From a bacterium (GTDB lineage: Bacteria > Bacillota > Clostridia > UBA1381), in assembly GCA_030536655.1 (NCBI GenBank), contig JAUNPN010000005.1, forward strand, positions 1-51,697: a stretch of 51,697 nt of DNA. Direction: 5' to 3'. The translations under genes and the position numbers were made by a program. Below the pieces are notes generated by a model, which ran no database searches, was not told the origin of the DNA, and saw nothing but the letters and a program-made list of their open reading frames with translations. This document shows, in pieces, positions 1 through 51,697 of this stretch (the first letter of the stretch is position 1; each line of letters starts with the position of its first letter).

Positions 1-57
1 TGGTAGAGCACCTGACTCTTAATCAGGGTGTCCAGGGTTCGAGCCCCTGATCGCGTA
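1..57 (+). tRNA. tRNA-Lys (CTT), 5' end outside window
   Basis: The 3' 57 bases of a tRNA, identical to the same part of the complete copy at 108-180. The anticodon loop CTCTTAA gives anticodon CTT (Lys). The TpsiC arm and the 3' acceptor strand ATCGCGT plus discriminator A are present; CCA is not encoded. The 50 bases to the next copy hold only a weak AT-rich hairpin around 63-92. Confidence 0.95.
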
Positions 58-107
58 TTCGGTTATAGGAAAATATTTGTTTTTTCTATAATCAAACAAT
101 TAAATAA

Positions 108-180
108 GCGCGATTAGCTCAGTTGGTAGAGCACCTGACTCTTAATCAGGGTGTCCAGGGTTCGAGCCCCTGATCGCGTA
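108..180 (+). tRNA. tRNA-Lys (CTT)
   Basis: Complete 73-base cloverleaf. The acceptor strand GCGCGAT pairs with ATCGCGT (one G-T pair), followed by discriminator A. The D arm contains AGCTCAGTTGGTAGAGC and the TpsiC arm GGTTCGAGCC. The anticodon CTT lies in loop CTCTTAA and reads AAG (Lys). CCA is not encoded. It is the second of two tandem copies with a 123-bp period. Confidence 0.97.
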
Positions 181-187
181 TAGAAGT

Positions 188-222
188 AAGGACTATGGTT
201 TTAGTATAAAGCCATAGTCCTT
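188..222 (+). terminator. Intrinsic terminator after the tRNA-Lys pair
   Basis: Perfect 11-bp inverted repeat (188-198 AAGGACTATGG with 212-222) around a 13-base loop, eight bases past the tRNA. The following T content is modest. The stretch 223-388 holds no other feature I can support. Confidence 0.7.
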
Positions 223-388
223 AATTGTATTTGAAATGCCTTGCTTTCAAACGGCTTCTTACGAATCCTAATACATTGTTATCACCTTTTTAAAACTATA
301 TTATAAATGCTGAGTTTATTGGAATAATAGAGAAATTCTGTGTTGTGTTTATATGCAAAACAAAGTATTTGTGCGGTATAAAATCTTC

Positions 389-1210
389 TTATATTTCACC
401 GACGTGCATATTTCCATGCAGCTTTTTGTATTCGCGCGGAGATACGCCAAGATGCTTTTTAAAGAATTTTGAACAATAGAATTCGTTATTGAAATGCAGA
501 ATATCAGAAACATCCTTTACCGAAAAACCGGAAAACAGAAACATATATTTCATTTTCTGAATCAGCATATCCGTTAAAAAATCCTTGATTGTCTGACCGG
601 TATCACGCTTGAACTGTTGACCGAGATATGTCTGAGAAAAGCCCATATACCGGCATATGTCGGATACTCTTGTGTCGGCATACAGATTATCCTCCGCATA
701 TTTGTACAGACGTTCATATTTTTTATGAATTTTTAAATCATTTGTAATCTGCTCGGAATACGGTTTGACAATATCCATTATGAGCTGATTAATATAGTTT
801 CGGAAAAACATTGCGGAGGTTACGCTTTCCGAATAGCATATATCCTTGAGCCTTTCCATTTCCTCGGACGAGGATTTTATTTTAATTATATGATGTATAT
901 TCGACAGTAAGTCCTTATTGGGAATAACGAAAAAATTAAAATGAGCAAATATTTTTTCGAGGTATTCCTCGCAGCGGTAATTATAGCATGAATCCGCAGG
1001 GACGATATAGACGTTATTCGGCTCTAAATCCACGCGTTCTGTGTCGTTATAAAGATAACCGTGTCCGTCAAGGATAAAATATATTCTGTTAAAGCTGTGG
1101 CAATGGTTGTCAAAATGCCACCTGCTGTCAAGTGTTCTGTGATAAATGTACATTATTCTGAGGTGCAGACAATTGCAGAAGTCTGTAAGATAGCCGAATT
1201 TGTGATTCAT
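389..1210 (-). CDS. AraC-family transcriptional regulator with N-terminal cupin-type sensor domain
   Basis: A cytoplasmic DNA-binding regulator of 273 residues. The N-terminal half has the pattern of an AraC ligand-binding (cupin) domain, with HFDNHCHSFNRIYFILDGHG near its start. The last ~100 residues form the double helix-turn-helix: VSDICRYMGFSQTYLGQQFK, then FSVKDVSDILHFNNEFYCSKFFKKHLGVSPREYKK. The start at 1210 is chosen because GGAG lies seven bases upstream; an in-frame ATG at 1255 lacks a good ribosome site. It is divergent from the GH95 gene across 177 bp, so it probably controls that gene in response to a sugar. The inducer cannot be read from the sequence. Confidence 0.88.
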   Translation of the reverse strand: MNHKFGYLTDFCNCLHLRIMYIYHRTLDSRWHFDNHCHSFNRIYFILDGHGYLYNDTERVDLEPNNVYIVPADSCYNYRCEEYLEKIFAHFNFFVIPNKDLLSNIHHIIKIKSSSEEMERLKDICYSESVTSAMFFRNYINQLIMDIVKPYSEQITNDLKIHKKYERLYKYAEDNLYADTRVSDICRYMGFSQTYLGQQFKRDTGQTIKDFLTDMLIQKMKYMFLFSGFSVKDVSDILHFNNEFYCSKFFKKHLGVSPREYKKLHGNMHVGEI

Positions 1211-1317
1211 ATACTCGCTCCGTTCCATGATTATTATATTACTATTGTACCACATAATTGCTCAGTATACAATATAAAAAAGAAGAAAAAGTATATGTTT
1301 TTAAGGAAAAAATACAT

Positions 1318-1346
1318 TCCCTTTTGTAAGCCTGATGGTTTATAAT
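1318..1346 (+). promoter_or_regulatory. Candidate activator-dependent promoter of the GH95 gene
   Basis: TATAAT at 1341-1346 lies 42 bases before the GH95 start. No recognisable -35 hexamer sits 16-18 bases upstream, which is typical of a promoter needing an activator. The divergent AraC gene next door is the obvious candidate (inference). Confidence 0.4.
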
Positions 1347-1387
1347 AATGATATAGACAAATCCAAAAACATGAAAGGAGAATTAAA

Positions 1388-4300
1388 ATGTATAAAAGAT
1401 TATCAGCGGCAGTAGCAGCTGTATTTACGGCAAATTTGTGTTGTTTTACCGTGTCGTCGGAAGGCGGAACCTTCGGCAGTGAATACCGGGTTATTAAAGA
1501 ATTTGACACATCGTCACTTGCAGAAACAGATATTGGAGATACAGGCTATAAGCTGTCCACATCATCATCGAATTACAATAATGCTGTAATAAGAGATAAA
1601 TCAAGCGAAAATACAGGCTATTATCCGTATGGGAACGGACTTCCCGAACGAGGATATTATCTGTTTCTGGGTTCCGGCGGAAACGGAGGCGTAAATGCGG
1701 AGCTTACATTGCCGGATACGGCAGAAGCGGGAAAATATATCAGACTTACATATGCCAAACCTAAGGCAACCAATAACGGCACCGCTGAACGAAGCAGCGT
1801 AAATAATGATAACAGTATAGAAATAGGAACGGAAACAATTAATCTTAAGGAGAACTGTGAGTTTGATAATTGGTACACAACGACAGTGAAGCTGAACGAG
1901 AATATATCATCGGTTGGATTTAAGCTTGGCAGGTGGAGCGCAGCGGCGGTTGCCGAGGCGGAGCTTGCGGACAGCGCGGATACTATGGAGCTGACTGTGC
2001 AGGGCGATGTGACGTCAAGATTTATCACGGATGAAGAACAGACGGTTAAGTATACTGCAAATGTATATAACAGTATAACAACTCCGGCGGACAGTGAAGA
2101 AATTGTGTCAAGAGGTACAGTTGATACCTCGGCGCATGCGGAGTATTCGGCAGGCGGTTATCCGGGCGTGACTATTGACGAAACCGGACTTCTTACGATT
2201 ACACCTCAGGCGCAGCCGGGGACAGTGACGATAACCGCTCAATACGGAGAAATAACAAAGACAGCAGAGCTGGTTTTGGAAGCGGTGAGTGATGCGGACA
2301 GCGTTGCAATTGTAGGAGATGAGCTTGTCAGTGCCGGAGGAAGTTATTCCTTTAAGGCCGTTCCGGCAGCGGAAGGAAATGTTATCCCGGAACGTGACAC
2401 AGAGTGGAGCATTGAGGGAGAGACGCACGGCTGTTCAATTGAGAACGGTATGCTGACTGTTCCTCAGGAGGCAGAACCCGGCAATATCACAATCAAAGCT
2501 GTACTTGCCGTGAACGGCAGTCAGGTCAGTGAAAATGTTTCTGATACTATGACAGTGACAATTAGAAATGAGCGGGCAGCGCAGCCGTATCTGGTAAAGG
2601 GCGTTTTTCTTACGGACGGCGCAGCGGATGCAGCAGCAGCCGAAGGTATTGAGGGAATTATTATTGATGCCGAAAGTCTTGAAACGGGCTGTAATGCGGT
2701 GGTAAAGGCTATGGATAAAAATGGAATAATTATTGCTGAGGAAAGTGCGGTATTAAGTCCGTCAGCTGCCGGAGTACAGGAGATTAAAATAAATATGAGC
2801 TTCAAAAATGCTTCTGCGGTAAAGGCATATATTATAAATGCTGATAATGAGATTATATCTGATATTTTCAAAACAGATAAGGGTGAGTATAAAAATGTGC
2901 CGCTTGTTTCGGATTGGATAACCGGCGCAAAATCCGGGCTTGGAATGGGAGCGGGAATTATCACACCTAACGGCGCACCATACGGTGTTGACCCGGAATT
3001 GGTTGATGTATCAAAGCTGAAGGTGAGGTATACATATGATGATAATTATCCCGTGCCGTCGGCAGATAATGCACTCTGGTATAAGACAGGCGCGTATCTT
3101 GCGGGTAACAGCAGCGGCAATAACAGTATTTATGCCCGTGACGGAGCAGATTGGGAGCAGAAGGCTCTGCCTATAGGCAATGGTTACATGGGCGGTATGC
3201 TGTTCGGGCTTCCTGATAAGGATCAGATACAGATTAACGAGGAAACCTTCTGGGCGGCGGGCTACAGAGGAACGCAGACGGAGGTTAACGAGAACGATGT
3301 CAACAAAAATATGAGCGAGGGTATTAACGGCTTTATGAGCGTCGGAAATATCTTTGTAGATTTCAATATGCCGGAAGATGCTGCGGTAAATAACTATTAC
3401 CGTGACCTTAATCTTGACGAAAGCGTTGCCCATGTTCAGTATGAGTATGACGGTACCTTGTATAAGCGTGAGTATTTTGCCTCATATCCGAAAGAGGTGC
3501 TTGCGTTCAGATACACGGCAGGTACTGAGAGAGCGTTGAATTTTGATGTTAAACCGGTTTCGATGCATCCGGGCGAAGTAACCGTAAATGACGGTGAAAT
3601 TACAATTATTGGGAAATTAAAGGATTCTGAGCCGTACTCTTCAGGCGGCAATGCGGCTTGGAATCAGGAATCGGATTTGGAATACTGCACCAAGATAAAG
3701 GTGATTGCTGATGACGGTGTTGTCACAGACGGTTATAATACAGTAAATATAAGCAATGCGTCAGGTGTTACTATTCTTGTTGCGGCAGCAACGGACTATG
3801 ACGCAAATCAGTTTGAGCTGAATGATGATGGTTCTGTTAATATGGAAAAGACGCCGTATAAGAGTGTCAGAGGGATTCAGGCGGCTATTGACAAGGCAAA
3901 CGCAAGAATAAACGGCGCGGCTGCTATGAGCTATGTTGATTTGAAGGCTGAACATATTGCAGATTATAAAGCACAGTTTGATACTGTAAAATTTACACTG
4001 ACTGATGAGAATGAAATCTGCACAACACCTACAGACGAATTGCAGAAAGCATATGACAGAGTAGTTAAGACGGAAAAAGGCAATGACGGAACGACAAAGG
4101 TTGCATATGATGAAAGAGCGTATAAGGGTTTGGATAAGCATCTTGAGGAGCTTCATTATAACTATGCAAGATATATGATGATTTCTTCATCACGTTCAAC
4201 GACTATGCCGGCAACACTACAGGGTAAGTGGTGTCAGTCAGTAGCGGAAATATGGGGTTCATGCTATTGTATTAATATCAATATGGAAATGAACTACTGG

Positions 4301-5869
4301 TTCGCGGGCGGAGCAAATCTGCTTGACAGTACAAAATCGCTGATAGGCTGGTTCAATTCGCAGATTCCTGCCGGGCGCATTACTGCAAAGAATATGTATA
4401 AGGTTACACCAAAGTCATATAAGTTTGAAGACGGAAAAATGACCTTTACTGATTCGGCTGACGAAGCGGATGATGTGTTCATCATGCACACGAAGCAGGC
4501 AATTATGGGAACAACCGACCTAACAGGTTCTACAAGTATTCAGTCGGCAGGTAATACGGCATGGCTGATGTATAATCTCTGGGATATATATCAGACAACC
4601 GGCGATAAGGAATTGCTGAAAAATGACTTATATCCGATTATGCGAAAGGCTGCAAACTTCTATACCCAGTATCTATATACGAATGAGAGAAAGGCAACAT
4701 CTGATACCGAGAAATATCCGGACGGATATTATTATACCACATGGGAGGGACGTTCACCGGAGCAGGGCCCGACACATGAGGGTATAAAATATGATTTACA
4801 GCTTGTTGCCGGAATGTATGATTATACAATAGCAGCAGCACAGACACTCGGAATTGACGGAGATAAGGCGGCGGCATGGAAGGAAATCAGAAATCATCTT
4901 GAGCTGCCGGTAGAGCTTGGGGACGAGGGACAGATTAAGGAATGGGCAGAGGAAACCTTGTATAATACGGATTCAAGGGGCAACGCTCTCGGTGACCCTG
5001 TGCATAGACATATTTCGCACCTTGTAGGCTTATATCCGGGAACATTGATTAACCGTGACACACCGGAATTATTGGACGGTGCAAAGCTTGTGCTACGGAA
5101 ACGCGGTGATGATTCCACAGGGTGGTCATGCTCGAACAAGTTCTTGTTATGGGCAAGAACCTTGGAGGGAGATAAGGCGCTTGAGCTGTTCAGATACCAG
5201 CTTGCGAAAAAGACATATTCAAATCTGTTTGATACTCATGCACCATTCCAGATTGATGGAAACTTTGGTTCGGCCGCCGGAGTTATGGAACTGCTTATGC
5301 AGTCACAGACAGGTGATATTTACATACTTCCCGCACTTCCGTCAGCTTGGGATAAAGGAGAAATAAGCGGTATCAAGGCGAAGAACGGCGCGGCTGTTGA
5401 CATTAAGTGGGTGGATAATGAGGCGGAAAGCTTTACAATTACACCGGCTGTGGACGGTGATATTACAATAGGGTACGATAAGCAGAAGGGGACATTTAAG
5501 GTGAACGGCGATGCGTATGCGGATATGAGAGAAGGTAAAAAGTATACAATTAAAGATGCAAAGGCGGGCACAGCTTATACCTTCACAGCAACAGAGCCGT
5601 CTATTGAACCGACAGAACCGCCGGTTGATGATAAGACAAAAATTGTAATTACGGATAGTAGTGTAAGTGTAAAAAATGCGTCTGAAGGAGTGCTTGTAAT
5701 TGCCGGCTATGGCGAAAACGGAGAGCTTGTAAAAACCAGGATTGCGGAAGGCTTAAGCATGGAATTAAACGGTTACGATACGTGTCAGGAAATCAGAGCA
5801 TTTCTGTGGAACAGTGTTTCAGGTATGGAGCCGCTTGCAGAGAGGGCGTCCTTGGTAAAAACAAATTGA
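1388..5869 (+). CDS. Secreted GH95-family alpha-L-fucosidase, multidomain
   Basis: A 1493-residue exported enzyme expected to release alpha-linked L-fucose (some GH95 members act on L-galactose) from plant or host glycans. A signal peptide occupies about residues 1-25. Residues ~200-400 look like bacterial Ig-like modules. GH95 begins near 560 (ALPIGNGYMGGMLFG). Counterparts of the GH95 active site are visible: N963 and N965 in NINMEMNYW, E1125 in RSPEQGPT, and D1290 in QIDGNFGSAAG. A small C-terminal module from ~1415 resembles one at ~400-500 and may bind carbohydrate. It has no SLH domain or sortase signal, so it is probably released or held by the Ig-like parts. The ribosome site AAAGGAG is well placed. 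A decayed secreted-protein gene follows. Confidence 0.9.
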   Translation: MYKRLSAAVAAVFTANLCCFTVSSEGGTFGSEYRVIKEFDTSSLAETDIGDTGYKLSTSSSNYNNAVIRDKSSENTGYYPYGNGLPERGYYLFLGSGGNGGVNAELTLPDTAEAGKYIRLTYAKPKATNNGTAERSSVNNDNSIEIGTETINLKENCEFDNWYTTTVKLNENISSVGFKLGRWSAAAVAEAELADSADTMELTVQGDVTSRFITDEEQTVKYTANVYNSITTPADSEEIVSRGTVDTSAHAEYSAGGYPGVTIDETGLLTITPQAQPGTVTITAQYGEITKTAELVLEAVSDADSVAIVGDELVSAGGSYSFKAVPAAEGNVIPERDTEWSIEGETHGCSIENGMLTVPQEAEPGNITIKAVLAVNGSQVSENVSDTMTVTIRNERAAQPYLVKGVFLTDGAADAAAAEGIEGIIIDAESLETGCNAVVKAMDKNGIIIAEESAVLSPSAAGVQEIKINMSFKNASAVKAYIINADNEIISDIFKTDKGEYKNVPLVSDWITGAKSGLGMGAGIITPNGAPYGVDPELVDVSKLKVRYTYDDNYPVPSADNALWYKTGAYLAGNSSGNNSIYARDGADWEQKALPIGNGYMGGMLFGLPDKDQIQINEETFWAAGYRGTQTEVNENDVNKNMSEGINGFMSVGNIFVDFNMPEDAAVNNYYRDLNLDESVAHVQYEYDGTLYKREYFASYPKEVLAFRYTAGTERALNFDVKPVSMHPGEVTVNDGEITIIGKLKDSEPYSSGGNAAWNQESDLEYCTKIKVIADDGVVTDGYNTVNISNASGVTILVAAATDYDANQFELNDDGSVNMEKTPYKSVRGIQAAIDKANARINGAAAMSYVDLKAEHIADYKAQFDTVKFTLTDENEICTTPTDELQKAYDRVVKTEKGNDGTTKVAYDERAYKGLDKHLEELHYNYARYMMISSSRSTTMPATLQGKWCQSVAEIWGSCYCININMEMNYWFAGGANLLDSTKSLIGWFNSQIPAGRITAKNMYKVTPKSYKFEDGKMTFTDSADEADDVFIMHTKQAIMGTTDLTGSTSIQSAGNTAWLMYNLWDIYQTTGDKELLKNDLYPIMRKAANFYTQYLYTNERKATSDTEKYPDGYYYTTWEGRSPEQGPTHEGIKYDLQLVAGMYDYTIAAAQTLGIDGDKAAAWKEIRNHLELPVELGDEGQIKEWAEETLYNTDSRGNALGDPVHRHISHLVGLYPGTLINRDTPELLDGAKLVLRKRGDDSTGWSCSNKFLLWARTLEGDKALELFRYQLAKKTYSNLFDTHAPFQIDGNFGSAAGVMELLMQSQTGDIYILPALPSAWDKGEISGIKAKNGAAVDIKWVDNEAESFTITPAVDGDITIGYDKQKGTFKVNGDAYADMREGKKYTIKDAKAGTAYTFTATEPSIEPTEPPVDDKTKIVITDSSVSVKNASEGVLVIAGYGENGELVKTRIAEGLSMELNGYDTCQEIRAFLWNSVSGMEPLAERASLVKTN

Positions 5870-5939
5870 TTTTGTTTAGGCTGTATGCGGACAGCAGCTT
5901 AACGAAATATATTATTTAATGAGGGAGGTTTTAATTACA

Positions 5940-6750
5940 ATAAAAGCAATTAAATAATTCGCTGCGGTATTGTCATATATTGCAGCTACAGGTTCTTTGA
6001 CGGCTACAGGTGCATTCGCTGTGGAGACAGAGATAACTGAGCTGACAATAGCTGAAAAGGCTGTGGCATGCGGTTATATCTCTAACCGGTCGAATGATTT
6101 ATATGATTCAGAACAAGACCGGATAAGGCTCGGAGGAAGTTTAAAGACAGGATTGCTGCCGGATTCTTTGAATGAAAAGTATGAAATAGCAGGTGGAGAT
6201 CGTATAATTTATAATGAAAAAGATTCGGCGAACAGTAAAGATTCGTGTGTAAGCTATTTGAGATTTGAACTTCCGGAAGATGCAGCAGAAACCGATACCT
6301 ATACACTTTCTATGACGACTGACGGATTGGAACATTATTTGAGAACAGGAAATATGGAGATATACGCGGGTATTGCGGATATGAATACAACTGTTATAAC
6401 TGCTAATACAGCATTAGGAGATAGTTGGACCACAATAAATTGGACGACAAAACCGACAATAAGCAATGTAAAGTTGGTGGCATCAGACGTTAATACAGTC
6501 TCTGGTACCAATGTTTCGATGACTTTATCAGAGGTTCTAAAAGGTCAAAAAGCGGGAACCGTTACAATAGCTTTACTGAGTAAGCCTGCTAACATGGAAG
6601 GTTTCATGCGAAGGATATGAGGATAAAATAGTTGAGGGCAATATTGCCGATGTATCGGGCAGTGTAGATTGTGTTGTCGGACTGTTAATAACAGGTTTGC
6701 CGAAAAATGTGACAGCGGATTCTATATCGGCACAGGCGGCGGTTCAATAA
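5940..6750 (+). pseudogene. Decayed secreted protein with DNRLRE/CBM96-like domain
   Basis: A strong ribosome site (GGGAGG at 5922-5927) precedes ATA at 5940 where ATG is expected. The next codons spell a signal-peptide start (K A I K) interrupted by TAA at 5955. The frame then continues through a signal-peptide core (VLSYIAATGSLTATGAFA) into ~200 residues. SYLRFELPEDA and the later SWTTINWTTKPTIS match the layout of DNRLRE/CBM96 beta-sandwich domains. Near 6600 the frame stops, but the +1 frame carries on with coding-like sequence to TAA at 6748-6750. So a lost start, a nonsense codon and a frameshift are visible. An ATG-initiated open stretch remains at 5970-6620. The intact ancestor was probably a secreted carbohydrate-binding protein accompanying the fucosidase. 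Confidence 0.75.
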
Positions 6751-6762
6751 GGGAGGATTGAC

Positions 6763-6888
6763 ATGAAAAGAATTTTTGAAAATCCGGAGATAAGTGTGGA
6801 TAGGTTCCTTACGGAAAATATTATCACAACAAGCGGTACTTATGCACAGAAGGTTAAGAATACAATGGGTGTAGATGAAAAAAATTGA
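6763..6888 (+). CDS. Short peptide with ITTSG motif (41 residues), unknown function
   Basis: ATG at 6763 follows GGGAGG with six intervening bases. The product begins MKRIFENPEISV and contains ENIITTSGTYAQ. I recall similar 40-70-residue peptides (ENPEIEV near the start, then ITTSG) in clostridia with many secreted proteins; no function is known to me. The frame ends at TGA right after a run of seven A's. One extra A would extend it to ...KKLTTSTFNDIFG, ending at TAA 6922-6924, so the true C terminus may have been lost by a frameshift. It lies 12 bases after the pseudogene and may have been cotranscribed with it. Confidence 0.5.
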   Translation: MKRIFENPEISVDRFLTENIITTSGTYAQKVKNTMGVDEKN

Positions 6889-6986
6889 CAACAAGTACAT
6901 TCAACGATATATTCGGTTAATTTAAGAGAATATTTAGAGTCTATCCGTAAATTAAGCACTTCTTCAATTACGAATAGACTCTTAAC

Positions 6987-7017
6987 AAGGGCATTTCATT
7001 TGGGAATGCCCTTTTTT
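6987..7017 (+). terminator. Intrinsic terminator
   Basis: A 9-bp perfect stem AAGGGCATT/AATGCCCTT (6987-6995, 7005-7013) is followed by a T run to 7017. It ends transcription from the GH95/pseudogene side before the ribosomal promoter. Confidence 0.85.
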
Positions 7018-7049
7018 GAAATTTTTTGTAAAAAAATTTCAAAAAATAC

Positions 7050-7078
7050 TTGACAAGACTTATCTGCTGTGCTATAAT
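7050..7078 (+). promoter_or_regulatory. Consensus housekeeping promoter of the rplJL block
   Basis: TTGACA (7050-7055), a 17-base spacer, then TATAAT (7073-7078). A perfect sigma-A type promoter directly upstream of the L10 leader. Confidence 0.93.
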
Positions 7079-7084
7079 AATTTC

Positions 7085-7200
7085 TGTTGAAAATCCGTAG
7101 ACAGCAGGCAGTGTCAGAGATATGTAAGTCCCGCCGAGGAAGTTGGTAATAGTTTTGATTGTTACGAACCCTCTGTGTCTGTCACAGAAGGGTGTTTTTA
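7085..7200 (+). ncRNA. Ribosomal protein L10 leader RNA with terminator hairpin
   Basis: The transcribed leader between promoter and rplJ contains the signature of the Firmicute L10 leader: GTAGACAGCAGG near its start, GCCGAGGAAG in the middle and CTGTGTCTG at the 3' side closing the base stem. In known examples the L10-(L12)4 complex binds this RNA and represses its own operon. The 3' end (about 7168-7193) can form ACC-CTCTGTG / CACAG-AAGGGT followed by TTTTTA, which looks like an attenuator. The rest, 7201-7252, is an AT-rich spacer before the AGGAGGTG ribosome site. Confidence 0.85.
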
Positions 7201-7269
7201 TTGCAAAACATTACTTTTGAAGACTTTTGGATTTTCAGAGGTAATATTTTGTAGGAGGTGAAAATATAA

Positions 7270-7839
7270 ATGCCAAGCGCAAAGGTTTTAGAAGCAAAGA
7301 AGGCACAGGTTGCTGAGGTTGCTGAGGTTTTAAAGGCAGCTCAGACAGGTGTGCTTGTTGACTACAGAGGTTTAACTGTTGAGGAGGATACAGATCTTCG
7401 TAATCAGTTAAGAGCAGCAGGCTGCAAATACTTCGTTATTAAGAATACATTATTAAAGCTTGCTACTAAGGAGGTAGGTCTTGACGGTCTTGATGAGGCT
7501 CTCCACGGTCCGACAGCTATTGCTGTATCAAATGACGACGCAGTTGCTCCGGCAAAGGTTTTAGCAGAGTTCGCAAAGAAGAACGACAAGCTCGAATTAA
7601 AGTCAGGCTTCATGGATGGTGCTGTAATGTCATTAGATGAGGTTAAGACATTAGCCGCAACACCGAACATGGAAACACTCATCGCAAAGATGATGGGCAG
7701 CTTGAACGCTCCGATTTCAGGTCTCGTTCGTTTACTCAACACAATCGCAGAGGGCGGCGAAGAGATTCCGGAGCTTATCGCAAAGAAGGCTGCATCGGCA
7801 GAGGAGACTCCCGCAGAGGAAGCTCCGGCAGCAGAGTAA
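7270..7839 (+). CDS. rplJ: 50S ribosomal protein L10
   Basis: 189 residues. The N-terminal domain binds 23S rRNA at the base of the L7/L12 stalk, and the C-terminal helix binds L12 dimers. Seen: GVLVDYRGLTVEEDTDLRNQ followed by KYFVIKNTLLKLA, both typical of L10, and an Ala/Glu-rich tail (EETPAEEAPAAE), longer than in some families. AGGAGGTG lies nine bases before ATG. It is the first gene of the block controlled by the L10 leader, with rplL 73 bp downstream. Confidence 0.97.
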   Translation: MPSAKVLEAKKAQVAEVAEVLKAAQTGVLVDYRGLTVEEDTDLRNQLRAAGCKYFVIKNTLLKLATKEVGLDGLDEALHGPTAIAVSNDDAVAPAKVLAEFAKKNDKLELKSGFMDGAVMSLDEVKTLAATPNMETLIAKMMGSLNAPISGLVRLLNTIAEGGEEIPELIAKKAASAEETPAEEAPAAE

Positions 7840-7912
7840 TCTGTATATCAGGTTATTTAACAATAGTATTAATTAAATTGAAATTATCTTAATATAATAG
7901 GAGGAAAATACA

Positions 7913-8281
7913 ATGGCAGATTTAAATGCAATTCTTGATTCAATCAAGGAATTAAAGTTATTAGAAGTTGCTGAGTTAGTAAAGATGATGGAAGAGGAGT
8001 TCGGTGTATCGGCAGCAGCTCCGGTTATGGTTGCAGCAGGCGGCGATGGTGCAGCAGCAGCTGAGGAAAAGACAGAGTTTGACGTAATCCTGGCAGAAGC
8101 AGGCGCTAAGAAGCTCGGCGTAATCAAGGTTGTTCGCGGTATCACAGGCTTAGGCTTAAAGGAAGCTAAGGCTCTTGTTGACGAGTGCCCGAAGCCGATT
8201 AAGGAAGGCGTTTCAAAGGACGAGGCTGAGAAGATTAAGGCTGAGTTGGAAGAGGCCGGCGCTAAGGTTGAATTAAAGTAA
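7913..8281 (+). CDS. rplL: 50S ribosomal protein L7/L12
   Basis: 122 residues, the normal size. The N-terminal dimerisation domain (residues ~1-32) leads into an Ala/Gly hinge ([20 protein letters not shown]). The C-terminal domain carries [21 protein letters not shown], the conserved factor-binding face. It forms the mobile stalk that recruits IF2, EF-Tu and EF-G. The ribosome site is GGAGG. rplJ and rplL are separated by an AT-rich gap and share the leader. Confidence 0.98.
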
Positions 8282-8316
8282 TTTTACTCTGATTTTATGC
8301 CGGACAGGAGATTTAA

Positions 8317-8823
8317 ATGACTATAGATGTATCAGAAATCCTTAAGGAATTAGGCGGAAAAATAGAGGTAAGCGGTGAGGTTGAGATAGGTGAGGTTGAA
8401 TTCAGAGGCGAGAGATATACCCTTGAGGGACCTTTGAGAGTGAACGGAACTGTTTCCAACAACGGCAAGGCTCTTGTTTTAACGGCTGATGTTGAGGCGG
8501 AAATGGGCACTCAGTGTGCGCGCTGTCTTGATGATATCGTCGTTGACGCCGGATTTTCGGTGGAGGAAAACTTTGTGCAGTCGGAGTCGAATATCCAACA
8601 GGACGATGACGCCATCGTTTTTGACGGATACACGATAGAGCTTGATAATGTTATTGAGGACAACCTCATAATGAATATCAAGGGCAGATATTTGTGCGAT
8701 GATGATTGCAAAGGACTGTGTCCTCAGTGCGGCGCCAATCTCAACAGCGGCGAGTGCGGATGCAGCAGAGAGTTTATAGACCCAAGATGGGCAGGTCTGG
8801 CGGATTTAATGAACAACGACTAA
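8317..8823 (+). CDS. YceD/DUF177-family protein
   Basis: 168 residues. DUF177 (YceD) proteins are linked to 23S rRNA accumulation and are usually encoded just before rpmF, as here (28 bp away). Two Cys clusters are seen: CARCLDD at mid-length, and near the C terminus CDDDCKGLCPQCGANLNSGE then CGC, a likely zinc site found in the Firmicute subgroup. The ribosome site is AGGAG. The tight yceD-rpmF spacing suggests one transcript with rplJL. Confidence 0.9.
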   Translation: MTIDVSEILKELGGKIEVSGEVEIGEVEFRGERYTLEGPLRVNGTVSNNGKALVLTADVEAEMGTQCARCLDDIVVDAGFSVEENFVQSESNIQQDDDAIVFDGYTIELDNVIEDNLIMNIKGRYLCDDDCKGLCPQCGANLNSGECGCSREFIDPRWAGLADLMNND

Positions 8824-8851
8824 TTAGAGTGATTTTATGGAGGTGTAATAA

Positions 8852-9031
8852 ATGGCAGTACCTAAAAATAAAGTATCGAAAGCCAGAAGAAACAGCAGAC
8901 GTGCTAACTGGAAGCTTACCGCACCGAACATGGTAGAGTGCCCCCAGTGTCACGAGTTCAAGATGCCTCATAAAGTTTGTAAAGCTTGCGGTTATTACAA
9001 CGGCAAGGAAATTATCAAGGTTGAGGATTAA
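8852..9031 (+). CDS. rpmF: 50S ribosomal protein L32
   Basis: 59 residues starting MAVPKNKVSKARRNSRRANW, the L32 signature. A four-cysteine zinc ribbon follows: CPQC at 30-33 and CKAC at 43-46. AGGTG precedes the start. It is the last gene of the block; a terminator follows 18 bases later. Confidence 0.97.
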   Translation: MAVPKNKVSKARRNSRRANWKLTAPNMVECPQCHEFKMPHKVCKACGYYNGKEIIKVED

Positions 9032-9048
9032 TTTCGGCTTGAATAAAA

Positions 9049-9077
9049 AAATCCGTACCGATTATCGGTACGGATTT
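9049..9077. terminator. Bidirectional terminator between rpmF and the convergent hydrolase gene
   Basis: 12-bp perfect stem AAATCCGTACCG/CGGTACGGATTT with a five-base loop. An A run on the left becomes the T run for minus-strand transcripts; the plus-strand T run is short. It serves both convergent genes, best for the minus one. Confidence 0.85.
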
Positions 9078-9132
9078 CTGATTATATAACAGCTTTTTAT
9101 GGCTCTTTTTAAGATTTCTGCCGGGGGCTTAT

Positions 9133-10494
9133 CTATTGTTTAATGCAAACTCTTTCGCGGCGCCATTTTCCAGTGAAAAATACGCAGTCTGCATATTCGG
9201 CATTTTCCGGCGCATAGCTGCGGCAGACCTTTATATCAAATCCGCTGCCGATTTTTTTTACATAAACCGGAGCTCCGAACTTATCATAATATATGTAAAC
9301 GCATTCGTCGGATATTGATTTGCCGGACGGGTTCTGCTTCGATGCATACTCGGCTTTTATCTTGTCGTAAAGCGTTGGGTGAGTGGCAATGGAGCCGTAG
9401 CGGAAATGGATTTCTCCGTCAATTCCGTCGGAGGCGGAATTCATCTGCATTTGTTTAAGGATTTCATTTCCGTCGTACCAGGGACTTGAGGAATCGTTTC
9501 CGAAGGAATCAAGCCTGTAATCGGCAAGACCTATATACAAATCGGTTTCGCAGTCCTTCAATTCATTCTGCCACCAATCACAGAGCGTTTGATAATCTGC
9601 GGCTTTAAAGCCGTTATACCAGTATATCTGAGGTGCAATATAATCAACATAATTTTCCTTTGCCCATTTCAGCGTGTCGGCGTACATATCAAAATACGAG
9701 CTTGAGCCTGTAGTGTCTGAGCCGTTTTCCATTGTGCCTTTGTTTGCCCATATTCCGGACGGACTTACTCCAAAGCGTACATTCTTGTCTAAGCTGCGTA
9801 CAGCTTCACCTGTTTCACGGATAAGCGCGTCTGTATTTGCACGGCGCCAGTCAGCCTTATCGGTTCCGTTGCCGTATTTTGCGTATGACGCGCTGTCATC
9901 AAAGTCGCTGCCGGGATAAAAATAATCGTCAAAATGAATTCCGTCTACATCATAATTTTTTATTATCTCTTTAACTCCGTCAATAACATATTCCTTTGCG
10001 GCGGGTATTCCGGGATCAAAATACAGAGCGTTTCTGTAGGAGATAACCCAGTCGGGGTGCTTTTTGGCAGGGTTATTCGGAGAAAGCACGGCTTTTGCAT
10101 CGGTTGAAACCCTATAGGGGTTAATCCATGCGTGAAGCTGCATACCGCGTGAGTGAGCGCCGTCAATCCAATAGGCGAGCGGGTCAAAGCTTTCGGAGGG
10201 ACTTGTACCCTGAGAGCCTGTAAGATATGCACTGTACGGATACAGTTTGCTTGGATAAATTGCATCGGCTGAGGGTCTTACCTGCAAAAATACAGCGTTC
10301 ATACCAAGACTGAGGCATTCGTCAAGGATAGCGTCAGCCTGTGAGCGCAGCGAGGAAGCGTCTGTTGTAGGAGTATCGGGATAGTCGAGGTTTGCGACTG
10401 TCGAAACCCATACCCCGCGCAGCTTGTCTGTTCCGGCGTCAACGCTGCACGGGAACAGAAAAATAAGGATAAGCAGAAATATGATTTTTTTCAT
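9133..10494 (-). CDS. Secreted GHL10-family (DUF187) glycosyl hydrolase-like protein
   Basis: 453 residues with a clear signal peptide (MKKIIFLLILIFLFPCSVDA). A GHL10 (PF02638) TIM-barrel follows: KLRGVWVSTVANLDYPDTP at the N-terminal strand, NAVFLQVRPSADAIYPS, LHAWINPYRVS, the acidic strand GIHFDDYFYP, FGVSPSGIW and PQIYWYNG. Relatives include B. subtilis YngK and E. coli DigH, which cleaves denuded peptidoglycan glycan strands, so a cell-wall or exopolysaccharide substrate is likely; exact specificity is unknown. A short C-terminal region (~395-453) lies beyond the barrel. The ribosome site is AGAGGT. It is divergent from malQ, sharing the palindrome at 10505-10539. Confidence 0.88.
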   Translation of the reverse strand: MKKIIFLLILIFLFPCSVDAGTDKLRGVWVSTVANLDYPDTPTTDASSLRSQADAILDECLSLGMNAVFLQVRPSADAIYPSKLYPYSAYLTGSQGTSPSESFDPLAYWIDGAHSRGMQLHAWINPYRVSTDAKAVLSPNNPAKKHPDWVISYRNALYFDPGIPAAKEYVIDGVKEIIKNYDVDGIHFDDYFYPGSDFDDSASYAKYGNGTDKADWRRANTDALIRETGEAVRSLDKNVRFGVSPSGIWANKGTMENGSDTTGSSSYFDMYADTLKWAKENYVDYIAPQIYWYNGFKAADYQTLCDWWQNELKDCETDLYIGLADYRLDSFGNDSSSPWYDGNEILKQMQMNSASDGIDGEIHFRYGSIATHPTLYDKIKAEYASKQNPSGKSISDECVYIYYDKFGAPVYVKKIGSGFDIKVCRSYAPENAEYADCVFFTGKWRRERVCIKQ

Positions 10495-10504
10495 ATAATA
10501 CCTC

Positions 10505-10539
10505 TTTGTAAATAATATTTATAAAATATTATTTACAAA
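10505..10539. promoter_or_regulatory. Perfect 16+16 bp inverted repeat in the divergent malQ/GHL10 promoter region
   Basis: Arms 10505-10520 (TTTGTAAATAATATTT) and 10524-10539 are exact reverse complements around ATA. The right arm overlaps the malQ -35 hexamer, and the left arm starts ten bases before the minus-strand ATG. The position fits an operator controlling both genes. It is not followed by a T run and lies upstream of starts, so it is not a terminator. Confidence 0.6.
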
Positions 10540-10560
10540 CTGCGGCAAATATGCTATAAT
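10532..10560 (+). promoter_or_regulatory. Promoter of malQ
   Basis: TTTACA (10532-10537), 17-base spacer, TATAAT (10555-10560), 34 bases before the malQ start codon. The -35 lies inside the inverted repeat. Confidence 0.85.
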
Positions 10561-10594
10561 AATCAAGACAAAACAATATAACGGAGGAATTAAA

Positions 10595-12091
10595 ATGCGA
10601 GCAAGCGGTGTATTAATGCACATTTCATCATTACCTTCAAAGTACGGTATCGGTACAATGGGGCAGACGGCATATAATTTTGTGGACTTTTTGGCGAGGG
10701 CAAAGCAGACTTACTGGCAGATACTTCCCATCTGCCCGACGAGCTACGGCGATTCGCCTTATCAGTCTTTTTCAACTCATGCAGGTAATCCGTACTTTAT
10801 TGATTTGGATATGCTGTGCGAGGAGGGGCTTCTTGAAGAGGAGGATTATGTAAACCTGTATTGGGGAGATGATGACGATACTAAGGTTGATTATTCGAAC
10901 CTTTATTTCAGACGGTTTGACGTTCTGAAAAAGGCATTTGAGAGATTTAAGGAAACAGATTTAACTGAGTTTAATCTCTTTTTACAGCAGAACGAAAACT
11001 GGATTTCAAACTACGCTATGTTCATGACGGCAAAAACGGAAAATGACGGTAAGTGCTGGCTGGAGTGGGAGGACGGCTTAAAAAGGCGCGACCCGCATAC
11101 GCTGTGGATGTTCAAGAATGAGCATGCTGAGGAAGTAATGTTCTGGGAGTTTGTGCAGTTTAAGTTCTTTGAGCAGTGGTTTAAGCTTAAGGCATATGCA
11201 AACGAACAGGGAGTTCAGATTATAGGAGATATTCCGATTTATGTTGCTCTTGACAGTGCGGCTGTATGGGTGCATCCGGATTTATACGACCTTAAGGAAA
11301 ATTTGGAGCCGAAATCTGTTGCGGGCTGTCCGCCGGATGATTTTTCGCCGACGGGACAGCTTTGGGGAAATCCGATATATAACTGGGCAAGACATAAGGA
11401 AACAGGCTATAACTGGTGGATTGACCGCTTGAAAGCGTCAGCGGAAATTTTTGACATGGTACGTATTGACCATTTCAGAGGCTTTGACAGCTTCTATGCT
11501 GTTCCGTACGGCGATAAGACTGCGGAGAACGGTGAGTGGCGCCAGGGACCGGGAATAGAGTTTTTCCGCTTTATTTCGAGCCGTTTGGGTAAGCTTCCGG
11601 TTATTGCCGAGGATTTGGGTTTCCTGACGCCGTCTGTAATTCAGATGCTTAATGAGTCCGGCTTCCCCGGTATGAAAATTCTTGAATTTGCATTTGACCC
11701 GGACAATGAAAGCAGCTATTTGCCGTATAACTATGATAAGAACTGTGTTGTATATATAGGAACTCATGATAATGATACGATTCTGGGCTGGGAGAAGAAT
11801 ACAGATGAAAAAACCATTAAATTCTGCAAGAAATTCCTTGATATTGATGAGAAGGCTTCATCAAGCGAATTTGTATGGAAGTTTATAAAGACTGCGTTTG
11901 CAAGCGTCGGAGATACGGTTATTATTCAGATGCAGGATTATCTTGAGCTTGGCAGCGAGGCAAGAATGAATGTTCCGTCGATTGGCATAGGAAACTGGCA
12001 GTGGAGGGCGGAATCCGAGAAGCTGTTCACAAAGGAGCTTGCTGAGAAAATTGCGGATATTACAAGGACATACGGACGCTGCGAAAGATGA
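10595..12091 (+). CDS. malQ: 4-alpha-glucanotransferase (GH77, amylomaltase)
   Basis: 498 residues, the usual bacterial length. It transfers alpha-1,4-glucan segments between maltodextrins in the cytoplasm, in starch/maltose or glycogen metabolism. Hallmarks: MHISSLPSKYGIGTMG at the N terminus, nucleophile D292 in VRIDHFRGF, acid/base E339 in IAEDLGFLTP, and D392 in GTHDNDT. No signal peptide. The ribosome site GGAGG is close to ATG. It stands alone between a divergent GHL10 gene and clpE, with no maltose transporter nearby. It ends in TGA, showing that TGA is a stop codon here. Confidence 0.97.
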   Translation: MRASGVLMHISSLPSKYGIGTMGQTAYNFVDFLARAKQTYWQILPICPTSYGDSPYQSFSTHAGNPYFIDLDMLCEEGLLEEEDYVNLYWGDDDDTKVDYSNLYFRRFDVLKKAFERFKETDLTEFNLFLQQNENWISNYAMFMTAKTENDGKCWLEWEDGLKRRDPHTLWMFKNEHAEEVMFWEFVQFKFFEQWFKLKAYANEQGVQIIGDIPIYVALDSAAVWVHPDLYDLKENLEPKSVAGCPPDDFSPTGQLWGNPIYNWARHKETGYNWWIDRLKASAEIFDMVRIDHFRGFDSFYAVPYGDKTAENGEWRQGPGIEFFRFISSRLGKLPVIAEDLGFLTPSVIQMLNESGFPGMKILEFAFDPDNESSYLPYNYDKNCVVYIGTHDNDTILGWEKNTDEKTIKFCKKFLDIDEKASSSEFVWKFIKTAFASVGDTVIIQMQDYLELGSEARMNVPSIGIGNWQWRAESEKLFTKELAEKIADITRTYGRCER

Positions 12092-12161
12092 TGAATGATG
12101 TTCGAGGCTGCATGCGGGCATACCTGAATATTAAATTTCTGTGAACTTAATCAATTACCTC

Positions 12162-12190
12162 TTTTCATACTTGACAAACTGTGGTATAAT
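12162..12190 (+). promoter_or_regulatory. Candidate promoter of clpE
   Basis: TATAAT at 12185-12190 is preceded by TGTGG, a weak extended -10 context, with TTTTCA 17 bases upstream. A TTGACA at 12171 is only eight bases from the -10, so it cannot be its -35. No clear CtsR heptad repeat is seen. Confidence 0.5.
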
Positions 12191-12244
12191 AAATAGATAG
12201 GTATAAAATAATTATTCGACTATGAGGAAAGGGAAGCATACCTA

Positions 12245-14572
12245 ATGGAATTGTGTTCAAGATGTAATAAAAATCCCGCAGTTATGTTCATAACCAAAAT
12301 GGAGGCGGGTAAGACAACAAGTGAAGGTCTGTGTCTGGCGTGTGTGAAGGAGTTGGGGATTGCGCCTATTAATAATATGCTTAATCAGTTCGGCGTTTCT
12401 GACGAGGAGATTGACGGTCTTAACAGTCAGATGTCCGAATTTATAGAAAACATGAGCGAGAATATGCCGATGGATCCCGATGAACTCAGCGAGGCGATAG
12501 CTGAAATCAGCAGCGGAGATGAAGATGAGGGCGGCGCGGCAACGGCGCCTTTGTCCGGCATTTTTCAGAACTTTTTCGGAGGAATGAATAACGCAGCAAA
12601 GAACGAAAACATTCATGAATCCGGGAAGAAGAACGAGAAGCGTCAGGGCAGAAAGAAGAAGAGTATGCTCGAAACCTACGGCACTAATCTGACTGCGAAG
12701 GCGGCATTGGGACAGGTTGACAGAGTTGTAAATCGGAATAAGGAAATTGAGAGAGTCATGCAGATTTTGAACCGTCGTCAGAAGAACAATCCTGTCCTTC
12801 TGGGCGAACCGGGCGTCGGCAAAACGGCTGTTGCCGAGGGGCTTGCATGCAGGATATTCGAAAAGAATGTTCCGCCGAAGCTTATGGACTGTCAGCTGTA
12901 TCTGCTTGACTTTACGGCTATTGTTGCCGGTACTCAGTTCCGGGGTCAGTTTGAGGCACGTTTAAAAAGCATTCTCAGTGAAGCGGCGGAGATGAAAAAT
13001 GTCGTTCTTGTGATTGATGAAATTCACAACATAGTGGCGGCAGGTGACGCGGAAGGGGCAATGAGTGCGGCGAATATTCTCAAACCGGCGCTTGCGCGCG
13101 GTGAAATCCAGATAATCGGCGCGACAACGCTTTCTGAATACAGGAAGCATATCGAGAAGGACAGCGCGCTTGAACGTCGTTTCCAGCCGGTACTCATTGA
13201 CGAGCCGTCAATTGAGGAAAGTATTGAAATCCTTGAAGGAATAAAGGATTATTACAGTGATTATCACCATGTAAAGATAAGCCGTGAAACTATTGAGGAA
13301 GCGGTAAGACTTTCGGAGAGGTATATAACCGACCGTTTTCTGCCGGATAAAGCGATAGATGTAATTGACGAAGCGGGTTCAAGAGTGAATCTTAAAAATA
13401 CTGCGCTTTATGAGCTTAAGCGGCTTGAAGAAAAAGCGGAATCCATTGACGGCGATATAGAGCAGGCTGAAAAGGACGCTGATTATGAGAAGGCGGCACA
13501 GCTCAAAACCGAAAAATATAACATGAGTTCGCGCATGGAGGCAGCAAGGCAGGAAGCGGATAAGGCAGAGATTACCTATGATGACATTGCTGCGGTAATC
13601 GAGGGATGGACAAAAATTCCGGTTCACCGTCTTACTGAAACAGAAGCGTCGACGCTGCTGGATCTTGAAAAGAGAATACATGAGCGTGTTATAGGACAGA
13701 ATGACGCTGTTGATGCGGTTTCAAGGGCAATTCGCCGCGGAAGAGCGGATATTACGAGCAGAAAACGCCCGGTATCATTCATTTTTGCCGGTCCTACCGG
13801 GGTTGGAAAGACGGAGCTTGTAAAGTCGCTTGCGCATACTATGTTCGGCAGTGAGGAGGCTCTTATAAGGATAGATATGTCGGAGTATATGGAAAGCCAC
13901 TCGGTATCAAAGCTTATCGGTTCGCCTCCGGGATATGTGGGCTATGACGATGCGGGACAGCTGACGGAAAAGGTAAGAAGGCGGCCGTACTCGGTAATTC
14001 TCCTTGATGAGGTGGAAAAGGCTCATCCTGATGTGTTTAATCTGTTCCTTCAGATTTTGGATGACGGCAGAATTGCCGACAGTCACGGCAAGATAGTTAA
14101 TTTTGAAAATACGATTATCATTATGACCACCAATGCCGGCTCAGACGTGAAGCGCGGACTTTCCGGTTTCATGGCGTCGGATGAAGTAAGGGTTGAGGAT
14201 AATGTGGAAAGAAGCCTGAAAGCCTTTTTCCGTCCGGAGTTCCTGAACAGAGTTGATGAAATAATTGTATTCAAGACGCTGAAGAAGGATGAATTACGAC
14301 AGATTATAGACCTGCTTTTGAAGGATATAAGAGAAAAGCTTGCTGAAAAGAAAGCAAAGCTTATAGTGACGGATGAGGCAAAGGAATTAATTCTTGAAAA
14401 AGGCTATAATATTCAGTACGGAGCGCGTCCGTTAAGGCGTGCAATTCAGCGTATGCTTGAAGATAAGCTTGCGCAGCTGTCGTTGAGAGGCGGAATAGCG
14501 GATAACTCCGTAATTACGGCTGATAAGGGGATTGACGGAGACATTTCGCTTACTGTGGTATCGGAAGGTTAA
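12245..14572 (+). CDS. clpE: ClpE-type AAA+ chaperone / Clp protease ATPase subunit
   Basis: 775 residues. A double-AAA+ unfoldase that feeds substrates to ClpP. The N-terminal zinc finger has C4-x2-C7 and C30-x2-C33 in place of a full Clp-N repeat domain, which marks ClpE rather than ClpC. A charged linker follows to ~135. Walker A of the first AAA+ is GEPGVGKT (187-194); the middle region contains a UVR-like segment ([11 protein letters not shown]). The second Walker A is GPTGVGKT (516-523), followed by [13 protein letters not shown] and a C-terminal D2-small domain. ClpE is a heat/stress protein in Bacillota, often CtsR-controlled; no clear CtsR site is seen. It is a single-gene unit with its own terminator. 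Confidence 0.92.
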
Positions 14573-14580
14573 TTACAGCA

Positions 14581-14610
14581 TTAAGGAGCAGGCGAATACC
14601 TGCTCTTTAA
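14581..14610 (+). terminator. Intrinsic terminator-like hairpin after clpE
   Basis: 12-bp stem TTAAGGAGCAGG/CCTGCTCTTTAA with one G-T pair and a six-base loop, eight bases after the clpE stop. The T run is weak. Confidence 0.65.
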
Positions 14611-14672
14611 TATTATGCGGAAACAGAAAAATAGATTGGCAAAAACTTTGTAACATTTTTGTAATAAAGATA

Positions 14673-14701
14673 TTGACAAATAAGACATTTCGTGCTATAC
14701 T
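14673..14701 (+). promoter_or_regulatory. Promoter of the deoR-family gene
   Basis: TTGACA (14673-14678), 17-base spacer, TATACT (14696-14701), 21 bases before ATG. Confidence 0.88.
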
Positions 14702-14722
14702 AAAAAAGATAGAGGTGAAGAT

Positions 14723-15487
14723 ATGCTTGCCGTTGAACGCAGAACAGAAATAGAGAAGCTTATTAATGAACAAAAGAGCGTGCTTGTGCCGGAGCTGGCA
14801 AGGCTGTTTGACGTCACCGCCGAAACCATACGCGGTGATTTGCTGAAGCTTGAAAAGCAGGGGGTGCTTGTACGAACCTACGGCGGGGCGACTCTTGCAG
14901 GAAACAGCGGAACGGAATTGGGCGTTGCCGAGCGTGACACTGTTAATTACGAGGGAAAGCAGCGCATAGGCAGAAGAGCCGCGGAGCTTATCCGCGACGG
15001 AGAAACTATATTCCTTGACGCGAGTACATCTGCGCTTCATCTTGCAAGGTGTATAAAGAACAAGCGGTCGCTCACGGTCATAACCAATTCAAATAAGATT
15101 GTTACCGAGCTTGGCTGCTGTGAGCATATAAATGTTATATGTACAGGCGGTGAGCTTAATCACCGAAATATGTCCTACTCGGGACGGTGCGCGGAAAAAA
15201 ATATACGTGAAAATTACTTTGCTAATAAGTTCTTCTTCTCCTGCAAGGGGGCTACTCTCTCAAGGGGGCTTGTGGATTCGCTTGAGGCGGAGGCGGAGAT
15301 AAAAAAGGCAATGATGGCAAACAGCGAGATAAACGTCTTTCTTTGCGACCACAACAAGCTTGGAAAACTTGGAGTGAACAGGATAGCGCCTATAACTGAA
15401 GTGGATTGCGTGATAAGCGACGTCAAGCTTGATGAGGAATGGTCACAGGAGCTTATAAAGAGCGATGTGAGGATTATTAATGTGTAA
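14723..15487 (+). CDS. DeoR/GlpR-family transcriptional regulator
   Basis: 254 residues, the standard DeoR length. N-terminal winged helix: VPELARLFDVTAETIRGDLL then LEKQGVLVRTYGGA. The C-terminal DeoRC sugar-phosphate sensor has IGRRAAELIRDGETIFLDAS, LTVITNS and ATLSRGLVD, then FLCDHNKLGK. Family members repress sugar-catabolic operons and respond to a phosphorylated sugar. No sugar operon is adjacent, so the target cannot be assigned; xylB is 9 kb away on the other strand. AGAGGTG ribosome site. Confidence 0.92.
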   Translation: MLAVERRTEIEKLINEQKSVLVPELARLFDVTAETIRGDLLKLEKQGVLVRTYGGATLAGNSGTELGVAERDTVNYEGKQRIGRRAAELIRDGETIFLDASTSALHLARCIKNKRSLTVITNSNKIVTELGCCEHINVICTGGELNHRNMSYSGRCAEKNIRENYFANKFFFSCKGATLSRGLVDSLEAEAEIKKAMMANSEINVFLCDHNKLGKLGVNRIAPITEVDCVISDVKLDEEWSQELIKSDVRIINV

Positions 15488-15542
15488 TTTATAGCATATA
15501 ATCTTATTTTTGAACGAATTTATCGGATTTTTATATATCAAT

Positions 15543-15570
15543 TTTACTAAAAAAAAGGTAAAATTATAGT
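15543..15570 (+). promoter_or_regulatory. Candidate promoter of the 15645 gene
   Basis: TTTACT (15543-15548), 16-base spacer, TATAGT (15565-15570), leaving a leader of about 70 bases. Reasonable but not strong hexamers. Confidence 0.4.
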
Positions 15571-15644
15571 ATGAGTATGTATAAGTGTGAAAATGCGCAC
15601 AATAGGAAATCGAAAATGTTCAAAATAGGAAAGGGAGAGATAAA

Positions 15645-16427
15645 ATGAACAAGAAAAAGCTTATTTCGTTAATGGCTGTAGGAGCGATTGCGGTTCAGTC
15701 AGCAGCTATGCCGATTTTGGCTAATGCCGAGGCAAGCGCAACCTACATAACAAACTCGGATTTTAAGGATGTTGCTGTCGGCGGCGCAACCGGTGACGGT
15801 TATTATGGTCTTGGAATTATCATGGACGGTTCTCCGTGGCTTACAAAGGGCTCGGCAAGCGTACACTATGAAACATATATGCGTGATGATACAAGAGGTG
15901 TAAATTACTGTAACTTCTGGTCGAATTCGGATAAGTCGGGTTCAGGCGACGGTGCGGGTTCAATGTATGTATATCAGAGAGATACAACATCGAATTTTGC
16001 ACAGACCTACGGTTACTGTCAGTTTGACATCAGAATGCACAGCGGAGTGATGGCTCTTATGCTCGGTTCATTTACAGACGCAACGTCCTCAACCGACTAT
16101 CTTGCAAATACCGTTACGTTCACAGCGGATTCGATTTCGGCCTATGACGGCGCCGGAAGCAAGACGGTAGCATCTATAAAGCCGGACACATGGTATACGG
16201 TTAAGATTATGATTAATAACAAGCTTCAGGAATGCAGCATTTCAGTAACTGATATGTCGGGTAAGGTTATCGGAACTCTTGAGGAGGGCGCTTACCAGCA
16301 GAGTCAGTGTGATAAGGTAAGAACATGGTGCTTCGGATATGTGAGAGGCAACACATATGACTATGACCTTACAAATGTGACGATTGCGAAGTCTACAGAT
16401 GCTGCAAATCCGTTCTCTGTTAATTAA
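15645..16427 (+). CDS. Secreted protein, probable beta-sandwich domain, function unknown
   Basis: 260 residues. Signal peptide of about 28 residues (core ISLMAVGAIAVQSAAMPILA, cleavage near ANA-EAS). The mature part resembles a concanavalin/LamG-like beta-sandwich: YGYCQFDIRMHSGVMALML, then VTFTADSISAYDGAGS, then DTWYTVKIMINNKLQECSIS, the order seen in such domains. No catalytic motif is recognised and it has no SLH anchor. A glycan-binding or lectin-like role is inference. AAGGGAG ribosome site; single gene ended by a long perfect hairpin. Confidence 0.7.
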   Translation: MNKKKLISLMAVGAIAVQSAAMPILANAEASATYITNSDFKDVAVGGATGDGYYGLGIIMDGSPWLTKGSASVHYETYMRDDTRGVNYCNFWSNSDKSGSGDGAGSMYVYQRDTTSNFAQTYGYCQFDIRMHSGVMALMLGSFTDATSSTDYLANTVTFTADSISAYDGAGSKTVASIKPDTWYTVKIMINNKLQECSISVTDMSGKVIGTLEEGAYQQSQCDKVRTWCFGYVRGNTYDYDLTNVTIAKSTDAANPFSVN

Positions 16428-16443
16428 TCGGAATGTTTGAAAG

Positions 16444-16489
16444 GTTACAAATAAAAATTGCCGAATTTTCGGCAATTTTTATTTGTAAC
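16444..16489. terminator. Strong bidirectional terminator, 22-bp perfect inverted repeat
   Basis: Arms 16444-16465 and 16468-16489 are exact reverse complements with only TT between them. A and T runs inside the arms give terminator function on both strands. Confidence 0.8.
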
Positions 16490-16617
16490 ACAATTGTAAA
16501 TTTTACTGCAAATACAATATATGGTAGGTGTAAGCCTGACTAAATACTATATGTGCCGTTTTTGGGATAAATTTGTGTTAAATTTAACAAAAAAATTCAT
16601 TTTCCATAAATTTTTAC

Positions 16618-16646
16618 TTGCAATTAAGTAAAAAAACATATATAAT
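16618..16646 (+). promoter_or_regulatory. Promoter of the 16718 AraC gene
   Basis: TTGCAA (16618-16623), 17-base spacer, TATAAT (16641-16646). The surrounding 16490-16717 is very AT-rich, with no other gene. Confidence 0.65.
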
Positions 16647-16717
16647 ATAAATATAATGCAGATATTTTACAGATATTTTGTGTTTTATATTGAAAATGTA
16701 ATTTCAGTACAGAAGGA

Positions 16718-17455
16718 ATGGTACAAGTTAGTATGAGCAGATTAACGATTGGAGAATATGTTCCGGAAGCGGGTTGCTTCGACGCTGCCGGTATCCAGAC
16801 TGCGGAAATATATACTTATCTTATAAAGGGAAATTCAGAAAGAGCATTGCCGAAAATACAGGAGATGTTTGCTGCATTACGTACGGCACGGTGCACCTTT
16901 GAAGAAAAACGCAGTTTTTGCGTGGGTGTGTATATTGAGATAATCACAAAAAGTATCAGGCGAAGCAGCTTCGAGCGTCTGAAAAAAATAGCGGATATAG
17001 CGGTATGTCCGGATCTTAATGATATTGAAAATATTATTATGGAGGAGGCAGAAATGGTTGCGGCTGAAAATATGCCGGACAGCAGTATTGGCTATAACTC
17101 GCTTATAAAGGAAACATTACATATAATAGATAAAAATATCGGAAATGAGAATTTGTCGCTTCGCTGGATTGCCGGGAACATACTTTATACAAATGTAGAT
17201 TATTTGGGTAAGATGTTTAAGAAGGAAACAGGGAAGAATTTTTCGTACTACGTTATGGAAAAGCGTATGGAAATTGCGAAAAAACTATTGAAAGAAGGCA
17301 ATATTGACAAGATTTATGAGGTTGCGGAGCGTGTTGGCTACGGCTCCAATTCACAGTATTTCAGTCAAGTGTTCAAAAAATACACCGGTGTATCACCTTT
17401 GGAATACAAGGAAGCACAGCGGCAATATAAAAAGGCAGTTCATAAAAATATATGA
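16718..17455 (+). CDS. AraC-family regulator lacking a recognisable sensor domain
   Basis: 245 residues. The C-terminal ~100 residues are the AraC helix-turn-helix pair: LSLRWIAGNILYTNVDYLGK then MFKKETG, and YEVAERVGYGSNSQYFSQVF then KKYTGVSP. The first ~130 residues are helical and resemble the middle section of YesN-type response regulators, but the receiver domain those proteins carry is absent. An in-frame ATG at 16733 is an alternative start; neither has an ideally spaced ribosome site (AAGGA at 16712). It lies just before two SLH-protein genes and may control them (inference). Confidence 0.85.
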   Translation: MVQVSMSRLTIGEYVPEAGCFDAAGIQTAEIYTYLIKGNSERALPKIQEMFAALRTARCTFEEKRSFCVGVYIEIITKSIRRSSFERLKKIADIAVCPDLNDIENIIMEEAEMVAAENMPDSSIGYNSLIKETLHIIDKNIGNENLSLRWIAGNILYTNVDYLGKMFKKETGKNFSYYVMEKRMEIAKKLLKEGNIDKIYEVAERVGYGSNSQYFSQVFKKYTGVSPLEYKEAQRQYKKAVHKNI

Positions 17456-17496
17456 GAATTATTAATATTTTCATATTTAAAAATAAGTCAGGTAAT

Positions 17497-17515
17497 AAAA
17501 TTGCGCTGCAATTTT
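17497..17515 (+). terminator. Small hairpin between the AraC and SLH genes
   Basis: 8-bp stem AAAATTGC/GCAATTTT with loop GCT, 42 bases past the AraC stop. It could be a weak terminator or a leader element; the following bases are TATTATAT. Confidence 0.4.
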
Positions 17516-17545
17516 TATTATATAAATATTTATGGAGGGATAAAC

Positions 17546-20500
17546 ATGAGTAAGAAGATTAGAAAGCTGCTGAGCGGCTTGCTCGCGCTCGCGATGGCTG
17601 CGTCATCCGGTATAGCAGCTTTTGCGGATGAGCCTTCTGCGGCGGATACGTCTGCGGAAACTGTAGCTGCGGATACAGCAGACGCAACTGAGACTCCGGA
17701 GGATACAGCAGACGAGACCGAAGCTCCGGAGGATACGGCAACGGAGGCTCCTGAGGAGCCGGAAGCAACAGCAACGCCGGTTCCGGACAAGTATGCGGCA
17801 GATGCATATTATCAGAAAGCACTTACACTTTGTAAGTCATTGGGTATTATTACAGGATATGATGACGGAAGTATAAAGCCGGAGTCAACAGTAACAAGAG
17901 CAGAGATGGCAGCGATTATTTTAAGAATGACTGCTACAGAGTCAACTTCTGCATATCGCAGTATTTTTGATGACGTAACAACCTCGCACTGGGCGGCGGA
18001 TACAATTCAGACAGCTGCTGACGCGAAGGTTATAAACGGTATGGGCGATGGCTTGTTCATGCCGGACGGAGAGGTTCTTTATGAGCAGGCAATCAAGATG
18101 GTTGTATGCGGAATGAATTATCAGAATGAGGCAAATGCAAAGGGCGGTTACCCGGAAGGATATGTAACGGTTGCAGCGGTGAACCTTAAGCTTCTTGAAG
18201 GCGTAAAAGGATACCGCGGACAAGCTTTGGAGCGAGGCGAAATCATTAAGATGATTTATAACGCACTCCTCGGACCGATGCATAAGGTTACATCATACGG
18301 TCCTAACGGCGAGTTGATTTTTGACCCGGATCAAGATGAGACGCTTGCAAAGGCTAAATTTGACGTTGTTGAAGAAAAGGGACTTTTAACAGGTACTCCG
18401 AGAACAGCAATCACAGCGACAAAGCCGGCAGACGGTCAGATCACAATTGACGGTGACACATATTTATGTTCAATAGCCGATGTTGACAACTATGTTGCAA
18501 ATGAGATTACATATTATTATATAGACAACAATAAGCAGGATCCGGAGGTTGTTGCTATTACAACAAACTCTGCAAAGACAAGCGAGCTTACTCTCAAGGC
18601 TGACGAGATTGATACAGTAAAGAATATTGTCGGTGAAGACGGAAGAATCACTACATACAACGACAAGACATACAAGACAGAGAATGCTTATATAATCTAT
18701 AACGGCGACCTTATTGATGAAGCGATTTATACAGCAGCAGTTAATGCCGACACAACAAAGCGTTTTAATAAAATCAACAAGGACGGTACAGATACCGGCA
18801 AAAAGCTTTCATATGATGAATTCGTTACGCCTGAGGCCGGAAGCGTAAGAATGGTAGATAATGACGGTGACGGCAAGTATGATGTTGTATTTATTACATC
18901 GGCTGAAACAATGCTTATCACCAGCGCAACAGATAAGAAGGTTATCGGTAAGATTAAGAATAATGCCGTAACTCTCGATGTTGATACGGCAGAAAATGCA
19001 AACCTTGTTATTACAGTAACAAAGGACGGTTCAGAAGCTAAGCCGAAGAATCTCAAGAAGAATGAGGTTGTTTCGGTAGTAAGAAATCTGGATCAGGATA
19101 TTATGACTTTCGATCAGGTTTCAGACACTCTTACTGGAAAAATTCAGTCATTTACGACAGCTACAGAAACAGAAAACGCATATATTACAATTAACGGCGC
19201 AGAGTATGAGGTTGATATAAACGCTGTTGCAGACTGCTCAACAGGTCTTGATGCAACAATTTATCTTGACAAATACGGCAGAGTTGGCTATGTTGAGTCA
19301 GAATCTCTTATTTCGTCAACAGAAAAATACGGATGGATTTTATCAGCGTATCTTTCAGACAGTGGAGATAATTATGTTGCAAGAATTTTTTCACAGGACG
19401 GAGCAATTGAAACTTATAATTTTGCCAGTAAGGTAAATTACTGGGGACCGAATGATACAGAGGCAAGTTCGGGGCTTGATGCCAGCGCACTTAAGGAAAA
19501 ATTTAGAGCTATTAATTATAATCAAACCAAGATTGGTGACAATTTGGTTGATATCAGATTGATTAAATTTGGAACAAACTCAAAGGGGGAAATCTCGAAG
19601 ATTTATTTTGCTAAAGTTATATCTTCGGATTTACAGAAGGGTTCATCATATTCAACAACAACCTATGACAAGAAGTCTCTTGTTGTTGAGGGAGATAACC
19701 TGACAGGAATTTCTTCAACAGGAAATTTGGTTGACCGTTATTATATGTCGGATGATATGTTAGAGTTTACTGTGCCGAATATTAATGATGAGATGAATAA
19801 TACTGATACATATGCTGTTTCAAACATAAAGGCTTCATCATATCTTGATAAGGAAAATGGTTCAAGTAAGTCATTTATTGTCGGTGAGTTTTCCGATGAT
19901 AAGCAGACTTATCCAACAGTAGTAATCAGATTTGAAGGATCAGCGGATAAGGCAAAGCCGATAACGGATTATGATACAGCAGCAAACAATCCGTGTTTTA
20001 TGCTTGAAAAGATGTATTCTGGCGTTGATGTAGATGATAATGAAATATATACTTTAGTTGGTTATCAGAACGGTGGTCAGGTTAAGTATACAACAAAGAA
20101 GAATACAACTCTTGCTAAGGTTAATGGCGGATTTGATGGCAGTAGAAATTATAATGCAGCTGCTATTTGGGATGGCGTTAATGGCATGACCGATGCCGGT
20201 AAATCAGAGTATCCCGGTGCCAAGGTGATTACTGATATTCTTGGTGAAGGTGATATAATCGGTGTATCGGGCAATGGTGAAGTATTAATGCTTATGGTAG
20301 ATGCGTCAGAGCTTGCAACACAAGTTAAGAATGGAGAATTCGAAGACAAATCATATAAGGGTGTATCGTCAGGTCGTGATTCACTTTACATCGGTCGTGT
20401 TGAGGATAGCGACCTTGGAGAGAATGCTGTAATGACTGTATCAGGAAATAAACTTCTCTTTGATGCGGGCAGATCTATGGATACACTTGTAATAGATGAG

Positions 20501-20653
20501 GTAGGGCATGTTGACTTCTCGTCAGATAATGTTTCGACAATCTCGGATGTTATGGACTATGATGATGAATACGGTACAGGAGATTATGCATTTGTAAGAT
20601 ATGCAGCGAAGGGTGAATTGCAGGAAATCTTCTTATTCCGTTTTGAGGATTAA
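17546..20653 (+). CDS. Large secreted SLH-domain protein (S-layer type), SLH at N terminus
   Basis: 1035 residues from the ATG at 17546, chosen because GGAGGG lies eight bases before it; an earlier in-frame ATG at 17501 has no ribosome site. Signal peptide 1-27 (ending AAFADE). A low-complexity Thr/Glu/Asp/Ala linker runs to ~75. SLH modules cover ~80-250 (GYDDGSIKPESTVTRAEMAA, then FDDVTTSHWAADTIQTAADA and a degenerate third). The remaining ~780 residues are a long extracellular part with repeated beta-strand/turn patterns that I cannot assign. SLH modules bind pyruvylated secondary wall polymers, so this is a surface or S-layer structural protein. It is followed by another SLH gene, and may be cotranscribed with it. 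Confidence 0.88.
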   Translation: MSKKIRKLLSGLLALAMAASSGIAAFADEPSAADTSAETVAADTADATETPEDTADETEAPEDTATEAPEEPEATATPVPDKYAADAYYQKALTLCKSLGIITGYDDGSIKPESTVTRAEMAAIILRMTATESTSAYRSIFDDVTTSHWAADTIQTAADAKVINGMGDGLFMPDGEVLYEQAIKMVVCGMNYQNEANAKGGYPEGYVTVAAVNLKLLEGVKGYRGQALERGEIIKMIYNALLGPMHKVTSYGPNGELIFDPDQDETLAKAKFDVVEEKGLLTGTPRTAITATKPADGQITIDGDTYLCSIADVDNYVANEITYYYIDNNKQDPEVVAITTNSAKTSELTLKADEIDTVKNIVGEDGRITTYNDKTYKTENAYIIYNGDLIDEAIYTAAVNADTTKRFNKINKDGTDTGKKLSYDEFVTPEAGSVRMVDNDGDGKYDVVFITSAETMLITSATDKKVIGKIKNNAVTLDVDTAENANLVITVTKDGSEAKPKNLKKNEVVSVVRNLDQDIMTFDQVSDTLTGKIQSFTTATETENAYITINGAEYEVDINAVADCSTGLDATIYLDKYGRVGYVESESLISSTEKYGWILSAYLSDSGDNYVARIFSQDGAIETYNFASKVNYWGPNDTEASSGLDASALKEKFRAINYNQTKIGDNLVDIRLIKFGTNSKGEISKIYFAKVISSDLQKGSSYSTTTYDKKSLVVEGDNLTGISSTGNLVDRYYMSDDMLEFTVPNINDEMNNTDTYAVSNIKASSYLDKENGSSKSFIVGEFSDDKQTYPTVVIRFEGSADKAKPITDYDTAANNPCFMLEKMYSGVDVDDNEIYTLVGYQNGGQVKYTTKKNTTLAKVNGGFDGSRNYNAAAIWDGVNGMTDAGKSEYPGAKVITDILGEGDIIGVSGNGEVLMLMVDASELATQVKNGEFEDKSYKGVSSGRDSLYIGRVEDSDLGENAVMTVSGNKLLFDAGRSMDTLVIDEVGHVDFSSDNVSTISDVMDYDDEYGTGDYAFVRYAAKGELQEIFLFRFED

Positions 20654-20667
20654 TTAGAGATTTTGGG

Positions 20668-20694
20668 TTGAAGGGAACGGAAAGTTCCCTTCAA
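20668..20694 (+). other. RNA hairpin between the two SLH genes without a T run
   Basis: Perfect 11-bp stem TTGAAGGGAAC/GTTCCCTTCAA with loop GGAAA, followed by AAGAAAAATG instead of T's. It sits between the first SLH stop and the second gene's ribosome site. It is more likely a processing or stability element than a terminator. Confidence 0.55.
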
Positions 20695-20723
20695 AAGAAA
20701 AATGAAAGGGAGGACAGCAGTAA

Positions 20724-23700
20724 ATGCTTAAGAGTAATTTTAAGAAGCTTGTATCATTGTTAAGTACGGCAGCTATGCTTGTTTCGCTTTCGGTTCCCGC
20801 CGTATTTGCAGACGGAACTGAAATTAAAGATGATACAGCAAATCTTCTTGCATCAGGCGATGTTCTTATGTCAGATAATTTTGATAATTTGGACGAGGGG
20901 GCACTTATTCAGTATGAGTTTATACCTACGCCGGAACCGACACCTACGGTTGCGCCCGGTCAGACGGCGGAACCAACAGCGACTCCGAAGCCGACTCAGG
21001 GACCGTATACAGGACTTGATTCTGTAGATCTGTATGTGGGAGGCGGTTCGGCCAATAACAATCAAACAACGGGTATATTCGTTAAAGACGGCGTCGGCGT
21101 TGACGGCTCTAAAGCGCTGGCTCTTGTATCCGGTGCCAGAGCGAATGCGTCTAACGGTCCGAGGATGGAGTTCAAGCGTCCATTGATGGATGATAAGTAT
21201 GTGATTACTTTCAAGGCATATCCGACTTCAAGGCAGGATGTATACCTTAATGATTCAGCTGCATCCAATGCGGCATCAAAGCCGCTTAATCTTAATAAGG
21301 ATGAGTGGAACGATATTGAAATCTTTGTTTCAAGATCGGGAAGTGACGTAGGAAGAATTGTTAATGTGAACGGCGTGACCAATACGGATTTTTCCGGTAC
21401 AACGGGAGAAGCGCCGGTTGTATGGGGAATTCAAGCGAACAATGCCGGAGAACTTTATATTGATAATATAGAAGTTAAGGTTTCCACAGTATTGCCGACA
21501 CCTATTCCGACGCCTTCTCCGGAGCCGATAAGACAGCTTGGCATAGGCGATGGAAATGATTTTGAAGAATATACAAGCGGTATGACAGTTATCACTATGA
21601 CGTCTTCCGCACAGGAGCCGGCGGATGATATAGCAGGATTTTTGGTGCATATTGGCAGCCGTAACGGCGGAAGCAGCAACACAAACTGTACAATAGGCGG
21701 AGGTAAGGAAGGCAACGGTCTTGTAATTGCAAACGGTCAGTTCTATAGCGCAAACAGAGGTGCACGTGCTCAGCTTATCACACCAACGGTTGAAAGTGAT
21801 GTAAACTACAAGGTAACTTTTGATGTAAAGAAAACAAATGCAAATAATGATCTCTATTTTGCGTCATCGACAACATCAAATGATGGTACACCGGCAGGTC
21901 TTGAGGCTGATGTCTGGAGCAAGGCAGAGATTTATATGGCAGGCGGCCAACAGATAATTTTTGTTGACGGAAGATTTATTAAGGTATCTGCTACAACTGA
22001 GCTTCCTGTTCTTTGGGGTTCGAACAATAACGATGTAGGCAATATCATTATTGATAACTATATGATTGAGGCGGCTGATGACAAGTCAGTGCTTGATGCT
22101 ATAACCGCATCTCTTGATATTGCAAATGATGAGAAGACCGTATATCCTGGAAATGACGGTGTATATAACTTCATTAACGGATTTAAGGTTGCAGATATTA
22201 TCATTGGCAAAAATATATCTTGGGAGGCTTTAGAGCTTTCAAACAACGAATGGGTACCGACAGAAGATATTAAAATTACAGGTACGAACTTAATTATCAA
22301 CAATAAAAACTCGGAGAAGGAGTATAAGCTTGTTGCAACCGTAACAGACGGTGATTTATCGTCAACAAAGGAATTTTTGCTTAAGTATATCGAGACGGAA
22401 GATGTTGTAAAGACTGTTATCGATAATCTTGAGCTTCCGTTAAGTGTAGAAGCGATTATGTTTGAAAACGATGTGTATAATGTTTCGAATAATTTCTCGC
22501 TTCCGCTGAGCGAATGGGTAACTGAAATTGATTGGGAAGTAACAGATTCATCGTCGATTCAGATTGATAAGGACGGAGATGTAAAAGTATTCCCGAAGAA
22601 TACAGATCCGATTACATTGACTGCAACAGTTTCGTATAACGGTCAGTCAATGACAAAGACTTTCCCGATTTCGCTTCTTAAGTATTACAGAATATGCCTT
22701 CATTCGGTAGAAGATGAGTTGTCAAACACAGTTCTTTATCCTAAGGGCAATGACGGAGAAGCGCTTACATCTGTTACATTATCACCGGATGGTGAAACGG
22801 TGCTTTCATATGATGTGGCTTTTAAGACCATATCTGTGGACGATGCCAGACTTGCAGTCAGCTGGAAGAGCTCAGATGTAAAAGTACTTACAAATGATGG
22901 TGTAATATCTGTTGTTGATAAGGAAGCTCATCCGGTAACACTTACAAAGACAGTTACATATACATTGGAAGGCGAGCAGATAGTATCATCATCAAAGGAT
23001 TATAGCATAAAGGTACAGTTTAATCCGGATACAATGCAGGCAGGAATTGATGAGATAGTTAAGAGCTATGCAGCTTCAAAGAATGCAGATGAAGAGTCTG
23101 AAACGTATAAAGCTGCATATAACAGAGCTATGGAAATTCTCAGCGACAGATATAAGACAAGAGGAGATGCTGTTTACGAGGAGAATTTTGATGATATCCC
23201 GTCTTCGGTAGATGATGATTTCACACTTCCGGTAGAAGGATACTTTGGTTCAAAGATTACATGGGGTTCATCAAATACAGCTATTAAGATTAACGGTGAG
23301 AACGCAAAGGTTACTCAGCCGTCAAAGGATACAAATGTTCAGCTTAAGGCTACATTTACATCAGGTGCTTCAACAAATGCTGATGCGTATACAGCAACGG
23401 TAGAGGTTGAGGGTACAGGCAAGTCATCAGGCGGCTCCGGCGGCTCAAGCGGCGGCGGAAGTTCATACAGAGGCTCGCTTGGTACATCGTCATATACAAA
23501 TCCTATTACGACGCCGGTATTTGGTGTAGAGCCGACAGCTACACAGGCTCCTGAGGCAGATGGATTCACTGACTTGGGTTCGGTTTCATGGGCAGAGGAA
23601 GCTATCAATGCTCTTGCTGATAAGGGTATTGTATCAGGACGTGATGCTGTAACTTTCGCTCCGAATGACGATATTACAAGAGCTGAGTTTGCGAAGATTG

Positions 23701-24095
23701 TTGTGGGTGCATTCAATATTGAGCTTGGTGCATCGGCAGAGCTTTCAGATATTGACAGCAGCGCTTGGTACGCTCCGTATGTAGGCGCATGCTATGCGGC
23801 AGGTATAATTACAGGCTATGACGACGGCGAATTTAAGCCGAATAATCTTGTTACAAGACAAGAGATGGCTGTAATGGTATTAAGAGCGGCTCAGTATAAG
23901 AATGTTACAATCGAAACACCGAATGAGAAGGTTGACTTCACAGACGCTGATAAGATTGCGGCATATGCGGCAGAGGCTGTTGAAACGCTCCAGAAGGCAG
24001 GTATCATCAACGGAATGGAAGATGGTAAGTTTGCCCCGGCAGATACAGCTACAAGAGCTCAGGCAGCTAAGATTTTGTATACTTTCTGTAAGTAA
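20724..24095 (+). CDS. Large secreted SLH-domain protein with lectin-like and aBig-type domains
   Basis: 1123 residues. Signal peptide 1-29. A Pro/Thr linker at ~70-100 (PTPEPTPTVAPGQ). Two related beta-sandwich modules end in ELYIDNIEV (~250) and NIIIDNYMIE (~450), both with a pattern of the type VWSKAEIYM...VDG...VLWG. Next come several atypical Ig-like (aBig) repeats (e.g. WEVTDSSSIQIDKDGDVKVF; ITWGSSNTAIKINGENAKV). A Gly/Ser hinge lies near 900-915, and three C-terminal SLH modules from ~945 (FAPNDDITRAEFAKIVVGAF; FKPNNLVTRQEMAVMVL; FAPADTATRAQAAKILY). Anchored by SLH to the wall, with a probable glycan-binding front end. Pairs with the upstream SLH gene. Confidence 0.88.
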   Translation: MLKSNFKKLVSLLSTAAMLVSLSVPAVFADGTEIKDDTANLLASGDVLMSDNFDNLDEGALIQYEFIPTPEPTPTVAPGQTAEPTATPKPTQGPYTGLDSVDLYVGGGSANNNQTTGIFVKDGVGVDGSKALALVSGARANASNGPRMEFKRPLMDDKYVITFKAYPTSRQDVYLNDSAASNAASKPLNLNKDEWNDIEIFVSRSGSDVGRIVNVNGVTNTDFSGTTGEAPVVWGIQANNAGELYIDNIEVKVSTVLPTPIPTPSPEPIRQLGIGDGNDFEEYTSGMTVITMTSSAQEPADDIAGFLVHIGSRNGGSSNTNCTIGGGKEGNGLVIANGQFYSANRGARAQLITPTVESDVNYKVTFDVKKTNANNDLYFASSTTSNDGTPAGLEADVWSKAEIYMAGGQQIIFVDGRFIKVSATTELPVLWGSNNNDVGNIIIDNYMIEAADDKSVLDAITASLDIANDEKTVYPGNDGVYNFINGFKVADIIIGKNISWEALELSNNEWVPTEDIKITGTNLIINNKNSEKEYKLVATVTDGDLSSTKEFLLKYIETEDVVKTVIDNLELPLSVEAIMFENDVYNVSNNFSLPLSEWVTEIDWEVTDSSSIQIDKDGDVKVFPKNTDPITLTATVSYNGQSMTKTFPISLLKYYRICLHSVEDELSNTVLYPKGNDGEALTSVTLSPDGETVLSYDVAFKTISVDDARLAVSWKSSDVKVLTNDGVISVVDKEAHPVTLTKTVTYTLEGEQIVSSSKDYSIKVQFNPDTMQAGIDEIVKSYAASKNADEESETYKAAYNRAMEILSDRYKTRGDAVYEENFDDIPSSVDDDFTLPVEGYFGSKITWGSSNTAIKINGENAKVTQPSKDTNVQLKATFTSGASTNADAYTATVEVEGTGKSSGGSGGSSGGGSSYRGSLGTSSYTNPITTPVFGVEPTATQAPEADGFTDLGSVSWAEEAINALADKGIVSGRDAVTFAPNDDITRAEFAKIVVGAFNIELGASAELSDIDSSAWYAPYVGACYAAGIITGYDDGEFKPNNLVTRQEMAVMVLRAAQYKNVTIETPNEKVDFTDADKIAAYAAEAVETLQKAGIINGMEDGKFAPADTATRAQAAKILYTFCK

Positions 24096-24100
24096 TTACG

Positions 24101-24144
24101 ATATACTAAAAGGACAGCTTTTAAAAGCTGTCCTTTTAGTATAT
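24101..24144. terminator. Bidirectional terminator, 22+22 bp perfect palindrome
   Basis: 24101-24122 and 24123-24144 are exact reverse complements with no spacer. The GGACAGC core is flanked by A and T runs. It separates the convergent SLH and xylB-side genes. Confidence 0.88.
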
Positions 24145-24152
24145 ATATTAGT

Positions 24153-24716
24153 TTATTTCCTGCCGTAAAATTCGGAGGTTACGGCATCCATGTCCATCTG
24201 AACCGCTGACCAATCAGAATACGCACCTATGATAAGGTTAAAATAGCTTATATCTCCGACTTTTTTATTGTATTCGGGTATCGGTTCGGTGTTTATATCT
24301 TTAATGAGTTTTATTTCACCGTTCACATTATCGGCATTTGAAATTATTTTGAAATGCAGTGCCTCATAAAGCCAGTCCTTTTCTTTTTCCTTTATTTCTC
24401 CCGTTTCAAGGCATTGCATACGGTACATGTCAACACCGTTCACAGTTGATGAAACAAGGCTACCGTCATTGTTCGGAATAAGACGGTAATAGCATTTTCG
24501 ATGTATTTTCTGCATTCTTTTGAAATTACGTCTTAAAAGTCTGATATGCTCATTCATGCCGCGCTTTTCGTCCTCATAAGAAGAATATCGAAGAAAACCC
24601 AATTTGTATAGCAAAATCTCTAACCATCGCCGTACAAAAAAGTGCCATATCACCCACAAGCCTGCAATGGCGCAGACTATAGTGGGTGAATTTTCAATAA
24701 AATATTCCTTTGTCAT
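24153..24716 (-). CDS. Small single-pass membrane protein, unknown function
   Basis: 187 residues from the ATG at 24716, four bases after the xylB stop. This start avoids a 98-base overlap with xylB that a further upstream ATG (24818) would create. One hydrophobic segment near residues 10-30 (PTIVCAIAGLWVIWHFFVRR), then a basic helical stretch (RGMNEHIRLLRRNFKRMQKI) and a mixed cytoplasmic-looking domain. No family recognised. Same-strand proximity to xylB suggests cotranscription, but no functional link is evident. Confidence 0.65.
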   Translation of the reverse strand: MTKEYFIENSPTIVCAIAGLWVIWHFFVRRWLEILLYKLGFLRYSSYEDEKRGMNEHIRLLRRNFKRMQKIHRKCYYRLIPNNDGSLVSSTVNGVDMYRMQCLETGEIKEKEKDWLYEALHFKIISNADNVNGEIKLIKDINTEPIPEYNKKVGDISYFNLIIGAYSDWSAVQMDMDAVTSEFYGRK

Positions 24717-24720
24717 AATC

Positions 24721-26238
24721 TCAGATGCTTGCAAGCTTGCTGTATGTATCCTTAACGTCCTTGTAGAGCTGAGTATATACTTCGTAATATTTCTGATATT
24801 CCGGGACACTTTCCGCATCCGGCTCCTGAGCAGGGTTGTAATGAATCATCTTTGCACAGGCGTCCTCAACGGAAGGATAAATTCCCGCTCCGACTCCGGC
24901 AAGTATAGCAACACCGAGTGCCGGACCTTCTTTTGACGTACAGGTCTTGATTGGACAGTTGTAAATATCGGCAAGCATCGAGCGCCATAACGGACTTGAG
25001 CCGCCGCCGCCGCATGCTGTCATATCGTCAATGTCAACGCCCATTTCCTTGAGGATTTCCCAACAGTCACGGAGTGAATATGACACACCTTCCATAACGG
25101 CTCTAATCATGTCGCGCTTCGTATGAATCGCGGAAAGACCGAAAAACATTCCGCGGCAGTCAGGATTCAGATGCGGTGTTCTTTCTCCCATGAGATAGGG
25201 GAGATATACAAGCTTGTTTGCGCCAATCGGTGACTGTGCCGCTTCTTTGTCGGTAAGGTAGTAGGTGTCAACGCCCATTTCCTTTGCGGTGTTCATTTCA
25301 CTTTCGCAGAAGTTGTCGCGGAACCACTTTAATGAAAGACCGGCTGCTTGGGTAACACCCATAACGTGCCATGCTCCCGGTACAGCGCAGCAGAAGGTGT
25401 GAACTCTGCCTGCCTTGTCGATTGACATCTGTGATGTGTGAGCGAATACAACGCCTGAGGTACCGATTGTTGTGAAGGCTGTTCCGTCGGAAACAACGCC
25501 TGTTCCGACTGCTGCGGCAGCATTGTCACCGGCTCCGCCTACCACTATTGTACCCGGATTAAGTCCTGTCAGCTTTGACGCTTCTTCTGTGATAACTCCG
25601 GTTACCTCAGGACTTTCGTATACCTTTGCAAGAAGGCTCTTGTCAATGCCGAGCTTGTCAAGAACCTCGTCCGACCAACAGCGGTTTGCAATATCCAGAA
25701 GCTGCATTCCGCTTGCGTCTGAAACCTCTGTTGCAAACTCGCCTGTGAGCTTGTAGCGTACATAATCCTTCGGGAGAAGAATGTGACGGCATTTTGCGTA
25801 ATTCTCCGGTTCATTTTTCTTGACCCACATAATTTTTGAAGCAGTAAAGCCTGTTAATGCCGGGTTGGCTGTGATTTCGATAAGTCTTTCCCTGCCTACC
25901 AGTCTTGTAATGTCCTCACACTCGGCGCCAGTCCTCTGATCGCACCAGATGATTGACGGACGTATAACATCTCCGTTTTCATCAAGCATAACAAGTCCGT
26001 GCATCTGTCCGGAAATACCGAGTCCCGCAATGTCCGCCGGATCAACCGTTGACGAAACGTATTTGATTGTTTCAACAGCTGCATTGTACCAGTCGATAGG
26101 CTCTTGCTCAGCCCAGCCGTTCTGCGGCTGATACATAGGATATCCGACTGTTTTTGACGCGATAACGTTTCCGGCTGTGTCGAAAAGAACGGTTTTTGTG
26201 CCTGAAGTTCCCAGGTCAACACCAATTAAATATTTCAT
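24721..26238 (-). CDS. xylB: Xylulokinase
   Basis: 505 residues, FGGY kinase family; phosphorylates D-xylulose to xylulose 5-phosphate in the cytoplasm. Hallmarks: YLIGVDLGTSGTKTVLFDTA at the N terminus, GLGISGQMHGLV, IIWCDQRTGAECEDI, the central VGGAGDNAAAAVGTGV, and ACGGGGSSPLWRSMLADIYN near the C terminus. AAGGAGG ribosome site. No xylose isomerase or pentose transporter is adjacent. Xylulokinase subfamily membership is well supported by full-length similarity of motifs and size, though specificity within FGGY is not proven from sequence. Confidence 0.95.
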   Translation of the reverse strand: MKYLIGVDLGTSGTKTVLFDTAGNVIASKTVGYPMYQPQNGWAEQEPIDWYNAAVETIKYVSSTVDPADIAGLGISGQMHGLVMLDENGDVIRPSIIWCDQRTGAECEDITRLVGRERLIEITANPALTGFTASKIMWVKKNEPENYAKCRHILLPKDYVRYKLTGEFATEVSDASGMQLLDIANRCWSDEVLDKLGIDKSLLAKVYESPEVTGVITEEASKLTGLNPGTIVVGGAGDNAAAAVGTGVVSDGTAFTTIGTSGVVFAHTSQMSIDKAGRVHTFCCAVPGAWHVMGVTQAAGLSLKWFRDNFCESEMNTAKEMGVDTYYLTDKEAAQSPIGANKLVYLPYLMGERTPHLNPDCRGMFFGLSAIHTKRDMIRAVMEGVSYSLRDCWEILKEMGVDIDDMTACGGGGSSPLWRSMLADIYNCPIKTCTSKEGPALGVAILAGVGAGIYPSVEDACAKMIHYNPAQEPDAESVPEYQKYYEVYTQLYKDVKDTYSKLASI

Positions 26239-26267
26239 GTTTTTTCCTCCTTAAAATCCTTATTGTA

Positions 26268-26296
26268 ATTATAGCACATTTTAGTTAATAGCACAA
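26268..26296 (-). promoter_or_regulatory. Candidate promoter of xylB
   Basis: On the minus strand, TTGTGC (26296-26291), 17-base spacer, TATAAT (26273-26268), 30 bases before the xylB ATG. TGTGC precedes both hexamers. 26297-26370 shows no further feature. Confidence 0.6.
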
Positions 26297-26370
26297 TATA
26301 TATTTTCGGAAAATTTTCACTGAAAAATTGTTAAAAGAATTTTTAGTTAACGTGAATTTACGGATAGACT

Positions 26371-26550
26371 TTAAGGAACCACTGATTAATTAACGCCTAA
26401 TGGCTTAGCACGCATTGAACTTTCATATTTTCCGTCATATCATACAAAAATCTCTCGACATACGCAAGTATGCTTTCGAGCTTTTTGCATAATCTGACGA
26501 AAAATCTGACTGCGTTCACTATGAACTATAATTAATCAGTGATTCCTTAA
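26371..26550. mobile_element. MITE-like element, 180 bp, with ~22-bp terminal inverted repeats
   Basis: The left end TTAAGGAACCACTGATTAAT and the reverse complement of the right end (TTAAGGAATCACTGATTAAT) differ at one base and continue for a few bases more. The interior holds no open frame of size and includes smaller inverted repeats (CTCGACATAC...GTATGCTTTCGAG). TTAA at each outer edge could be part of the repeat or a target duplication. No transposase is nearby, so it would depend on one in trans. Confidence 0.7.
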
Positions 26551-26754
26551 TTTTTAAGAAATATTTTTTTAATTTTTTTCGCAAAAACTTATTTTAGCAT
26601 AACTTATCATAAGCCTTTATAAGTTTTTGGCTGAAACATAGACAGAATGGGGTTTTTTAAAAATCGGGCAAATATCTTTATATAAGTCCGTATAACTTAC
26701 CTTTGCAGGCTCGGTCACCAAAATGTCACCACAAAACTTTTAAAGGAGCTGACA
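26551..26754. other. AT-rich junction, candidate left end of the conjugative element
   Basis: No gene. Contains AACTTAT/ATAAGTT half-repeats (about 26588-26630) and two direct GTCACCA repeats with an 11-bp period (26714-26720, 26725-26731), one helical turn apart, just before the first element-type gene. Such repeats fit integrase arm or regulator sites. The exact attachment point cannot be set without an empty-site comparison. Confidence 0.4.
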
Positions 26755-27117
26755 ATGAAAGACTTATTGATTGAAAATGGTATCTTGCTGCCCAATGGTG
26801 AGATATGCAAAAATAAAATAAATCTTGTTTCCGGCGCCATGACACAGCCCTTTGCCGAAATGGTATGGGGTTCAACAGGCGGCGACAAGGAAACACTAAA
26901 CAGACTGACAGATATTCTTGTAACGATGAATACCGATACCGACAGAGATAAATTATTCAAGCTCATTCAAATGCTGTATGGGCTTATGGGAGTGAAATTC
27001 CCCGATGAAGCGTTTTATATCAGTCGACATAAAGAAGCATTAAAGTATTTTATATTTTCCTTTATCGCAGACTTCGGAGAAATCATACAGGAATATATAT
27101 CAAACGGAAATCGTTAA
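26755..27117 (+). CDS. Hypothetical protein at element left end
   Basis: 120 residues starting MKDLLIENGILLPNGE, with ribosome site AAAGGAG eight bases upstream. Mixed helical composition, no signal peptide or clear motif, slightly acidic. No family recognised. It is the first gene after the junction and overlaps the start of the terminator at 27116, which ends its transcript. Confidence 0.6.
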   Translation: MKDLLIENGILLPNGEICKNKINLVSGAMTQPFAEMVWGSTGGDKETLNRLTDILVTMNTDTDRDKLFKLIQMLYGLMGVKFPDEAFYISRHKEALKYFIFSFIADFGEIIQEYISNGNR

Positions 27118-27148
27118 AGCAGCATTAGAAACATAACACTGCTTTTTT
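27116..27148 (+). terminator. Intrinsic terminator upstream of the zinc-ribbon gene
   Basis: 7-bp stem AAAGCAG/CTGCTTT (27116-27122, 27139-27145) followed by T's to 27148, then the next ribosome site ~20 bases on. One of five such hairpins in the element. Confidence 0.6.
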
Positions 27149-27180
27149 CATACCCTAAAATTGAAAGGAATTTGTCTGAA

Positions 27181-27342
27181 ATGAAAACCGAAAATTCAAA
27201 GCAGTTATGCCCCACTTGTCAAACAGGACAAGACACATATTTGCTCGACAGCCGCAACCCGTTTTGCCCGTACTTGCATTGTCACAACGGCAAAACCTGC
27301 ACGGCGTACAAACCTTTAAAGAACGAGAAGAACAAACAATGA
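27181..27342 (+). CDS. Small Cys-rich (zinc-ribbon-like) protein
   Basis: 53 residues with CPTC at 10-13 and a second cluster at 29-40 (FCPYLHCHNGKTC), giving Cys/His ligands of a small zinc-binding fold. AAAGGAA ribosome site. The stop overlaps the ATG of the next gene (ATGA), implying translational coupling. Function unknown; small proteins of this kind often lie at the accessory end of Tn1549-like elements. Confidence 0.6.
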   Translation: MKTENSKQLCPTCQTGQDTYLLDSRNPFCPYLHCHNGKTCTAYKPLKNEKNKQ

Positions 27343-27440
27343 TAGGATTAATAATAAGTTTTTGCGCCGGAGTATTTTTCGGCGCTTTTATTATGTCTGC
27401 GTGCGTGCTTGCCGGACGCGCTGACAGAAATATGGATTAG
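27339..27440 (+). CDS. DUF3789-type small membrane protein
   Basis: 33 residues, essentially one transmembrane segment (IGLIISFCAGVFFGAFIMSA) and a short charged tail. The composition and the GxFxGxFxM pattern match DUF3789 peptides common in Tn1549-like elements. It starts inside the stop of the previous gene and ends 15 bases before the replication-type gene. Confidence 0.7.
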   Translation: MIGLIISFCAGVFFGAFIMSACVLAGRADRNMD

Positions 27441-27455
27441 GAAGGAGCGTTTGAA

Positions 27456-28400
27456 ATGGCAAAAGTAGTCAGGATTGAAAAGAATCGTAATTACACGGTA
27501 ATGTCGAATTATCATTTAAGGGATAAATCATTATCATTAAAAGCAAAGGGATTGTTATCCATAATGCTTTCCTTGCCCGATGATTGGGATTACTCGAACA
27601 GAGGGCTTGCGGGGATAGTCAAGGAGGGCGTAAGCGCCGTCGGTTCGGGACTGAGGGAGCTTGAAGCGGCGGGATATATCAAGCGTACAAAACTCCGCGA
27701 CGCACAGGGCAAAATAACCGATGTGGAATACGTCATATACGAGCAGCCGCATAAGGAAAAAACGACTGAAACGGAGCAGGCAACCGAAACGGAAGAAGCC
27801 GAACCGGAGCCTGCTTCCGAAAACAGTGATTTTTTTGCGCCGGAAGAAAATTCATATGCGAATGAGCCGCATATCGAAAATAAGGATGTGGTTCCTGCGG
27901 ATATGGAAAACCGCGAGCAATTAAATACTAATAAAACAAATACTAAAAAATTAAATACTGATTGTAATAAATATCAATCAACCAATAATACGGAGCCGGA
28001 GGAAAAAACAAAGAGCGCTTTAGCAATGCCCGTTGATTGGATTGATAGATATAACAAAACAATGGCGGCAATAAAAAATCAAATCGATTATGACAGCCTT
28101 ATCACAACGAACGACGCGGAGCTTGTAAACGACATTGTAAGCGTTATGACGGAGGTAATGCTCGTTGATACCACCTGCTACACCATTGAGGGAAAGAAAA
28201 TTCCCGCGGAGCTTGTGCGTATCAACTACGGCAAAATCACATACGGCAGACTTGACACGTTTTTACTTGATTTCAGCCGTTTGGACAGCAAGATAAATAA
28301 TCCTAAAAACTACCTGATTACAGCCTTGTATAACATCGCTTCCACAGCGGAAACTTCGATTACAAACAGAGTAAATCACGATATGTACGGAGGTATGTAA
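27456..28400 (+). CDS. DUF6017-type helix-turn-helix replication protein of the element
   Basis: 314 residues. The N-terminal winged helix (LSLKAKGLLSIMLSLPDDWD then YSNRGLAGIVKEG, ELEAAGYIKRTKLRD) is the DNA-binding type seen in replication initiators. An acidic/Gln/Asn-rich linker (~100-185) follows. The C-terminal DUF6017 region (INYGKITYGRLDTFLLDFSR, NPKNYLITALYNIAS) completes the usual architecture. Such proteins are thought to support replication of Tn1549-like elements; that role is family knowledge. GGAAGGAG ribosome site. A terminator follows. Confidence 0.82.
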   Translation: MAKVVRIEKNRNYTVMSNYHLRDKSLSLKAKGLLSIMLSLPDDWDYSNRGLAGIVKEGVSAVGSGLRELEAAGYIKRTKLRDAQGKITDVEYVIYEQPHKEKTTETEQATETEEAEPEPASENSDFFAPEENSYANEPHIENKDVVPADMENREQLNTNKTNTKKLNTDCNKYQSTNNTEPEEKTKSALAMPVDWIDRYNKTMAAIKNQIDYDSLITTNDAELVNDIVSVMTEVMLVDTTCYTIEGKKIPAELVRINYGKITYGRLDTFLLDFSRLDSKINNPKNYLITALYNIASTAETSITNRVNHDMYGGM

Positions 28401-28422
28401 TATGCTTTCATATAACGCGCGA

Positions 28423-28447
28423 GCGCCTTAGAAAGGCGTTTTTTTAA
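28423..28447 (+). terminator. Intrinsic terminator upstream of the giant SLH gene
   Basis: 7-bp stem GCGCCTT/AAGGCGT (one G-T pair) with three-base loop and a run of T's, then an AGGAGG ribosome site ~30 bases later. Confidence 0.7.
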
Positions 28448-28487
28448 TGCAATTTTCAAAAATTTCAAGAAGGAGGATTTTTCAGAA

Positions 28488-31400
28488 ATGAAAACAAAAA
28501 ATAAAATCAAAAGAGTTTTAGCCGGAATTATGGCGGCAAGTATGGCAATGAGTATTGTCCCGACAATCTCATTTGCGGCGCAGTCAAACGAGTATGTAGA
28601 CCCGGCGGACGTATGGATTGAAGCGAACGGCAGAACCAATGAATTAGACGTGAACGCCACGACAACGTATGAAACTACTTTTTGTCCTGTCTGTGATATG
28701 GAGACTACACAGCTTACCTATCGCGTCCCCGAATATACAAAGTCGGGAGAAACGGCTTTAAACCGCGGCGTCAAATGGTCGGACGGAACTATGATTGACG
28801 GTGAAAGCACAGGCAACACCGACAGCGGAACGCCCGGCATTGATGCGTATTTCACGGGGTATCATTATACAAAATCCGTGTGTCAGAACTGCGGTATTAT
28901 CAACACCGTTGACGGCTTGGGCAGTTATTCGTTCAGTAAAAACGTATACGGTCTTAACCCCTGCGACCATAACTTTTTTATGGATTTTGACAATACCACA
29001 TACACGCCGTACAACAGCAAATACCATATGACAACATTAAAAGCCGGTGAATACTGTCAATTCTGCAAGGGTACTCACGCAAGAGCGACAGAAAAACAGG
29101 AAGCGCACAGCTTTGATGAAACGGTTGACGGCGAGCTTGGCAATCAGCGTTTCCACCTTACGGGCGAATGCGAGGACTGCGGTTACAAGAAAAATGAATA
29201 TGCCGCTGCAAAGTCGGTCATTCAGAGCTACTACGGCAAGGTTGACGGAAAAGCGCATACCGTCACCGTTTCCGATTTATCGGAGGATGGCGTGCATACC
29301 AAAATCCGTTACGGCACAGAAGCGGGAAAATGCAATTTGACCTCTGCGCCTAATTATACGGAGGAAGGTTACTACCCCGTATATTATGAGATTGATTACA
29401 GCTACGAGGGCGAGAGTATGACGGAAAACGGCGTCAGCTATGTATGGCTGCTTGCGGATAATTCGGACAATGTAACTACAAACAGTGTTCACACTCACGA
29501 TTACCGCTATCTTGAAACGGTATGCCCGACTTGCACGGAACTTGGCTATGACCGTTTCCAATGCTCAGAGTGCGGAGCGTTGCAGAAAACAAACTACACT
29601 CCGGCAAACGGTCACGATTACAGCACAATCGTAATTCGTGAAGCGAGCTGTCAGCAGGGCGGATTGGAATTACACTCCTGTAAAAACTGCGGCAGTTATT
29701 ACACCGAAAATACCTCAATGACCGACCACAAGTATCAGACTGCCGTAATCCCCGCAACTTGCACAATGAACGGGTACACTGAACACAAGTGTATTGATTG
29801 CGGCTACAAGTACATCACGGATTTAACGCCGCTTGCAAAACACGATTACCGCGAGAAAGTAACCGCGCGGACGTGTACGACAAGAGGATTTACAACATAC
29901 AGTTGCGCGAACTGCGACGATATTTACATCAGCGACTACACCGAGCCGACAGGTCACGAATGGGATAACGGTCACACGGTTACAAATTCTACTTGTGAGA
30001 GCGAGGGTGTAAAGGAATATAACTGCAAGCATTGTGACGAAAAGATGATACAGGCAATTTCAGCAACGGGACACACACCGGGCGCGGCGGCTACTTGCAC
30101 AGAACCGCAGACTTGCGAAACATGCGGAGCTGTTCTTGAACTTCCGACAGGTCATCACTATTCCGAAGCGGTAACAATTCCAACTTGCACGGAAATGGGA
30201 TATACGACTTATATTTGCGATGATTGCGGCAGCTCGTATGTTGGAAACTACACCGATAAAATTGAACATCATTATCACAGTGTAATCACTCCGGCAACTT
30301 GTACGGAATTAGGATTTACAACTTATACCTGTACCGAGTGCGGAGATGAATATAAAAGTGATTACGTTGACAAGAAAGCTCACGCTTACAAGTTAGCAGT
30401 AACACCTCCGACTTGTACGACAATGGGATTTACGACCTATACCTGTTCCGACTGTGGCGACAGTTATGTTGCAGATTACACCGACGTACTTCCCCACAAT
30501 TACACAAAAGAGGTAATTGAGCCGACTTGCACCGAGCAAGGTTACACTGTATATACTTGTCCCGACTGCGACAAAGAGTTTATCGGTGACGAAAAAGAAT
30601 CGATTGAACATCACTATAATTCAGTTGTGACATCTCCTACTTGTACCGAAATGGGATATACAACGTACATTTGCGAGGACTGCGGATATTCCTATGTTAC
30701 CGATTACACAAATCCGACAGGTCACAGCTATGACGAAGTTGTAACCGCACCGACTTGTACGGAAATAGGATTTTCAACGTTTACTTGTAAGGATTGCGGT
30801 AATAGCTATATAGGCAACGAAACAGCAAAGCTGCCGCATAATTACGATAAGGCAGTGACCGTGCCGACTTGTGAGGAAATGGGCTTCACTGTTTTTACTT
30901 GTAAAGACTGCGGCGAAACCTACACAGGCGATTATACGGACGCAAACGGTCACAGCTATACAGAAAGTGTAACAGAACCCACTTGTACGGAATTGGGATA
31001 TTCAACGTTTACCTGCGAGATTTGCGGTCACAGCTACAAAGGCAACGAAACAGCACAGGCTGAACATCAGTATAAGTCGGTTGTAACCGCGCCGACTTGT
31101 ACGGAGCTGGGATTTACCACAATCACTTGTGAAAGCTGCGGTGAAACACACAAGATTGATTTTGTCGAAGCTATGGGACATAAGCCGTCCGATTGGATTG
31201 TTGACGTTCCTGCAACGATTGAGAACAGCGGCAGCAAGCATAGAGAGTGTACCGTCTGCGGAGAAACGCTTGAAACTGTGGAAATCCCGCAGCTTACCGA
31301 CAAGGACAATTCGGACGAGGACGGTCATTCAACTGTCGGAGATTACAATATTTTAATTACCGACAAGGATGGCAAGCCCATATTTGACAGCAAAATCAGC

Positions 31401-34319
31401 ATTGATACTAACGATAATCTGACAATCGTCCTTCCCGACGGCAGATTATTGAGCGCTGAGGATATTACCACAATCACGGTTATTGACGTAAGAACACAGC
31501 AGGCGGCAAAGGATATATCTATTTTTATCGCCGATACCTCAAACAATGCAGCTACGGGAAAAACCGATGAAAACGGACAACTTAAAGTCCCCAACACCGA
31601 GAGTTCGACAGGCAGTTCAAACGGCACTGTTGCTGACAGCGACAACACCTATGTAGTCGTTGTAACCGATAAAAACGGCGTACTCATTCCGAATTGTAAT
31701 GTTACAGTCGGCGACAACTACTCAATCAATGTTAAACTCCCCGAAAATACGGCGTTTAACAAGGATAACCGTATTACTGTTACAGTAGTAACCGAAAAGG
31801 GCGAGCCTGTGAACAGCTTGCGCGTTCAGCTTATCGGCGACGGCGATTTTGTCGAGAACGGCTATACCAACATCAACGGTCAGATAACACTGCCTATGTC
31901 AAATACCGATATTACGGACGAGGACGGCAAGGGCGAAGTCGGCGATAAGGACGGCGACAAGGTTTATGATTATATTGTAACTGTTTCAGATGAAACGGGA
32001 CTTATCAAAGATGCTCTTGTTACTTTGATTGCAAAGGATAATTCTGTTCTTGTATGCCTGCCGGAGGGTAAAGTAATCGACTATTTCAACCGTACTACTG
32101 TTAAGGTTATCAGAGCAGACGGAACACCTGTTGAGAATTGGAAAGTCAGCGTTTACAATAAGGACGGCAGCGGCTTACGCACAGAAGTTACGGACGAGAA
32201 CGGAATTGTAATCGTTCCTCCGCTTTCGGAAGCTCCGATTTCAAAGCCGACACCTACACCGAACCCCGACGCGGACGCTACACCGCTTCCGGGCGTTGAT
32301 ACCACACCGAAGCCGGATAATACGGATAAGCCCGGTGAAACGGATAAACCGAATACAACTGAAACTCCTGCGCCGTCTGATAAGCCGACGGAAACCGATA
32401 AACCAAGTGAGACGGGTAAACCGTCAGAAACCGAGAAGCCAAGCGAACCGACTCCGACTCCCGATTTAGGCGACGGCTCTGTTGTTCAGAATAAGAATTA
32501 TAAGTACCGTGTGTATGTATGGGACAACGACGGTGTTATTACTGATTTTGGATTGATTAAATTGCAGGATAATGGCAGTCTTGAAATTGAATTGCCGACA
32601 AGCAAGATGTTAAATCCTGAAAATAAAGTAAATATCAGAGTGATAAATGAAAATGACGGTTCACCTGTTAAAGGTATCACTGTAAATGTAACTGATACAG
32701 CAAAGAACACAGCATCCGATATTACCAACAGTAACGGAATTGCAGTTGTTCCCGTTTCCGACAGCGACATTACAGACGCTAACGGCAATGCGCAGGTTAA
32801 GGACGACGAGGGCAATCTCTACAATATAAATGTTGCTACCGAAACAAAGGGCAATATTGAGGGCGCAGTCGTTCAGATTAAGGACGGTAAAATTACTGTT
32901 ACGTTACCGGACGGTACTGTAATTGACTATGCCGACAGAACGACGGTTACAGTTACAGACCGTGACAATAAGCCTGTATCTGCTATGCCTGTAAATGTCA
33001 AGGATAATAAGGGCGGCAACAGAACGGAGATTACGGACGAAACCGGCAAAGTTGTTGTACCTCCGTTTTCAGAAGCATATACCGATAAGGACGGAAACGC
33101 AATTATAAACGGTTATACCGTAGTTGTCGAAGATACAAAAGCAAAAATCGAAAATGCCTATGTTGCAATCAAGGACGACAAAATCAGCGTAAAGCTCCCC
33201 GATACAAACGAGCTGACAACTTCTAATCAGACCACAGTAACCGTAACGGATAAGGACACGAAGCCTGTTAAGGATATGAGCGTAACCGTAACGGATAAGA
33301 ACAGCAAAACCGCGACAAAGACAACGGACGCAAACGGTAAAATTACCGTACCCGTCAAGTCAAGCGGCGGCTCATCAGGTGGCGGAAGTCACGGCGGTGG
33401 CGGCGGTGGTTCGTCAATCGTTTCAAATTCGTACAATGTAAAGGTTGTCGATAAGGACGGCAAGACTGTAAATGTTTCAAAGTCTGTAAAGGACGATAAA
33501 ATTACATTGACGCTTCCGAGCGGTACAGTTCTTGACGGCGGCAATTATTATACAATCACCGTAACCGACAGAAACGGCAAGGTTCAGCCGGATATTGATG
33601 TTACGATGAAAGACAAAAAGGACAATTCCGCAAACGGTACTACCGACAAAAACGGTCAGCTTGTACTTCCCGCGACCGAGCATAAATTGTATGTGGTCGG
33701 ATATGAGGACGGTACATTTAAGCCGGAGGGCAATATGACGCGAGCCGAAGCTGCGGCAATATTTGCCCGTAATATTGCCGAGCGCAAGGGCGAGAATATA
33801 ACGAACTCAAAATCCTTATTTACAGACGTTGACGCTAAACTTTGGTATAATCAGTACATCAGCTACCTTGAAAAATACGATATAATCGAGGGTTACGATG
33901 ATGGCACATTTAAACCCGACGAGCATATTACAAGAGCTGAATTTGTGACTATGTGCTCAAGGTTCTATAACCTGTTCGATAAGACAACGGAGAGCAAGAA
34001 CAACAAATTTACCGATGTTGCAAGCTCGCATTGGGCATACAAGTTCATCAACAGCGCTACAGCTATGGATTGGATTAAGGGTTATGCGGATGGCACTTTC
34101 AAGCCGGATAACAATATAACTCGCGCCGAGGTTGTGGCTATCGTAAATCGTGTGACAGACCGTGAAGCGGATACCGAATATGTGAATAAGAACCTGTCAA
34201 ACCTTAACCGTTTCAGTGATTTGACAGATAAAGGATATTGGGCTTGGCCAGACGTGATGGAAGCCGCAAATACGCATATGGCGGTTGAGTCAGCAGACGG
34301 TGAAACTTGGGTAAAATAA
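28488..34319 (+). CDS. Giant SLH-anchored surface protein with ~15 Cys-rich repeats, carried by the element
   Basis: 1943 residues. Signal peptide 1-31 (cleavage near SFAA). Residues ~60-235 contain irregular CxxC pairs. About 336-940 is a tandem array of ~15 units of ~37 residues with the pattern H-x-Y, ~8 residues, C-T-x-x-G-[YF]-x-x-[YF]-x-C-x-x-C; three Cys and one His per unit could bind metal or form disulfides. From ~945 come at least seven ~110-residue beta-rich repeats (VTVTDKDGKPV..., TDENGKxxVP endings), as in Cna-B/adhesin stalks. A Pro/Thr/Lys linker lies near 1255-1320 and a Gly/Ser hinge near 1630. Three SLH modules from ~1735 attach it to the cell wall polymer. Probably an adhesin or surface-display cargo that pays off only in SLH-type hosts. 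Confidence 0.9.
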   Translation: MKTKNKIKRVLAGIMAASMAMSIVPTISFAAQSNEYVDPADVWIEANGRTNELDVNATTTYETTFCPVCDMETTQLTYRVPEYTKSGETALNRGVKWSDGTMIDGESTGNTDSGTPGIDAYFTGYHYTKSVCQNCGIINTVDGLGSYSFSKNVYGLNPCDHNFFMDFDNTTYTPYNSKYHMTTLKAGEYCQFCKGTHARATEKQEAHSFDETVDGELGNQRFHLTGECEDCGYKKNEYAAAKSVIQSYYGKVDGKAHTVTVSDLSEDGVHTKIRYGTEAGKCNLTSAPNYTEEGYYPVYYEIDYSYEGESMTENGVSYVWLLADNSDNVTTNSVHTHDYRYLETVCPTCTELGYDRFQCSECGALQKTNYTPANGHDYSTIVIREASCQQGGLELHSCKNCGSYYTENTSMTDHKYQTAVIPATCTMNGYTEHKCIDCGYKYITDLTPLAKHDYREKVTARTCTTRGFTTYSCANCDDIYISDYTEPTGHEWDNGHTVTNSTCESEGVKEYNCKHCDEKMIQAISATGHTPGAAATCTEPQTCETCGAVLELPTGHHYSEAVTIPTCTEMGYTTYICDDCGSSYVGNYTDKIEHHYHSVITPATCTELGFTTYTCTECGDEYKSDYVDKKAHAYKLAVTPPTCTTMGFTTYTCSDCGDSYVADYTDVLPHNYTKEVIEPTCTEQGYTVYTCPDCDKEFIGDEKESIEHHYNSVVTSPTCTEMGYTTYICEDCGYSYVTDYTNPTGHSYDEVVTAPTCTEIGFSTFTCKDCGNSYIGNETAKLPHNYDKAVTVPTCEEMGFTVFTCKDCGETYTGDYTDANGHSYTESVTEPTCTELGYSTFTCEICGHSYKGNETAQAEHQYKSVVTAPTCTELGFTTITCESCGETHKIDFVEAMGHKPSDWIVDVPATIENSGSKHRECTVCGETLETVEIPQLTDKDNSDEDGHSTVGDYNILITDKDGKPIFDSKISIDTNDNLTIVLPDGRLLSAEDITTITVIDVRTQQAAKDISIFIADTSNNAATGKTDENGQLKVPNTESSTGSSNGTVADSDNTYVVVVTDKNGVLIPNCNVTVGDNYSINVKLPENTAFNKDNRITVTVVTEKGEPVNSLRVQLIGDGDFVENGYTNINGQITLPMSNTDITDEDGKGEVGDKDGDKVYDYIVTVSDETGLIKDALVTLIAKDNSVLVCLPEGKVIDYFNRTTVKVIRADGTPVENWKVSVYNKDGSGLRTEVTDENGIVIVPPLSEAPISKPTPTPNPDADATPLPGVDTTPKPDNTDKPGETDKPNTTETPAPSDKPTETDKPSETGKPSETEKPSEPTPTPDLGDGSVVQNKNYKYRVYVWDNDGVITDFGLIKLQDNGSLEIELPTSKMLNPENKVNIRVINENDGSPVKGITVNVTDTAKNTASDITNSNGIAVVPVSDSDITDANGNAQVKDDEGNLYNINVATETKGNIEGAVVQIKDGKITVTLPDGTVIDYADRTTVTVTDRDNKPVSAMPVNVKDNKGGNRTEITDETGKVVVPPFSEAYTDKDGNAIINGYTVVVEDTKAKIENAYVAIKDDKISVKLPDTNELTTSNQTTVTVTDKDTKPVKDMSVTVTDKNSKTATKTTDANGKITVPVKSSGGSSGGGSHGGGGGGSSIVSNSYNVKVVDKDGKTVNVSKSVKDDKITLTLPSGTVLDGGNYYTITVTDRNGKVQPDIDVTMKDKKDNSANGTTDKNGQLVLPATEHKLYVVGYEDGTFKPEGNMTRAEAAAIFARNIAERKGENITNSKSLFTDVDAKLWYNQYISYLEKYDIIEGYDDGTFKPDEHITRAEFVTMCSRFYNLFDKTTESKNNKFTDVASSHWAYKFINSATAMDWIKGYADGTFKPDNNITRAEVVAIVNRVTDREADTEYVNKNLSNLNRFSDLTDKGYWAWPDVMEAANTHMAVESADGETWVK

Positions 34320-34331
34320 TTTGCTGTGCTT

Positions 34332-34370
34332 GCAGAAAAGCAGTCCTACAGGATTGCTTTTCTGCCCTTT
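34332..34370 (+). terminator. Intrinsic terminator after the giant SLH gene
   Basis: 16-bp stem (34332-34347 GCAGAAAAGCAGTCCT with 34350-34365, one G-T pair) and two-base loop, followed by CCTTTATAT. It starts 13 bases past the stop codon. Confidence 0.8.
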
Positions 34371-34421
34371 ATATGCTATAATTTATCTGATAGACAAATA
34401 GGTTTTAAGGAGTTATATAAT

Positions 34422-34871
34422 ATGCAAATACGGGAAATGATATTGTCTGATTATGATGATATATACGCATTATGGACAAATATTGAGAGTATGGGACTGC
34501 GTAGCCTTGACGACTCAAAAAAAGGTATATCAGCCTTTTTGAAAAGAAATCCAACTACAAGTTTTGTTGCTATTGATAATAATAAAATAGTTGGCGCTAT
34601 TTTATGCGGACACGACGGACGCAGAGGATATATTTATCATACAGCAGTCCATAAAAATTTTTGCCATCAAGGAATTGCAACAGGGCTTATAAATGCTGCT
34701 ATAAAAGCTCTGCAAAAAGAACATATAACAAGAGTTTGCTTAAATGTCGTGAAAACAAATGAACAGGGTAAAACTTTTTGGATAAATCACGGCTGGGAGG
34801 AAAAAGAATTTTTGGGCTTTTACAGTAAGTCTATTACTGATAAGGAAAATAAACCGCTGTTTGAATTATAA
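34422..34871 (+). CDS. GNAT-family N-acetyltransferase (first of tandem pair)
   Basis: 149 residues from ATG 34422, preceded by AAGGAG at proper distance; a further upstream start lies in the terminator and lacks a ribosome site. GNAT core: strand-helix start IREMILSDYDDIYALW, acetyl-CoA loop HKNFCHQGIATGLINAA (Q-x-x-G-x-A), and NEQGKTFWINHGW at the C-terminal side. Substrate unknown. AT-rich compared with the transfer genes. Shares long motifs with the next gene (LKRNP, DGRRGYIYHT), so the pair arose by duplication. Confidence 0.88.
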   Translation: MQIREMILSDYDDIYALWTNIESMGLRSLDDSKKGISAFLKRNPTTSFVAIDNNKIVGAILCGHDGRRGYIYHTAVHKNFCHQGIATGLINAAIKALQKEHITRVCLNVVKTNEQGKTFWINHGWEEKEFLGFYSKSITDKENKPLFEL

Positions 34872-34899
34872 TATAAGAGTAATAGCGAGGAATAAGTAT

Positions 34900-35343
34900 A
34901 TGCTTAAAATAAGAAAAATGAAATCAGATGATTATGACAATGTATATAATTTGTGGTTATCTTGTGCTGGTATGGGGTTAAATAACATTGACGACACCAA
35001 AGACGGAATTGACAGGTTTTTGAAAAGAAATCCCGATACTTGTTTTATAGCGGAATATGAAAACAAGGTGGTTGGAGTAATAATGGTCGGAAATGACGGT
35101 CGTAGAGGTTACATATATCACACATCGGTAAAATCTGAATATCGCAATCAAGGTATTGGTTCAAAATTAGTTGACACTGCGATAAATGCGTTGAAAAATC
35201 AAGGTATAAACAAAGTTGCATTAGTTGTATTTACCAAAAATGAAAGCGGTAATGCTTTTTGGGAAAAACAAGGTTTTACACAGCGAAACGATTTAATATA
35301 CCGAAACAAGGCTCTCACAGATATGACAAGAATTGATACATAA
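34900..35343 (+). CDS. GNAT-family N-acetyltransferase (second of tandem pair)
   Basis: 147 residues from ATG 34900, with GAGG upstream. Same layout as its neighbour: IRKMKSDDYDNVYNLW, RFLKRNPDTCFIAEYE, GNDGRRGYIYHTSVKSEYRN then QGIGSKLVDTAINAL (Q-x-x-G-x-G CoA loop), ESGNAFWEKQGF. Starts 28 bases after the first copy ends, so cotranscribed. Cargo; target unknown. Confidence 0.88.
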   Translation: MLKIRKMKSDDYDNVYNLWLSCAGMGLNNIDDTKDGIDRFLKRNPDTCFIAEYENKVVGVIMVGNDGRRGYIYHTSVKSEYRNQGIGSKLVDTAINALKNQGINKVALVVFTKNESGNAFWEKQGFTQRNDLIYRNKALTDMTRIDT

Positions 35344-35358
35344 GTATCGGCTTATTAA

Positions 35359-35430
35359 GCTGATATGGACTACATCAACAAGAATATGTCAGCAGTCAAT
35401 AAGCTTGCAAACCTCAAAGGTCAGATAAAA
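35359..35430 (+). pseudogene. Short remnant of an SLH-protein C-terminal region
   Basis: The frame starting at 35359 reads ADMDYINKNMSAVNKLANLK. It lines up with ADTEYVNKNLSNLNRFSDL near the C terminus of the giant SLH protein (around 34168). A stop lies directly upstream and no SLH motif follows. It looks like a scrap of a second SLH gene left when the GNAT pair or another cassette was inserted. Confidence 0.5.
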
Positions 35431-35460
35431 TATAACTTAAAACATATTCTATAATTTATA

Positions 35461-35492
35461 GCGGTTGTTTAGAAATAAACAGCTGCTTTTTT
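35461..35492 (+). terminator. Intrinsic terminator upstream of pcfB
   Basis: 11-bp stem GCGGTTGTTTA/TAAACAGCTGC with two G-T pairs, GAAA tetraloop (GNRA type) and a six-T run. The pcfB ribosome site AAAGGAG follows five bases after the T run. Confidence 0.8.
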
Positions 35493-35512
35493 GATGAAAG
35501 GAGTGTTGCCTA

Positions 35513-35992
35513 TTGCAGGAAGAAATTGAAAAGAAAACGATTGCGTTAGTTGTATCAGCTTCAAAAATGACGGGGCGCGTACTGCAGGCGGCAATCCGTG
35601 AGTATCTGCGTATACGGCAGAAGCACAAGAATAACAAGCAGATAAAAGGCTATCAAGGCAAACAAACGATAAAGCAGCTCATAAAATCAGGCGCGGCGTT
35701 ATCCAATATTGAAGTTACGGACGAAAATATAAAATCCTTTGAAAGTGTGGCAAAGAAATACAGCATTGATTACGCGCTGAAAAAGGACAGCTCGCAGGAA
35801 CCGCCGAAATATCTCGTATTCTTCAAGGGAAAGGACGTTGACGTTATCAATATGGCGTTCAACGAATATTCCAAAAAGCAACTTCGGGAAAAACCGTCGC
35901 TTCGCAAAGCGCTGTCAAAAATGCGGGAGCTTGCAAAGACGATAAATCCGAAAGACCGTGCGCACCGCAAGGACCGGGAGCGTGATATATGA
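35513..35992 (+). CDS. PcfB/DUF3801-family conjugal transfer protein
   Basis: 159 residues from TTG 35513, with AAAGGAG about ten bases upstream. Matches DUF3801/PcfB in size and content: TIALVVSASKMTGRVLQAAI near the N terminus, KYLVFFKGKDVDVINMAFNE in the middle, and a basic Lys/Arg-rich tail. In pCF10, PcfB/C/D act around the coupling protein and relaxosome. The stop overlaps the ATG of the virD4-type gene (ATGA), implying translational coupling. First gene of the core transfer block. Confidence 0.85.
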   Translation: MQEEIEKKTIALVVSASKMTGRVLQAAIREYLRIRQKHKNNKQIKGYQGKQTIKQLIKSGAALSNIEVTDENIKSFESVAKKYSIDYALKKDSSQEPPKYLVFFKGKDVDVINMAFNEYSKKQLREKPSLRKALSKMRELAKTINPKDRAHRKDRERDI

Positions 35993-37767
35993 GGATAGAT
36001 AAAAAAATTATCATTCAAAATATGCCCTATCTCTTGTTCTTCTGGATTGCCGATAAGCTCGGATATATGTATAGGATAACATATGGGAACAAGTTAATAG
36101 GAATGATTAAGGGAATTGCGGAGTTATTTAAGGCTCCGCTTTTTTCGTTCCACCCGCGCGATATGCTGATTGGTATTCTCGGCGCACTTGCGGTTAAAGG
36201 AGCAGTTTATCTTAAAGGCAAGAACGCGAAAAAGTACCGCAAGGGCATTGAATACGGTTCGGCGCGCTGGGGCACGGCTGCGGATATTGCGCCGTATATG
36301 GATAAGGATTTTTACAATAACGTCCTTTTAACTAACACGGAACGGCTGACTATGGAGAGCCGCCCGAAGCAGCCGAAGTATGCAAGGAATAAAAATGTCC
36401 TTGTAATCGGCGGTTCGGGCAGCGGCAAAACGAGGTTTTTCATAAAGCCTAATTTAATGCAAATGCACTCATCATACGTTGTTACCGATCCGAAAGGCAC
36501 AGTATTGATTGAATGCGGCAAACTCCTACAGCGCGGAGGTTATCGGATAAAATCGTTGAATACGATAAATTTCAAAAAGAGTATGAAATACAATCCGTTT
36601 CAATATATCCGAAGCGAAAAGGATATTTTAAAGCTCGTGAATACCCTTATCGCCAATACCAAAGGTGAGGGCGAAAAATCCGGCGAGGATTTCTGGATTA
36701 AAGCCGAACGGCTTTACTACTGCGCTCTTATCGGGTACATATGGTACGAAGCGCCGGAAGAAGAAAAGAACTTTATTACGCTCCTCGATATGATAAACGC
36801 CTCCGAAGCGAAAGAGGACGACGAGAACTATAAAAGTCCCGTTGATTTGCTCTTTGAACGTCTGGAGAAAAAGGAGCCGGAGCATTTTGCGGTAAAGCAG
36901 TATAAAAAATACAAAATGGCAGCGGGCAAAACAGCAAAATCTATTCTTATTTCTTGTGGCGCCAGATTAGCTCCATTCGACATAAAAGAATTAAGGGATT
37001 TAATGGAGTATGACGAGCTGGAGCTTGACACATTGGGCGACAGGAAAACGGCGCTGTTCGTTATTATTTCAGATACGGATGACACTTTTAATTTTGTAGT
37101 CGCTATAATGTACACACAATTATTCAATTTACTATGCGATAAGGCGGACGACGTTTACGGCGGCAGGCTTCCCGTTCACGTTCGGTTTTTGCTTGATGAA
37201 ATGGCGAATATCGGACAGATACCGAAGTTTGAAAAACTGATTGCCACAATCCGAAGCCGTGAAATCTCCGCTTGTATCATATTACAGGCGCAGTCCCAGT
37301 TAAAAGCTATCTACAAGGACAACGCCGACACAATCACGGGGAATTGCGATACTACACTGTTTCTCGGCGGTAAGGAAAAATCAACGCTCAAAGAAATTTC
37401 CGAAGCTCTCGGAAAAGAAACGATTGATACCTTTAATACCTCCGAAACACGGAGCAATCAAAATTCCTACGGATTGAATTATCAGAAACTTGGAAAGGAG
37501 CTGATGTCACAGGATGAATTAGCTGTAATGGACGGCGGCAAGTGCATATTACAGCTTCGCGGCGTGCGACCGTTTCTGTCGGAGAAATATGATATAACGG
37601 CGCACCCCAGATACAAATACCTTGCCGATTTTGACGAAAGGAACAAGTTTGATATGGAACGATATATGAAAAAAAGAAAAACGGTTGTAAAGCCGGACGA
37701 GGTATTCGATTACTACGATATTGAATTGCCTCAAACAAAAACAGAAACTAAAATCAAAGGAGGATAA
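35989..37767 (+). CDS. VirD4/TraG-type type IV coupling ATPase
   Basis: 592 residues. An N-terminal membrane portion (segments ~10-30 and ~55-70) is followed by IEYGSARWGTAADIAPYM, Walker A GGSGSGKT (141-148), VVTDPKGTVLIECG, and Walker B FLLDEMANIG (D403, E404). The conserved IILQAQSQLKAIY and TLFLGGKE follow. The protein docks the DNA-relaxase complex to the transfer channel. Both neighbours (PcfB and Maff2) are those expected in Tn1549-type elements. The C-terminal ~40 residues are charged and variable. Confidence 0.95.
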   Translation: MRIDKKIIIQNMPYLLFFWIADKLGYMYRITYGNKLIGMIKGIAELFKAPLFSFHPRDMLIGILGALAVKGAVYLKGKNAKKYRKGIEYGSARWGTAADIAPYMDKDFYNNVLLTNTERLTMESRPKQPKYARNKNVLVIGGSGSGKTRFFIKPNLMQMHSSYVVTDPKGTVLIECGKLLQRGGYRIKSLNTINFKKSMKYNPFQYIRSEKDILKLVNTLIANTKGEGEKSGEDFWIKAERLYYCALIGYIWYEAPEEEKNFITLLDMINASEAKEDDENYKSPVDLLFERLEKKEPEHFAVKQYKKYKMAAGKTAKSILISCGARLAPFDIKELRDLMEYDELELDTLGDRKTALFVIISDTDDTFNFVVAIMYTQLFNLLCDKADDVYGGRLPVHVRFLLDEMANIGQIPKFEKLIATIRSREISACIILQAQSQLKAIYKDNADTITGNCDTTLFLGGKEKSTLKEISEALGKETIDTFNTSETRSNQNSYGLNYQKLGKELMSQDELAVMDGGKCILQLRGVRPFLSEKYDITAHPRYKYLADFDERNKFDMERYMKKRKTVVKPDEVFDYYDIELPQTKTETKIKGG

Positions 37768-37775
37768 AATTTTAT

Positions 37776-37988
37776 ATGCAGTTTTTTACAGAAGCAGTCA
37801 ACGTACTGCAAACACTTGTAATCGCGCTGGGCGCGGGACTTTGCGTGTGGGGCGGTATCAACCTTATGGAAGGTTACGGCGGAGATAACCCCGGCGCTAA
37901 GTCACAAGGTGTTAAGCAACTTATCGCAGGCGGGGGTGTTGTTCTTATCGGAACAACGCTTGTACCCTTATTGTCGGGCCTGTTCTGA
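37776..37988 (+). CDS. Maff2-family small membrane protein
   Basis: 70 residues, two hydrophobic helices separated by a short loop (GYGGDNPGAKSQGVKQLIAG), the characteristic Maff2 pattern with VWGGINLMEGYG. A small channel component resembling VirB2/VirB3-like pilin-size proteins (inference). AAAGGAGG ribosome site. Three bases before the VirB6-like start. Confidence 0.9.
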   Translation: MQFFTEAVNVLQTLVIALGAGLCVWGGINLMEGYGGDNPGAKSQGVKQLIAGGGVVLIGTTLVPLLSGLF

Positions 37989-37991
37989 TAA

Positions 37992-38861
37992 ATGGGCGCG
38001 ATATTTGATAAAATCACAGAATTTATCAAGGAGTTTTTAATTTCCCTTATCACAGGCAGCCTCGGCACTATGTTTGACGACGTCAATACAAAGGTCGGCA
38101 CGATTGCAGCGGACGTAGGACAAACGCCGCAGAGCTGGAACGGCAGTATTTTTAATCTGCTGCATAACCTGTCCGATACGGTAATCGTACCGATTGCCGG
38201 GCTGATTATTACGTTCATACTTTGTTATGAGCTTATCACTATGATAATGGAAAAGAACAATATGCACGATATAGACACATTTATGTTTTTCAAATACATA
38301 TTTAAGGCGTGTGTGGCGGTGTACATCGTCACGCATACCTTTGATATAACAATGGCGGTGTTCGATTTGGGACAGCATATTGTAACCCAGAGTGCCGGAG
38401 TTATCGGCGCAAATACGAGTATTGATATTTCATCGGCGCTTACGGATATTGAAGCAACCCTATCCGCTATGGGAATCGGCGAGCTGTTTTTACTCGTGCT
38501 CGAAACGTCCTTGGTAAGTCTGTGTATGAAAATTCTGTCGGTATGTATCACCGTCGTTATATTCGGCAGAATGATTGAAATTTATATGTACTGCTCTGTG
38601 GGAGCAATCCCGTTCGCCACTATGACAAACCGTGAATGGGGGCAGGTCGGTAACAACTACCTGCGCGGACTTGTAGCTCTTTCCTTGCAGGGATTTTTCA
38701 TAATGGTATGCGTAGGAATATACGCTGTGCTTGTAAACGGGTTCACCGTTACAACTAATTTGCATACGACAATATTTACCGTCGCGGCATATACCGTTGT
38801 GTTGTGCATTACCCTGTTTAAGACGGGCAGCATAAGCAGATCAATTCTGAACGCGCATTAA
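37992..38861 (+). CDS. VirB6/TrbL-like polytopic membrane protein of the transfer channel
   Basis: 289 residues with about six hydrophobic segments (e.g. VIVPIAGLIITFILCYELIT, ILSVCITVVIFGRM, GIYAVLVNG, TVAAYTVVLCITLF). Size and position after Maff2 match the CD0411-type VirB6-like protein of C. difficile CTns. AIPFATMTNREWGQVGNNYL before the last helices is typical. It forms the inner membrane part of the conjugation channel. Starts three bases after Maff2. Confidence 0.85.
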   Translation: MGAIFDKITEFIKEFLISLITGSLGTMFDDVNTKVGTIAADVGQTPQSWNGSIFNLLHNLSDTVIVPIAGLIITFILCYELITMIMEKNNMHDIDTFMFFKYIFKACVAVYIVTHTFDITMAVFDLGQHIVTQSAGVIGANTSIDISSALTDIEATLSAMGIGELFLLVLETSLVSLCMKILSVCITVVIFGRMIEIYMYCSVGAIPFATMTNREWGQVGNNYLRGLVALSLQGFFIMVCVGIYAVLVNGFTVTTNLHTTIFTVAAYTVVLCITLFKTGSISRSILNAH

Positions 38862-38870
38862 GGAGGGTTT

Positions 38871-39404
38871 ATGAAAAAATACAACATCATATACGCCGAC
38901 CCGCCGTGAAAATACCGCTGCGGTCACATAAAGGGTGCGGGTTGTAATCATTATCCCGTAATGGAGCTTGACGAAATCTGCGCTTTGCCTGTTAATAAAA
39001 TTACAGTGGATGACTGCATTTTATTTTTATGGACAACGTTCCCGAAAATGTATGAAGCGCTTGACGTTCTTACCGCTTGGGGTTTTGAGTATAAAACGGT
39101 CGCGTTCGTATGGATAAAGCAAAACCCAAAAAGCAGGGATTGGTTTACGGGCTTAGGCAGATGGACGCGCTCAAACGCGGAAATATGTCTGCTTGCCACA
39201 AAAGGCAGACCGGTACGGTTTTCAAGAGCCGTTCACCAGCTCATTATTTCGCCCGTTGAGGAACACAGCAAGAAGCCCGATATTACAAGAGATAAAATTG
39301 TGGAGCTTGCGGGCAATCTTCCGCGCATAGAGCTTTTCGCCCGTCAAAGAGTCCTCGGCTGGGACGCTTGGGGCAATGAGGTAGAATGTGATATTGAGCT
39401 TTAA
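38871..39404 (+). pseudogene. MT-A70 type adenine-specific DNA methyltransferase with TGA in the DPPW motif
   Basis: ATG 38871 follows AAGGAGGG. The frame reads MKKYNIIYADPP then TGA (38907-38909), where MT-A70 enzymes have Trp of the catalytic DPPW motif, then KYRCGH and 160 further undisturbed codons: LFLWTTFPKMYEALDVLTAW, TKGRPVRFSR, REKIVEL-like and RIELFARQRV, all typical of the family. So one TGG-to-TGA change breaks an otherwise intact N6-adenine methylase of 177 residues. An internal ATG (38961) would give a protein without the catalytic motif. TGA ends other genes in the window, so it is not a Trp codon. Recent inactivation, or read-through, are the alternatives. Confidence 0.85.
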
Positions 39405-39422
39405 AAATTTTTCTTAAAAGCC

Positions 39423-39451
39423 TTGACAAACATTATCATATATGATAACAT
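39423..39451 (+). promoter_or_regulatory. Toxin-antitoxin promoter with palindromic operator
   Basis: TTGACA (39423-39428), 17-base spacer, TAACAT (39446-39451). A perfect 16-bp palindrome TTATCATATATGATAA (39433-39448) occupies the spacer and -10. Its location fits autorepression by the antitoxin/complex. Confidence 0.7.
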
Positions 39452-39491
39452 AATTATATACAAGAGCATATACTGTATCGGGAGGATTGAA

Positions 39492-39857
39492 ATGGATTGG
39501 AGTCTTGAATTTTACAAAAAATCAAACGGTGAAATCCCCGTTCTGGAATTTTTACTGTCGCTAAATCCCAAAATGAGAGCAAAAGCCTTTTCTGAAATAG
39601 AGCTGTTGGAAAAGCACGGTACAAATTTAAGAGAACCGTATGCCAAAACGATAAAAGGTGAAAAATACAAGGGTTTGTTCGAACTGAGAATAAAATTTTC
39701 ATCGGATATAAGCCGTATATTTTATTTTACATTTAAAGATAATAAATTTGTTCTATTAAACGGATTTACAAAAAAATCAAACAAAACTCCCAAAACCGAG
39801 CTTGAAAGAGCGGTTAAGTATAAAAAAGATTATGAAAGCAGGTGTGAAAATGAGTAA
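39492..39857 (+). CDS. RelE/HigB-type toxin (phage-derived Gp49-like family)
   Basis: 121 residues from ATG 39492, chosen for the GGGAGG site six bases upstream. Fits the HigB/Gp49-like RelE-fold ribosome-dependent mRNase: EFLLSLNPKMRAKAFSEIEL, GLFELRIKFSSDISRIFYFT and FVLLNGFTKKSNKTPKTELE, then a Lys-rich end. It cleaves mRNA on the ribosome when free. Overlaps the antitoxin start by eight bases, toxin first, as in HigBA. AT-rich, so probably acquired separately from the transfer genes. Confidence 0.88.
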   Translation: MDWSLEFYKKSNGEIPVLEFLLSLNPKMRAKAFSEIELLEKHGTNLREPYAKTIKGEKYKGLFELRIKFSSDISRIFYFTFKDNKFVLLNGFTKKSNKTPKTELERAVKYKKDYESRCENE

Positions 39858-40134
39858 AGCGGGAATGAAATTTTCCGACGTCAAGGAGCTTTTAATGAAA
39901 GATGGTGAATTTAAGTCGGAATATGAGAAATTAAAACCGAGATATGACGTTATATCGCAGATTATCGAGGAACGCTCCAAACAGAATATAACACAGGAAG
40001 AATTAGCTCTGCGCGTAGGCACTCAAAAATCAAATATCTCACGCTTGGAAAGCGGGACGTATAACCCGTCGTTGGATTTTTTGATTAAGGTTGCTCATTC
40101 GCTCGGTAAAGAGGTTCAAATATCATTGAGATAA
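39850..40134 (+). CDS. HigA/Xre-type antitoxin
   Basis: 94 residues from ATG 39850, with AGGTG upstream; an earlier in-frame ATG at 39802 lies inside the toxin gene. C-terminal Xre helix-turn-helix: ITQEELALRVGTQKSNISRL then ESGTYNPSLDFLIKVAHSLG. The N-terminal ~35 residues probably wrap the toxin. It likely binds the palindrome at 39433-39448. Terminator hairpin 12 bases downstream. Confidence 0.9.
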   Translation: MSKAGMKFSDVKELLMKDGEFKSEYEKLKPRYDVISQIIEERSKQNITQEELALRVGTQKSNISRLESGTYNPSLDFLIKVAHSLGKEVQISLR

Positions 40135-40146
40135 ATATATTTGCAT

Positions 40147-40178
40147 AAAGTCTGTTGATTATTTCGGCAGACTTTTTT
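40147..40178 (+). terminator. Intrinsic terminator between antitoxin and prgI
   Basis: 8-bp stem AAAGTCTG/CAGACTTT (40147-40154, 40168-40175) followed by T's, then the AAAAGGAGGAG ribosome site of prgI ~15 bases later. Confidence 0.7.
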
Positions 40179-40208
40179 CATACAAAAATTGAAAAGGAGG
40201 AGTAAATT

Positions 40209-40589
40209 ATGCCGTATGTACCCGTACCAAAAGACTTGACTACGGTAAAAACAAAGGTAGCGTTTAACTTAACCAAACGCCAGCTCATATGCTTCGGCGG
40301 CGCGGCTGCCGTTGGAATACCTACATATTTTCTGACGCGCGGCTTTTTAGGCAACACCGGCGCTGTTATGGCGCTTTTAGCTGCGGCGCTTCCGTTCTTT
40401 GTGTTCGCTATGTACGAGAAGAACGGACAGCCGCTTGAAAAGATTTTGAAAAACTATTACATCACACGAATTAAAAGACCGAAAGTGCGGCCGTATCGGA
40501 CAAATAATCTGTACGCCGCATTGGAACGGCAAAGTAAATTGAATAAGGAGGTTCAAATTATTGTCGGAAACAAAGAAAGAAAAACCTAA
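40209..40589 (+). CDS. PrgI-family conjugal transfer membrane protein
   Basis: 126 residues. MPYVPVPKDLTTVKTKVAFN at the N terminus and two hydrophobic helices (LICFGGAAAVGIPTYFLTRG; AVMALLAAALPFFVFAMYEK) are the PrgI signature, followed by a basic tail. PrgI resembles VirB3 and pairs with VirB4 in the Gram-positive type IV secretion channel. Its end overlaps the VirB4 start by 29 bases, suggesting coupled translation. Confidence 0.92.
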   Translation: MPYVPVPKDLTTVKTKVAFNLTKRQLICFGGAAAVGIPTYFLTRGFLGNTGAVMALLAAALPFFVFAMYEKNGQPLEKILKNYYITRIKRPKVRPYRTNNLYAALERQSKLNKEVQIIVGNKERKT

Positions 40590-42984
40590 AATTACTATTT
40601 CTAAGAATAAGCCTTTAAACGGCAAACAAAGGCGGCAGCTTGCCGAAGCCGTGAAAAAGGCGAAAATGCAGGGCAAGATTGCAATGTCAGCGCAGGAAAC
40701 CATACCGTATATTGAAATGCGTCCCGATGGGATTTGCAAGGTTACAAAAACCTTTTATACAAAAACTATCCGCTTTTTGGATATAAATTATCAGCTTGCG
40801 AGGAACGAGGACAAAAACACGATTTTTGAAAACTACTGTAATTTTCTTAATTACTTTGACAAGTCCATATCGGTCCAGCTTTCTTTTATCAATCAGACAA
40901 TGAATATCGCTGATTTTGAAAAGAGTATTTATATTCCCTTGCAGAATGATAGGTTTGATGAAATTCGTATCGAGTATTCGGAAATGCTGAAAAATCAGCT
41001 TGCCAGAGGAAACAACGGACTTGTCAAGCACAAGTACATCACGTTCGGGATTGAAGCCGACAACATACAGGCGGCAAAGCAGAAACTTGAACGCATTGAA
41101 GCGAACGTGCTGAATAATTTTAAAATTCTCGGCGTACAGGCGTTTCCGCTCAACGGCATTGAAAGGCTGGAGCTTTTACATTCGTGCTTTAATCAGGACG
41201 AAAATGCAAAATTCAATTTCAGCTGGAATATGATACACAAAACGGGATTATCCACCAAGGATTTTATCGCGCCGACCTCGTTCGATTTCTCGGACGGACG
41301 CACGTTCCGTATGGGAAAGAAAATCGGCGCGGTATCATTTTTACAGATACTTGCGCCGGAGCTCACAGACCGTATGCTTGTGGATTTCCTCGACTTGCAG
41401 AATAATTTATCCGTAAATATTCACATCAAAAGCGTAGACCGGACGGACGCGATAAAGACAATTAAACGCAAGCTGACCGACATAGATAAAATGGTTATTG
41501 AAGAACAGAAAAAGGCAGTCAGAAGCGGTTACGATATTGACATCATTCCGTCCGACCTGTCCACTTACGGCGGCGAAGCTAAGAAGCTGTTGGAGGAATT
41601 GCAGTCAAGAAATGAAAGAATGTTCCTTGTAACAATTCTCATAATGACTACCGCCGATAAGCGCAGGGATCTTGAAAATATCATCTTCGCGGCGCAGAGT
41701 ATCGCGCAGCAGAATAACTGTCCGTTAAGACGGCTCGATTATCAGCAGGAAGCGGGGTTAATGTCAAGCGTGCCGATTGGTATAACTCAGATAGAAATTC
41801 AGCGGAGCTTAACCACGTCAAGCGCCGCTATTTTTGTACCCTTTACCACTCAGGAGCTTTTTTCGGACAGCAAAGAAGCGTTGTACTGCGGTTTAAATGC
41901 GCTGTCAAATAATATGATAATGGTTGACCGCAAACTGCTGAAGAACCCGAACGGGCTTGTGCTCGGCACGCCCGGCAGCGGTAAATCATTCAGCGCAAAA
42001 AGAGAAATTACAAACGTATTTCTTGTCACAAACGACGATATTTACATATGTGATCCCGAAGCCGAGTATTATCCCCTTGTACGCGCATTGGGCGGTCAGG
42101 TTATCAGACTCAGCCCTACATCAAAGGACTATATCAATCCTATGGATATTAACCTCAACTACTCGGACGAGGAAAATCCTCTTGCACTGAAATCAGACTT
42201 TATTCTTTCATTATGTGAGCTTATCATAGGCGGACGCACAGGTCTTGAACCCGGCGAAAAGAGTATTATAGACCGCGCGCTCAGTAAGGTATATGAGGAA
42301 TATTTTAAAAATCCCGTACCCGAAAATATGCCGATTTTGGGCGATCTTTACCGCGTTATCCGCGAACAGAACGACGCGGAAGCTCACAGAATTGCAACGG
42401 CGCTTGAAATGTATGTGACGGGTACGCTTAATGTGTTCAATCACCGCACAAACGTTGATATATCCAACCGTATCGTATGCTTCGATATTAAAGAACTCGG
42501 CAAGCAGTTAAAGAAAATCGGGATGCTCGTTGTGCAGGATCAGATTTGGAACAGAGTCACCATTAACCGCAGCGAGCATAAATCCACACGCTACTATGTA
42601 GACGAATTTCACTTACTCTTAAAAGACGAGCAGACGGCGGCGTACAGTGTAGAGATATGGAAACGGTTTCGTAAATGGGGCGGTATTCCGACAGGTATTA
42701 CGCAGAACGTCAAAGACTTATTGGGCAGCAGCGAAATAGAGAATATATTTGAAAATTCCGATTACATATATATGCTGAATCAGGCACAGGGCGACCGTGA
42801 AATACTTGCAAAGAAGCTCGGTATCTCGCCGCAGCAGCTTTCCTATGTTACGCAGTCGGGAGCCGGCGAGGGATTGTTATTTTACGGCAGTACGATAATT
42901 CCGTTCGTTGACCGCTTCCCGAAAGATACGAAGCTCTACGGCTTAATGACAACCCGTCCTACCGAGGTGGTTCAAATTGAGTAA
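40561..42984 (+). CDS. VirB4/TraE-type conjugation ATPase
   Basis: 807 residues from TTG 40561, with AGGAGG nine bases upstream. Provides energy for the transfer channel. Walker A GTPGSGKS at 469-476; Walker B YYVDEFHLLL (D681, E682); NPMDINLNYSDEENPLALKS and EKSIIDRALSKVYEEY are typical. The C-terminal TGITQNVKDLLGSSE resembles the conserved TQ segment. Length is as expected. Its stop overlaps the cytosine methylase start by eight bases. Confidence 0.95.
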   Translation: MSETKKEKPKITISKNKPLNGKQRRQLAEAVKKAKMQGKIAMSAQETIPYIEMRPDGICKVTKTFYTKTIRFLDINYQLARNEDKNTIFENYCNFLNYFDKSISVQLSFINQTMNIADFEKSIYIPLQNDRFDEIRIEYSEMLKNQLARGNNGLVKHKYITFGIEADNIQAAKQKLERIEANVLNNFKILGVQAFPLNGIERLELLHSCFNQDENAKFNFSWNMIHKTGLSTKDFIAPTSFDFSDGRTFRMGKKIGAVSFLQILAPELTDRMLVDFLDLQNNLSVNIHIKSVDRTDAIKTIKRKLTDIDKMVIEEQKKAVRSGYDIDIIPSDLSTYGGEAKKLLEELQSRNERMFLVTILIMTTADKRRDLENIIFAAQSIAQQNNCPLRRLDYQQEAGLMSSVPIGITQIEIQRSLTTSSAAIFVPFTTQELFSDSKEALYCGLNALSNNMIMVDRKLLKNPNGLVLGTPGSGKSFSAKREITNVFLVTNDDIYICDPEAEYYPLVRALGGQVIRLSPTSKDYINPMDINLNYSDEENPLALKSDFILSLCELIIGGRTGLEPGEKSIIDRALSKVYEEYFKNPVPENMPILGDLYRVIREQNDAEAHRIATALEMYVTGTLNVFNHRTNVDISNRIVCFDIKELGKQLKKIGMLVVQDQIWNRVTINRSEHKSTRYYVDEFHLLLKDEQTAAYSVEIWKRFRKWGGIPTGITQNVKDLLGSSEIENIFENSDYIYMLNQAQGDREILAKKLGISPQQLSYVTQSGAGEGLLFYGSTIIPFVDRFPKDTKLYGLMTTRPTEVVQIE

Positions 42985-43999
42985 TGAGCTTACACATTTA
43001 AGTTTATTCAGTGGAATCGGAGGAATAGACCTCGCCGCAGAAGCGGCGGGGTTTACTACCGTCTGCCAGTGCGAATGGGCGGATTATCCGACTGCCGTAC
43101 TTGAAAAACGGTGGCCGAATGTGCCGCGTTTTCGTGATATTACTACACTAACAAAGGAGGGATTTTTTGAAAGAACAGGACGAAACACAGTTACCCTCAT
43201 ATCCGGCGGCTTCCCCTGTCAGCCGTTCAGCTTTGCGGGAAAACGAGAGGGATTTAATGATACCCGTTACCTGTGGCCTGAAATGGTCAGAGTTATTTCC
43301 GAGCTGCACCCCCATTGGGTGCTTGGGGAGAATGTTAGCGGCTTCATCAATGTGGGGCTCGACAAAACGATATTTGACTTGGAGCGTGAGGGCTACGCTG
43401 TTCAAACATTCGTATATCCGGCTTGCGGCGTCGGCGCGTGGCATGAGCGCACAAGAACTTTTATCGTCGCGGCTGATGTTTCCCACACCCCTTGCGTCAG
43501 ACAAGCACACGGTAAAGGACGCAATGAACCTGAACGTCTACCTGTCGGACAACGGGATATTCCGCAAGAAGAACCCGAACGGGGCAATATGGAGTCTGCC
43601 GCTGTCGGCGGCGGTGTTTTACTTAACTCCGATAGCCTCGGACGGGATAAGATCGAAGTTTCCGCCGGAGGTGATGAAAAAGAGCAAGGACAAGGCGAAC
43701 CTTGCGGCGCAGATAATTTTACAGGAAAATCCGCAGGTGGAAACGGCGGCACTCAATCCCGATTGGACGGAGTGGTTAATGGGGTTCCCGCTGAAATGGA
43801 CGGACATAAACTGTGGAAACGAGAGCCTACAGGCGTTCCGCGTATAACGGAAGAAACAAAAAACAGAGCCTTGCGCTTAAAAACGCTCGGTAACGCCGTT
43901 TGTCCTCCGCAGGTGTACCCGATATTAAAATGTATCGCAGATATTGAAACAGGGGCTTGCAGGAATAATTGTATGTTTGGGGGCGCTTGTAATGGATAA
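42977..43999 (+). CDS. DNA cytosine-5 methyltransferase (Dcm-like)
   Basis: 340 residues. Motif I LSLFSGIGGIDLAAE, catalytic motif IV GGFPCQPFSFAGK (C81), motif VI GENVSG, and motif X LKTLGNAVCPPQVYPI are all present, so it is probably active. Such enzymes help elements evade restriction. Between about residues 168 and 290 the sequence becomes rich in Gly/Glu/Arg/Asp with no recognised motif, where a second reading frame (43167-43847) looks more protein-like. The start overlaps VirB4 by eight bases; the stop overlaps the next small gene by eight bases. Confidence 0.93.
   Translation: MSNELTHLSLFSGIGGIDLAAEAAGFTTVCQCEWADYPTAVLEKRWPNVPRFRDITTLTKEGFFERTGRNTVTLISGGFPCQPFSFAGKREGFNDTRYLWPEMVRVISELHPHWVLGENVSGFINVGLDKTIFDLEREGYAVQTFVYPACGVGAWHERTRTFIVAADVSHTPCVRQAHGKGRNEPERLPVGQRDIPQEEPERGNMESAAVGGGVLLNSDSLGRDKIEVSAGGDEKEQGQGEPCGADNFTGKSAGGNGGTQSRLDGVVNGVPAEMDGHKLWKREPTGVPRITEETKNRALRLKTLGNAVCPPQVYPILKCIADIETGACRNNCMFGGACNG
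43167..43847 (+). CDS. Candidate overprinted gene in the +1 frame of the cytosine methylase
   Basis: 226 codons fully inside the methylase. Start TTG 43167 is preceded by AAAGGAGGG (43153-43161) at five-base distance; pcfB and virB4 in the same element also use TTG. The first ~100 codons are the shadow of the methylase motifs (YPAASPVSRSA opposite GGFPCQPFS). The second half reads like a real protein: FPTPLASDKHTVKDAMNLNV, then WSLPLSAAVFYLTPIASDG, and finally LNPDWTEWLMGFPLKWTDI. I recall that last motif in proteins associated with phage and element cytosine methylases. Function unknown. Alternatives: an old in-frame module now frameshifted, or chance. No stop codon occurs in 680 bases, the longest such buried frame in the window. 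Confidence 0.55.
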   Translation: MKEQDETQLPSYPAASPVSRSALRENERDLMIPVTCGLKWSELFPSCTPIGCLGRMLAASSMWGSTKRYLTWSVRATLFKHSYIRLAASARGMSAQELLSSRLMFPTPLASDKHTVKDAMNLNVYLSDNGIFRKKNPNGAIWSLPLSAAVFYLTPIASDGIRSKFPPEVMKKSKDKANLAAQIILQENPQVETAALNPDWTEWLMGFPLKWTDINCGNESLQAFRV

Positions 44000-44171
44000 A
44001 AGGTTAAACAAGGATTTTCTGAATGCGAGCGGCTGCAAAGATTTTACGGCGTATGAAGCGATAAAAAATGTTCAGCGCGAGGAACGGCAAAAGCTGATTG
44101 CCGATATTACGGAGCTTGCAGCAAAGCACGGTTATGAGATTACAAGCCAGATTAAGCTTGCGGAAAAATAG
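43992..44171 (+). CDS. Small helical protein downstream of the methylase, unknown function
   Basis: 59 residues from ATG 43992, overlapping the methylase stop by eight bases, with a G-rich site (GGGGGCG) upstream. Mostly charged helices (YEAIKNVQREERQKLIADIT, then ELAAKHGYEITSQIKLAEK). No family recognised. Translational coupling to the methylase is likely. Confidence 0.6.
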   Translation: MDKRLNKDFLNASGCKDFTAYEAIKNVQREERQKLIADITELAAKHGYEITSQIKLAEK

Positions 44172-44202
44172 ATTAAAACGTAAATTTTGGTGAGTATGCG
44201 AA

Positions 44203-44231
44203 TTGATTATTGTGCGGAATTGTGGTATGAT
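44203..44231 (+). promoter_or_regulatory. Promoter of the DUF6273 cargo gene
   Basis: TTGATT (44203-44208), 17-base spacer, TATGAT (44226-44231). The region 44200-44280, including ATTGTGCGG, TGTGGTATG and later AATTTGTGGAG, closely resembles the leader at 51350-51420. Confidence 0.65.
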
Positions 44232-44286
44232 ATTTATAATAAATAGACAAGTTGAAATTTGTGGAGTAAATAGAGGAGGATAAGAT

Positions 44287-45342
44287 ATGTTAAGAAAATT
44301 TATTATGTTAATATCAATGATGTTAATTACAGTTATGATGACGATAACATCTTTAGCAGCGCAGGACATAAATATTGCTATAGGAGACTATATTCAATTA
44401 GGAACGTATTATAATAAACCTATATTATGGCGATGTGTAGATATTGATGAAAATGGTCCTCTTATGTTGTCAGATAAAATATTATGTATAAAAGCTTTTG
44501 ATGCATCAGGAGCAAATATTGATGGATCACACAAAGGAGGAAGCTACAGAGAAACGGATGGGTCGAATTACTGGGCAGATAGCAATATTCGTTCTTGGCT
44601 AAATTCAAATGAAGGTAAGGGAAAGGTTAAATGGCTATGCGGCAATCCACCTGACATAGCACATGTAGCCAATGGAAAAAACGCATATGATCAAGAGGCT
44701 GGCTTTTTGACTAATTTTTCGGAAAAGGAGCTTAAAACGATCAAAACAGTTATTCAAAAATCAATTGTCGCATATCCGGAGTATAACAATAAAATGTATG
44801 ATTATGGTACTGAAGCATACAAATGGGAATCTGATATAAGAGAAGCTGTTTCAAATTATGATAAGGCATATTCTGAAAATGTGAAGGATTCTATCTTTCT
44901 ATTAGATGTAAAACAGGTGAGTGAGGTTTATAGAAATAGTAATATTCTCGGTGCTGACTATTATATAGGAGAACCAACTATGGAATGTGTAAAATGGTCG
45001 GCAAGCGATCAATTTCTAGAAGCTAATGAAAAACATCATTATTGGTTACGTACACCAAATACTGGTATTGACGCAAATTATTATTGCAGTCTTCCAGTTT
45101 TAGTTTCTACAGGTGATATTTCGTTTATTGGTTATGCCGATAGTAGTGATATAGGAGTTCGTCCGGCTTTTTACTTGAATGAATCATCTAATATTTTTTA
45201 CGATGGAAATGGTACAATAAAAAAGCCATATAGAGTAAAGACTATAAATTTGCTGTTTTTGTTAACCTTAACGATTGTAATCACTATAATATTAATAATG
45301 GTTATATGCTTTTTGAAAACGAGAAAGAATTCAAAAAATTAG
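44287..45342 (+). CDS. Exported DUF6273-domain protein with C-terminal membrane anchor
   Basis: 351 residues. Signal peptide 1-25 (MLISMMLITVMMTITSLAAQ core). The DUF6273 domain spans ~28-300: IQLGTYYNKPILWRCVDIDE, LSDKILCIKAFDASGANIDG, NYWADSNIRSWLN, and DIGVRPAFYLNES at the end. The C-terminal segment (LLFLLTLTIVITIILIMVIC) plus basic tail anchors it facing outside. DUF6273 has no known function to me and is common in Clostridia. Its strong AT bias contrasts with the flanking transfer genes, so it is inserted cargo with its own promoter and terminator. AGAGGAGG ribosome site. Confidence 0.85.
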   Translation: MLRKFIMLISMMLITVMMTITSLAAQDINIAIGDYIQLGTYYNKPILWRCVDIDENGPLMLSDKILCIKAFDASGANIDGSHKGGSYRETDGSNYWADSNIRSWLNSNEGKGKVKWLCGNPPDIAHVANGKNAYDQEAGFLTNFSEKELKTIKTVIQKSIVAYPEYNNKMYDYGTEAYKWESDIREAVSNYDKAYSENVKDSIFLLDVKQVSEVYRNSNILGADYYIGEPTMECVKWSASDQFLEANEKHHYWLRTPNTGIDANYYCSLPVLVSTGDISFIGYADSSDIGVRPAFYLNESSNIFYDGNGTIKKPYRVKTINLLFLLTLTIVITIILIMVICFLKTRKNSKN

Positions 45343-45427
45343 ATAAATGAAACTTAAAACCAACAAGGAATAAAAAATTTTAATAAACAAATTTCCGTTT
45401 ATTGGATAGAATAGCTACATATTACAC

Positions 45428-45461
45428 AGAACATTGACTAACCCTCAATGTTCTTTTTTTT
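45428..45461 (+). terminator. Intrinsic terminator upstream of the CD1108-type gene
   Basis: 10-bp perfect stem AGAACATTGA/TCAATGTTCT with seven-base loop and eight T's. It follows the DUF6273 gene by 85 bases and precedes the next ribosome site (AAGGAAAGGA) by about 10. Confidence 0.88.
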
Positions 45462-45490
45462 ACGCAAAATTTTAAGGAAAGGACGAGAAA

Positions 45491-46102
45491 ATGAAAGACA
45501 AAAAATTCAAAGCCGTCAACCGTGAAGAAAACTACGCTAAGAATAATGCGCCCGATATACAGTTAGGGCGACACGGTGATTTTGCCGAGAAGCCGCAGCG
45601 GTTTGCTTCACGGAAGATGAAAACATATCAGGCTCGGCAGCCGACAAATGACGGCGCGGAGCTTACCGCCGATATATCGCATTCCGCTGATACGGAAAAT
45701 TTCGCTTTCGCTCCCGAACAGCAGGAATACGGCGGATATAATTCTGACGCTGTAAATGTTGATACCGTCCGACAGCCTGATTTGCAAATAATCAAATCGG
45801 ATATTGGATTTAGTAAAGAAAATGCAGATATGCAGCGGCAGACGTCGCAGCGCAAAAACCGTACATATCAACGGTGCACGCAGTTTAGTCAAAAATCCGA
45901 CGATTATGATTTCACAAAGAAAAATCAGTCGTCGGATTACAGTTTTACGGACACATCGGAGCCGTACTCCCCCGATACCGCAGAACAAGCGGAAAACGCT
46001 GTTGACGAAACAACGGACGCCGTTCAAAATCACTTTGAGAATAACGCTCCGAAATCCGAACCGCCTAAACGCTCACATAAAAAAATATTACCGCCGTCAT
46101 AA
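45491..46102 (+). CDS. N-terminal part of the CD1108-type transfer protein (frameshifted)
   Basis: 203 codons from ATG 45491 (GGAAAGGA upstream), highly charged, Gln/Asn/Ser-rich, without fold motifs, ending KRSHKKILPPS. At 46078-46084 a run of seven A's is followed by the +1 frame, which continues with the same composition (YYRRHNPHSPKSADFNISDT) and leads into the membrane and NlpC/P60 parts. The normal family protein is one chain of roughly 870 residues, so this is the front piece of a split gene. Loss of one A in the DNA or transcript would restore it. Confidence 0.75.
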   Translation: MKDKKFKAVNREENYAKNNAPDIQLGRHGDFAEKPQRFASRKMKTYQARQPTNDGAELTADISHSADTENFAFAPEQQEYGGYNSDAVNVDTVRQPDLQIIKSDIGFSKENADMQRQTSQRKNRTYQRCTQFSQKSDDYDFTKKNQSSDYSFTDTSEPYSPDTAEQAENAVDETTDAVQNHFENNAPKSEPPKRSHKKILPPS

Positions 46103-48122
46103 TCCGCACTCGCCCAAAAGTGCGGATTTTAATATTTCCGATACATCAAAGGACGCAGAGTATAATTTTAATGCTGAAAAAACCGATAAACCTTTTAACC
46201 GCGCGGAGCATAAAGCAGATAGTAATTCACAAGCGGTTGATAATGCAGATACTCAAAAAGAGTCCGCAGCGGAGCAGGACGAGGATTACAACATCAGTGA
46301 AGCCGTTGACAATTCCGATACCGCGTTTGACCGTGTATCAGAGCGCGCGGACAGGTCGGAAACCGCGACGCAGACGAAACGGAAGAAAAATAAACGATTA
46401 CAGCAAAAGCAGCGTTTACGGACTGACGATACCGTTTCATCAGAAACGGAAGCGGATATTTCTGAAAAGAAACAGTCAGAACATTCCTCAAAGGATTTTC
46501 AGTTTAAGCGCGCTGAAAAGGCTGAATTTAAGGCAAACAAAGCGCGCGCAAAGGCTGATAAGTCGGAAGAAAAATTACCTCATAAAAAGAAGCTCAAAAA
46601 TAAGCGGCTTTATGACGAGGAAAAACAGAAGCCCAAAACCCGGCTGATATTTGAAAAAGAGGTAAAGCCTCAAAAGGATTTGTACCACCGTTCACCGATA
46701 AATACAGTTACAGCGGCAGCAGGGGCGCAGCTTATGAATAAAGCTCACTCCAAAATCAGCGAGGTTGAAAACGACAATTCGGCGGTTGAGGGCGCTCATA
46801 AGGCGGAACAGAAAGCGGAAACGCTTACCCGCTACAGCGCGCGGACGGCAAGATATATTTATCAGAATAAAAAAGCCGCGCCATATAAACGGGCGCAGAA
46901 ATTACGCTTTAAGGCGGAACGGGCGGAAATCAAAGCCGCCTATCAAAAAACGCTTGCGGAAAATCCCGAACTGAAAAAATCAGCGTTAAAGAAGTTTCAG
47001 CAAAAGCAGCGGATAAAAAAGCAGTATCAAAGAGCGAAACCGGCGGAGCAATCCGCAAAGGCGGCCAAAAAGTCCGCACAAGCAGCAAAGGAAACCACAG
47101 TACGGATTGTAAATTTCGTGAAGCGGCATAAAGGAGCTATCGCCGCTGTGCTTATAATCGCGCTCGTGGTATGCTGGCTTGCAACCGCAATTTCGTCCTG
47201 CGCCGTTATGGGTACGTCGGGAATAAATTCAATTTTGACTTCCTCCTACCTTGCCGAGGACGAGGATATTTATATGGCGGAGGGTTATTACGCGGGGCTT
47301 GAAGCCGATTTACAAAGCGAGATTGACAGTATCGAAACCGACTACGGCGGCTATGACGAATACAATTACAGCCTTGCGCAGATAGGTCATAATCCCTATG
47401 AACTTATTTCCTACCTCACCGCAAAATATGAATGTTTCGTTTTTGCGGATATTGAAACGGAGCTTGACGCCCTCTTTGAGCAGCAATATATTTTAACGCT
47501 TACCGAGGAAGTTGAAACAAGAATTGATGATGAGGGCAACGAGTACGAATACAGGATATTGAATGTCACACTTACAAACAATAATCTGAATATGCTTGCA
47601 AATACGAACCTTACGGACGACCAAAGGGAATTATACGGAATATACCTTGAAACAAAGGGCAACCGCGATTATCTGTTTGCGGACGATATATATTCAAACG
47701 CCGTCACGCCTCCGAACTACACTATTCCCGGCGAAGCATTGTCGGACGCGACATTCAGACGATTGATTACCGAAGCCGAGAAATATTTGGGTTTTCCCTA
47801 TGTCTGGGGCGGTTCGTCGCCGTCAACAAGTTTTGACTGTTCAGGTTTTGTATGTTGGGTTTTCAAAAATTCCGGCGTATATCCGTTGGAGCGTACAACC
47901 GCACAGGGCATTTGCGACCAATGCGCCATTATTCCTCGCAGCGAAGCAAAGCCCGGCGATATTATCTTTTTTAAAGGTACATACAACACAAGCGAGGTGT
48001 CGCACGTCGGAATTTATGTCGGTGAAAATATGATGATCCACTGCGGAAATCCCATTCAGTACACAAGTATTGACAGTGCGTATTGGACGCAGCATTTTTA
48101 TTGTATGGGCAGATTGAATTAA
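45804..48122 (+). CDS. CD1108-type NlpC/P60 peptidoglycan hydrolase of the transfer machinery (C-terminal frame)
   Basis: The open frame runs from 45804, but conserved content begins near 46085, after the A7 run. It has a basic Lys/Arg-rich helical region (e.g. PYKRAQKLRFKAERAEIKAA), one transmembrane segment (GAIAAVLIIALVVCWLATAI), a CD1108-typical extracellular region (YDEYNYSLAQIGHNPYELIS), and a C-terminal NlpC/P60 domain with YVWGGSSPSTSFDCSGFVCW (catalytic Cys 679 of this frame) and SHVGIYVG (His). The enzyme locally opens the cell wall for the conjugation channel. The active site is intact. Without the upstream part it has no good start; ATG 46735 is a possible internal start just before the helical region. 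Whether full-length protein is made depends on the frameshift. Confidence 0.85.
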   Translation: MDLVKKMQICSGRRRSAKTVHINGARSLVKNPTIMISQRKISRRITVLRTHRSRTPPIPQNKRKTLLTKQRTPFKITLRITLRNPNRLNAHIKKYYRRHNPHSPKSADFNISDTSKDAEYNFNAEKTDKPFNRAEHKADSNSQAVDNADTQKESAAEQDEDYNISEAVDNSDTAFDRVSERADRSETATQTKRKKNKRLQQKQRLRTDDTVSSETEADISEKKQSEHSSKDFQFKRAEKAEFKANKARAKADKSEEKLPHKKKLKNKRLYDEEKQKPKTRLIFEKEVKPQKDLYHRSPINTVTAAAGAQLMNKAHSKISEVENDNSAVEGAHKAEQKAETLTRYSARTARYIYQNKKAAPYKRAQKLRFKAERAEIKAAYQKTLAENPELKKSALKKFQQKQRIKKQYQRAKPAEQSAKAAKKSAQAAKETTVRIVNFVKRHKGAIAAVLIIALVVCWLATAISSCAVMGTSGINSILTSSYLAEDEDIYMAEGYYAGLEADLQSEIDSIETDYGGYDEYNYSLAQIGHNPYELISYLTAKYECFVFADIETELDALFEQQYILTLTEEVETRIDDEGNEYEYRILNVTLTNNNLNMLANTNLTDDQRELYGIYLETKGNRDYLFADDIYSNAVTPPNYTIPGEALSDATFRRLITEAEKYLGFPYVWGGSSPSTSFDCSGFVCWVFKNSGVYPLERTTAQGICDQCAIIPRSEAKPGDIIFFKGTYNTSEVSHVGIYVGENMMIHCGNPIQYTSIDSAYWTQHFYCMGRLN

Positions 48123-48156
48123 GAAAAAAATTTATAACAAAAAGGAGATTTTAATT

Positions 48157-48441
48157 ATGGCAACAGTAGAAAAAATTGATAAGGACATTATCAGGACAAA
48201 GGAAAAAATTACGGAGCTTCAGAAAAAGCTCCGCGCGCTTGAAGCGCAGAGAAAAGAAGCTGAAAGTCTGGAGGTCGTAAACCTTGTGAGGGCTGTCAAA
48301 ATGGATAACGCAACGCTTACGGTATTTCTTAAAGCCTATGCAAAGGGCGATATTGAGCTGCCCGAAGAATACAAGGCGGAGCTTGAAGCAAAAAACGGCA
48401 CGGCAAACGCAGAAACGGAGGACGGCGCAGATGAAGAATAA
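48157..48441 (+). CDS. DUF4315-family protein
   Basis: 94 residues, long coiled-coil start (KIDKDIIRTKEKITELQKKL then RALEAQRKEAE) and an acidic tail, matching DUF4315 in size and layout. Always near the NlpC/P60 and DUF4366 genes in Tn1549-type elements; role unknown. AAAAGGAG ribosome site. Overlaps the next gene by 11 bases. Confidence 0.9.
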   Translation: MATVEKIDKDIIRTKEKITELQKKLRALEAQRKEAESLEVVNLVRAVKMDNATLTVFLKAYAKGDIELPEEYKAELEAKNGTANAETEDGADEE

Positions 48442-49093
48442 AATACTTGCAGCATTGGCGGTGGTGATTGTTCTGCTTTGCGGGACGTCGGCATATGCAA
48501 ATTCAAACGGCGCGCCGAGCGAGGATTATTCCGGCTATTCGGCTCTTGATAAAATCACGGAATCGGAAACTGCAACAGCAACGCCGAAGCCGTCGCGGAT
48601 GATTTCAACAGAGGGAACCGGGCACGTTGTGGACAATATTACTGACAGTGAGGATTTGCAGTTTATCAGCGTTACGGCAAAAGACGGCAGCGTATTTTTT
48701 GTGGTAATCGATAAGAAGAATACAAACGATAACGTGTATTTCCTCAATAAGGTTGATATATCCGACCTTGAAGCATTGGCAAAGGATAATAAGCTGACTT
48801 CTTCATCAGCGGCAGCGGTAACTCCCGCGCCGTCCGTTACCTCCACTCCCGAACCGGAGGAACAGAAAACAGCAGCAGAACAGAAGCAGGAAAAACAGCC
48901 CGTTTCAAGTACAACGCTTGTTCTGATACTTGCGGCTATTGCGGCGGCGGTAATCGGCGTGTATTATTTCAAGGTCATTATCCCCAAAAAGAAGCTGGAA
49001 CAGGCGGACGATTTGGAGGATTTCGACTTTGAGGACGATGAAGAAACCGAGGACGATATTTATTCCGAAGATGAAACGGATATTGAGAAATAA
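48431..49093 (+). CDS. DUF4366-family membrane protein
   Basis: 220 residues from ATG 48431. Signal peptide (KILAALAVVIVLLCGTSAYA), extracellular region with HVVDNITDSEDLQFISVTAK and FFVVIDKKNTNDNVYFLNKV, Pro/Glu/Gln-rich spacer, one transmembrane helix (TTLVLILAAIAAAVIGVYYF) and a very acidic cytoplasmic tail, the DUF4366 layout. Part of the transfer module, unknown function. Earlier in-frame starts would lie inside the DUF4315 gene. Confidence 0.9.
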   Translation: MKNKILAALAVVIVLLCGTSAYANSNGAPSEDYSGYSALDKITESETATATPKPSRMISTEGTGHVVDNITDSEDLQFISVTAKDGSVFFVVIDKKNTNDNVYFLNKVDISDLEALAKDNKLTSSSAAAVTPAPSVTSTPEPEEQKTAAEQKQEKQPVSSTTLVLILAAIAAAVIGVYYFKVIIPKKKLEQADDLEDFDFEDDEETEDDIYSEDETDIEK

Positions 49094-49107
49094 ATTTTGT
49101 TTGCATA

Positions 49108-49136
49108 TGGATTTCTGCTTTTATTTATGGTATAAT
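49108..49136 (+). promoter_or_regulatory. Candidate promoter of the Y-family polymerase gene
   Basis: TATAAT (49131-49136) with an extended -10 context (TATGG directly before). The -35 position (TGGATT at 49108) is weak. 33 bases before the start codon. Confidence 0.6.
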
Positions 49137-49169
49137 GGTTATATAAAATAAAAGAAAGGAGCGGCGAAT

Positions 49170-50681
49170 ATGGCGGACAAAAATTATGTGTATGCGGCGG
49201 TGGATTTAAAATCGTTTTATGCGAGCGTAGAATGCGTTGAACGCGGGCTTAATCCCCTGACAACCAATCTTGTTGTTGCGGACGAAAGCCGCACGGAAAA
49301 AACAATTTGCCTTGCCGTAACGCCCTCCCTAAAGTCCTGCGGAATACCCGGCAGAGCAAGACTGTTTGAGGTTATACAAAAGGTAAACGCCGTGAATAAC
49401 CAAAGACAGCGCAAAGCGCCGAACCGTGTTTTTACAGGTTCGTCGTATGACGATACCGAACTAAAGAAAAATCCCGGTTTGAAGCTTGATTTTATCATTG
49501 CGCCGCCGAGAATGGCGCATTATATGAAATGCAGTACGGATATTTACAAAATATACCTCAAATACTTTGCGCCGGAGGATATATACGTTTATTCCATTGA
49601 CGAGGTATTTATCGACTTGACAGGTTATTTGGAAACATACCGCCTTTCACCGCATGATTTAATCAGAAATGTTATTCGCGATATTCTAAAAACCACGGGC
49701 ATTACGGCAACGGCGGGAATCGGCACAAATTTATATCTTTGCAAAATCGCTATGGATATAACGGCAAAGCATACCGCACCCGATAAAGACGGCGTGCGTA
49801 TTGCGGAGCTTGACGAAATGAGCTACCGCCGTCTTTTATGGAACCACCGCCCTATTACGGACTTTTGGCGCGTCGGCAAAGGCTACGAAAAGCGGCTTGC
49901 CGATTTAGGACTGTATACTATGGGCGATATTGCCCGCTGTTCGCTCGGCAAAAAGTATGAATATTACAATGAGGATTTATTGTATAAAACATTCGGTATC
50001 AATGCGGAGCTTTTAATAGACCACGCTTGGGGGTATGAGCCGTGTACTATTGCGGATATAAAGAGCTATAAGCCTGAAAACAAAAGCACGGGCGCGGGAC
50101 AGGTATTGTCGTGTCCGTACTCATTCGATAAGGCAAGGCTTGTTGTTCACGAAATGACGGATGCGCTTGTTCTTGATTTAGTGGATAAGGGGCTTGTGAC
50201 CGATCAGATTGTTTTGACTGTCGGCTACGATAAGGAGAGCTTGAAAGGCTATAAAGGCGAGGTTACTAACGACCGATATGGGCGCAAAATCCCGAAGCAG
50301 GCGCACGGTACGATAAATCTCAAAAATCCGACTTCATCAACACGGCTGATAACCGAAGCGGCGTTGGAGCTGTACGACCGTATTGTAGATAAGGATTTAC
50401 TTGTCAGAAGAATGTATGTTGTGGCAAACAAAGTTGTACCGAAATCATCTGTTGAGGATAAACCTGTTTTTGAGCAATTGGATATGTTCACTGATTATGA
50501 AGCACTTGAAAAGCAGAACGGAGCCGAAAAAGCGGCGTTAGCTAAAGAGGAACGTATGCAGCAGGCTATGATTGATATAAAGAAAAAGTTCGGCAAAAAT
50601 GCGATTTTAAAAGGTATGAATTTGCAGGAGGGCGCGACCGCAGCAGACAGAAACAGGCAGATAGGCGGTCACAAGGCGTAG
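49170..50681 (+). CDS. Y-family (UmuC/DinP-type) translesion DNA polymerase
   Basis: 503 residues. Catalytic acidic residues lie in YAAVDLKSFYASVECVERG and YVYSIDEVFIDLTGY; ATAGIGTNLYLCKIAMDI is the fingers/palm signature. A beta-clamp binding motif QLDMF lies near residue 432. Error-prone synthesis past lesions. This polymerase with the next two genes forms a cassette common in Tn1549-like elements. AAAGGAG ribosome site; own promoter. Confidence 0.93.
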   Translation: MADKNYVYAAVDLKSFYASVECVERGLNPLTTNLVVADESRTEKTICLAVTPSLKSCGIPGRARLFEVIQKVNAVNNQRQRKAPNRVFTGSSYDDTELKKNPGLKLDFIIAPPRMAHYMKCSTDIYKIYLKYFAPEDIYVYSIDEVFIDLTGYLETYRLSPHDLIRNVIRDILKTTGITATAGIGTNLYLCKIAMDITAKHTAPDKDGVRIAELDEMSYRRLLWNHRPITDFWRVGKGYEKRLADLGLYTMGDIARCSLGKKYEYYNEDLLYKTFGINAELLIDHAWGYEPCTIADIKSYKPENKSTGAGQVLSCPYSFDKARLVVHEMTDALVLDLVDKGLVTDQIVLTVGYDKESLKGYKGEVTNDRYGRKIPKQAHGTINLKNPTSSTRLITEAALELYDRIVDKDLLVRRMYVVANKVVPKSSVEDKPVFEQLDMFTDYEALEKQNGAEKAALAKEERMQQAMIDIKKKFGKNAILKGMNLQEGATAADRNRQIGGHKA

Positions 50682-50694
50682 AAAGGTAATTGAT

Positions 50695-50907
50695 ATGTTC
50701 ACCAAAAAGAAAACAAAGAAAATCCCGGACGGCTTCACGGCGGCGGATATAAAAACAGAGTCGAGTATCTGCACGGGCGAAACGACTATCGGCTTTTATA
50801 ACCGTAAAACAGGCTCGCTCGCATATGCCGAGCTCGTCAGAAGCAGCGAGGATATTAAAACCTTTTATTTGAAATACGGCGTTGACGTTACGGAGGATAT
50901 GCAATGA
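50695..50907 (+). CDS. Small protein between polymerase and YolD genes, unknown function
   Basis: 70 residues. ETTIGFYNRKTGSLAYAELV followed by SSEDIKTFYLKYG is a pattern I recall from the same position in related elements. No motif suggests activity. AGAAAGG ribosome site; stop overlaps the YolD start (ATGA). Confidence 0.7.
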   Translation: MFTKKKTKKIPDGFTAADIKTESSICTGETTIGFYNRKTGSLAYAELVRSSEDIKTFYLKYGVDVTEDMQ

Positions 50908-51332
50908 ACGGCAAATATGACGATATAATCAATCTGCCGCGCCATATCTCCCAAACGCATAAGCCTATGCCGATACCCGACAGGGCGGCGCAGTTCGCAC
51001 CGTTCGCCGCGCTTACGGGTTATGATGAAGCGGTAAGGGAAACATCAAGGCTCACAGACGCCCGGCGTGATTTGGACGAAACGCAAAAAGCGGTTTTAAA
51101 TGAAAAGCTACGTATACTTTGCGAGTATACCGATAAATATTCAGAGATAACCGTTACCTATTTTGTTCCAGATAAAAAGAAATCCGGCGGCGAATATGTG
51201 ACGGTATGCGGAACGGTTCGGAAGTTTGATAATTACGAATGCAAGCTCATTTTACAAGACGGCACGGAGATATTATTCAAGGATATTACGGAGTTGGACA
51301 GCGAATTGTTTGACAGGTTCGACATAGAGTGA
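50904..51332 (+). CDS. YolD-like protein, partner of the Y-family polymerase
   Basis: 142 residues with the YolD-like signature RAAQFAPFAALTGYDEAVRE and a C-terminal beta part (GTVRKFDNYECKLILQDGTE). YolD-like proteins accompany UmuC-type polymerases, possibly in UmuD's place (family knowledge, unproven). Coupled to the previous gene by ATGA overlap. Confidence 0.9.
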   Translation: MNGKYDDIINLPRHISQTHKPMPIPDRAAQFAPFAALTGYDEAVRETSRLTDARRDLDETQKAVLNEKLRILCEYTDKYSEITVTYFVPDKKKSGGEYVTVCGTVRKFDNYECKLILQDGTEILFKDITELDSELFDRFDIE

Positions 51333-51354
51333 AGAATAATTTACAGCTTGTTTA

Positions 51355-51383
51355 TTGATTGTGCGGCTGTAGTATGGTAAAAT
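51355..51383 (+). promoter_or_regulatory. Promoter of the right-edge methyltransferase gene
   Basis: TTGATT (51355-51360), 17-base spacer, TAAAAT (51378-51383). Sequence around it (ATTGTGCGG, TGTAGTATGG, then GGAATTTGTGGAGG) matches the DUF6273 gene leader at 44200-44265. Confidence 0.55.
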
Positions 51384-51423
51384 TATATGAACAGATAAAT
51401 CGGAATTTGTGGAGGAAAACAAA

Positions 51424-51697
51424 ATGGCATTTAAGTTAGATAGTGTTGTGCCTTGGGGCAGAAATATGGAAGAATACAAATTGATGTTTCAATTAAGCGA
51501 AAATGATATATCGAAAAAAATTGCAGGCTTCGGAGATGGTCCTGCCTGTTTTAATTATGAAATGACGGAGCAAAATAGAAATGTGATTTCATTTGACTTG
51601 ATATATCAATTTTCTAAAGCAGACATAGAAAAGCGGATTGAAGGTAAGCGTAAAATAATACAGCGGATTGAATTAATCTCCATCTTATGTGAAAATA
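51424..51697 (+). CDS. SAM-dependent methyltransferase, N-terminal 91 residues (cut by window end)
   Basis: ATG 51424 with GGAGG upstream. The open frame runs off the window. Begins MAFKLDSVVPWGRNMEEYKL, followed by the SAM-binding loop IAGFGDGPACFNYEM and VISFDLIYQFSKADIEKRIE, as in a small class of clostridial class I methyltransferases. Substrate unknown. AT-rich cargo like the DUF6273 and GNAT genes. Confidence 0.8.
   Translation, partial: MAFKLDSVVPWGRNMEEYKLMFQLSENDISKKIAGFGDGPACFNYEMTEQNRNVISFDLIYQFSKADIEKRIEGKRKIIQRIELISILCEN

Follow-up and report, generated by a model that had tools for sequence, protein, structure and literature searches.

A conjugative-element surface protein of Clostridia with SLH anchoring and a CxxC-repeat array whose opening and closing units point to shared metal sites

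Several findings are reported in the present study for a 1943-residue surface protein encoded within the window, i.e. the whole stretch of 51,697 nucleotides analysed here (contig JAUNPN010000005.1, Clostridia, UBA1381). First, tandem CxxC repeats of clostridial surface proteins follow a rule that is new here: the first unit of an array carries an extra Cys or His beside its His, the last unit lacks its first Cys, and internal breaks are partly compensated. Second, the surface protein travels with conjugative elements. Third, the anchor type of the element-borne surface protein follows the wall of the host. Herein, we propose that it is an accessory, host-matched fibrillar protein of the element with a shared-metal rod and a ligand-binding head, and as a whole this explanation is given somewhat better than an even chance.

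The coding sequence starts with ATG at 28488 behind the ribosome-binding site AAGGAGG (28470-28476). The description of a 1943-residue SLH-anchored protein in an earlier note, made from the letters of the window alone, was borne out by an intact reading frame of that length and by three SLH domains above the Pfam cut-off (PF00395, 122.7 bits; Table 1). As read from its sequence, the protein is secreted and SLH-anchored; it ends in ...GETWVK in the SLH region, and in none of the homologues did the C-terminal 80 residues contain an LPXTG-like sorting motif. A Gly/Ser-rich hinge lies near residue 1630. Since terminator-like hairpins stand on both sides of the gene, it may form a separate transcription unit; the argument here is position at the gene end, the total number of hairpin matches being no higher than in shuffles.

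Table 1. Features of the surface-protein gene and its element (window positions).
Feature	Position	Strand	Basis
Element replication gene (HTH_36 + DUF6017), directly upstream of surface-protein gene	27456..28400	+	
Terminator-like hairpin between replication and surface-protein genes	28421..28441	+	hairpin scan; placed at gene end
1943-aa SLH-anchored surface-protein gene	28488..34319	+	intact ORF, RBS; 93% full-length paralogue on C216
Signal peptide, residues 1-31	28488..28580	+	read by eye: KNKIKR-hydrophobic-AA; AAQ end kept in homologues
N-terminal head, residues 32-334: four conserved CxxC pairs, Ig-like module at end	28581..29489	+	
Array of 16 CxxC units, residues 335-930	29490..31277	+	
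H335-x-H337, extra putative ligand of opening unit	29490..29498	+	HxH/CxH/CxxH in all homologues with readable opening unit
Closing unit: His + CxxC present, first Cys replaced by Ile	31176..31277	+	same state in every homologue with readable array end
Ig-like stalk modules	31389..33407	+	Big_1, bMG3, CarboxypepD_reg matches
Pro/Thr-rich linker within Ig-like stalk	~32235-32480	+	
Three SLH domains, residues 1735-1895	33690..34172	+	Pfam PF00395
15-bp terminator-like hairpin 3' of surface-protein gene	34332..34365	+	hairpin scan
PcfB-like DUF3801 gene	35513..35992	+	
VirD4 coupling protein, CD1115 family	35989..37767	+	NF045973, 582.8 bits, cut-off 250
VirB4 ATPase, CD1110 family	40561..42984	+	NF045971, 1113.8 bits, cut-off 325
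CD1108-family NlpC/P60 mobile-element protein	45804..48122	+	NF045974, 216.1 bits, cut-off 100

The DNA that hosts the gene is a conjugative element of the CD1107/CD1108/CD1110/CD1115 type. Its placement in such an element, already proposed in the earlier note, is confirmed by the VirD4, VirB4 and CD1108 proteins of Table 1 and by a CD1107-like protein (PF14283, 103.8 bits, cut-off 26), all above their cut-offs. Downstream of the surface-protein gene the order is two GNAT genes, DUF3801/PcfB, VirD4, TrbL, PrgI, VirB4, CD1108 and CD1107-like, and the names of the transfer module are those of C. difficile genes in the CD1091-CD1118 range of CTn4 (PMC3158075). No relaxase or integrase was identified within the window, whose contig stops before the element does; in other genomes, the homologous gene is flanked by relaxases. 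In three elements without the surface-protein gene, only 25-92 bp separate the replication gene from pcfB, and this empty slot marks the gene as accessory cargo. The two GNAT acetyltransferase genes (34425-35343) are similar, stand in tandem and follow the surface-protein gene directly on its 3' side. On inspection of the translations, an MT-A70-like adenine methylase (38961-39404) and a cytosine-C5 methyltransferase-like protein (42977-43999) are also encoded inside the transfer module. Between a xylulokinase-like gene and the element lies a MITE-like segment of about 180 bp (26371-26550), with 22-bp terminal inverted repeats that are 95% complementary.

The same genome holds four more copies of the gene, on C216 (93% identical), C20, C124 (cut by the contig end) and C174 (distant). 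In relatives from other genomes and families, the gene adjoins transfer genes, and the order is either rep-gene-pcfB-virD4 or parM-mobC-relaxase-pcfB-like-gene-virD4; the second of these architectures includes an annotated Monoglobus pectinilyticus record with the surface-protein gene split into two frames. Such neighbours were observed in nearly every assessable relative outside a deep branch (L045/L046). By inspection, no transfer genes were recognised near the gene in this branch or at two further loci, L156, where a methylase gene is accompanied by further element-like genes, and L014, which holds a relaxase-like ORF. The element on C20 shares 96.2% identity over 8658 bp with an element of another genus, compared with 74% for rpoB and 72-81% for the ribosomal operon of the same two genomes, which indicates recent transfer between genera. 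The earlier note had regarded the protein as transferable, and had named as the contrary case a chromosomal neighbour that is not mobilised with the element in related strains. The extra copies, the transfer-gene neighbours in relatives and the inter-genus segment agree with the former; when the contrary case was looked for, mobilisation with the element was found instead, and the search for the same array in other elements, which the note had also suggested, recovered the gene beside transfer genes in both architectures.

Two further observations concern the history of these genes. Window positions 29500-29999 and 32500-33999 are 100% identical to C216, with surroundings at 67-96% and neighbouring genes at 66-73%; the pattern resembles conversion between elements in which the gene was swapped as a cassette, but may also be a misassembly, most of the genomes being short-read metagenome-assembled genomes. 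In addition, group II introns (RF02004 and RF00029 matches) interrupt two homologous genes near codon 131 (L047:874-1821 and L052:10393-13148), at the same site in two elements, with a reverse-transcriptase ORF in one and none in the other.

SLH modules need a compatible host, as the earlier note had pointed out, and such a host is found here. Two other SLH proteins are encoded upstream in the window (17546-20653 and 20724-24095), and the host genome has 95 SLH matches and CsaB, the marker for pyruvylation of the wall polymer (TIGR03609, 287 bits, cut-off 213). All 19 carriers of the first set have SLH matches, from 61 to at least 139 per genome. In a class-wide sample with related VirD4, SLH proteins were observed in 9/9 carriers, one of which (G111) was classed solely by an SLH ORF directly before virD4, and in 7/18 non-carriers (p = 0.003, ignoring phylogeny). 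CsaB exceeded its cut-off in 7/7 carriers versus 0/7 SLH-free genomes, and sortase was present in all seven SLH-free genomes versus three of the seven carriers. Transferable surface proteins had been expected to be mostly sortase substrates; this is true of C. difficile CTn1/CTn7 (PMC3158075), whereas in the elements studied here the anchor follows the host wall. Conjugative elements would thus carry surface proteins matched to the wall type of the recipient, and this could restrict where the elements persist. A separate idea, that SLH-free hosts hold a sortase protein in the same slot, proved half right: in the SLH-free genome of L069, a Cna-B-type protein with a PPKTG sorting tail (reverse strand, 6582-10229) is encoded beside the replication gene, but it precedes that gene, one gene further upstream, and the rep-pcfB slot itself is closed.

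In a distant clade, the head is the most conserved part of the protein. It is 65-72% identical to that of the window, and elsewhere in the protein identity is 39-64% (first repeats 50-64%, first Ig-like modules 39-51%, SLH region 55-60%); this conservation does not parallel VirD4 identity (26-86%). Homologues also differ in repeat number, from 6 to 22 counted units. The AlphaFold2 model of the head (21 aligned rows) reached pLDDT 79.5, with an Ig-like last part. Foldseek against the PDB gave one unconvincing match for it at E<0.001 and, in a later listing, the Ig-like part; a Pfam search of the head found no known adhesive domain. Such a combination, a tip that is conserved and a stalk that varies in length, would be suitable for an adhesin or receptor, and the protein may plausibly act in adhesion or mating contact. 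In the proposed mechanism, the head would bind a common surface ligand, so that carriers of the element might cling to neighbours or to gut material, helping transfer or persistence; ligand binding is a guess and the least certain part of the explanation. With the protein held on the wall by its SLH modules and the head projected on the rod, the element would display one and the same conserved head on every host that it enters.

Two other roles have to be weighed against the proposed one. The protein might be plain host-adaptation cargo, a mucus or fibre adhesin that serves the bacterium and has nothing to do with transfer. To this we assign a substantial chance, if somewhat below even: the slot is accessory, similar repeats occur on chromosomal surface proteins, and the deep branch L045/L046 has no transfer genes nearby, but the close and repeated linkage to the transfer genes of diverged elements would be odd for arbitrary cargo. 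In two architectures, the gene keeps a fixed place with relaxase or replication genes on one side and virD4 on the other; this, and the conserved head, would suit a mating or surface-exclusion factor, which aggregates donors and recipients or blocks re-entry. In E. coli, conjugation rose up to 100-fold when cell-cell adhesion was engineered (PMC9825185), in line with such a factor. However, many related elements lack the gene, several copies coexist in one genome, and the C. difficile element CTn1 still transferred with its surface gene CD0386 interrupted (PMC3158075), which makes a strict requirement for the surface protein unlikely; we regard this role as possible, at about one chance in three.

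The accessory fibrillar protein proposed here has counterparts among known systems. Like the Cna-B proteins CD0386 and CD3392 of C. difficile CTn1/CTn7, it is a large, secreted, stalked and element-borne surface protein of Clostridia, and no ligand is known for those either (PMC3158075); theirs, however, have an LPXTG sortase anchor and a Cna-B stalk and lack the CxxC array, CD3392 being given as an established SrtB substrate (PMC5569036). With fibrillar adhesins, a class for which SLH anchoring is mentioned (PMC8286594), it shares an N-terminal head, tandem stalk domains and a C-terminal anchor. It differs in having no recognised adhesive domain, in a stalk that is metal-ribbon-like as well as Ig-like, and in being borne by a conjugative element. 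In a literature search of incomplete coverage, no SLH protein was found described on such an element.

The repeat array itself is real: the C-x9-C-x2-C pattern preceded by a His was counted 14 times, compared with a mean of 0.05 and a maximum of 2 among 2000 shuffles of the same composition. A short unit (537-546) and a terminal one that lacks the first Cys raise the number to 16 CxxC units, so that the roughly 15 H/C-C-C repeats of the earlier note become 16, of which 14 have the full pattern, and the usual period is 38 residues instead of about 37. Four further CxxC pairs (66, 132, 190, 228) lie in the head, outside the array. Such units had been thought unusual for an extracellular protein, but in this group many unrelated surface proteins of Clostridia have them, some of these proteins being chromosomal. 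The repeat was detected in 33/196 genomes of the class (E<=1e-6) and in another lineage of the phylum, and plasmid and phage collections contained few copies, the best in the Monoglobus pectinilyticus record. Searches of Pfam, NCBIfam, PHROGs and PDB sequences with the repeat returned short zinc-knuckle matches only, and no full unit matched a Pfam or NCBIfam zinc-finger or zinc-ribbon family above its curated cut-off. The partial matches were to zf_UBZ (16 residues, 0.6 bits over cut-off, in no other unit) and, in a distant array, to zf-DNL (27 residues, 1.3 bits over cut-off, not repeated across units). Thus, the CxxC repeat is widespread in clostridial surface proteins, yet no Pfam or NCBIfam family describes it. 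No description of it was found in the literature searched, the coverage of which was incomplete; one candidate source (PMC7379824) was rejected, as it deals with other, eukaryotic repeats.

Within the element family, the last unit of every readable array lacks the first Cys (GHKPSDWIIDVPATIExxGSKHIECTVCG), and wherever the opening unit is readable the arrays open with HxH, with CxH (L048) or with CxxH (L045/L046). For evidence beyond common descent, units were counted in 46 array clusters of unrelated proteins. Unit detection demanded the His and CxxC, so their retention in last units was imposed rather than found, and the test bore on the first Cys and the extra ligand alone. The first Cys was missing from 29/44 last units, 12/168 interior units and 2/45 first units (last versus interior, p = 1.5e-15). 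Among first units, 22/45 had an extra Cys or His just before the His, compared with 8/168 interior and 2/44 last units (first versus interior, p = 2e-11). Of the 15 last units that have the Cys, many were found on reading to precede another unit or cap overlooked by the script. The extra ligand was also observed in 5/14 units that follow one without the first Cys versus 5/200 otherwise (p = 1e-4), a result that comes mostly from proteins of one genome (L200, L201). Exceptions to the rule are L130 and several interior units of L132 and L108. In the simplest reading of these counts, the first Cys of each unit would serve as a ligand for the metal site of the next, and the interchange of Cys and His at the extra position of opening units argues for metal rather than disulfides.

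Structure prediction of consecutive repeats, the check proposed in the earlier note, was carried out with AlphaFold2 on four units without metal (84 aligned rows), and gave three strands per unit at pLDDT 97. The angle between units is uncertain because pTM was low (0.61). The predicted order within a unit is His, strand, first-Cys turn, strand, CxxC turn, strand, and in this meander the His and CxxC would share one end, with the first Cys at the opposite end, facing the next unit. A Foldseek search of the PDB with this model found nothing at E<0.001, and the structural matches listed for it were all weak (Z at most 3.2), three of them to TFIIS-type C-ribbons of the RNA polymerase subunits Rpa12 and RPC11 (Z 2.2-2.8, 33-34 residues). 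The likeness to this zinc ribbon lies in the predicted antiparallel sheet of three strands, whose second turn holds the CxxC; here, in contrast, the first knuckle is His only, the absent ligand would probably come from the previous unit, and the array is tandem and extracellular. Each CxxC unit would accordingly resemble half a zinc ribbon, and one metal ion, most likely zinc and possibly iron, would be held jointly by the His and CxxC of one unit and the first Cys of the unit before it. The opener would bring its own extra ligand (HxH or CxH), the closer would dispense with the first Cys, and the chain of metal-stapled units would make a stiff rod without covalent cross-links, changing in length by whole units. 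Zinc sharing between neighbours in such a stapled rod is probable and best explains the model together with the counts.

A self-contained site in each unit, formed by its own His and three Cys (H-x10-C-x9-C-x2-C) as beads on a string without shared ions, is the less likely arrangement. The aligned regular units have all four residues without exception, within one 38-residue period, and single units do look like zinc ribbons, but the strand order predicts the first Cys opposite the His and CxxC across the sheet, and such a site does not predict the loss of the first Cys alone in last units or the gain of a ligand in first units. Disulfides stiffening the rod, as in many extracellular Cys-rich repeats, would fit the regular Cys spacing of an extracellular protein but are improbable: a unit has three Cys and an invariant His, C and H interchange in the opening unit, the CxxC has a zinc-knuckle sequence with zinc-finger-like partial Pfam matches, and the gut is anoxic. 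Of the metal-bound or disulfide rods that the earlier note had offered, the metal-bound form is the better reading from strand order, opening and closing counts and C/H interchange.

For the shared-metal chain we therefore hold a general form slightly on the probable side: the widespread clostridial repeat would be a half-zinc-ribbon chain sharing every ion, with opener, interior and closer units, through which mobile elements show one conserved head on any SLH-type host. If this is right, a common uncurated repeat of gut Clostridia gains a structure rule readable from sequence, and metal-stapled rods join the isopeptide, disulfide and calcium designs known for long extracellular stalks. Other clostridial CxxC-repeat surface proteins have the same unit and the same opening and closing rules; they differ in their heads and neighbours, and no link to conjugative elements was seen in those looked at. 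In the L200 and L201 arrays the pattern restarts repeatedly, a unit without the first Cys being followed by one with an extra Cys before the His.
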